A DNA stretch of 31,408 nucleotides from a virus: the IMG/VR virus record IMGVR_UViG_3300042448_000367, positions 1 to 31,408 of that record; one strand, 5' to 3'. The translations under genes were made by a program, and so were the position numbers. Below the pieces are notes generated by a model. The model ran no database searches. It had not been told where the DNA came from and was given only the letters and a program-made list of their open reading frames with translations. Each line of letters opens with the position of its first letter. The first letter of the stretch is position 1. Positions 1 through 31,408 of the stretch are shown here, piece by piece.

Positions 1-164
1 TATCTAATGAGTGGAATATCCCACATAACCTTGGATTTTTCCCAAATATTGCCGTTGTTGATAACGATAAAAGATTGGTTGAGACAGCAATCCAGTATAT
101 AGACATAAACAATGCTAAAATAGTTATGAATGTAGCAATTAGCGGTGTTGCATATCTTACTTAA
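1..164 (+). CDS. C-terminal end of a tail-fibre-like protein (5' truncated by window)
   Basis: An open frame enters from the left edge (first complete codon at base 3) and stops at TAA 162-164, giving the last 53 residues of a protein whose start lies outside the window. The visible part has a pattern common at the C-termini of phage fibre and baseplate proteins: a Trp, then HNLGFFP, then VVD, a YIDINN strand and a closing SGVAYLT. That fold is usually a small beta domain at the tip of fibres. The next gene ends in a related HNL-type strand pattern, suggesting neighbouring paralogous tail-tip genes. Fibre function is inferred from this pattern and the neighbours only. Confidence 0.7.
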   Translation, partial: SNEWNIPHNLGFFPNIAVVDNDKRLVETAIQYIDINNAKIVMNVAISGVAYLT

Positions 165-178
165 GGGGAATATATAAA

Positions 179-1231
179 ATGGCATCTAAACTATTTTTAG
201 TAGACTTAGACCTTAATCTTAATAAGGCTAAGCAGTTCGTATTTGAAGATCTATCAACAGATCCGTCAGGTACGGAATCTAGAGTTTATTACAACTCAAC
301 AGCAAAAAGACTGAAGGTGCACAATGGTACTACTTACAAGACTATTGCTTACACAGATGACGTTCCATCTGTATCTATTACCCTAACCGCCCCAGACCTA
401 TTTACAGTTACTGGTTCCCCAGCTGCATACAACGGAACACTTGATTTTGAGTGGAATAACGTAGCAGTAAACACCGTTCTTTCTGGTCCATCATCTGGCT
501 CCACATCTGCAATACCAACATTTAGATCACTAGTTGCTGCAGACATTCCAGAAATTACTTCATCAAAGATTTCTAACTTTACAGAAGCATCAGAAGATGT
601 AATTGGAAATATTTTAACTTCTTCAACACATACAGGAATATCTGTTTCCTATGGTGATCCAGGTGGAACACTTGCACTAACAAATACTGGTGTACTAAGT
701 GTTGCTGGAACAACCAATGAAATATCTATTACAGAAGGAACTGGAACTGGTCCTTATACTGGAGCAGTAAAAATTGGTCTTCCAACTAACGTAGTTGTTG
801 CTGGAGACCTTAAGGTTAATGGAGACCTAGACATTGTTGGAAATATTAATTCTTTCTCAACAACAACAGTAAATGTTGAAGATAATCTTTTCCTTCTTAA
901 CTCAACTGTAACTGGTACACCGTCTGTTAATGCAGGTATTGAAGTAGAACGTGGAACATCCACAAATGCCTCCCTTATTTGGAATGAAACAAGTGATAAC
1001 TGGACAGCTGGTATAGCTGGTTCAGAAATTGCAATTGCCAGAAAATATGTTACAACTACAACTGGAACAACTCACACAATTACTCATAACCTAAACACTT
1101 CTGACGTAACTGTTAGTTGCTACCTATCTGGATCTCAGGTAGAGGCAGATATTGTTATTACAGATGCAAATACTGTTACAGTTACAACAAATGCAACTGC
1201 AACTAGCCTTAAGACGGTAGTTGTTGGCTAA
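179..1231 (+). CDS. Tail fibre / baseplate-associated structural protein
   Basis: This 350-residue protein has no membrane segment and is rich in Thr, Ser, Val, Gly and Asn, as in beta-structured fibre proteins. Visible hallmarks are PTFRSLVAADIP near residue 114, a pattern of phage fibre repeats; GDLKVNGDLDIVGN followed by VNVEDNLFLLN near residues 210-240, seen in many T4-like and marine-phage structural proteins; a GIEVERG...LIWNE stretch; and a C-terminal HTITHNLN domain resembling the end of the preceding gene. The ATG at 179 is preceded by AAGGGGA at 163-169. Its stop overlaps the next ATG by one base, so the two are translationally coupled. It is probably part of the host-recognition apparatus; the exact position in the virion is unknown. 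Confidence 0.7.
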   Translation: MASKLFLVDLDLNLNKAKQFVFEDLSTDPSGTESRVYYNSTAKRLKVHNGTTYKTIAYTDDVPSVSITLTAPDLFTVTGSPAAYNGTLDFEWNNVAVNTVLSGPSSGSTSAIPTFRSLVAADIPEITSSKISNFTEASEDVIGNILTSSTHTGISVSYGDPGGTLALTNTGVLSVAGTTNEISITEGTGTGPYTGAVKIGLPTNVVVAGDLKVNGDLDIVGNINSFSTTTVNVEDNLFLLNSTVTGTPSVNAGIEVERGTSTNASLIWNETSDNWTAGIAGSEIAIARKYVTTTTGTTHTITHNLNTSDVTVSCYLSGSQVEADIVITDANTVTVTTNATATSLKTVVVG

Positions 1232-1563
1232 TGATGCCAGGGTTCAAAGCTTTTAGAATCTATAAGGGCGATACCTTTGCTTTTAATTTAACACTTGGAT
1301 CTGGTGGTCAAGATTATATTATCACTGGTCATACTTTTACTGGACAAATTAAAGAAAAAGGTAAAACAACAAAAGTTGCTGAGTTTACAACTAGTATTAC
1401 AAATGCAACTGCAGGAGAATTAACAGTAACTCTACCTTCTTCAGAATCAGCCAAACTTAATGGTTCAAAGATTTATGAATATGATATTCAAATGGTAACT
1501 TCAGGAGTTGTTTCTACAATTCTTAAAGGTCCAATAACTGTAGTCTCAGATATTACCAATTAA
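1231..1563 (+). CDS. Small beta-rich tail-tip protein, BppU N-terminus-like
   Basis: The 110-residue product starts at ATG 1231 (or the adjacent ATG 1234), overlapping the stop of the upstream gene. It shows FRIYKGDTFAFNL, then TFTGQIKEK, GELTVTLPSSES and a YEYDIQMV strand before GPITVVSDIT. This order resembles small baseplate upper protein (BppU) N-terminal-like domains found beside fibre genes in many Gram-positive phages. Coupling to the preceding fibre-like gene supports a tail-tip role, perhaps as adaptor or fibre base. The family assignment rests on pattern recall, not a search. Its 3' end overlaps the end of the convergent minus-strand gene by 18 bases. Confidence 0.6.
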   Translation: MMPGFKAFRIYKGDTFAFNLTLGSGGQDYIITGHTFTGQIKEKGKTTKVAEFTTSITNATAGELTVTLPSSESAKLNGSKIYEYDIQMVTSGVVSTILKGPITVVSDITN

Positions 1564-1758
1564 TTTTTTAATTAATGTAACTTTTCTTTGTCCCAGGTGT
1601 AACTTTGTGTCACACTCTAAACACCACATAACAACTTCATCATCTTTAACAAAAGGAATTGGTGGCATATGTTCTGTACTCATTGGACAAGGTATAGGTG
1701 GTAGAAAACCTTGCTCAACTAATTCTCCATATCTATGAAGTTCTTGTATCGTTATCAT
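1546..1758 (-). CDS. Small Cys-cluster (zinc-ribbon-like) protein
   Basis: This 70-residue protein is the only minus-strand gene I accept. Its sequence is protein-like, not a shadow frame: a helical start (QELHRYGELVEQ), a Pro/Cys segment PPIPCPMS, then WCLECDTK and a basic helical tail. Cys24, Cys46 and Cys49, perhaps with His30, could bind one zinc ion as a minimal zinc ribbon. Only the last 18 bases overlap another gene. It starts exactly where a transcript from the divergent promoter at 1765-1793 would begin, so it may be translated without a leader. Similar short Cys-rich proteins occur in many phages with unknown function. A role in nucleotide metabolism with the divergent reductase gene is possible but unsupported. 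Confidence 0.62.
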   Translation of the reverse strand: MITIQELHRYGELVEQGFLPPIPCPMSTEHMPPIPFVKDDEVVMWCLECDTKLHLGQRKVTLIKKLIGNI

Positions 1759-1764
1759 TTGTTA

Positions 1765-1793
1765 ATCTTATCACACCGATTTTAATTAGACAA
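1765..1793 (-). promoter_or_regulatory. Putative leftward promoter of the small Cys-cluster gene
   Basis: Read on the minus strand: TTGTCT (plus-strand 1788-1793), a 17-base spacer, then TAAGAT (1765-1770), each 4 of 6 to consensus. The expected start of transcription falls on or next to the A of the ATG at 1758. The -35 region overlaps that of the opposite promoter. Confidence 0.4.
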
Positions 1794-1815
1794 CTAACAT
1801 CAAATACGGTACAAT
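1787..1815 (+). promoter_or_regulatory. Putative rightward promoter of the ribonucleotide reductase gene
   Basis: TAGACA (1787-1792, 5 of 6 to TTGACA), exactly 17 bases, then TACAAT (1810-1815, 5 of 6 to TATAAT). This is the best two-part sigma70-like promoter in the window. Transcription would start near 1822, leaving about 40 bases of leader with a ribosome site before the ATG at 1862. Confidence 0.62.
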
Positions 1816-1849
1816 AGATATCTAACCCAATCTGGGAATAATATAATAC

Positions 1850-1853
1850 GGAG
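1850..1853 (+). promoter_or_regulatory. Ribosome binding site that sets the reductase start at 1862
   Basis: GGAG at 1850-1853 lies 8 bases before ATG 1862. The in-frame GTG at 1853 overlaps this site and has no ribosome site of its own at suitable distance, so ATG 1862 is preferred. Confidence 0.6.
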
Positions 1854-1861
1854 TGAATATA

Positions 1862-3799
1862 ATGACAGTTTCTTTGCCAACGGCATACCAGCAAGTAATC
1901 CACAAGACAAGATATGCAAGGTGGAGAGAAGAAGATAATCGTAGAGAAAACTGGGAAGAAACTGTATCACGTTATAGTGATTACATCTTTGATGCATTGA
2001 GCAGACACAGTGATTTTACTGTTGATTCAAAAACAATTAAAGAAATTAAGTCTGCAATTCTTGAAACAAAAGTAATGCCATCCATGAGAGCATTTATGAC
2101 AGCAGGTCCAGCTCTCGAAAGAGACAACACCTGCATCTATAACTGTGCTTACATGCCAGTAGATAGTTTAAGATCATTCGATGAAGCAATGTATATTCTG
2201 ATGTGTGGAACTGGTGTGGGATACTCCGTAGAATCACGCTACGTTAACCAACTTCCAGAAGTTAGCGAACACTTTGAGCCAACAGGTTCTGTAATTGTTG
2301 TAGAGGACTCAAAAGCAGGATGGGCAAGAGCATTTAAAGAACTTCTTGCACTTTTATGGCAAGGTCAGATTCCAGAATGGGATATGTCTAATGTTAGACC
2401 AGCAGGTGCTCGCCTAAAAACATTTGGTGGTCGTGCATCTGGTCCAGACCCACTAGATCGTTTATTTAAGTTTTCTATTGCACTTTTAAAGAATGCAAAG
2501 GGAAGAAAACTAACACCCCTAGAAGCACATGACTTAATGTGTAAGGTTGCAGAGGTTGTAGTCGTAGGCGGTGTACGCCGTTCAGCAATGATTTCACTAT
2601 CAGACCTTGAAGATCGTAATATGGCAGCAGCAAAATCAGGTTCTTGGTGGGAATACTCTGGTCAAAGAGCCCTTGCAAATAATTCTGCGGTTTACAATAC
2701 AAGACCAACTATGGAAGTTTTTATGGACGAATGGAAGTCTTTGTACGATTCAAAATCTGGAGAAAGAGGCATCTTTAGTCGTGAGGCAGCACAAAAAGTT
2801 GCAGCAAAAAATGGTAGAAGAGACTCAACCGTAGACTTTGGAACTAACCCTTGTTCAGAAATCATTCTTCGTCCTTACCAGTTCTGTAACCTAACCGAAG
2901 TTATTGTTAGAGATACAGATACCCTAGAAGACCTTAAGGCTAAGGTAGAACTTGCAACAATTCTTGGTACAGTTCAGTCTACTTTTACAAGATTCAAATA
3001 TCTAAGAAAAATCTGGCAGAAGAACTCAGAGGAAGAAAGATTACTTGGTGTCTCATTAACTGGTCAGCTATCCCATCGTGTTCTGAATGGCTCTGAGGGC
3101 GTAGAAAAGCTATCTCTATGGTTAGACGAACTTCGTGAAGTATCTGTTGCGGTAAATAAAAAGTGGGCACAAAAAATTGGTATTAATCAGGCTGCAGCTA
3201 TTACTTGTGTTAAGCCTTCTGGAACAGTTTCTCAGTTGGTAAATGCATCTTCAGGAATGCACCCTTGGCACTCTCAATATTATGCTCGCACTATTCGTGG
3301 AGACATGAAAGACCCAATTACTTCATTCCTTGTAGATATGGGTGTAAAGCACGAGCCAGATGTAATGAAGCCAAACGATACTATGGTGTTTACATTTCCT
3401 ATTGCAGCACCAGAAGGTGCAAAACTTCGTGAAGATTTAACTGCTGTTCAGCATTTAGATATTTGGCTTACATACCAAAGACATTGGGCGGAGCACAAAC
3501 CATCTATTACTGTTTCAGTTAAAGAAGATGAATGGATGGCAGTAGGTGCTTGGGTATATGACCATATTGATGAAATGTCAGGAGTATCATTCTTGCCTTA
3601 TTCAGAGCACACATATCAGCAAGCTCCATATCAAGAAATTACAAAGGCAGAGTATGAAAAACTATTGTCTGAAACACCAGAAGACCTTGATTGGAAATGG
3701 CTTGAAATATATGAAACATTTGACGGTACTACATCTGTACAAGATTTAGCTTGTGTTGCAGGTGCTTGCGATATCACCGATATCAGTAAAGCGGTATAA
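1862..3799 (+). CDS. nrdJ: Adenosylcobalamin-dependent (class II) ribonucleoside-triphosphate reductase
   Basis: The enzyme converts ribonucleotides to deoxyribonucleotides using adenosylcobalamin, with no oxygen requirement and no small subunit. The 645-residue chain matches the monomeric RTPR type known from Lactobacillus leichmannii. Seen here: NCAY with Cys95; TNPCSE with Asn329, thiyl-radical Cys331 and Glu333; FCNLTEV with Cys342, the active-site disulphide partner of Cys95; FGGRASGPDPL; VGGVRRSA; CVKPSGTVSQL; and a C-terminal CVAGAC pair (Cys631/Cys636) for re-reduction. All expected catalytic residues are present. It is about 90 residues shorter than the Lactobacillus enzyme; where it is trimmed needs an alignment. 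It has its own promoter and sits between fibre-like genes and the head module. It would supply dNTPs for phage replication if the host provides B12. Confidence 0.95.
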   Translation: MTVSLPTAYQQVIHKTRYARWREEDNRRENWEETVSRYSDYIFDALSRHSDFTVDSKTIKEIKSAILETKVMPSMRAFMTAGPALERDNTCIYNCAYMPVDSLRSFDEAMYILMCGTGVGYSVESRYVNQLPEVSEHFEPTGSVIVVEDSKAGWARAFKELLALLWQGQIPEWDMSNVRPAGARLKTFGGRASGPDPLDRLFKFSIALLKNAKGRKLTPLEAHDLMCKVAEVVVVGGVRRSAMISLSDLEDRNMAAAKSGSWWEYSGQRALANNSAVYNTRPTMEVFMDEWKSLYDSKSGERGIFSREAAQKVAAKNGRRDSTVDFGTNPCSEIILRPYQFCNLTEVIVRDTDTLEDLKAKVELATILGTVQSTFTRFKYLRKIWQKNSEEERLLGVSLTGQLSHRVLNGSEGVEKLSLWLDELREVSVAVNKKWAQKIGINQAAAITCVKPSGTVSQLVNASSGMHPWHSQYYARTIRGDMKDPITSFLVDMGVKHEPDVMKPNDTMVFTFPIAAPEGAKLREDLTAVQHLDIWLTYQRHWAEHKPSITVSVKEDEWMAVGAWVYDHIDEMSGVSFLPYSEHTYQQAPYQEITKAEYEKLLSETPEDLDWKWLEIYETFDGTTSVQDLACVAGACDITDISKAV

Positions 3800-3800
3800 T
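3795..3800 (+). promoter_or_regulatory. TATAAT -10 box at the end of the reductase gene
   Basis: A perfect TATAAT overlaps the reductase stop codon. No good -35 lies 16-18 bases upstream. Transcription would start about 8 bases before ATG 3815, which lacks a clear ribosome site, consistent with a near-leaderless start. Confidence 0.4.
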
Positions 3801-3814
3801 AAAATGGATGCCAT

Positions 3815-6800
3815 ATGTCCTATTCTAACTTAATTCAATTAGCTTCTCCAGCAGTAGTATATGCTTTAGATGATTCAAATGTTGGAAATAGTCAACCTGT
3901 GGCTCCAGATAGATTTTTATACGCAAACCCTAATGGATCAGGTTTTTATAATGGAATATACCAAAACGTAAGTAAGGTTTCTTTTCCTATTGTTTATGGT
4001 GGTCAGCAATCTATTAAGGTTAATGAGAATGGATACATTAGAATACCCTCCTTTAGAAAAATGTCACTTTCTGATGTTGGAAATAAATCATCTTTAGAGT
4101 TTTGGGTAAAAATAAGTAACTCAAGTTCTTCAGAGCAAGTTATAATGACAAAGAAGGACGTGGATGCTGACGGAGCAGTAGATTATGCTACCTGCATTTA
4201 TGTTAAAAATGATTACATTACTTTTAGGCTTGGAATAGAAAGCGATTATCGTGAAGTTTCTGTACCGCTAGATTCTGTAAATAAGCCACTACACATAGTT
4301 GCTTCCTATACCCCTTCTGACATATCTCTTACTGTTAACGGTGCAAAAAATACTACAACTATAACTAATCCTCAAACATTATTCCCTACGTTTGATCTAG
4401 ACGATGAATACTTTTACTTTCAAAAACCATCTGGAATATCCAACATACAGTTTGACTGCATTGCTCTGTATTCTTATGAGCTTGCAAGAGAAAGACTAGT
4501 TAGACATTTTGTTTATGGATGTGGATATAATCCACCAGCTCAGTTTATTAATTCTAATGGTGGTGCACTATATAACTTTTCTATGGATGGTCAAACTACA
4601 ATTAAAAAGTATGATTTTGGTCCAGGCAATCCTTGGGCGGTCAGCGAAACAGATAATGTTAGCCTAGAAAGAGGAAACCTTATCCTTAAAAGTTTTCAGG
4701 AACCAACAATTATTCAAAGAGGAACTTTAGAAGAAAGAAGCTTAGATCTTCTATTTACTACAACTGGATTTGATTTTAATAAAACATCATATTTAGAGTT
4801 AAAAAACTCTGACAGCATTATTTCACATAATCTTGGGGGTTGGGTTTTTAAGTTTAATGGTTCTGGGGTAACTCTTACAACTACAAAGCAGACATTGTTT
4901 AAGTCATTTTCGGACACCCTACAAGACAGCATTGAGGCATATTTAATAAAAGTTGACTCTGTAGATAAACTAGTATTTAAAATAAATGACGTTCTTGTTA
5001 CACAAAATGCCCCAACCATATCTGAAGATTTTTATGTTGGTTACTATACTTCTGGAAGCAATGAATATTTTATTTATGGCACAGCTTCAAGCAATTCAAA
5101 CATTCTTGTTTCTACAGATAAAATAAAGCCATTAAGTTTTGGTACACAAAAAATAAGAATTGGATCAGATAACACTTGGGTATCTGATGATGTGGTACCA
5201 TCAGAACAGTTTGAGTTTACTGGAAAGTTAAAAGAAATAAGGTCTATTTCCGATGGTCTTATTACTTCTAGTTTGCTAGGAAATGCAGTATCCAGTTTAA
5301 AGAATCAATACACCGCTTCGCCAAACTCTAATCAAAAAAGATTTGTTATATCTTCCTCTGGATCCGCAGTTGTTGATATTCCACAGCAAGCACTTTGTCC
5401 TATATCAAGCAATACAACTGGTGCCAACAGAATAGACATTGGACACCCACTTGGTTCAACTGCTATGACCTTAAGTATTTCAAATATTCCATATTCAGAG
5501 GGAGTTGCAGGAACAGCAAGGCTTGCAAGCACATCAGTTACAGAAAGAACTATTACGTCTGGAGACTGGTTAAATAATCAGTTGGTGCAGTCAAACAATC
5601 CTGCAACAAACCCAGTAGATATAATTAGTTTTGCCATATCTTTATCCACAGATGATTTAATTAGAAAACCAGCAAAGCTAAGTTACCTAAGACTTTTTTC
5701 TTATCAGCTTACAAGCGATGATAATGGAACAACAAACTATGTTCTTTGCAATGCCTCTCCTGGAGGAAACCCAGCAAAAATATATTTAACTGGTGCGTCA
5801 AAAACTGTCAATATTCCAGATATTTTAGAGACCCCTATTCTTTACAATGGTTTCTATAGTGGTCTTAGTTTAAAAAATAACTATACAGAGATAAATCATG
5901 ATAGGCAATCTCTTGAGGGTGGTGGCATAAAAGTAATATCCTTTATGCTTTATTTTGATTCTGGTCAGTCATCTGGAACCTATAAGATATTGGACTTTGA
6001 TTCCCTTAACCCAAATAATGGATTTAGCGTTGGCAGCACTGGTAATATAACAAAGGGTTCAAACACCTCCGTTTACTTAAATGGCAACATTGCTTCACAA
6101 GCGTCATCAATTCTTTTAGATCAGTGGCAACAAGTTACAGTTGTTTATACAGAAGAGCTAAACAAGCCACTTATTACTATTGGAAATGCATCTGCATCAA
6201 CTGGTGCCAGAATAGACCAGTTAATTTTGTTTGCAAAGCCATATGACTCTAATTCAGGCAAGGATTTTGTAAAAAACTTATATAACTTAACTGCAGGTGG
6301 TGTATCTCATAGAGTACAATCAACCTCTGTCGTTGGTCTATCTGATGAGTATAGAATACCAGGAATTATTGGAACTCAGCAAGAGCCAGGGTATGGAAAG
6401 GTTTGGTTATCAGATTTTACCGCAGAAGATGTTAGTGGGTTTGTTGAGACAGCTGGAGATTTTTCTGTACTATCCTTAATTGATGGTAGCTCAGAAATAA
6501 CAATACCTGTAACTGGATACTATACTGTAAGTCAGTCTCAAACATTTGAAACTACCACAACAACAAACTATGGAGGTTCTGGAAGTAACACCATTCAGGT
6601 TATTGGTGCTCCAGAGTCATATTTTCCAGGAAGAACAAAACTTTTAAGAAAAATAACAACTGCTGGAACATCACCGTTCACTGACATTACTGTTACAAAC
6701 GCTGTAAGTGATGGAGATTATACAAATACAACAACTCTTACTTTAAGCTCAAATGTAATAGCAAACTTTTCAGATTTCTTAGTTTTTAGCAACGAGTATT

Positions 6801-7171
6801 TTTCTTTTAATCAGGAACAGCAAAGAAGGCTTTATCTGTTAAATAAAAAGATATTTGTTGGTCAAACTTTTGTAGTTAACTCTGGAACAAAAAGATATAT
6901 CTACACGGTTGATCAGATATTTAATGTTGATAATCCAATACAGCAAAGCCCTGGATACTTTAAATTAAAAAAAGAAACTTTAGATCATACAAAAAATGGA
7001 AAGGTTTATGTTGGTCAGTACTATAATTCTACAAAGAGACTTCAGTGGGTACAGCCAACATCAGGAGATACTGGTTATTTTGTCAATCTTGCATCTACTA
7101 ATCTTTTTAGAGAAAAAATTAAATCAAAAACTGCACCAAGTCAAGATTCTATCTTTACAACAGAAGAGTAG
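3815..7171 (+). CDS. Large structural protein with LamG/concanavalin-A-like domains
   Basis: This 1118-residue protein is beta-rich, with no signal peptide or membrane segment. Residues about 60-230 form a LamG-type jelly roll: SLEFWVKI, later PLHIVASYTP and ISLTVNG, the alternation expected of concanavalin-A-like lectins. A second such region lies near residues 690-830 (IKVISFMLYFDSG, then WQQVTVVYTEE), and a third may lie near 560-650. Phages use these domains as carbohydrate-binding fibres, capsid decorations or tail-tip modules. It sits between the reductase and the portal module and is unusually large for a gene just upstream of a portal. I infer a virion surface protein that binds glycans; head or tail location cannot be decided. 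The start has a -10 box and no strong ribosome site. AGA dominates its Arg codons. Confidence 0.65.
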   Translation: MSYSNLIQLASPAVVYALDDSNVGNSQPVAPDRFLYANPNGSGFYNGIYQNVSKVSFPIVYGGQQSIKVNENGYIRIPSFRKMSLSDVGNKSSLEFWVKISNSSSSEQVIMTKKDVDADGAVDYATCIYVKNDYITFRLGIESDYREVSVPLDSVNKPLHIVASYTPSDISLTVNGAKNTTTITNPQTLFPTFDLDDEYFYFQKPSGISNIQFDCIALYSYELARERLVRHFVYGCGYNPPAQFINSNGGALYNFSMDGQTTIKKYDFGPGNPWAVSETDNVSLERGNLILKSFQEPTIIQRGTLEERSLDLLFTTTGFDFNKTSYLELKNSDSIISHNLGGWVFKFNGSGVTLTTTKQTLFKSFSDTLQDSIEAYLIKVDSVDKLVFKINDVLVTQNAPTISEDFYVGYYTSGSNEYFIYGTASSNSNILVSTDKIKPLSFGTQKIRIGSDNTWVSDDVVPSEQFEFTGKLKEIRSISDGLITSSLLGNAVSSLKNQYTASPNSNQKRFVISSSGSAVVDIPQQALCPISSNTTGANRIDIGHPLGSTAMTLSISNIPYSEGVAGTARLASTSVTERTITSGDWLNNQLVQSNNPATNPVDIISFAISLSTDDLIRKPAKLSYLRLFSYQLTSDDNGTTNYVLCNASPGGNPAKIYLTGASKTVNIPDILETPILYNGFYSGLSLKNNYTEINHDRQSLEGGGIKVISFMLYFDSGQSSGTYKILDFDSLNPNNGFSVGSTGNITKGSNTSVYLNGNIASQASSILLDQWQQVTVVYTEELNKPLITIGNASASTGARIDQLILFAKPYDSNSGKDFVKNLYNLTAGGVSHRVQSTSVVGLSDEYRIPGIIGTQQEPGYGKVWLSDFTAEDVSGFVETAGDFSVLSLIDGSSEITIPVTGYYTVSQSQTFETTTTTNYGGSGSNTIQVIGAPESYFPGRTKLLRKITTAGTSPFTDITVTNAVSDGDYTNTTTLTLSSNVIANFSDFLVFSNEYFSFNQEQQRRLYLLNKKIFVGQTFVVNSGTKRYIYTVDQIFNVDNPIQQSPGYFKLKKETLDHTKNGKVYVGQYYNSTKRLQWVQPTSGDTGYFVNLASTNLFREKIKSKTAPSQDSIFTTEE

Positions 7172-7183
7172 AAATGGTATCAT
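7154..7183 (+). promoter_or_regulatory. Putative promoter giving a leaderless head-module transcript
   Basis: TTTACA (7154-7159, 5 of 6), an 18-base spacer and TATCAT (7178-7183, 5 of 6). The predicted transcript starts at about 7190, which is the A of the next gene's ATG. No ribosome site precedes that ATG, so translation would be leaderless. Confidence 0.5.
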
Positions 7184-7189
7184 AGTGGT

Positions 7190-7531
7190 ATGAATAATAC
7201 AAAAAAGGGTGTACAGGCGGTTGAGTCAAGTGCAGAATATGGCATTTATGTATGGATCCTGCCAAACGGAGAACCATTTAAAGACGATGATGGTAATACT
7301 CTAAACATTCCATCAATGAAGCATGACATTCAAAAAATGAACTTGTTGGCAAAGTCAGCAGCATATTGGGGTAAACCAGATGGTGTTGCAAAGTTTATGC
7401 CTGGAGTTGGAAGAGTTAGCGATACTGAGGCTAGAGAAGATATTGACAGAATGGCTGAAGGCTTAACTCCTTACGGAGATAGTGAAAACTGGAAGGAGAT
7501 ATTTGCAAATGAGCGAAAGAGTAGAGGATAA
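7190..7531 (+). CDS. Small protein preceding the portal gene, unknown function
   Basis: The 113-residue product has YGIYVWILPNGEPF, a DDDGNTLNIPS turn, a helical stretch near KHDIQKMNLLAKSAAYWG and a C-terminal GLTPYGD segment. Proteins of this plan (an aromatic YxVW-P-G opening and an acidic, Arg-containing tail) are often found directly upstream of portal genes in actinobacterial phages, as far as I recall, without a known function. Its last 23 bases overlap the portal gene, which is evidence of coupled expression. The ATG has no ribosome site but lies at the predicted transcript start. A packaging or head-assembly role is guesswork. Confidence 0.7.
   Translation: MNNTKKGVQAVESSAEYGIYVWILPNGEPFKDDDGNTLNIPSMKHDIQKMNLLAKSAAYWGKPDGVAKFMPGVGRVSDTEAREDIDRMAEGLTPYGDSENWKEIFANERKSRG
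7493..7500 (+). promoter_or_regulatory. Ribosome binding site setting the portal start at 7509
   Basis: AAGGAGAT lies 8 bases before ATG 7509 and inside the preceding gene. The longer frame beginning at GTG 7482 lacks such a site, so the true portal start is most likely 7509. Confidence 0.7.
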
Positions 7532-9143
7532 CGAAGTTCCTCAAAGTCAAATTATTTATGGTAGCGATATTGCAATAGATAGTCTTCAGAAAAAAGAAGA
7601 GATTGCAGCCGTTGACGAGTTTATGGTTTCAGCAGATGAAATTTTAAAGTATCGTGGAATAAGTCAAAACTTTAAGCGTAATGCTAAAAGAAAACTTGAG
7701 AAGGCTGGTCAAGTTGGGGGCTCTTCAACAAATTATACTCCACCAAAAAATGGTTTTAGAGGCGATGATGCTGCTTCAAAACAAATGCTCCTTTTTGAAT
7801 ATGCCTATGGTATCTTTGATGTAGTTGAGCCACCATATAATCTTATTTCTCTTGGAAAAACATATGAAGTTTCTTCTGCTAACTATGCTGCAATTAATGC
7901 AAAGGTAACTAATATTGTTGGTCTTGGTTATTATCTAGAGCCAACCCTAAAGGTAAAGCAAATGCTAGAAGACCTTGCAGAAAATACGGTAAAGCTTGGA
8001 AAAACTAGAAAGAAGCTAGAACGTGCAAAGCAAGAGATTTTAGAGTGGCTAGACACTAGAAATGATGAGGAAACCTTTACAGAAACACTTACAAAGGCTT
8101 ACCTAGATTATGAAACTACTGGAAATGGCTACATTGAGATTGGCAGAAAAACAACTGGAGAGATTGGCTATATTGGTCATATTCCTGCTGCAACTATGCG
8201 TGTACGCAGACTTCGTGATGGTTATGTTCAGCTAGTTGGAGGAAAGTTTACATATTTTAGAAACTTCCACGACAAAGAAGATGTTAATCCTCAAATGGGA
8301 ACGGATCCTAGACCAAACGAAATTATTCACATTGCAAACTACACACCAACAAATACCTATTACGGTATTCCGTCAATTGTTCCTGCCAAAAATGCAATGG
8401 CTGGAAATGAGTTTTCATCTAAGTTTAACTTAGAGTATTTTGAAAATAAGGCTACTCCACGTTACATTTTTTGGATTAAGGGTGCAAAGTTAAGCAGAGA
8501 TGCAGAAGCAAAGCTATTTGAGTTTTTCCAAAATAACCTTCGTGGGCAATCCCATAGAACACTTATTGTTCCTCTTCCTGGAGATGATGCAGGTGGCAAG
8601 GTAGAAGTTAAGATGGAGCCTGTAGAAAACGGAATACAAGACGGATCATTTGATAAGTATCGTAAAGCAAATCTTCAAGAAATCCTTATGGCACATCGTG
8701 TTCCTATGACTAAAGTTGGTGCAGGAGAGGGACTTTCCCTAGCTGCAGCAAAAGAAGCAGACAAGGGATTTAAGGAACAGGTAACTCGTCCAGCACAGGA
8801 TGCCCTTGAAAAAAGAATTACAGCAATTGTTGCTGAAAAGACTGATATGTTTAAGTTTGCTTTTAATGAACTTACCCTTACAGATGAAGATACTCAGTCC
8901 AAGATTGACGAGCGTTATTTAAGAATGAAGGTTATTGTTCCTAACGAAGTTCGTTCAAGATTGGGTCTTACTGCAATTCCTGGAGGAGATGAAACCGTTC
9001 AACTTACTGGTCAACAGGCTTCTGAGCAAACAGCTCAAGCCTCTGGAAACAGAAGAAGAGATCAGGAACGTCAAAACAATCAGGCAGATGAAGGCGACAC
9101 TGGTTCAAGAAATGCACAAGGCGAAGGAAGACAGCAACAATAA
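7509..9143 (+). CDS. Portal protein (HK97/PBSX-type)
   Basis: Portal proteins form the dodecameric ring at the capsid vertex through which DNA is packaged and ejected. The 544-residue chain has the family order: a polar N-terminus, FDVVEPPYNLISL, a helical stem region with AYLDYETTGNGYIEI, EIIHIANYTPTNTYYGIPS, then FFEN-like YFENKATPRYIFW and VPMTKVGAG near the end of the core. The last 50 or so residues are a low-complexity Gln/Arg/Asn tail. It precedes the prohead protease and major capsid genes, as expected. ATG 7509 is chosen because of the ribosome site at 7493-7500. There is no fused MuF-type domain. Assignment is by motif and context. Confidence 0.9.
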   Translation: MSERVEDNEVPQSQIIYGSDIAIDSLQKKEEIAAVDEFMVSADEILKYRGISQNFKRNAKRKLEKAGQVGGSSTNYTPPKNGFRGDDAASKQMLLFEYAYGIFDVVEPPYNLISLGKTYEVSSANYAAINAKVTNIVGLGYYLEPTLKVKQMLEDLAENTVKLGKTRKKLERAKQEILEWLDTRNDEETFTETLTKAYLDYETTGNGYIEIGRKTTGEIGYIGHIPAATMRVRRLRDGYVQLVGGKFTYFRNFHDKEDVNPQMGTDPRPNEIIHIANYTPTNTYYGIPSIVPAKNAMAGNEFSSKFNLEYFENKATPRYIFWIKGAKLSRDAEAKLFEFFQNNLRGQSHRTLIVPLPGDDAGGKVEVKMEPVENGIQDGSFDKYRKANLQEILMAHRVPMTKVGAGEGLSLAAAKEADKGFKEQVTRPAQDALEKRITAIVAEKTDMFKFAFNELTLTDEDTQSKIDERYLRMKVIVPNEVRSRLGLTAIPGGDETVQLTGQQASEQTAQASGNRRRDQERQNNQADEGDTGSRNAQGEGRQQQ

Positions 9144-9157
9144 CAAGAAAAGCAATG

Positions 9158-9163
9158 TATAAT
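9158..9163 (+). promoter_or_regulatory. TATAAT -10 box before the prohead protease gene
   Basis: A perfect TATAAT in the 29-base gap after the portal gene. The -35 region is poor. The predicted transcript start (about 9170) is within 3 bases of ATG 9173, and no ribosome site is present, so this again looks leaderless. Confidence 0.45.
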
Positions 9164-9172
9164 TAAATTGTT

Positions 9173-10945
9173 ATGATTAATTTACAAAAGGCTTCCCTTT
9201 CTATGAATGGTAACAGCGTCAACTTGACGATGCCAATTTCAAAAATTGATGAAGAAAAGCGTATTGTATCTGGCTTTGCCACCCTTGATAACATTGACAA
9301 ACAAGGTGATAGAATACTTCCAGAAGCCTCAGAAAAAGCATTTGCAAACTTTCGTGGCAATGTAAGACTTATGCATCAACCTATTCCAGCAGGAAAGGTT
9401 GTTTCTTTTAGATCAGACACATTTTTCGACCCAGAGACAAAGAAGCAATATACGGGAGTATTTGTGGATACCTATGTTTCTAAGGGTGCTCAAGACATCT
9501 GGGAGATGGTTCTTGATGGTACACTCACTGGTTTTTCAATCGGCGGTGCAATTAAAGATACAGACACAGAATTAGATGAAGAATCAAATACAACTGTTCG
9601 TGTTATTAAGGAATATGATTTAGTAGAGTTATCCTTAGTTGATTCACCTGCAAATCAGTTTGCCAATATTTTCTCTATTCAGAAAACTATTGATGGTGAA
9701 ATTGCTGAGGGAATGTTTTCTAAGTCAAATATTAAGAATGTATTTTGGTGTGAAGAGGAAGAAATGGCTTATCTTTCAAGAGAAGAAAAGTATTCTTGCT
9801 CATCCTGCAGTTCTGACCTACCATCTATTGGATGGATTGACGAAATAACAAAGTCAGATATTGAAAAAGCAATGACAGAAATTATTGATACACATAAGGC
9901 AGTTAATCCTGGAACCGTTACAAGTGATGATGTTCCAAAGAAGTATCCAAAGCAAAATCCAAGATTTTCAGATATCCAGACTGAAAAAGATCCTAAAAAG
10001 AAAAAGAAATATATTAAAAAAGCAGGAGAATATTCTTCTGGAGATTTTGTTCAGTGGGGCTCTTCAGGTGGCACAGCAAGAGGTAAAGTAACAAGAGTAG
10101 TAACTAATGGTAAAATTAAAGTACCAAATTCTAGTGTAACAATTACAGGTACACCAGAAGACCCAGCGGTGGTTATCAGAGTTTACGAAAAAGACGGAGA
10201 CTCTTGGAAGCCATCTAAAACAGTTGTAGGACATAGAATGAGTACACTTAGATCTTGGACAGTTAAAGTCCTTAAATCCCTTGGTGTACAATCAGAAGTT
10301 TCTCTACCTAACACAGTAGTGAATGAGGCAAGTGACGCAGAGTTGGTTGCCACACAAATAAATGAAGGAGGTGTTGATATGACTGAAAATAATGAAGTTG
10401 TAGAAGAAGTTGTAGAAGTTGAAGAAGAAGTTGTAGTTGATGAAATTGTTGAAGCTGAAGAAGCTCCAGTAGTAGAAGAAATTGCAAAGTCTGATGAAGT
10501 TGAAGTAACAGAAGCAACAGAAGAGACAGTCGAAACATCAGTAGATACAGAGGGATCTGCAGATGACGCTTCCACCGATAATGGTGAGGCGACTGACCTT
10601 GAAAAGACTCTTAGTGAAATCAAAAATTTTGTTGGCGAAGCTCTTACAAAGAGTAGCGAAACAAATGCAGCTGCAGTTAATGGTGTTGTAAACACTGTTG
10701 CAGAAGTAACAAAAGCTTTAACCGATAAGCTTGTAGAAAATGATTCTCGTTTAGAAGAGATCAACAAAGGTTTGGCGGATATCGTAAATGCAGTACAAAC
10801 AATTAATGGAAGATTGGAATCTGTAGAAAATGATACCGCTGTAAAGAAATCTGGGGAACTTGAGAGTTCCGCAGAAACAACTATACAGAAGTCAGATTCT
10901 GTATGGGGGGGACGCTTCCTCAGTTCCTCGCAATACTTAAATTAG
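9173..10945 (+). CDS. Prohead protease fused to Cys-cluster, Tudor-like and scaffold regions
   Basis: The 590-residue product begins with an HK97-type (S78/U35) capsid maturation protease, residues 20-170: SGFATLDNIDKQGD, the His68 motif RLMHQP, the catalytic Ser122 motif TGFSIGG and LSLVDSPANQFANI. Residues 190-215 hold Cys193, Cys209 and Cys212. Residues 288-360 (GDFVQWGSSGG, ARGKVTRV, EDPAVVIRVY, VGHRMSTL) resemble the HVA1/DUF2945 Tudor-like family. From residue 403 follows a very acidic Glu/Val stretch, then a coiled-coil-like region to the end, typical of scaffolding proteins. The protease would cleave scaffold and capsid N-termini during maturation. A strong internal start at residue 403 could make the scaffold separately. 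The protease call is firm; middle domains are by pattern only. Confidence 0.88.
   Translation: MINLQKASLSMNGNSVNLTMPISKIDEEKRIVSGFATLDNIDKQGDRILPEASEKAFANFRGNVRLMHQPIPAGKVVSFRSDTFFDPETKKQYTGVFVDTYVSKGAQDIWEMVLDGTLTGFSIGGAIKDTDTELDEESNTTVRVIKEYDLVELSLVDSPANQFANIFSIQKTIDGEIAEGMFSKSNIKNVFWCEEEEMAYLSREEKYSCSSCSSDLPSIGWIDEITKSDIEKAMTEIIDTHKAVNPGTVTSDDVPKKYPKQNPRFSDIQTEKDPKKKKKYIKKAGEYSSGDFVQWGSSGGTARGKVTRVVTNGKIKVPNSSVTITGTPEDPAVVIRVYEKDGDSWKPSKTVVGHRMSTLRSWTVKVLKSLGVQSEVSLPNTVVNEASDAELVATQINEGGVDMTENNEVVEEVVEVEEEVVVDEIVEAEEAPVVEEIAKSDEVEVTEATEETVETSVDTEGSADDASTDNGEATDLEKTLSEIKNFVGEALTKSSETNAAAVNGVVNTVAEVTKALTDKLVENDSRLEEINKGLADIVNAVQTINGRLESVENDTAVKKSGELESSAETTIQKSDSVWGGRFLSSSQYLN
10365..10373 (+). 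promoter_or_regulatory. Internal consensus ribosome binding site for the nested scaffold
   Basis: AAGGAGGTG is complementary over all nine bases to a standard anti-Shine-Dalgarno sequence and lies 5 bases before an in-frame ATG at 10379. It is as strong as any ribosome site in the window, yet sits deep inside the protease gene. Confidence 0.7.
10379..10945 (+). CDS. Putative nested scaffolding protein (internal in-frame start)
   Basis: The ATG at 10379 is codon 403 of the protease gene and shares its frame and stop, giving 188 residues. The product opens with an extremely acidic, Val/Glu-rich stretch, followed by helix-rich sequence (TDLEKTLSEIKNFVGEAL, then DSRLEEINKGLADIVNAV) and a short Gly/Ser/Tyr tail. 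Small acidic helical proteins encoded just before the major capsid gene are usually scaffolds that guide shell assembly. Lambda uses the same arrangement: Nu3 is made from an internal in-frame start in the protease gene C. The ribosome site directly upstream makes separate synthesis likely. Whether the full-length protease is also made, and in what ratio, is unknown. Confidence 0.65.
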   Translation: MTENNEVVEEVVEVEEEVVVDEIVEAEEAPVVEEIAKSDEVEVTEATEETVETSVDTEGSADDASTDNGEATDLEKTLSEIKNFVGEALTKSSETNAAAVNGVVNTVAEVTKALTDKLVENDSRLEEINKGLADIVNAVQTINGRLESVENDTAVKKSGELESSAETTIQKSDSVWGGRFLSSSQYLN

Positions 10946-10971
10946 AAATAAAAGGCAGGTGAAAAATAAAA

Positions 10972-12036
10972 ATGAGTGATATTTTAGAAAAAGCCACAGC
11001 AAGTGGCACAGTTCTTTCCCCACTAGTATCCCCTGGTGCTATGACAGCAGCAGGTAACTCTGGTGACAATGGTGGTGTTCTTAATCCAACACAATCTACA
11101 CAGTTTATCGAGTACATCTTTGATCAGATGGTTCTCGCTAACGATGGTCGCAAGGTAACGATGCGTGGAAATACTATGGAACTGGATAAGATCCGTGTTG
11201 GTTCACGTCTTGTTACAAAAGCTACACAGGCTGATGATACAGGAGAAAACAGTGCTCCAGCATTCACAAAGATCGAACTTACAACAACAAAGTTCCGTCT
11301 ACAGTACGAACTATCAACCGAATCCCTAGAGGACTCGATTGAAGGTGCGTCTCTAGAGGATCACGTTGTACGTTTGATGGCAACTCAATTCGGAAACGAC
11401 TTGGAAGATATTGCAATTAATGGTCGTCCAGGAACATCTGGTGACGGTACATACAACAATACTCTTGCAGGATTTATCCGTCAGATCAAGGACACTAACT
11501 ACGCAGGTGCTCACGAAGCTGCAGCAGCTGCTGCAGCTATGACAGGCATCTGGGAAGCTACTCCTGATTCAGGCGATGGATCTTCCGCAAAGTTGACTCT
11601 TGATGCAATCGAAGCAATCTACAACGCAATGCCTCGTAAGTTCAAGGCTCGCCGTCAGGATCTTAAGTTCTACATGAACAGCAAGCATATTCAGGAATTG
11701 CTAACAGAGCTTCGCACAGTTAATACAACTGACGGAACTTCAGTTCCTTACGATGTTGCTACTCGTGTAATTGATGGAGTTACTCCAAGAATTGGCGGTC
11801 CAGCTGGTGCTCAATACACCATCTTCGGTCTTCCAGTTCAGGAAGTTCCTTTGTATCCAGAAGACTATGTAGATCTAACTCTTCCTTCAAACCGCATTTG
11901 GGGTTTCCAGAGAGATGTTACAGTACATCGTGAGTTCAAGCCACGCAAGGACTCTGTAGAGTACACAGTCTACGTCCGTATGGGTGTAGCACTAGAAGAA
12001 AAGTCAGCAATTGCTTACGCAGTACCAACTGCATAA
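10972..12036 (+). CDS. Major capsid protein (HK97 fold)
   Basis: The 354-residue protein follows the protease/scaffold gene, the classic place for the shell protein. Family-like features are a flexible N-terminus, FDQMVLANDGRK, GNTMELDKI in the E-loop region, LSTESLEDSIEGASLEDHVV at the start of the spine helix, an FGNDLEDIAINGRPG turn, and a C-terminal WGFQRDVTVHREFKPRKDS with YTVYVRMGVAL. A poly-Ala stretch lies near residues 182-190. The ribosome site AGGTGA at 10957-10962 is followed by an A-rich spacer. Of 19 Arg codons, 17 are CGT/CGC and 2 AGA, unlike neighbouring genes, as expected of a very highly expressed protein. A strong terminator follows 13 bases after the stop. Confidence 0.92.
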   Translation: MSDILEKATASGTVLSPLVSPGAMTAAGNSGDNGGVLNPTQSTQFIEYIFDQMVLANDGRKVTMRGNTMELDKIRVGSRLVTKATQADDTGENSAPAFTKIELTTTKFRLQYELSTESLEDSIEGASLEDHVVRLMATQFGNDLEDIAINGRPGTSGDGTYNNTLAGFIRQIKDTNYAGAHEAAAAAAAMTGIWEATPDSGDGSSAKLTLDAIEAIYNAMPRKFKARRQDLKFYMNSKHIQELLTELRTVNTTDGTSVPYDVATRVIDGVTPRIGGPAGAQYTIFGLPVQEVPLYPEDYVDLTLPSNRIWGFQRDVTVHREFKPRKDSVEYTVYVRMGVALEEKSAIAYAVPTA

Positions 12037-12048
12037 TCTTTAGCTATC

Positions 12049-12090
12049 AAGTAGGGGTCAGGAGTAAAAACCTGACCTCTACTTCTTTTT
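12049..12090 (+). terminator. Rho-independent terminator after the major capsid gene
   Basis: A 14-base-pair stem (12049-12062 with 12071-12084, one G-T wobble), an 8-base loop and CTTTTT. It would end or reduce transcription after the capsid gene. Confidence 0.9.
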
Positions 12091-12094
12091 AGTG

Positions 12095-12100
12095 TATAAT
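12095..12100 (+). promoter_or_regulatory. TATAAT -10 box directly after the terminator
   Basis: A perfect TATAAT begins 5 bases after the terminator T-run. The best -35 candidate, CTGACC at 12072-12077 (4 of 6, 17-base spacer), lies in the terminator's own 3' stem. It would restart transcription for the connector genes. Confidence 0.45.
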
Positions 12101-12118
12101 TAATAATTAGGAGGATTT

Positions 12119-12535
12119 ATGTTATCTAATAAAACAATCGGAGACCTTAGGGGTCTATGTCTATCATTTGACATTGAAGTATCAAAGAATGCAAGAAAAC
12201 AAGATATTATTGAAGCTATTAAAGAAGCTAAAGTTACTTGGGAAATGTATGAAGAATCATCAAAATCGTTGTTTGACTATGAAGAAGGTCCTACAAAAGA
12301 AGAAGTTAAAGTAAAAATAGAAGAAGCCAAAGTAGAGTCTAAAAAAGAAGAAAAGCTTCTTTTAACTATGGTCCATAATCGTGGAGGTTATTATGCTGGA
12401 AACGGTGTAAGGTTTGATATGGATGACAAGCTTGTTCTTGTAAATAAAACGCTTGCCGAGAAAATATTAGCTAGCCAAGCAGATGAAGTCAGGGAGGCTA
12501 ACGAGAAAGAAAAAGAGTCTTTCTTTGGCAGATAG
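12119..12535 (+). CDS. Head-associated protein with SAP/Rho-N-like N-terminus
   Basis: The 138-residue product begins with about 35 residues that look like a SAP- or Rho-N-type helix-extended-loop-helix domain (TIGDLRGLCLSFDIEVSKN, then KQDIIEAIKEA). An acidic, Lys/Glu-rich linker follows. The C-terminal part has RGGYYAGNGVRFDMDDKLVLVNKTLAEKIL and ends in a charged helix with FFGR, a pattern seen in phage genes placed between capsid and connector genes. AGGAGG at 12109-12114 lies 4 bases before the ATG. The position right after the major capsid gene suggests a head-completion or decoration role; this is inferred. The next gene starts immediately after the stop. Confidence 0.65.
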   Translation: MLSNKTIGDLRGLCLSFDIEVSKNARKQDIIEAIKEAKVTWEMYEESSKSLFDYEEGPTKEEVKVKIEEAKVESKKEEKLLLTMVHNRGGYYAGNGVRFDMDDKLVLVNKTLAEKILASQADEVREANEKEKESFFGR

Positions 12536-13702
12536 ATGGAAGTTTTAACAAATGACTTAGAAGTGGCTAATGTATCTTACACAGCCCCTAAAAATACAAT
12601 ATCTTTGACCTATTCAGTATTGGATGTTTTGAATAACACCTATATTCAGTATGACCAGTTAGATGCAGAAGTTAATCCTTCAAAATCCCTTACCTTATCA
12701 ATAGCATCACCAACAGTTATTACAAGTGCTACTCATGGTCTTAAAACTGGTGAAGCAATTAAGTTTTCAACAACTGGAGCATTGCCAACTGGAATAACAG
12801 TAGGAACAGTTTATTATGTTTCTGTTCTTACAGATAACACATTTAACATTTATAGAACTTCTGCATCATCTTTAATTGCAACAACTGGAACACAGTCTGG
12901 TGCTCACACATTTATAAAGCAAGGAAAAACTTCCTACACAATACCTTTAAGTCTAGATGTTTGCAAATACGATAGAAACATTTTAATAGAAATACAATCA
13001 GTTCAGATAGATAACTACTCAACAGATATATTAAATATATCTCTAAGAAGACCTTATGCAACTGTCCGTGAAATAAGAGACTACTTCGTAATATCTGCAA
13101 ATACAAAAGTTTTAGCTCTTTCAGATGCCCTGCTTGAGCAAATGGAAAGAAAAATAAGATACTCTATAAACTCATACATTAATGATAATTTTAACTTTGA
13201 GTATAAAACGGTTGGTTCTTATGGAATGAACACAGACCTTCTTCATCTTGGTCAAAGAATAGAATCGTTTGATAAAATTACTTACAATGACACTGTTGTC
13301 TATGATTCCACCGAAGAGCCAATTCTTGATGATTTAGGAGCAACACTTACTGTTGCATCTAGCAAATATTCTTTAAGAATAGTTGAAGAGGGTGTAAATA
13401 TTACAGAGTGGGTAGATCAAAACCCAATTAAAAACCCTTCTTATTTTGGGAAAGATGCAGCCTATTCAGTTCGTGGAGAGTATGGATGGAAACAAGTTCC
13501 AGAAGACATAAAAATTGCAGTATATGAATTAATCAATGATGCGGTATGCTCAGACTCTATCTATCTAAATAAGGGAATTATGTCTGTACAAAATGATTCA
13601 TTTAATATAAAGTTTGCAGAAGGAATGATTAATAGCACTGGAAACCTATATGTTGATGGCTTGCTTGCCCCATATAAGAATTGGAATCTAAAGGCGATTT
13701 AA
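12536..13702 (+). CDS. Head-tail connector/adaptor protein with an inserted FCCH-like domain
   Basis: This 388-residue protein has, from about residue 175, the pattern of phage head-tail adaptors: VREIRDYFVIS, LSDALLEQMERKIRYSINSYINDNF, then GQRIESFDKITYNDTVVYD. These bind below the portal ring. Residues about 49-129 (THGLKTGEAIKF, LPTGITVGTVYYVSV, NTFNIYRT) form a recognisable FCCH-like beta domain, the mobile module seen in many phage structural proteins and named after the first catalytic cysteine half-domain of ubiquitin-activating E1. It interrupts an otherwise continuous N-terminal beta region. The start codon abuts the upstream stop, so translation is probably coupled. The adaptor role rests on sequence pattern and gene order. 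Confidence 0.68.
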   Translation: MEVLTNDLEVANVSYTAPKNTISLTYSVLDVLNNTYIQYDQLDAEVNPSKSLTLSIASPTVITSATHGLKTGEAIKFSTTGALPTGITVGTVYYVSVLTDNTFNIYRTSASSLIATTGTQSGAHTFIKQGKTSYTIPLSLDVCKYDRNILIEIQSVQIDNYSTDILNISLRRPYATVREIRDYFVISANTKVLALSDALLEQMERKIRYSINSYINDNFNFEYKTVGSYGMNTDLLHLGQRIESFDKITYNDTVVYDSTEEPILDDLGATLTVASSKYSLRIVEEGVNITEWVDQNPIKNPSYFGKDAAYSVRGEYGWKQVPEDIKIAVYELINDAVCSDSIYLNKGIMSVQNDSFNIKFAEGMINSTGNLYVDGLLAPYKNWNLKAI

Positions 13703-14146
13703 ATGTCTTGTTTAGCCCATTCAACTTATGTAATGAAAGCAGATATTTATGAAGCCACCACCACAACTGAGCCAATTCTTGGCATGTCAGTAAATACCTG
13801 GTCTTTAAAGGAAACAGTTTCTTGTTTTGCTCGTGGTGTTTTGGGATCACAATTAGGTGGAAACTCTGCACAAGTAGAGTTAAAAGACTTTTTAATAAAC
13901 TCAAAGGATTTTATAAAAATGAGAACATCTATTCCTTTATCTTCAGAATACAGAATTGTTGCAATTAGAAACGAAGACAGTGTTATCTGGACAGAAGACT
14001 ATATTCAAAACAGTGCAGGTGGAGTAAATGGAGCAACAATATTTGAACCATCTGGAACTACCCCACTTCTTGACTTTAATGGCAAAGTAATAGAATATGA
14101 AACGGTGTTAAAACGTCAAGAAATACAGTCTTTAGAAGTGAGTTAA
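13703..14146 (+). CDS. Putative head-to-tail stopper/closure protein
   Basis: The 147-residue protein starts at the base after the upstream stop. It begins with a Cys-containing segment and KADIYEATTTTEPILGMSVNTW, followed by strands with CFARGVLG and IPLSSEYRIVAIRNED. A short beta-barrel protein with an early polar YxxT...W segment, placed between adaptor and tail completion genes, fits the stopper (head closure) proteins that seal the connector after packaging. No decisive motif is visible, so the role is inferred from order, size and general pattern. Confidence 0.5.
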   Translation: MSCLAHSTYVMKADIYEATTTTEPILGMSVNTWSLKETVSCFARGVLGSQLGGNSAQVELKDFLINSKDFIKMRTSIPLSSEYRIVAIRNEDSVIWTEDYIQNSAGGVNGATIFEPSGTTPLLDFNGKVIEYETVLKRQEIQSLEVS

Positions 14147-14147
14147 T

Positions 14148-14819
14148 ATGGCTGTAAGCACTGGTAAAATGGCAGAAAAAATTATTGCCACAGCAAAATA
14201 CCACACAGGAACCCTATCTGAACTACACAATTCTCAAAACAAAGGAATAATAATACAAAATGCCTTAAATGTTGTTGGTCAATATTTTGGATTTTATATG
14301 GATAACCTTGCAAGAAGAGATAGTGCATCTTTTCACCACGTTTATGAAAACGATAGAGTTGGAAGCAAAGATGCTAGATTATTTTATTACACAGTTCTGG
14401 GAGGTTCTGGATCAGGAACCATACAATATGCCTTTAGAGATGCAACGGTGCCTGAGAACAGCGGTCATGTCTTTAGAAGAAGGGCTTTTATTATGGAGTC
14501 TGGAACACCAATTACTATCAGACCAAAGCTAGGAAACTTCTTGGTGTTTGAAGTTGATGGTGAGACGGTATTTGCCAAAAAATCATTTGTTCCAAATCCT
14601 GGTGGAACACAGGTATCAGGCTCATTTACAAGAGCCTTTGAAGACTATATGAATAGACAGGCTAGTTTAATGCTAGAAGATGTTGGTTTTTATGATAAAA
14701 TTAACACAGAGATGTTAAAGGAATCAGAAGTATCTTTATCAAGAATTAGTTCTGGAAACCTTAATGGATTTGAAATGGCTAAACAGTCAGCAAATAGAAT
14801 AGCTAGGAGATCAAAGTAA
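14148..14819 (+). CDS. Neck / head-tail joining protein (HK97 gp10-like pattern)
   Basis: The 223-residue product starts one base after the upstream stop. Its middle carries the order typical of HK97 gp10-like neck proteins: a beta hairpin near GTPITIRPKLGNFLVFEVDG, then VFAKKSFVPNPGGTQVSGSF. The N-terminus is helical (GKMAEKIIATAKYH, NALNVVGQYFGFYMDNLARRDS) and the C-terminus is a helical tail ending in basic residues. Proteins of this type assemble at the neck or cap the tail tube. The place between stopper and tail terminator genes supports this. The family call is by recall of the conserved PNPGG segment. Confidence 0.58.
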   Translation: MAVSTGKMAEKIIATAKYHTGTLSELHNSQNKGIIIQNALNVVGQYFGFYMDNLARRDSASFHHVYENDRVGSKDARLFYYTVLGGSGSGTIQYAFRDATVPENSGHVFRRRAFIMESGTPITIRPKLGNFLVFEVDGETVFAKKSFVPNPGGTQVSGSFTRAFEDYMNRQASLMLEDVGFYDKINTEMLKESEVSLSRISSGNLNGFEMAKQSANRIARRSK

Positions 14820-14820
14820 T

Positions 14821-15324
14821 ATGGATTATACAAAAATGCCAGTAGTTATGATATGCAATTACCTTTGGGATTTAGCTAAAGGAGACGTTGCTGGTAGTAC
14901 AAAACTACCCTCCATAGTATGGGATGTTGACTCATTTACAAAACAACCAACAGCTCCAATTGCAGAGCAAAATGATATTCCAGCCACAAGCACAATGCCC
15001 TATATTCTATATGATTTTTTGTATACTGGTGTAGATCCAACTTGTTTTCCATTAATTAGAGAAGAAGCAACCCTGACCATTATTGGTCCTATTCCCAACA
15101 TATACCTAGTTAAAAACTTTGTTTATGATGCCCTGAGCAAGTTTGATATCTCAGCATCTGAAATAAATAACCATATTAGAGATACTGGAATTAACTTTAA
15201 GTATGTAAAGGTTCGTCAGGAGCAGTACTCCTTGGACGAGAAAAAGACGGTAACTCTGAGTGATGGTACAGTAACCAGATATGCCACAACCCTTTATGTA
15301 ACTTATGAATATTCACGCTCGTAA
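14821..15324 (+). CDS. Putative tail terminator/completion protein
   Basis: This 167-residue protein precedes the tail tube gene, where tail terminator proteins normally sit. Visible pattern: a helical start (MPVVMICNYLWDLAKG), MPYILYDFLYTG, REEATLTIIGPIPNIYLVKNFVYDAL as a strand followed by a helix, and a C-terminal strand pair ending YATTLYVTYEYSRS, a common way for this small alpha/beta fold to end. AGGAG at 14805-14809 lies 11 bases before the ATG, inside the upstream gene. No catalytic motif is expected or seen. The call depends on order and general fold pattern. Confidence 0.52.
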   Translation: MDYTKMPVVMICNYLWDLAKGDVAGSTKLPSIVWDVDSFTKQPTAPIAEQNDIPATSTMPYILYDFLYTGVDPTCFPLIREEATLTIIGPIPNIYLVKNFVYDALSKFDISASEINNHIRDTGINFKYVKVRQEQYSLDEKKTVTLSDGTVTRYATTLYVTYEYSRS

Positions 15325-15341
15325 GATATTTGTGGTAAAAT
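15312..15341 (+). promoter_or_regulatory. Putative promoter for the tail tube gene
   Basis: TTCACG (15312-15317, 4 of 6), an 18-base spacer and TAAAAT (15336-15341, 5 of 6), giving a leader of about 50 bases before ATG 15401. It overlaps the end of the preceding gene. Confidence 0.42.
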
Positions 15342-15381
15342 AGATATTGAGGAAGCCCCCGAAAGCTAAATCATAAAAAGC

Positions 15382-15389
15382 AGGAGGTG
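15382..15389 (+). promoter_or_regulatory. Strong ribosome binding site of the tail tube gene
   Basis: AGGAGGTG with an 11-base A-rich spacer before ATG 15401. The leader resembles that of the major capsid gene (AGGTGA followed by an A-rich spacer), as expected of the two most abundant virion proteins. Confidence 0.7.
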
Positions 15390-15400
15390 CAAATAAAAAA

Positions 15401-16099
15401 ATGGCTAATAGTTCAAAAAATATTATTGTTGGTGCTGGTGTTCTTTACATCGGTGCTGACACAGAAGAAAAATCAATTAATGATATTCCTAAGTCCCCAG
15501 CAACATATGCTGCTAACGATGCAGGTACATATCAGAACCCAACAAACGTAAATGATACTAAGTGGGATCACGTTGGTTACACATCGGAAGGTGTGGACTT
15601 CTCATTCGAACCAGATTACGGTGAAGTACAGGTTGATCAACTTCTAGACGTTGCTAAGATTTACAAGCAAGGTCAGAAAGTTATGGTTAAGACTACTCTA
15701 ACAGAAGCAACATTGGAAAACTTCCTTGTTGTTCTTGGTGGAAAAGATTCTGACCTAAGACCAACAAGTACTCACACTTCATCTAAGGGCAAGACAACAA
15801 TCTTGGATCTTAATGGTGGTGCTTTGGGATATGCTCCAGTAGAGCGTTCTATCCTTATTGTTGGTCCTGGTCCAGAAAAACTTCTGGAATCAGGTCAGAC
15901 ACCTAATGGTGGAACCGTAGTAGAGCGTATGTATATTGGATATCGTGCTCTATCTATGGAGACAGTATCTGTAGGTATTAAGCGTAACGAAGCAACAGTG
16001 TTCCCAGTAACATTCCGCTTGCTTCCGTCTAATGCAGAAACAGCTGTAGACAACAACGCAATCTACGGCAAGGTAATTGACCGTGTATACGTTGGTTAA
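15401..16099 (+). CDS. Major tail tube protein
   Basis: The 232-residue protein follows the tail terminator and precedes the chaperone pair and tape measure, the standard place for the tube subunit that stacks into hexameric rings. Pattern: N-terminal NIIVGAGVLYIGAD, then WDHVGYTSEGVDFSFEPDYGEVQVDQLLD, and ATVFPVTFRLLPSN near the end, all typical of tail-tube beta-sandwich proteins. It has its own putative promoter, a strong ribosome site and a perfect terminator downstream. Six of its seven Arg codons are CGT/CGC, in contrast to AGA-rich neighbours, which matches very high expression. Confidence 0.87.
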   Translation: MANSSKNIIVGAGVLYIGADTEEKSINDIPKSPATYAANDAGTYQNPTNVNDTKWDHVGYTSEGVDFSFEPDYGEVQVDQLLDVAKIYKQGQKVMVKTTLTEATLENFLVVLGGKDSDLRPTSTHTSSKGKTTILDLNGGALGYAPVERSILIVGPGPEKLLESGQTPNGGTVVERMYIGYRALSMETVSVGIKRNEATVFPVTFRLLPSNAETAVDNNAIYGKVIDRVYVG

Positions 16100-16117
16100 C
16101 ATATAACTAAATATCGT

Positions 16118-16155
16118 GTAATATGGTGGGTAGAAATACCCACCATATTGCTTTT
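16118..16155 (+). terminator. Rho-independent terminator after the tail tube gene
   Basis: A perfect 13-base-pair stem (16120-16132 with 16137-16149) closed by a GAAA tetraloop, extendable by two pairs (16118-16119 with 16150-16151), then TTTT. Confidence 0.88.
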
Positions 16156-16173
16156 ATATAAAGAATAGTAGGC

Positions 16174-16179
16174 TATAAT
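16174..16179 (+). promoter_or_regulatory. TATAAT -10 box before the tail chaperone gene
   Basis: A perfect TATAAT lies between the terminator and the chaperone gene, with no convincing -35. It repeats the terminator-then-promoter arrangement seen after the capsid gene. A ribosome site AGGAG (16194-16198) precedes ATG 16203. Confidence 0.45.
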
Positions 16180-16202
16180 GGACAAAGGAACATAGGAGAA
16201 AA

Positions 16203-16535
16203 ATGGCTACCAAAATTTATGAATCAATCGAAATGGAACTACAGGATGGAACAATCATTACTGTTAAACCATTAAACTTAAAGAACCTACGTCAGGTTAT
16301 GACGAAGTGGAGAGAAGTAGAAACAAAAACCTCAGAAGATGAGTTTTTAGATCTTTTACTAGACTGCACATCAATTGCTATGAAGCAATTCGCACCAGAG
16401 ATTTCTGATAAGGAAAAGCTAGAAGAGGCTTTAGATCTTCAAACTATGTACAAAATATTGGAGGTTGCTGCAGATATCAAGCTTAACGACCCAAACCTGC
16501 TAATGGCAGCTCAGGAACTAGCTGGAACGAGCTAG
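16203..16535 (+). CDS. Tail assembly chaperone, short (unshifted) form
   Basis: The 110-residue protein is the G-type chaperone found before tape measure genes. It begins with a beta strand region (MELQDGTIITVKPLNLKNL) and continues with helices (QVMTKWREVE, DEFLDLLLDCTSIAMKQF, LQTMYKILEVAADIKL). It would coat the tape measure protein and recruit tube subunits during tail assembly and is absent from the finished virion. ATG 16203 follows AGGAG by 4 bases. The slip site at 16490-16496 lies near its 3' end, and its stop lies in the stem of the stimulatory hairpin. Confidence 0.85.
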   Translation: MATKIYESIEMELQDGTIITVKPLNLKNLRQVMTKWREVETKTSEDEFLDLLLDCTSIAMKQFAPEISDKEKLEEALDLQTMYKILEVAADIKLNDPNLLMAAQELAGTS

Positions 16536-16885
16536 ACCTAGCTGCCCTAGAGTCGGAAGTATTTCTCTTGGGTCATTGGAAAGACTATGAAGAACTTGAA
16601 ACAAGTCTTTCTATGCAAGAATTGATAGCTACACTAGGTGCGATGCATGAAAAAGAGAACAGGCAGAATAAATTTTTAGCTGCTATTCAAGGTATTGATT
16701 TGTCTCCTGACAATTCTAGTTCCTCAACAAACGGTGACGCACCAACAAGCCTTGCAGAAATTAATGCTAGAGCAGACAAACGTCTTGGCGGAAGTGAAAG
16801 TTCTTCATTTGCACTGGAGTTTGGAATTAGTCAAGATGAAGGTCTTGGCTACGAGGTTCTAGGTTTGGCGGATATAAATGGCTAA
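16203..16885 (+). CDS. Tail assembly chaperone, long form made by -1 frameshift
   Basis: The second frame lies one base back from the first and is open from 16487 to the stop at 16883-16885, with no good start of its own. Shifting at C CCA AAC joins 98 residues of the short form to 129 more (read from 16496), about 227 residues in all. The added part starts with a Trp-Asn-Glu-Leu-containing link, has GHWKDYEELETSLSMQELIATLGAMHEKENRQNKF, and ends in a Ser/Asn-rich linker and a short acidic tail. This Gly-T type extension, with a helical ELxxL...NRQxKF segment, is typical of GT chaperones that bind both tape measure and tube proteins. The second frame ends 8 bases inside the tape measure gene. 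Confidence 0.83.
16490..16546 (+). other. Programmed -1 ribosomal frameshift signal
   Basis: The slippery heptamer CCCAAAC (16490-16496) is in the right phase (C CCA AAC) for simultaneous P- and A-site slippage. After an 8-base spacer follows a hairpin: GGCAGCT 16505-16511 pairs with AGCTGCC 16540-16546, AGG 16513-16515 with CCT 16537-16539, and CTAGCT 16518-16523 with AGCTAG 16530-16535. Loop GGAACG. The 0-frame stop is inside the stem. Confidence 0.85.
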
Positions 16886-19800
16886 TATTAATGCCCAGTT
16901 TAATTATTCTGCAAACTTTGGTCCAGTAATAGGACAGATGCAGAAACTTTCTGCTGAAGCTAACATATTAAATAATACTTTACAAAACCTTGATAAGCAA
17001 GCCGTAGGATTAAAAGGAAGCCTAGCATCTTCATTTGCTTCCGATCTTGGAAAAATTGGTGGCTGGAATGCCAAGATGGTTGAGATGACAGACTCAGTTG
17101 ATAACTTTGGTCAGTCTCTTTTAAAACAAAAACTAACACTTAAAGAATATGCAAGAGAAGCTATTGGTGCTTTTACTACATCCAGCAATGCTCATAAACT
17201 AGCCGTTCGTGAAGTTGCTAGAGGAATGTCTCAGCTAGTAACCCTTGGCAAGGGCATGGACGGCAAGCAAATGGGTATGATGATTACCCCAGCAACAATT
17301 AACATGAAAGACTTTAATACTCAGCTTGCAGTAAGTCGTAAGCAATGGGCTATATTTAATAATCTTGTTCAAGACGGAACAACCCATTTAATTAACTTTG
17401 GTAAGAATACTCAGTGGGCAGGTCGTCAGATTACCGTTGGTCTTACAGTACCTTTAACCATTTATGGAAATATGGTATCTAAGATATTCCGTGAGGTTGA
17501 TGCTGAGCTAACAAGGTTTCAAAAAGTTTATGGTGCAGACCTATCTGGTACATCTGAAAAAACAAGCAATCAGATGGTTAATGATGTTAGAAATATTGCT
17601 GTTGAATTTTCAAAGTCTTTTGGAATTGCAGCAAAAGAAACAGCATCACTTGCAGCAGACCTGGCTGCAACTGGTCTTGAAGGACAAAAGCTTCTTGGGG
17701 CATTAAGAGAAACAACTCGTCTTGCTGTACTTGGTGATGTTTCAAACCAAGATGCAATGAAAACAACCTTGTCTCTTCAAAATGCTTTTAAGATGAGTAC
17801 AGATGAACTTGCTCAATCTGTTAACTTCTTAAACGCAGTAGAAAACCAAACCTCTTTATCTTTAGAGGATTTAACCACAGCAATTCCTAAAGCTGGTCCA
17901 GTTATTAAAGCCCTTGGTGGAGATGTAAAAGACCTATCACTTTTGATGGTAGCCCTAAAAGAAGGTGGTATTTCTGCAGGTGAAGGTGCAAACGCAATTA
18001 AGTCTGGTATGGCTTCTTTAATTAACCCAACAAAGCAAGCATCATTAACTGCAAAACAATACGGAATTGATATAGAGTCAATTGTTCAGGCAAATCGTGG
18101 ACAGTTGCTTCCAACAATTATGGAATTTCAAAGACAATTGCAACTGCTTGATGATTTTGGAAAAGCACAGCTAATTGAGCAAATATTTGGTAAGTATCAG
18201 TTTGCAAGAATGTCTGCACTGTTTGACAACTTAAATGCAAATGCTTCTCAGACAAATGCGGTACTTGGCTTGATGGGTAAATCAAATAGAGAACTTGCAG
18301 CAACTGCATATAGTGAAATGAACACCTTGATGAACTCAGCATCAAAAAGATTTGAAAGAGCTGTTGAAGGAATCAAGGCACAGTTCCTTACTATTGGTCA
18401 ATCTATAACTTCTTCCATTACCCCGATTCTTGAAGGTCTTACTGGAAAAATTGGAAAAGCTATTGAGTTTTTTCAAAACCTTCCAAAGCCAGTTAAATCT
18501 TTTATTAAGGTAGCAACTGGGTTAACTGCTGTTGCTGGTCCAATTATTATGATGGTTGGTATTTTCTCCAACTTCATGGGTTATGTTTCAAAGGGTGCAA
18601 TGGGAATATTTAACCTTGGAAGAAGAATGGCTGGTATCCCAGTTGAAAAGTTTGAAATGCTTACAGACACACAGCTTCTGGCACAAAAAGCAACACATGA
18701 ACTTGCAAACGCTTTTGATTCAGAACGCTCCAGTGTTGAGAAATTAAACATTGCTCTTGGTCTATACAAAAGAAACCTTGCTGATGCAATTAGCTTAAAC
18801 CCTGCTTTTATTAATAGTCAAGTAGCAGCAATTCAAAATACCGCACCTGCCTCAACCGTACCTACAACAACCCAGTTACAAAAGGGCGGTTCTGCTTGGG
18901 TTCCAGGTCAGGGTGATGGGGACAAGGTTCCTGCAATGCTTGAACCAGGAGAGTATGTTGTAAATAAAAAGGCAGCATCACAAAACTCTGCATTACTAGA
19001 CGACATTAACTTTAGACAAGCACCACGTTTTCAAATGGGTGGAAGAATGCCTGGATATGCAGATCAATCTTTTATTGGTCCAAAGCCACAAATATCTTAC
19101 AATGTGCAGGGAACTTACATGCCAGGTGGATACACACCGTTTTCAGATTATCCTTTTGCATCTATCGAGTCTGCAGAAGCATTTCAAGCAACCAATCCAC
19201 GCAAATGGGGTGGTCGTTCTTCAAGAATTACAAGAGATATTAATGATCCACAACAAAAGGCTTATGCCGATTGGATAGAAGGACATAACACAAACCAGTT
19301 TAGAACTGGAACTGGTGTTATGAAAAGAATGGATATGGCAGGTCATCGTGAGCAAATGCTTAACAGTATGGGTCCAATATCTCAGAACATTCCTTTATAC
19401 AGAGGAACAGTTCTTAGAGAAAAGGGTGCTAATGAATTTTCTGGTGTAGGGGCAAGAGAGTTGCTCATGTACATCAAGCATGGAATGTTTGACAAGGCTA
19501 TGGGAAAGAAAATCCAATGGTCAGACATGCAGTCATTTTCTTCAAATCCAAACATTGCAAGTTACAATAAGTTTATTGAGTCTTGGACAAACCCATCAAA
19601 CACCAACTCAAAGAAGGCAGCAGATAGACAACTAGAGTCTATGTCAATGCTTCCTGTAGTATTTAGACTTGCAAATGCTAAGGGACAAAATGGATTTAAC
19701 ATATCTTCAAAAGCTATGGTTCAAGAGGTTATGGGTAAGCCTGTTAACGAAAAAGAATGGGTATTAAATAACCCATCAGGAACTATTTCTGGTATCCGCC

Positions 19801-22800
19801 AAGATATAGGAACAAAGAATTACATTGTTGATCTTATGCAAAATGGTGGTAGGGTACAAAGTCATGCTGATGAATCATTTAGAGCACCATTCCAAAAAAC
19901 AGACAAAGAATATGAAACCGTTTACAAGTGGATTGGTGGAGAACTTGACTACTTTAGAAGAAGAAAGAATGTAAAGGGTCGTTGGACTGACTCTGAAAAG
20001 TTTGATGCAGAAAGATATCAGCAACTTCTTAGCATAATGCGTTCTGTTCCAGAGGGAACAAGGATGATGAGAGGCTCTCTTCTTAATCCAGGAATGTCTG
20101 GAGAAATGTCTAAAGAGTCTCAACTTGCAATGCTTACAGCTATTCAAACTGGTGACTATGGAAGTCTTTATGGAATGGATATATCCTTTAGTGACTTTGC
20201 ATCATTTGCATCAGATTTTATGGGACCTGCATACGGTCCTAGAGGAATGAAGGGTGGAGTAAGTAGATTTTCTGCTGCTGCATACAGAAAATTATATCGA
20301 GGAGTACATAACAGAGACACTGAAAAGGGCAGATTCTTTGATGACATAGAAAGAAGTAGGGCTACTGGGAAAGAATCAAAGTATGGTTCCTCCCCAGTTA
20401 TTTATGATTTTACAGCAGGACCAAATACTCAAGGTAGAGATATTTCGATGGGAGATCCATCAACAGGTGCACCATATCCAAAGTATCGTGATAGTTGGGT
20501 AAAGGAAGTACCAGATGAAATTAATGAAATCCTTACATATGGGGCACAGGGAACAATTACTGGAGTTTCATCCGATTTACAATCACGTCAACCAATTATT
20601 CATATGCAGGGTAAACAAATGGGTGGAAGAATTAAGAGTGCTGCAGGTGGTATGGCATTTGCACATATTGTTCCTCCTGCAAAAACACCATCTGGTCTTG
20701 GTATTCAGACCCTTCCGTTTGGATTAACAATTCCTTCAGCAATGAATAGACTACTAGCTAGTTCCTCTGTTGAAAAAAATTCTCTTTTAAAGTCTTTTGC
20801 AAGTCCTATTGCAGAAGATAAAATGTCTTCATTGCTTGGAATATATGGAGAAAAGGATCCACAAGGAACTTCCGAGTCTATTAGAGGATCTCTTATTTCA
20901 AAGTTGGTAAACACTAAGGGTCCACTTAGTGATGAAAAGATTTATCAAACATCAATGAGAATACCTATGCTTAAAAACAAATACAACGAATACTTAAAGT
21001 CTGGAAAACTCTATGATGTTAGATCTAGAATTAGTGGTGAAAAACTTAGTTCTGCAGGTTGGGCTCTTGTTGAAGAAAAAGATGGAGTTAAGACTTTTTC
21101 TAAGAATGGCAAAAAAGTTTACTATGGAAAACGTAAAGGTCAGTCCTGGAATACTGTGTGGGGTGAAGATGGAAAATCTTTATCTACAGATACACAAACA
21201 AGAAGTATTGGAAAAAATACTCCATTTGATGTTGGTCAAAAATTAAGCTGGTTAGAAAAAGACGTTCTTGGGTATCAGTCAGGTGGTCGTGTAAATGGTT
21301 ATGCATCTGAAACAACTTCTTGGGCAAAGAAAGCAGCAGCACCTAAAGCATACGCAGGTGTTTTACAAGGAATACCAAGTTGGGCTACAAGAGATGCTGA
21401 GTATCAGGCAATCGTAGAAGCATTAAGAGCAGCAGGTATTCCTGAGTCAGATAGACTTGCGTCTTATTATATTCAAGATGTATTGGCACACATTAACCCA
21501 TCCACAACAAATGCTAATGGTGTATATGAAAAGGTATGGGCTGCAGCTAACTTGATGAAAGACTCCCAAGTTTACAACGTATTCCTTGAGACTCTTAACA
21601 GTAGAAAAGATATTGGTGGGCTACTAAATCCTTCTACCGTTTCAAGAGTCGCTGCTGCATCTGGTATGTCAACATCTGTAGTTCAAGCAGAACTAACAAA
21701 GATGGCGGATGGTGTTCATCCAAATACTGCTAATGGTGCAAGGGTAATGATGACTCTTGCACGAATGTTCCCATCAAGAACTTCTCCAGGAATGCCTATT
21801 GCTGTTGCAGCAGGTATGGGTGCAAGACTACAAGGTGATTTCTACAATACCCTTGGACAAAGAGCACTGCCATCTAACCTTCCAAACATAACCGTAAGGT
21901 CCTATGATCCAAAGAATGCTGGAGCACCAACATCTGCTGGGCAAGGCTCTAAGGTATCTTCTAGTGGCATAATAATGCCTTCTGGAGCAATAAGACCATC
22001 TATGGTAATGCCAAACATTCAAAGCTTAAGATCAAATGCAGGTGGTACAGGCTCAAAGGCAACAGTAAAGGTTGATGCAATGGGCAATGTTCTTTCAAAT
22101 AGCATTGACGATATGGTTGTAAATACTGTAACTGGTGAAACTATTGCAGTGTCAAGTAGAGAGCTTCTTGCAATTGGTCCAAATGGTGGTATAGCAGGAG
22201 TTACATCTCCAGGAGATGAAGCAAGAGGAAATATAGTTCATCCAGTTGGAACAGCCTTAATGCGTGGTAAAAAGTATCAAAACCAGAGACTACAAAATTT
22301 TGAAGCTAGAACTGGCAGGTTTGCAGCCTACAATGAATCTCAGAGAAACAAGATGGTAAGCACTCAAGACGGAATGACTGAGCCAGTATACGACCAACCA
22401 ATTGCTCGTGGCGGAATGGATCAGTTTGGTGGAAGAATGATGATGATGGTTGGTGCGGTAGATCAAATGAGATTTGCAATGAACCAGTTCACCTCTGAAA
22501 CAAGTAATGGAACATCCAAGTGGGTTGCATCAATGAATCTTGCACTTACAGCAACCCAGATGCTAGGTCAAGAAACTGGTCAAAGGTTAATGGAAAGAGG
22601 ATCGCAACTGAGCCAGGGCTCTGGGGGTCCTTTATCAAGAGGTATGGGGATGGCAATGTCTGGACTTGGAAAGGCAGCAAACTTCCTTGGAAACCCAATT
22701 ATGCAGATTGGTTTACAGGTTGCAATAATGGGTGTAAACAAAGCAATCGAGCAATATCAAAAACAAATGGCAAAAGCAAGAGAAGCAGGAAACGGTGCCT

Positions 22801-25800
22801 TTAAAGAACCAACCGAAGCAGCAAAGTTACTTGGAATTGAGCTAAAGTCTTTAACTGCAGATACGGAAAGATATGCAAAGTTTGCAGAGACTGCATTTGG
22901 CTCACAGGGTCGTGGTGCATATGATAAAGCATTTGCTGAAGCAATAAAAACAGACTATGCAGACTTCTTAACTATACTTTCTGAAATGCAAAATAAGCAA
23001 GAGCAGATGAATCAGCTTGTAAATGTTTATGGAAACCTAGTTCAAAGAGGAATGGATCCAAAGGTTGCTTTAGAATTAACTGCAGAAATAGCCAGGCAAG
23101 GTCAAGCAATGTCAGCATTTAATGAAATACAAAGTAGCTTTAGTTTGAAGGATACTGTTGGCGATGTAATGAAGATGCAAACAGATGCTCTTGAAAGTCA
23201 AATCGATTTGTTAAATCAAAGAAACGAAGCAGCAAGTGGAAATTCTGATGGAGCTCAAGCATTAAAGAAAGATGCCCTTGCAGATTTTCTTGGACTTTCA
23301 GACTCTGGAATAGAGGGTCTTTTAAGAAAAAATATTAGCGGTGAAGGCTTTGCAGGAATGTTTGCAAAGGTTCTTATTAGTGAAAAGTCAAAAGAACAAG
23401 TTGCTGCTCAAATAGGTGCAACATTAAAGGCATCTTTTGCAATTGCAGCACAAGACCCTATTGCTTCAAACGAAGCCGTAGATGCTATTGTTGCAAACTT
23501 TAAAAATGCAGATACTGAAAAAATCAATACAGAGATTGGAAAAATTGCAGAAGAGGTTGGTTATGGTGATTTAAGTAGTATTGGTTTGTTTATAGATACC
23601 GATTCGTTTACTGCACTTGGCACAGAAAGCCAAACACTATTTTTAAATGCCTTAAAGTCTGGTCTTGCTCCAGAGCTGGATAAAATGCTTGCAGATGGAG
23701 AACTAAGCAGTGAAGAAGAATCAGCATTAAAGAAGAAGGTTCTGGAAGCACAGGCACTCATGAAGATAGATGTTGAAGTTGATTTACAACTTGATCAAAC
23801 AACAAAACAATTACAGGCTGTTCAAGAAGAAATAACTAAGGTATTTGATATCTCATTGAGAGCAAAAGATGCAGAAATAGAAGCAGAAAATAAGCGTCAT
23901 GATAATGCTTTAAAGAACTTGGATAAAGAAGCACAAAGAATAAATGATAAGAAAGATTTGTTGCAAAAGAATACAGAGTATTATCTAAAAGAACTTGAAA
24001 GAGAAAAGCAAGCAGAAGATTATTATGCAAATCAAAGACAAACATCTTTACAGGGTCTAAGTGCAATTTCTCAAGGAGATGTGTTTGGATTCATAGGTGC
24101 TCAAATGAAAGCAGCATCAGACTCCGATCAGTTTGGTCGTGACAGGTCACTAGCTGCAATTCAAGAAACTGCAGATAAAGAGCAAGAAAAACTTGACAAT
24201 GCTTTAAAGGCTATTGATCTTAGAAGACAAGCAGAAGATGCAAGACACCAAGCCGAACTTGATAACATAAATAAAGAGATTGAAGAGCTTAACAAAAAGA
24301 AGGCTGCAACAACTGGAGACCTTCAAGAAGCAATAAAACTACTTGAAGAGGCAAAAGCTCTACAGCCTTCATCAGATCCAACTGATCAAAAAGTTTACAA
24401 TGAAAAAATTGCAAGAGCATCCCAGCTTGCTGGTTCAGCAATAGATCAAGCTAAGGCAGCAGCAGGATTTGTGGATAAGACTGGTCTTCCAGAAGATTTG
24501 CAAAAAGAAATGGATACTGCTCAACAGAAAACAGGAGAAGCTTTAAACAATTTCTACAGAGACACAGATACCGCAATGCAATATATTGCAAATGGTGGTG
24601 AAGGTGGATGGGAACTAGTGCTTGGTGGGATGTCTGATGCAACAAAGAAAATATTTGACGGTGTTGCAGAATCATTGAACATTGATGCACAGTCTCAAGA
24701 GTTTATTGAAGCAGCTAGATTTATGGGAATGGCTATTAATTCTGGAACAACTGTAACTCCAGGAGGAAATAGATTAGATGTAGATTCAAGTAATCCATTA
24801 CTTAGAGCAAGTGGTGGACCAGTTTCTGGTCCAGGTGGTCCAAAGGATGATTCAATACCTGCAAGACTTTCAAATGGAGAATATGTTATACAGGCAAGTG
24901 CCGTTAAGAAGTTTGGCACAGACACATTTGATCAATTAAATAATGGAGAGCCAATTAGCTACTTTGCAGAGGGTGGCTTTGTAATGCCTACTAGAAGTGG
25001 TGAAAATAGAGGAAACTTTGGAAGAAAGGGTCCTTTGTGGAGCCTTGGATACCACACAGGTCTTGATTTTGCTGGAGTAGAAGGAACTGACATTCTTTCT
25101 GTTGGAGGCGGTATTGTTGAATCTGTAAATGCTCATGGTGGAGCATATGGAAATCACATTGTAATTAGACACAGAAAAGATTTAATATCTCTATATGCTC
25201 ATCTAAGCAAGGTATTGGTTGGCACAGGAACTCAAGTTTCCGCAGGTCAACATATTGGAGAGATGGGTAGCACTGGAAACTCAACTGGACCGCACCTACA
25301 CCTTGAAATGGGACCAGGAATATATAGAAATGCAGGAAATCCTTTGTCTTATCTTTCTGGATCTGGACTAGTTGGTGGTCAAGAAATTGCAATGCAATTA
25401 GCACAAACCGTTCAAAAAAATAATCAGAATCAAACTAAGGCTTACGCTCCAGTTGTTTCAAGTCTTCAGGGAATGTTTGGTCTTGGTGCTGTTTCTTCTT
25501 CTCCACAAGCAATTGCAGCTGCCATAGATTATGGAAAAAATAACTATGCAGCAGGTGGTGCTGTGTTTGGTCCAGGATCTGCTACTTCAGATTCCATCCC
25601 TGCAATGCTTTCAAATGGAGAGTACGTTGTAAATGCAGCATCTGTTAAGAAATATGGAGTTGGAACAATGAACTCTATTAATGCTGGAAAGTTTGCAGGT
25701 GGAGGTTTTGTTGGTGGCACTGCTCCATCTGCACCGAAATACAATGTTCCTTCTGCTGGTGGCGGAATGGATGTTCAGCCTATTGCTCAGATGGCTCGTG

Positions 25801-25943
25801 GTGGAATGATGAGTGGGTCAGCAAGCGATAATAGTTCATCTTATAACTTTAACTTTAACGGAGCAGGTATGGACATGGTTATGAGCCATGTTAATAAGGC
25901 TGTTGGTGGTAGAATTAGTAGTAATTCTAGGAGAATCGGTTAA
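16878..25943 (+). CDS. Tape measure protein with ADP-ribosyltransferase-like and M23 peptidase domains
   Basis: The 3021-residue protein sets tail length and reaches the host envelope at ejection. Residues about 100-540 are TP901-type tape measure sequence (QWAGRQITVGLTVPLTIYG, then LAADLAATGLEGQKL). A hydrophobic stretch lies near 545-565. A VPAMLEPGEYVVN motif occurs at about 684-696 and again at about 2660 and 2907. GGR hinges at 721, 990, 1249 and 1469 bound inserted modules; the first two resemble ADP-ribosyltransferases (Arg842, Ser886, Glu958/Glu960; Arg1065, Ser1109, Glu1217). Residues about 2310-2495 are coiled coil. An M23 peptidase domain follows near 2705-2820 with His2726, Asp2730, His2775, His2806 and His2808. 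The gene overlaps the chaperone frame by 8 bases, and its own ribosome site is weak, so coupling is likely. Confidence 0.93.
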   Translation: MANINAQFNYSANFGPVIGQMQKLSAEANILNNTLQNLDKQAVGLKGSLASSFASDLGKIGGWNAKMVEMTDSVDNFGQSLLKQKLTLKEYAREAIGAFTTSSNAHKLAVREVARGMSQLVTLGKGMDGKQMGMMITPATINMKDFNTQLAVSRKQWAIFNNLVQDGTTHLINFGKNTQWAGRQITVGLTVPLTIYGNMVSKIFREVDAELTRFQKVYGADLSGTSEKTSNQMVNDVRNIAVEFSKSFGIAAKETASLAADLAATGLEGQKLLGALRETTRLAVLGDVSNQDAMKTTLSLQNAFKMSTDELAQSVNFLNAVENQTSLSLEDLTTAIPKAGPVIKALGGDVKDLSLLMVALKEGGISAGEGANAIKSGMASLINPTKQASLTAKQYGIDIESIVQANRGQLLPTIMEFQRQLQLLDDFGKAQLIEQIFGKYQFARMSALFDNLNANASQTNAVLGLMGKSNRELAATAYSEMNTLMNSASKRFERAVEGIKAQFLTIGQSITSSITPILEGLTGKIGKAIEFFQNLPKPVKSFIKVATGLTAVAGPIIMMVGIFSNFMGYVSKGAMGIFNLGRRMAGIPVEKFEMLTDTQLLAQKATHELANAFDSERSSVEKLNIALGLYKRNLADAISLNPAFINSQVAAIQNTAPASTVPTTTQLQKGGSAWVPGQGDGDKVPAMLEPGEYVVNKKAASQNSALLDDINFRQAPRFQMGGRMPGYADQSFIGPKPQISYNVQGTYMPGGYTPFSDYPFASIESAEAFQATNPRKWGGRSSRITRDINDPQQKAYADWIEGHNTNQFRTGTGVMKRMDMAGHREQMLNSMGPISQNIPLYRGTVLREKGANEFSGVGARELLMYIKHGMFDKAMGKKIQWSDMQSFSSNPNIASYNKFIESWTNPSNTNSKKAADRQLESMSMLPVVFRLANAKGQNGFNISSKAMVQEVMGKPVNEKEWVLNNPSGTISGIRQDIGTKNYIVDLMQNGGRVQSHADESFRAPFQKTDKEYETVYKWIGGELDYFRRRKNVKGRWTDSEKFDAERYQQLLSIMRSVPEGTRMMRGSLLNPGMSGEMSKESQLAMLTAIQTGDYGSLYGMDISFSDFASFASDFMGPAYGPRGMKGGVSRFSAAAYRKLYRGVHNRDTEKGRFFDDIERSRATGKESKYGSSPVIYDFTAGPNTQGRDISMGDPSTGAPYPKYRDSWVKEVPDEINEILTYGAQGTITGVSSDLQSRQPIIHMQGKQMGGRIKSAAGGMAFAHIVPPAKTPSGLGIQTLPFGLTIPSAMNRLLASSSVEKNSLLKSFASPIAEDKMSSLLGIYGEKDPQGTSESIRGSLISKLVNTKGPLSDEKIYQTSMRIPMLKNKYNEYLKSGKLYDVRSRISGEKLSSAGWALVEEKDGVKTFSKNGKKVYYGKRKGQSWNTVWGEDGKSLSTDTQTRSIGKNTPFDVGQKLSWLEKDVLGYQSGGRVNGYASETTSWAKKAAAPKAYAGVLQGIPSWATRDAEYQAIVEALRAAGIPESDRLASYYIQDVLAHINPSTTNANGVYEKVWAAANLMKDSQVYNVFLETLNSRKDIGGLLNPSTVSRVAAASGMSTSVVQAELTKMADGVHPNTANGARVMMTLARMFPSRTSPGMPIAVAAGMGARLQGDFYNTLGQRALPSNLPNITVRSYDPKNAGAPTSAGQGSKVSSSGIIMPSGAIRPSMVMPNIQSLRSNAGGTGSKATVKVDAMGNVLSNSIDDMVVNTVTGETIAVSSRELLAIGPNGGIAGVTSPGDEARGNIVHPVGTALMRGKKYQNQRLQNFEARTGRFAAYNESQRNKMVSTQDGMTEPVYDQPIARGGMDQFGGRMMMMVGAVDQMRFAMNQFTSETSNGTSKWVASMNLALTATQMLGQETGQRLMERGSQLSQGSGGPLSRGMGMAMSGLGKAANFLGNPIMQIGLQVAIMGVNKAIEQYQKQMAKAREAGNGAFKEPTEAAKLLGIELKSLTADTERYAKFAETAFGSQGRGAYDKAFAEAIKTDYADFLTILSEMQNKQEQMNQLVNVYGNLVQRGMDPKVALELTAEIARQGQAMSAFNEIQSSFSLKDTVGDVMKMQTDALESQIDLLNQRNEAASGNSDGAQALKKDALADFLGLSDSGIEGLLRKNISGEGFAGMFAKVLISEKSKEQVAAQIGATLKASFAIAAQDPIASNEAVDAIVANFKNADTEKINTEIGKIAEEVGYGDLSSIGLFIDTDSFTALGTESQTLFLNALKSGLAPELDKMLADGELSSEEESALKKKVLEAQALMKIDVEVDLQLDQTTKQLQAVQEEITKVFDISLRAKDAEIEAENKRHDNALKNLDKEAQRINDKKDLLQKNTEYYLKELEREKQAEDYYANQRQTSLQGLSAISQGDVFGFIGAQMKAASDSDQFGRDRSLAAIQETADKEQEKLDNALKAIDLRRQAEDARHQAELDNINKEIEELNKKKAATTGDLQEAIKLLEEAKALQPSSDPTDQKVYNEKIARASQLAGSAIDQAKAAAGFVDKTGLPEDLQKEMDTAQQKTGEALNNFYRDTDTAMQYIANGGEGGWELVLGGMSDATKKIFDGVAESLNIDAQSQEFIEAARFMGMAINSGTTVTPGGNRLDVDSSNPLLRASGGPVSGPGGPKDDSIPARLSNGEYVIQASAVKKFGTDTFDQLNNGEPISYFAEGGFVMPTRSGENRGNFGRKGPLWSLGYHTGLDFAGVEGTDILSVGGGIVESVNAHGGAYGNHIVIRHRKDLISLYAHLSKVLVGTGTQVSAGQHIGEMGSTGNSTGPHLHLEMGPGIYRNAGNPLSYLSGSGLVGGQEIAMQLAQTVQKNNQNQTKAYAPVVSSLQGMFGLGAVSSSPQAIAAAIDYGKNNYAAGGAVFGPGSATSDSIPAMLSNGEYVVNAASVKKYGVGTMNSINAGKFAGGGFVGGTAPSAPKYNVPSAGGGMDVQPIAQMARGGMMSGSASDNSSSYNFNFNGAGMDMVMSHVNKAVGGRISSNSRRIG
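19230..19833 (+). other. ADP-ribosyltransferase-like domain 1 (inside the tape measure)
   Basis: Residues about 785-985. A helical lead-in (AYADWIEGHNTNQF, then RMDMAGHREQMLNS) precedes LYRGTVL with Arg842. MQSFSSNP follows with Ser886-Phe-Ser888, and NEKEWVLN with Glu958-Lys-Glu960. This is the R-S-E order of the arginine-directed ADP-ribosyltransferase class, with the ExE motif complete. Confidence 0.72.
19875..20613 (+). other. ADP-ribosyltransferase-like domain 2, partly degenerate
   Basis: Residues about 1000-1245. MMRGSLL holds Arg1065, FASFASDF holds Ser1109, and INEILTYG holds Glu1217. The Arg-to-Ser distance (44) and the Glu-to-GT distance (9) equal those of domain 1, but the first Glu of ExE is Ile here, and there are about 34 extra residues between Ser and Glu. 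It may have another target or be inactive. Confidence 0.52.
24990..25338 (+). other. M23 peptidase domain of the tape measure protein
   Basis: Residues about 2705-2820. YHTGLDF gives His2726 and Asp2730, LYAHLS gives His2775, and PHLHLE gives His2806 and His2808. The spacing fits LytM-type zinc endopeptidases, which cut peptidoglycan cross-bridges. It would open the wall during DNA entry. Confidence 0.88.
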
Positions 25944-25945
25944 CA

Positions 25946-26476
25946 ATGGCTTATGACGTACTTGATCAGTTGTATTTAAGACCCTCCCTAATCGTATGGT
26001 CTGACTCACAACCACTTATTGGAAGTGGTGATAATGCTGGAAAAGTTGACTTAGGAACAAATTATTTATATCTATCTGATAACAACAGGGCTGAGCTATC
26101 CGTATCTTTTGAGCGTATTGAATATAAGCAACGTATGATTAATGGAACAATGCGTTCTTATCACGTTGCAGATAAAAGAACATATGCTACTTCTTGGGAA
26201 AAGCTACCATCCAGAAAGTCCCTAGTTACTGAATATAATGCTTCTACAAGAAACAATTTTGGTGGTGGTCAAGAAATGCTTGACTGGTACAAAGACCATA
26301 CTGGTAGCTTTTGGATGACACTGGTATATGACGTAGACTCTTCTGTATCCACTTCAAACATAAAACAAAACATTGAGGTCGTGAATGTATTTTTTGGTGA
26401 TTTTTCATACAACGTAGTTGACAGAGGTAGAGATACCGACCTATGGAATATTAATCTCACACTGGTGGAAGCATAA
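25946..26476 (+). CDS. Distal tail / minor tail protein
   Basis: The 176-residue product follows the tape measure gene, the usual place for the distal tail protein that caps the tube and connects the baseplate hub. It has strands and loops with YLYLSDNNRAELSVSFERIEYKQRM, GTMRSYHVADKRTYATSWEKLPS and a C-terminal DLWNINLTLVEA strand, the way tube-like beta-sandwich proteins end. AGGAGA at 25929-25934 lies 11 bases before the ATG. Its stop overlaps the next ATG as TAATG. The role is inferred from order and pattern. Confidence 0.6.
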   Translation: MAYDVLDQLYLRPSLIVWSDSQPLIGSGDNAGKVDLGTNYLYLSDNNRAELSVSFERIEYKQRMINGTMRSYHVADKRTYATSWEKLPSRKSLVTEYNASTRNNFGGGQEMLDWYKDHTGSFWMTLVYDVDSSVSTSNIKQNIEVVNVFFGDFSYNVVDRGRDTDLWNINLTLVEA

Positions 26477-29400
26477 TGCTTAGCACAGGAAATAGCAACT
26501 TAGACGAATTAATTAAGAATGAGATTGCCTCAAAGGGAAGTCTTGATTCTGTTCATCAAGTTATTGCAGAATGGAATTACAATGCCTATACTGAAATGGA
26601 TAGCATTGGTTGTTTTACCACAAACGCTGTAGATTCAACATCATTTGATGACGGAACACAAACAGAAACATATACATCTGATGATAATACAAAGCTATAC
26701 GAACCAGACATTAAAAGAATTAAATATACTCCCCTTAAAGATATCTTTGGAATAAATAGACCAAATCCAGGAATTATTCATTCTGTTTATACTAGCCCAG
26801 CAAAAAATACTAAACAGCCTTTAAATGGTGATGCAGATCCATTAACTATTTCTAAAGTTTTTAATATGAGAACAGAAGATACCAGACTTTATCCTATGTC
26901 TAGAAACTCTCCTTATAGATACTGGAACTCTGCAAGAAAAGTAAATAAGGTCTTGGTTGGTGTTTCTGCATCAGATAATACTATAACTCACGCTGCACCG
27001 TTTGTTAAGTATAAGACTGAAATAAGTACCAACAAGATTGTTGTAAAGACTCAGAAGCATCTGGGGTACCCCTTGGCGTATCGTGTGGACATTCTAGTTG
27101 GAACAACTTGGTCTACAGCCTACGAAGCAACTGGAACGGCAAGATCAATTAGTTCTGTTACAGCAACACCAGTAAAACCATCAGATCCAACCAGAAACAT
27201 ATATTATAAGTTTACAATGTCATCTGGTCATGGAATCAAATATCTTGATGATGTTTTGCTTTCTAGAAATGGAGAGTTTTATACAGTATCAAAAGTTGAG
27301 GGAAATGATGTAACTTTTTATTCTCAAACACCAATTACTGGAATTGTTTCTGGAGATACCCTAACTGTTTCAAATATGTATGATGGAAAGCTTGACGCAT
27401 ATTATGATCCAGCAAATGGTGGGTCTTGGGGAAGATATACTCCATACCTATACAATGCAGATGAAAAAACTGTTACCGATTTTAGCACTACTAATACTCA
27501 AACCAAAAAAATTAAGGGGGTTAGGTTTGTTGTAACAAAGATGTCTAACCCAAACATACCTCTAGAAGTAATTGAGCTAAGTCCAAGACTAGTTGCAGAT
27601 ATTACAAATAGTGTAGTAGGATTTGATGTTAATTCTTCAATTGGTCAGTCTCAGTATGGTTTGCCAGTTGGAACAATTATTTCTTCTAATGGATCTTTAA
27701 AGCTATCTAACACTGAAAGATTTTTTAATAAGAACAATTCTAACTCCATCCTAAAGGATATCTTAAGACCAAATGTTCAGATTAAGCTTTTCCAGAAAAT
27801 GAATGTAACGGGAATTGATTATCGCTTCCCTCTAAAGGTTATGTATACTGGAATGTGGAATGAATCACCAGACTTCCAGGTCGATACTCAGCTAGAAGAT
27901 TATTTTAAGTTTTTCAAAGAAATGTCTGCACCAGACTTAATGGTTGCAAATGAAACTGGAGTACCAACATCTGTTGCAATACTTATGCTTTTAGACAATA
28001 TTGGATTTAATGCCTATAAGTTTCAAAAGACAAATACTGAGGCAGATCAGGAAGATGTAGTTTTAGATTATTTTTATTCCAAAAAAGAACAGTCTGTAAT
28101 GGAAGTTCTAGAAGCCATTGCTGTATCTACTCAAACATCTATCTATATTGATTATGACAGCTATGCAGACAATGAAGTTATTGCAATGACAAAAGAAAGA
28201 ATGCTTGCTGCAAAGGAAAATAAAGATTTTTGGCTAAGTGGAAATGATGGATCATTTACAAAGGATGTAGATTTTTTTGGTGGTGCAGTAAACGAAGTAA
28301 CCTTTATATCTAACGTAGCATCCTTTCAAGAAAACATTGAGCCTCCAGTTACAGACATTAACATTAAGTATGCTGGTATTGGTATTGAAAAGATGGGCTT
28401 CTCGCTTCAGGATATGGATGAAGATAAAAGAAAAGAAGTTCTTGAGGGACCAACTGGAGCTGCTTCTGTTGCAAATAGAGATTTAAGGTATACCCCAGAT
28501 ATTGTTTGGAAGCCAACAACAAATAAAGAAAACTCTGAAAATTACCTAGCTGCAGCATCCCTTGTTTCTGACATGTCTGCAACAAGACCAAAAGATGCAT
28601 TTGCTAATATAACTAAAGACGCAACTAGCAAGTATGAGGCTATTAGAAAGTTTTATGATCAAAATCAATCTGTTATGTCAATGTTCCTAGATAGAGAATT
28701 AATTAATACTTTTATAAACTCTTATCAGGGATACATTATGGTAGACACAGAGCTAGTAAGGTATGAGGGAATTAGATTCTTGATATTTGATCCAGTTTCT
28801 AAAAAGTCTTCTAGAAAAATATTGTTTTCAAAAGAAGAGTATGCCTTTGAAAGATCTAGGGTTGGTCAAGGCGGAAGCATAGAGCCAGACTCATTGGTAG
28901 TGTATATTGAAACAAGGCAACAGGATTTAACTGGAACACAGAAACGTTTTACCGTAATATCTGATGGTAGAGGTCAAAAGAATACAAAGATTGTTTATCA
29001 TAAGGGAACAAACACTGCCCAGTCATTTTTTACTAGAAACCCACAATGGTCAAAGTTTGGTGGTCAGCTATATGACAAAAAAATTGCTACAGACATTATT
29101 GCTGCAGTTAAAGCAGACAACATTGTTGACACACAGATAAGTAACGATAGTGTTGGTGAGTCAGGATCAATAAAGGTTCCAGTTGGATACTTAAAGGTTA
29201 CAGCACCACCATCTAGTTTATCTGGAAGAGAAAAGAGTGGAATTAAAGAGGCAACTAGCGTAAGGCTAGGTGTGCCAATGAACAGTTCTTCAGAACAAAT
29301 AATCACAGGAATTGTTAGAGACGTTGGTGCTCCAGTTAGAAAAATTGGAACAAGAATGAGATTAGTTTCAAGTGTTCCTAAAAACGTTGAGGCTGGAGAA

Positions 29401-30636
29401 AAACTTATTAAAGAAGGAATTATTGCTGGAATTGGATGGAACATAACTGCTACCACCAATGATTTCTCTGGATATATTGTTGAGGTAGAAGAGGTTGGAA
29501 CTATTGATGCTGCTTCTATTTTAGATGCAAAGTATAGAAACTTAAGGTTCTACAGAGTTAATCCAAACAATAGTATTACATTTTTTGGAAATGCTTGGGT
29601 GAATGTTTCTGGAACGCCTAATGAAAAAATTGATTTTAATGCTGCACTTTCAGATGCAAGACAGAATGGAAAAGCTTATGCTCAAATATTTGATTTAGAA
29701 GTAACAATGAGAAGGCAGGGTGGAAAAGTTTACTATGAAGTTATTTGGGAAAATCAGGTAGTTGTAGAAGCAGAAGAAAATGTTTCAAGTATTCTTCCAG
29801 AAAGACAAAACGTTGCATTAATAACAAGAGGTCCTTCTGCAGCAATCTATGAATATGTTTATGCCTTCTCAAGTCCAGACGACATAGTAGTTCCTGACTC
29901 AGCATCATATGTTACAAAAAATCTAAATACATCTGCATCACAGTTAGCTTCTAGAGGCTTGATGCCAGATATTGTAAAGGTCAATACTGATTCGGATAAA
30001 GCTTATGAACTTAAGGGAATATTTGAAGACTTTGGAAAGATGGCAAGAGAGGTTAAGAAGTTTGATGTTCGTTACCAATACCCATCACTCAATCCGAAGC
30101 TAATCAGCCTTGCTGACTATAATCCAAACTATTATGTTTCAGACTTTACAACATCTTCTTTTGGTTCTTCGTTTTGGCTTTACAATACCGCAAGTGGTCC
30201 TATTCAGATTGACGAGTCTACCTTTACACCGCTTTGGGTTTCTGCATATGCGTTAAAGGAAATTATGGGTGGTACATTGCAGTCTAGTAAGTATATTGAA
30301 ACTTCACAAGAAGATAAAATATTAAACGATAGTTTTGATATTAATAGGCAGACTTACGGAAAACAAGAAATAAGTCTTGCTGGAGAATATATAAATAACT
30401 TGGATCAGGCAAGAAAACTTGCTGACTGGGTTGTATCTAATGTTTCCAAAGAAAGAAAAACAATTAGTATTGGTGTTTTCCCAATACCGCTACTTGAGCT
30501 TGGAGATAAGGTTGGTCTTTTATATAGCGATAAGCTTTATAATGATAGTAACAAGTGTTATACAGTAACCTCTATATCTCATTCAATCAATCAAAGTGGT
30601 CCTCAAATGACTCTAGAAGTTAAGGAGTGTGTCTAA
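26476..30636 (+). CDS. Large baseplate hub / minor tail protein
   Basis: This 1386-residue protein overlaps its upstream neighbour by one base. Two parts stand out. Residues about 960-1150 look like a concanavalin-A-like domain (SITFFGNAWVNVSG, AQIFDLEVTMRRQGGKVYYEVIWENQ, NVALITRG). The last 100 or so residues (EYINNLDQARKLADWVVSNVS, ISIGVFPIPLLELGDKVGLLYSD, YTVTSISHSINQSGPQMTLEVKE) match the C-terminal hub pattern of gp27-like/Gp37-like tail proteins of Gram-positive phages. The hub closes the tube end and may hold sugar-binding domains. No lytic motif is seen. AAGGAG near its end serves the next gene. Confidence 0.68.
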   Translation: MLSTGNSNLDELIKNEIASKGSLDSVHQVIAEWNYNAYTEMDSIGCFTTNAVDSTSFDDGTQTETYTSDDNTKLYEPDIKRIKYTPLKDIFGINRPNPGIIHSVYTSPAKNTKQPLNGDADPLTISKVFNMRTEDTRLYPMSRNSPYRYWNSARKVNKVLVGVSASDNTITHAAPFVKYKTEISTNKIVVKTQKHLGYPLAYRVDILVGTTWSTAYEATGTARSISSVTATPVKPSDPTRNIYYKFTMSSGHGIKYLDDVLLSRNGEFYTVSKVEGNDVTFYSQTPITGIVSGDTLTVSNMYDGKLDAYYDPANGGSWGRYTPYLYNADEKTVTDFSTTNTQTKKIKGVRFVVTKMSNPNIPLEVIELSPRLVADITNSVVGFDVNSSIGQSQYGLPVGTIISSNGSLKLSNTERFFNKNNSNSILKDILRPNVQIKLFQKMNVTGIDYRFPLKVMYTGMWNESPDFQVDTQLEDYFKFFKEMSAPDLMVANETGVPTSVAILMLLDNIGFNAYKFQKTNTEADQEDVVLDYFYSKKEQSVMEVLEAIAVSTQTSIYIDYDSYADNEVIAMTKERMLAAKENKDFWLSGNDGSFTKDVDFFGGAVNEVTFISNVASFQENIEPPVTDINIKYAGIGIEKMGFSLQDMDEDKRKEVLEGPTGAASVANRDLRYTPDIVWKPTTNKENSENYLAAASLVSDMSATRPKDAFANITKDATSKYEAIRKFYDQNQSVMSMFLDRELINTFINSYQGYIMVDTELVRYEGIRFLIFDPVSKKSSRKILFSKEEYAFERSRVGQGGSIEPDSLVVYIETRQQDLTGTQKRFTVISDGRGQKNTKIVYHKGTNTAQSFFTRNPQWSKFGGQLYDKKIATDIIAAVKADNIVDTQISNDSVGESGSIKVPVGYLKVTAPPSSLSGREKSGIKEATSVRLGVPMNSSSEQIITGIVRDVGAPVRKIGTRMRLVSSVPKNVEAGEKLIKEGIIAGIGWNITATTNDFSGYIVEVEEVGTIDAASILDAKYRNLRFYRVNPNNSITFFGNAWVNVSGTPNEKIDFNAALSDARQNGKAYAQIFDLEVTMRRQGGKVYYEVIWENQVVVEAEENVSSILPERQNVALITRGPSAAIYEYVYAFSSPDDIVVPDSASYVTKNLNTSASQLASRGLMPDIVKVNTDSDKAYELKGIFEDFGKMAREVKKFDVRYQYPSLNPKLISLADYNPNYYVSDFTTSSFGSSFWLYNTASGPIQIDESTFTPLWVSAYALKEIMGGTLQSSKYIETSQEDKILNDSFDINRQTYGKQEISLAGEYINNLDQARKLADWVVSNVSKERKTISIGVFPIPLLELGDKVGLLYSDKLYNDSNKCYTVTSISHSINQSGPQMTLEVKECV

Positions 30637-31408
30637 TGAAAGAAACCAATGATAGTGGAGTTGGTCAAGTAGGAACTGGTGCAAAATCTGAATATCAATT
30701 TTATCAAAACGTTGCAAATGGAGTAACACCATATGCCAATTTAATTCCAGCAGAAAAAACTCTTTACTCTGTTCTTCAGCAAAAAGTTGCCTATGGTGGT
30801 CTAAAGTCCTTGAACACAAAAGCCCTACAGTCAATAGGTCAGGTATTTGACAAGAAAAACTCTTTTGCCTATCAATCAACTGGAGAAAGGATAAATCCAG
30901 TAATTGTGAGTTCTATGCAAGAAGCACAACAAAGAGTCGGTTCTGCAAGATTAGTTGACACTGATCATGGAAATAACTCAAAGCTTCCATCTGGTCTGTT
31001 CCGTGATACTGGACAAAACAGATACTATCTTGTTCTTCAAAAAACAAAGCCAAAACCATTTTCATCTCCTATTGTTGGAGCAAGTCCTACATTTACGGCA
31101 CCAGTTATTCCCACTACACAGGCTCCAACTCAGGGTCCTGGCGGAACAAGTTTTCCAAAAGCTCAAACTCAAAAAGCACCAGATGCAGACCTAATCTTTA
31201 ATTCTCCAGATTACAAGGCAACATATGAAGAAGTCATTAGGGAAATGTCTCTTTCCTTAATTATGGCAGGAGATGACATAATTTCTAAGTATAACTATGA
31301 AAGCATTGACTCTATTCCAGACATTGACATTGAAATTAAAATTGCAGGTGGAGAATACTTGAATGCAAAAGAAGTAATTGACAAAGGATTGGGAGGTGAA
31401 TTATTACA
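30636..31408 (+). CDS. Baseplate/minor tail protein, 3' truncated by the window edge
   Basis: An open frame starts at ATG 30636 (overlapping the upstream TAA, with AAGGAG at 30622-30627 eight bases before) and runs without a stop to the window end: 257 complete codons. The sequence is soluble: a polar start (NDSGVGQVGTGAKSEYQFYQ), an SGLFRDTGQNRYYLVLQ strand, a Pro/Thr/Ala/Gln linker near residues 140-180 and a further helical and beta region. I do not recognise the family. Coupling to the hub gene points to a tail-tip or baseplate part. Function is otherwise unknown. Confidence 0.75.
   Translation, partial: MKETNDSGVGQVGTGAKSEYQFYQNVANGVTPYANLIPAEKTLYSVLQQKVAYGGLKSLNTKALQSIGQVFDKKNSFAYQSTGERINPVIVSSMQEAQQRVGSARLVDTDHGNNSKLPSGLFRDTGQNRYYLVLQKTKPKPFSSPIVGASPTFTAPVIPTTQAPTQGPGGTSFPKAQTQKAPDADLIFNSPDYKATYEEVIREMSLSLIMAGDDIISKYNYESIDSIPDIDIEIKIAGGEYLNAKEVIDKGLGGELL

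Follow-up and report, generated by a model that had tools for sequence, protein, structure and literature searches.

In phage lambda, the 3' end of gene C, which encodes the protease, holds an in-frame gene for the scaffold Nu3 with an internal start; the head genes come next. For I/Z of Mu and for Pseudomonas Mu-like phages, an in-frame start inside the gene, with a Shine-Dalgarno (SD) sequence, has been described (PMC4378225). In HK97 and T5, the scaffold is the N-terminal delta domain of the capsid protein (PMC10275583).

The window analysed here, a whole stretch of viral DNA of 31,408 nucleotides, contains genes for a portal protein (7482-9143), an S78 protease (9173-10945) and a major capsid protein (10972-12036), followed by tail and tape-measure genes. 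After the ribonucleotide reductase gene and before the portal region lies a gene (3815-7171) for a 1118-aa protein with a LamG-like domain; a LamG-domain protein is also found 5' of the portal in Coruscant. The host is probably an aquatic actinobacterium, judging only from related actinobacterial phages. Our reading, which we regard as very likely, is that the protease frame gives two proteins with a common C terminus, namely an S78 protease-scaffold and, by internal initiation, a free scaffold resembling Nu3 or Z. The features of the locus are as follows.

9158-9163, plus strand: TATAAT, a -10-like box 9 nt 5' of the protease ATG (box counts in the family)
9173-10945, plus strand: putative protease-scaffold ORF, 590 aa (Peptidase_S78, 2.4e-8; phrog_9427, head maturation protease, 7.9e-121)
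9236-9685, plus strand: S78 prohead-protease domain, aa 22-171 (Pfam; invariant H68 and S154; herpesvirus-protease fold matches)
9737-9841, plus strand: Cys-rich stretch (C..., CSSC), possibly zinc-ribbon-like (judged from the sequence)
10040-10180, plus strand: Hva1_TUDOR domain, aa 290-336 (5.2e-7; alignment)
10365-10373, plus strand: internal SD AAGGAGGTG (sequence match, duplex energy)
10379-10945, plus strand: candidate nested scaffold gene, 188 aa from the ATG at codon 403 (internal site, alignment of relatives)
10379-10594, plus strand: N-terminal part of the nested product, acidic and predicted to be disordered (pLDDT < 50; acidic composition)
10595-10867, plus strand: long helix, probable coiled coil (structure prediction)
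10898-10942, plus strand: C-terminal motif S-x-W-G-G-R-F-L, candidate capsid-binding tail (conserved; S, W, G, F and L invariant)
10972-12036, plus strand: major capsid protein, 354 aa, with its own SD (Pfam, PHROGs, duplex energy)

The locus resembles lambda C/Nu3 in having an in-frame, 3'-coterminal nested gene with an internal start (here codon 403 of 590) before the head genes. In contrast, lambda gpC is annotated as an S49-type peptidase (PMC10695390), whereas the protease here is of the S78 type with a predicted herpesvirus-protease fold, and Pfam returned S78 families only for the ORF, with no match to an S49/SppA-like domain. The comparison with Nu3 drawn in the first-pass annotation stands as far as gene layout is concerned, but it does not extend to the protease type. 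The likeness to Mu I/Z and PaMx73 concerns the layout and the SD-led internal in-frame start; the SD described there (ACGAGGA) is a weaker one than the AAGGAGGTG found here. With herpesvirus UL26/UL26.5, the locus shares the predicted protease fold, an in-frame 3'-coterminal nested gene for a candidate scaffold and a short C-terminal tail, but UL26 contains a second promoter (PMC2949831), whereas here the nested gene has an internal SD, and the search for a promoter signal within the gene gave none. As in HK97 and T5, a protease of the same broad class adjoins an HK97-fold capsid gene; the scaffold is however carried by the capsid protein in those phages, whereas in the present locus the protease gene carries the candidate scaffold and the capsid protein is short. 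The arrangement is thus of a known kind, that of lambda C/Nu3 and Mu I/Z, here on a protease of predicted herpesvirus fold. Our literature search, which was limited, returned no published description of a nested scaffold in this phage group, although one may exist.

The protease and the internal start site

The protease ORF matches Pfam PF04586 (Peptidase S78, Caudovirus prohead protease) with 34.7 bits, above the curated cut-off of 21, and its PHROGs matches are head maturation protease families. Residues H68 and S154 are invariant in 25 sequences and, by homology only, have a putative catalytic role. In the full-length structural model, confidence is medium for the protease domain and low elsewhere. 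Foldseek placed herpesvirus proteases at ranks 1, 2 and 5 for the predicted protease model (probability 0.99, 0.93 and 0.47; E 0.02-0.2), the best being those of pseudorabies virus and HCMV. These matches are weak but are the best obtained, and they suggest a herpesvirus-protease (assemblin) fold. A comparison of the protease sequence with solved structures gave nothing relevant, coiled coils dominating the matches. Downstream of the protease domain, the cysteines at 9737-9841 are replaced by D, S or T in some relatives (L056, L062) with the flanking sequence kept, and the Hva1_TUDOR domain lies in an extra linker stretch 5' of the internal start that is present only in the longer family members.

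The first-pass annotation had placed AAGGAGGTG 5 bases before an in-frame ATG at codon 403, giving products of 590 and 188 residues, and both the coordinates and the sizes are exactly as it described: the motif is followed by TTGAT and then by the ATG at 10379-10381. The longer motif AAGGAGGTGNNNNNATG occurs once in the 31.4-kb window against 0.00 expected from shuffles; for AAGGAGGT alone, 1.2 chance occurrences are expected, so that the rarity of the motif by itself is not significant. The internal SD is notable through its placement and conservation, and not through the motif alone. With a duplex energy of -14.8 kcal/mol against the 3' tail of 16S rRNA, the site at 10379 ranks first among the 1748 ATG, GTG and TTG codons of the plus strand. 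The next true genes are that of the probable major tail protein (15401, -13.9) and that of the major capsid protein (10972, -11.1), and the internal site thus ranks alongside genes for abundant structural proteins. The protease's own start at 9173 has an energy of +0.8, that is, no SD. RNA accessibility is slightly higher at the internal start than at random positions (0.55 vs 0.45) and was not used as evidence.

When codons were shuffled synonymously with the protein held fixed, 12% of the trials attained -14.8 kcal/mol for the gene in the window, and a comparable site arose in 0-22% of the trials for single genes of the family. This test is weak because the residues themselves encode the SD, and it was replaced by tests of SD phase and start codon between lineages. 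As 12% of the shuffles match the observed energy, a single gene is weak proof, and it is the family that carries the proof.

The nested product and head assembly

An acidic low-complexity segment and a long predicted helix had been expected to start at the internal site, which is borne out by composition and pLDDT. The first 75 residues of the nested product include 30 D+E against 1 K+R, and residues 73-163 are predicted as a single helix, mostly with pLDDT > 90. In plan, the nested protein has a very acidic, predicted disordered part of about 70 residues and then a single helix spanning some 90 residues; a variable stretch follows, and the protein ends in a tail, S-x-W-x-G-x-F-L, that is invariant. 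Phage scaffolds are typically helical and form coiled coils (PMC10275583); the plan of an acidic tail and a long helix is typical of them, yet it is unspecific by itself. The only annotation that covers this part of the gene in the records listed is 'capsid (head) maturation protease'.

The Phage_capsid match of the capsid protein starts at residue 34 of 354, which leaves no room for a delta domain of some 100-160 N-terminal residues, and the capsid proteins of the relatives are 325-412 aa long. The distant, T5-like Vibrio phages Pylo and PG07 have a protease of about 200 aa without the extension and a capsid precursor of 465 aa, which is the reciprocal arrangement: a short protease and a long capsid precursor. 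Between portal and capsid, no separate scaffold gene is annotated in the Stanwilliamsviridae regions examined.

The candidate scaffolds are also rich in putative cleavage motifs. [ILV]xKS occurs 126 times against about 10 in shuffles (about 13-fold), and the broader [ILV]xK[SAT] occurs 197 times against 35 expected, with no excess in other proteins (94 vs 86 expected). In addition, [ILV]xK is found within the first 20 residues of all 37 capsid proteins and within the first 10 residues of 39 of the 45 proteases; in the window, the predicted cleavage-site motif also covers the capsid N terminus at 10972-10992, where cleavage would follow residue 7 (MSDILEK/A). It is likely from this distribution that cleavage by the head protease occurs at [ILV]xK/S, between K and S, and that the nested region is its substrate.

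We infer that the phage produces the 188-residue protein in abundance and uses it as a scaffold. The internal start could instead be real and its product a minor head protein, a decoration protein or a portal-assembly factor. The nested product matches no known scaffold in sequence or fold, and a sequence comparison of the nested part with solved structures gave only unrelated coiled coils, which leaves room for such a role. Nevertheless, the location between protease and capsid gene, the length, the acidic tail with its long helix, the lack of another scaffold gene or delta domain and the enrichment of putative cleavage sites all argue for a scaffold, and we consider a different function unlikely.

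Conservation of the internal site and the mode of initiation

Relatives were gathered from IMG/VR contigs and from phage records, namely Streptomyces phages of Stanwilliamsviridae and Rhodococcus phage Trina; the search found none in cellular genome contigs. We excluded L164, whose frame closes at 285 codons, L034 for its early stop, and ORFs truncated at the ends of contigs. In L164 (4001-5163), similarity continues to the end beyond the closed protease ORF, which points to a frameshift or an assembly error. The relatives share ancestry and are thus not statistically independent.

That relatives should keep the internal ATG and its ribosome site had been named beforehand as a check on the nested gene, and an in-frame internal SD with a start codon is present in every intact gene, that is, in 116 of 116 distinct and complete-enough relatives, with identities as low as 34-50%. 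The best internal in-frame site in these relatives has an energy of about -9 to -15 kcal/mol, whereas among 103 control ORFs, taken from the same loci and 250 codons or longer, none contains an internal in-frame site at or below -10. In all 116, the site falls where the linker gives way to the acidic region, the start being codon 245-284 in short proteins (304-305 in a few) and codon 329-416 in those with a longer linker; in StarPlatinum it is a GTG at codon 258. The nested product aligns among relatives from its first residue and begins like a natural N terminus, with MTE, MAE or MSE.

The start codon is ATG in 82 relatives, GTG in 33 and TTG in one, with no others. Among 45 representatives (<80% identity), a Val at this position is encoded by GTG in 16 of 16 cases, whereas GTG makes up 5.1% of the Val codons elsewhere in the same genes; the naive probability of 2e-21 is overstated because of shared ancestry, but the bias is still far beyond doubt. 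The internal start of PaMx73 gene 27 likewise falls at a Val codon (PMC4378225). Lineages differ in the codon phase of the SD, the two main spellings being GGA-GGT (Gly-Gly) and AAG-GAG-G (Lys-Glu), and the residues encoded across it vary accordingly (E/K-GG or K/E/Q-E). As the phases differ and Val is always GTG, it is the DNA and not the protein that is conserved.

Prohead proteases of other phages process themselves. The fusion could accordingly be the only product, the scaffold being freed by self-cleavage and the SD-like sequence making the ribosome pause after the protease and before the tail. The linker, too, is enriched in [ILV]xK[SAT] (61 vs 21 expected), as such self-cleavage would predict. 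However, a pause needs no start codon, yet only ATG, GTG or TTG is found 5-13 nt 3' of the SD core, and Val at this position is encoded by GTG in every case. Moreover, the protease start lacks an SD while the internal SD is the strongest in the window. We therefore regard a fusion-only product as quite improbable.

The nested product could also come from a transcript of its own, rather than from internal initiation on a common mRNA, as in herpesviruses, where the UL26.5 promoter sits inside UL26 (PMC2949831). Here, however, the stretch 20-140 nt before the internal start is no richer in -10-like boxes than the remainder of the gene, and a separate transcript appears very improbable. A promoter-like box is found instead at the protease start, where a TAnnnT box agreeing with TATAAT in four or more positions lies 6-10 nt, mostly 9, before the start codon in 41 of 44 representatives and is a perfect TATAAT in 26 of the 44, against 11 of 143 other ORF starts with the same box. 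The box at the protease start often carries a TGn extension. The box at 9158-9163 is probably the promoter of an mRNA with little or no leader, and its distance of 9 nt from the start codon suggests leaderless, weak synthesis of the protease. A second TATAAT is located at 1842-1847, 5 nt before the GTG of the ribonucleotide reductase gene at 1853.

Lastly, a chance SD-like sequence kept only through a conserved protein sequence EGG...M, which would fit the ease with which Gly-Gly codons spell GGAGG and the shuffles of the window's gene that reach it, has a negligible probability and is refuted by the SD phase shift and the GTG bias, the nucleotides persisting in two phases while the residues vary, the start position being restricted to start codons and the control genes being devoid of such sites.

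Proposed expression scheme and implications

Under internal initiation on a common mRNA, full-length translation from 9173 would give the S78 protease tethered to a scaffold tail, and the full-consensus SD would drive independent initiation at 10379, giving the free 188-residue scaffold in excess. Both proteins would be expected to enter the procapsid via their common helix and C-terminal tail, with few protease-scaffold molecules among many scaffold molecules. The protease would then cleave the scaffold and the N-terminal tail of the capsid protein, probably after [ILV]xK, and the pieces would leave the procapsid before DNA packaging. The protease-to-scaffold stoichiometry, the cleavage sites and the leaderless start are features that we infer. 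More tentatively, it is possible that throughout this actinobacterial phage group the stoichiometry is set by two modes of initiation on one mRNA, which, given a protease of predicted herpesvirus fold, would make the locus a phage and translational counterpart of UL26/UL26.5: a promoter abutting the gene would yield a leaderless, weakly translated fusion, and the full internal SD would yield the excess of scaffold.

In the Stanwilliamsviridae records examined, the protease is annotated and the scaffold is not, and the nested gene would supply the missing scaffold of a large actinophage group with members that can be grown on Streptomyces. The proposal predicts the exact start of the scaffold, its tail motif and its cleavage sites. 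The combination of a protease of predicted herpesvirus fold with a nested scaffold in phages would also bear on the extent to which phages and herpesviruses share a common ancestry of head assembly.

What the first reader, a model, noticed from the sequence alone, without database searches (positions are those of the whole stretch)
19230..20613. Two tandem ADP-ribosyltransferase-like domains inside a tape measure protein
Seen: domain 1 has YRG (Arg842), SFSS (Ser886-889) and NEKEW (Glu958-x-Glu960). Domain 2 repeats Arg1065 and Ser1109 with the same 44-residue spacing, and Glu1217 with the same 9-residue distance to a shared GTI[ST]G strand. Known: the R-S-E class of mono-ADP-ribosyltransferases carries these three elements; T4 Alt is packaged in the virion and modifies host RNA polymerase at infection. 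Inference: this phage may deliver ADP-ribosyltransferase activity as part of its tail ruler, which contacts or enters the cell during ejection. I do not know of a described tape measure protein with paired domains of this class.
Basis: partly seen in the sequence, partly recalled or inferred. Interest (0 to 1): 0.85.

Follow-up and report, generated by a model that had tools for sequence, protein, structure and literature searches.

The report
Swappable enzymes inside phage tail ruler
The protein that sets tail length in this actinobacterial virus carries two ADP-ribosyltransferase-type enzyme domains in a slot where related viruses carry other enzymes in different numbers, which suggests, though it is not yet shown, that the tail ruler also delivers a mix-and-match set of enzymes into the bacterium at infection.

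Summary
Observation confirmed. Two domains in the 3021-aa tape measure protein (TMP; window 16878-25943) carry R842/S886/E958-x-E960 and R1065/S1109/E1217 at the stated positions. Domain 1 folds as an R-S-E ADP-ribosyltransferase (ART): all 50 best PDB matches are ARTs (best E 7.5e-6). Domain 2 is homologous to it (profile-profile E 5e-11), but its glutamate motif is I-x-E, not E-x-E. Both are under purifying selection and intact in independent contigs. The domains sit in a cargo slot just after a conserved 'VPAMLEPGEYVVN' motif at residue ~684, with modules separated by GGR[IV]xGYA/SHA linkers. In relatives the same slot holds 3-6 modules: a third ART, a HIGH-type nucleotidyltransferase, kinase-like domains and several of unknown type. 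In 25 TMPs the first slot position holds nine sequence-unrelated groups. Cargo varies (748-1441 aa) much more than the rest (2064-2316 aa). WhiB genes point to actinobacterial hosts. Isolated Streptomyces and Rhodococcus phage TMPs are homologous in their N-terminal part; the one read in full (Kenrey) has no cargo. I found no report of ARTs in a phage TMP. Catalysis and delivery are inferred, not shown.

The parts
16878..25943 (+). tape measure protein gene, 3021 aa
   Evidence: PhageMin_Tail 241-438 (E 2.9e-29), Peptidase_M23 2725-2811 (E 5.4e-26), phrog_10030 tail length tape measure protein (E 1.2e-121)
16878..18926 (+). N-terminal TMP core (res 1-683), homologous to Streptomyces (Stanwilliamsviridae) and Rhodococcus phage TMPs
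   Evidence: about 30% identity over 95% of the query in Kenrey; at least 546 IMG/VR relatives
18927..18968 (+). conserved VPAMLEPGEYVVNK motif just before the cargo slot
   Evidence: the motif class lies in the first 1000 residues of 25 of 87 TMPs (usually residue ~670-690), followed by unrelated modules
19038..19067 (+). first linker GGRMPGYADQ
19158..19844 (+). ART module 1 (res 761-989): R842, S886, E958-x-E960
   Evidence: AF2 model, PDB and viral fold searches, conservation in 7 relatives, dN/dS 0.11-0.30
19845..19877 (+). linker GGRVQSHADES
19878..20621 (+). ART module 2 (res 1001-1248): R1065, S1109, I1215-x-E1217
   Evidence: homology to ART1 by hhalign E 5.4e-11, motif columns, dN/dS 0.08-0.24; not folded on its own
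20622..20651 (+). linker GGRIKSAAGG
20652..21281 (+). third cargo module (called Z here), unknown function, fast-evolving family
   Evidence: no convincing family match; homologues in five window-clade TMPs and in the distant TMP L051; 24-30% aa identity in the most distant pairs
21282..21308 (+). last linker GGRVNGYAS; conserved core resumes at ETTSWAKKAAAPKAYAGVLQG
25050..25310 (+). Peptidase_M23 domain of the TMP (res 2725-2811)

Best explanation
The TMP of this actinobacteriophage is a tail ruler that also carries a cassette array of effector enzymes. Between the conserved N-terminal TMP domain and the ruler/M23 part lies a cargo slot; in this genome it holds two paralogous R-S-E ADP-ribosyltransferase modules and one module of unknown type, joined by short Gly-rich linkers. 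SHOWN by computation: TMP identity, ART fold of module 1, homology and conserved R-S-E residues of module 2, purifying selection, different module content in relatives. INFERRED: the array is packed with the TMP in the tail, ejected ahead of or with the DNA (the C-terminal M23 domain helping through the wall), refolds at or inside the membrane, and the ARTs use host NAD+ to modify host proteins early in infection, much as head-packaged T4 Alt does. Module 1 (E-x-E) is predicted to be the arginine-type transferase; module 2 (I-x-E) may have another target or act as an NAD glycohydrolase.
For: Fold: all 50 best PDB matches of module 1 are R-S-E ARTs; BFVD matches are phage ARTs including Alt/ModB-type and VIP2-type proteins and ARTs annotated in portal or head-morphogenesis proteins. 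Homology and motif conservation. All 16 ART-bearing loci checked carry the ART in a TMP reading frame: 15 show the N-terminal core and slot motif, and L021, cut at its 5' end, shows the slot motif. The window's ART region recurs with 100% identity in three other contigs. Polymorphic array; nine unrelated first-slot groups. Enzyme diversity: nucleotidyltransferase module phrog_3041 E 2e-24; kinase-like fold, with all 50 listed structure matches kinases. Exchange: dS drops from 0.58 (core) to 0.10-0.12 (ART1/ART2) between L007 and L012, and from 0.80 to 0.31-0.37 between window and L004. Cargo SD 251 aa against SD 96 aa for the rest. TMP ejection and refolding, and TMP-derived CIS effectors with variable functional domains, are described in PMC13277306 and PMC11126660. 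Actinobacterial host: WhiB in 5 of 13 relatives, two of them (L002, L005) with ART modules identical to the window's.
Against: No activity, packaging or translocation data exist. The module-1 model is moderate (mean pLDDT 65, core 80-89; TM-scores about 0.4-0.5), and catalytic distances could not be measured. Module 2 was not folded separately and lacks E-x-E. Folded 25-kDa domains may not fit a siphophage tail tube, so packaging would need unfolding or cleavage, for which nothing was seen. TMPs are generally thought to end in the envelope, so entry into the cytoplasm, where NAD+ is, is unproven.
Confidence: 0.62

Rival explanations
1. The modules are non-enzymatic: degenerate ART folds kept as structural fillers or binding domains that tune the tail or its contacts with the cell.
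For: Module 2 and its paralogue lack E-x-E; some slot modules evolve very fast (Z).
Against: R, S and E stay invariant across three paralogous modules that share only about 24-37% identity; dN/dS 0.08-0.30; neighbours in the slot have conserved catalytic motifs of other enzyme classes.
Confidence: 0.15
2. The ARTs act on eukaryotic grazers that swallow infected cells or virions (the Trojan-horse idea proposed for freshwater phages with VIP2-type ARTs, PMC6802176), not on the bacterial host.
For: Module 1 resembles VIP2/C3/C2-I folds; PMC6802176 reports VIP2-type ARTs in 24 freshwater phages; several relatives may be aquatic (sample data not available).
Against: The modules are fused into the virion's tail ruler with no secretion signal or binding component; the same slot carries a nucleotidyltransferase and kinase-like domains, and the same protein an M23 peptidase; viral fold hits include phage enzymes that act on bacterial RNA polymerase.
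Confidence: 0.08
3. The enzymes act during assembly or late in infection on host or virion proteins and are removed before the virion is complete (the TMP is cleaved), so they are not delivered.
For: TMPs of some phages are cleaved during assembly (general knowledge, lambda gpH); short Gly-rich linkers between modules could be cleavage sites; cargo length varies much more than the rest, as if cargo were outside the ruler.
Against: No protease site or processing signal was identified; all intact relatives keep the array inside the frame; late-acting enzymes would not need fusion to a TMP present in only a few copies per virion.
Confidence: 0.15

Closest known systems
Polyvalent proteins of phages and conjugative elements (Iyer et al. 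2017, PMC5512222)
   Same: Large virion-associated multidomain proteins combining ARTs, kinases and other effectors, predicted to be injected with the DNA
   Different: The contexts described are MuF, portal, primase or virion-RNAP fusions; the text does not mention tape measure proteins. Here the carrier is a siphophage tail ruler with a linker-delimited slot.
TMP-derived effectors of contractile injection systems: Tme (PMC11126660) and Sle1 (PMC13277306)
   Same: TMP-like carrier with exchangeable functional domains, loaded in a tail tube and ejected
   Different: Those are bacterial contractile injection particles with C-terminal domains (endonuclease, membrane-acting). Here it is a viral TMP of an apparently non-contractile phage, with an internal array of several modules including ARTs.
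T4 Alt and related virion ARTs; ARTs annotated in portal, MuF or head-morphogenesis proteins
   Same: R-S-E ARTs carried in the virion; matched by fold search
   Different: Head-packaged or head-fused, usually one domain; none of the 50 listed BFVD hits is annotated as a TMP.
TMPs with muralytic domains (mycobacteriophage TM4 motif, M23 or lysozyme domains)
   Same: Enzyme domains within a TMP; this TMP also has M23
   Different: Those act on peptidoglycan to help entry. NAD- and nucleotide-using enzymes in a swappable array are a different cargo class.

Membership tests
R-S-E class ADP-ribosyltransferase (C3/VIP2/Alt-like), module 1 | ART fold | tested here: met
   AF2 model; all 50 best PDB hits are ARTs, probability 0.99-1.00
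R-S-E class ADP-ribosyltransferase (C3/VIP2/Alt-like), module 1 | Arg on first strand, S-x-S/T strand, E/Q-x-E catalytic strand | tested here: met
   R842, SFSS 886-889 and E960 lie on DSSP strands 80-87, 125-128 and 200-203 of the model, E958 just before the last; all invariant
R-S-E class ADP-ribosyltransferase (C3/VIP2/Alt-like), module 1 | NAD binding and transferase activity; R, S, E within one pocket | not testable with these tools
   no coordinates or assay available
R-S-E class ADP-ribosyltransferase, module 2 | homology to an ART fold with R, S and E kept | tested here: met
   hhalign E 5.4e-11; invariant columns
R-S-E class ADP-ribosyltransferase, module 2 | E/Q-x-E motif | tested here: not met
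   I1215-N-E1217; paralogue ART3 has L-x-E
siphophage tape measure protein | conserved TMP domain, position after tail-assembly-chaperone genes and before minor tail genes, longest gene of the window | tested here: met
   candidate -1 frameshift CCCAAAC upstream
Polyvalent protein | several conflict-type enzyme domains in one virion-associated polypeptide | tested here: met
   two ARTs and module Z in the window; nucleotidyltransferase and kinase-like modules in relatives
Polyvalent protein | injection into the host | not testable with these tools
   needs virion and infection experiments
TMP-derived CIS effector (Tme, Sle1) | encoded in a contractile injection cluster with sheath and DUF4157 partner | tested here: not met
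   window genes are portal, prohead protease, capsid, major tail and minor tail; no sheath found among the genes scanned

The most novel reading that the evidence does not exclude
Tape measure proteins of a large group of uncultured actinobacteriophages are polymorphic effector carriers: a slot after a conserved GEYVVN motif accepts and exchanges enzyme cassettes (ARTs, kinase-like domains, nucleotidyltransferases and unknown types), so that a non-contractile phage tail injects a variable set of host-modifying enzymes ahead of its DNA, independent of tail-length control.
Probability: 0.5. Interest if true: 0.88.

Novelty: new variant of a known kind. Interest (0 to 1): 0.74.

Why it matters
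Injected phage effectors are known mostly from heads and from contractile-tailed phages; a survey of NAD/ADP-ribose enzymes found them in 60% of myoviruses but 16% of siphoviruses (PMC9503650). A tail ruler that carries exchangeable enzymes would give siphophages a delivery route of their own, would separate ruler from cargo within one protein, and would supply a natural parallel to the TMP-derived effectors of contractile injection systems. It also gives a sequence landmark (the GEYVVN slot and the GGRxxGYA/SHA linkers) by which uncharacterised effector domains can be collected from metagenomic phages.

Tried and rejected
Assembly or frame artefact: rejected, since the ART region occurs in several independent contigs with 100% identity and relatives are intact. 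Sequence-only family searches (Pfam, PHROGs, PDB by HMMER) of both ART modules gave nothing useful. tblastn of the ART, third-ART and kinase-like (K) modules against isolated phages found nothing. Two scans of GTDB genomes found no host or prophage copy. Sequence searches for the kinase-like modules gave nothing; the structure search for module Y gave only kinases, but with low TM-scores of 0.20-0.35, so 'kinase-like' is a working name. Pfam scans of 18 other TMP middle regions found no credible known domain. An alignment of modules 2 and Z together for a joint fold (A12) misaligned the glutamate motif and was not used. The rest of the TMP in isolated phages was read only for Kenrey; the others were matched over the N-terminal part only.
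Full report
WHAT WAS CLAIMED AND WHETHER IT IS THERE. The finding lies in one open frame, 16878-25943 (+), 3021 aa. It is a tape measure protein (TMP): PhageMin_Tail at 241-438, Peptidase_M23 at 2725-2811, and many PHROG tape-measure matches. It sits downstream of portal, prohead protease, capsid and major-tail genes and upstream of a minor tail gene. The one correction is that domain 2 has I1215-x-E1217, not E-x-E.

THE TWO DOMAINS ARE HOMOLOGOUS AND ART-LIKE. Neither domain matches any Pfam or PHROG family or PDB sequence convincingly. Relatives from IMG/VR gave alignments of domain 1 (7 rows) and of domain 2 with a third paralogue found in some relatives (9 rows). Profile-profile comparison gives 97.1% and E 5.4e-11. 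An unsupervised alignment of all three puts R, S-F and E, plus the G-x-I-x-G of the strand after E, in invariant columns. The domain-1 HMM finds the other ART modules and nothing else in about 90 TMPs. The AF2 model of domain 1 is moderate (mean pLDDT 65; core blocks about 80-89), but its Foldseek search against the PDB is unambiguous: 59 hits at E <= 0.001, with all 50 listed being ARTs of the C3, C2-I, VIP2, Vis, CDTa and Certhrax kind. The viral library gives phage ARTs: VIP2-type, Alt/ModB-type, and ARTs annotated in portal or head-morphogenesis proteins. Domain 2 was not folded on its own; its assignment rests on homology. dN/dS is 0.11-0.30 for domain 1 and 0.08-0.24 for domain 2, against 0.06-0.13 for the N-terminal core.

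THE DOMAINS ARE PART OF A CASSETTE ARRAY. Aligning relatives shows that everything between a conserved N-terminal part and a conserved block starting ETTSWAKKAAAPKAYAGVLQG is variable. Modules of about 200-350 aa are separated by GGR[MIV]x(GY|SH)A-type linkers. The window has ART1-ART2-Z. L004 has ART1-K-ART2-Z. L011 has K-ART2-Z and no ART1. L007 has ART1-X-ART2-ART3-nucleotidyltransferase-Z. L021 has ART1-X-K-Y-nucleotidyltransferase-Z. L006 has ART1-Y-V (letters are working names). The nucleotidyltransferase module matches phage cytidyltransferases (phrog_3041, E 2e-24; cyanophage homologues). Module Y gives a confident model (pLDDT 84) whose 50 listed PDB matches are all kinases, though with low TM-scores; lysine 55, glutamate 66 and a D-L-x-x-x-N ... 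D-x-G stretch, as expected of a kinase active site, are invariant in its alignment, and it occurs in more than 25 of 87 TMPs at different positions. L049, a more distant TMP, carries several further ART-like modules.

A SLOT. A [IV][PK]A[ML]L[ESK][PN]GE[FYS][VI][VIP] motif lies in the first 1000 residues of 25 of 87 TMPs, usually near residue 680, and the 300 residues that follow fall into nine groups without sequence similarity at E 1e-5. In six complete members the cargo is 748-1441 aa (SD 251), while the rest of the protein is 2064-2316 aa (SD 96). The homologous Streptomyces phage Kenrey TMP (2148 aa) has the N-terminal domain and an M23-like region but no such array; its length matches the cargo-free part here. 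This is as expected if cargo does not count toward tail length, but tail lengths are not known. Synonymous divergence drops at the cargo between L007 and L012 (0.58 in the core, 0.10-0.12 in ART1/ART2) and between window and L004 (0.80 to 0.31-0.37), which points to exchange of modules by recombination. All 16 ART-bearing loci checked carry the ART in a TMP frame: 15 show the N-terminal core and the slot motif, and L021, truncated at its 5' end, shows the slot motif.

HOST AND DISTRIBUTION. WhiB genes, an actinobacterial marker, are in 5 of 13 relatives searched, including L002 and L005, whose ART modules are identical to the window's. The N-terminal TMP core is about 30% identical to TMPs of Stanwilliamsviridae and other actinophages, and IMG/VR holds at least 546 relatives. 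No copy was found in GTDB genomes. GC content is 37.5%.

HOW IT MOST LIKELY WORKS. Shown: fold, homology, conservation, array, exchange. Inferred: the array travels in the tail with the TMP and is ejected; the enzymes act on host targets with host NAD+ (ARTs) or nucleotides (other modules). TMP ejection and insertion into membranes, and the ability of cargo domains to adopt the tube shape and refold afterwards, are discussed for contractile injection effectors derived from TMPs (PMC13277306, PMC11126660). Module 1 with E-x-E is predicted to be an arginine-type transferase; modules with I/L-x-E may differ in target or act as NAD hydrolases (general knowledge of ART motifs). Rivals (non-enzymatic filler, grazer-directed toxin, assembly-stage enzyme) are listed with their tests.

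KNOWN AND NEW. Polyvalent proteins (PMC5512222) combine such enzymes, but that paper does not mention tape measure proteins. A survey of NAD/ADP-ribose enzymes in viruses (PMC9503650) also does not mention them and found these enzymes rare in siphoviruses. Freshwater phages with VIP2-type ARTs are known (PMC6802176). Literature searches for TMPs with ART, kinase or nucleotidyltransferase domains, or as polymorphic toxins, found no precedent for a phage TMP in the held library. I therefore file it as a new variant of a known kind: virion-borne effector fusions, here carried by a tail ruler with an exchangeable slot.

Noticed in passing
window 16203-16885: Two overlapping frames before the TMP with a slippery CCCAAAC at 16490 in the correct phase for a -1 programmed frameshift; probably the tail assembly chaperone pair.
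   Followed up: partly
window 1853-3799: Ribonucleotide reductase gene (phrog_367, E 3e-188) directly upstream of the structural genes.
   Followed up: no
window 3815-7171: 1118-aa protein with a Laminin_G_3 / concanavalin-like domain between the reductase and portal genes.
   Followed up: no
window 9173-10945: Prohead serine protease (Peptidase_S78) with a Hva1_TUDOR domain at residues 290-336.
   Followed up: no
L069 11280-12149 and homologous stretches in more than 25 other loci: Kinase-like module embedded in many other TMPs at positions from residue ~749 to ~3090; AF2 pLDDT 84, all listed PDB matches kinases.
   Followed up: partly
L007 5647-6234 and L021 4316-4903: HIGH-motif nucleotidyltransferase module (FGRMNPPHAGH ... 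SASALR) inside a TMP.
   Followed up: partly
L049 7772-10666: A more distant TMP with at least three further ART-like modules plus the unknown module X, truncated by the contig end.
   Followed up: partly
window 24800-25700: The M23 peptidase domain is itself flanked by GEYV motifs (residues ~2650-2690 and 2907-2918), as if it too were inserted at such a site.
   Followed up: no
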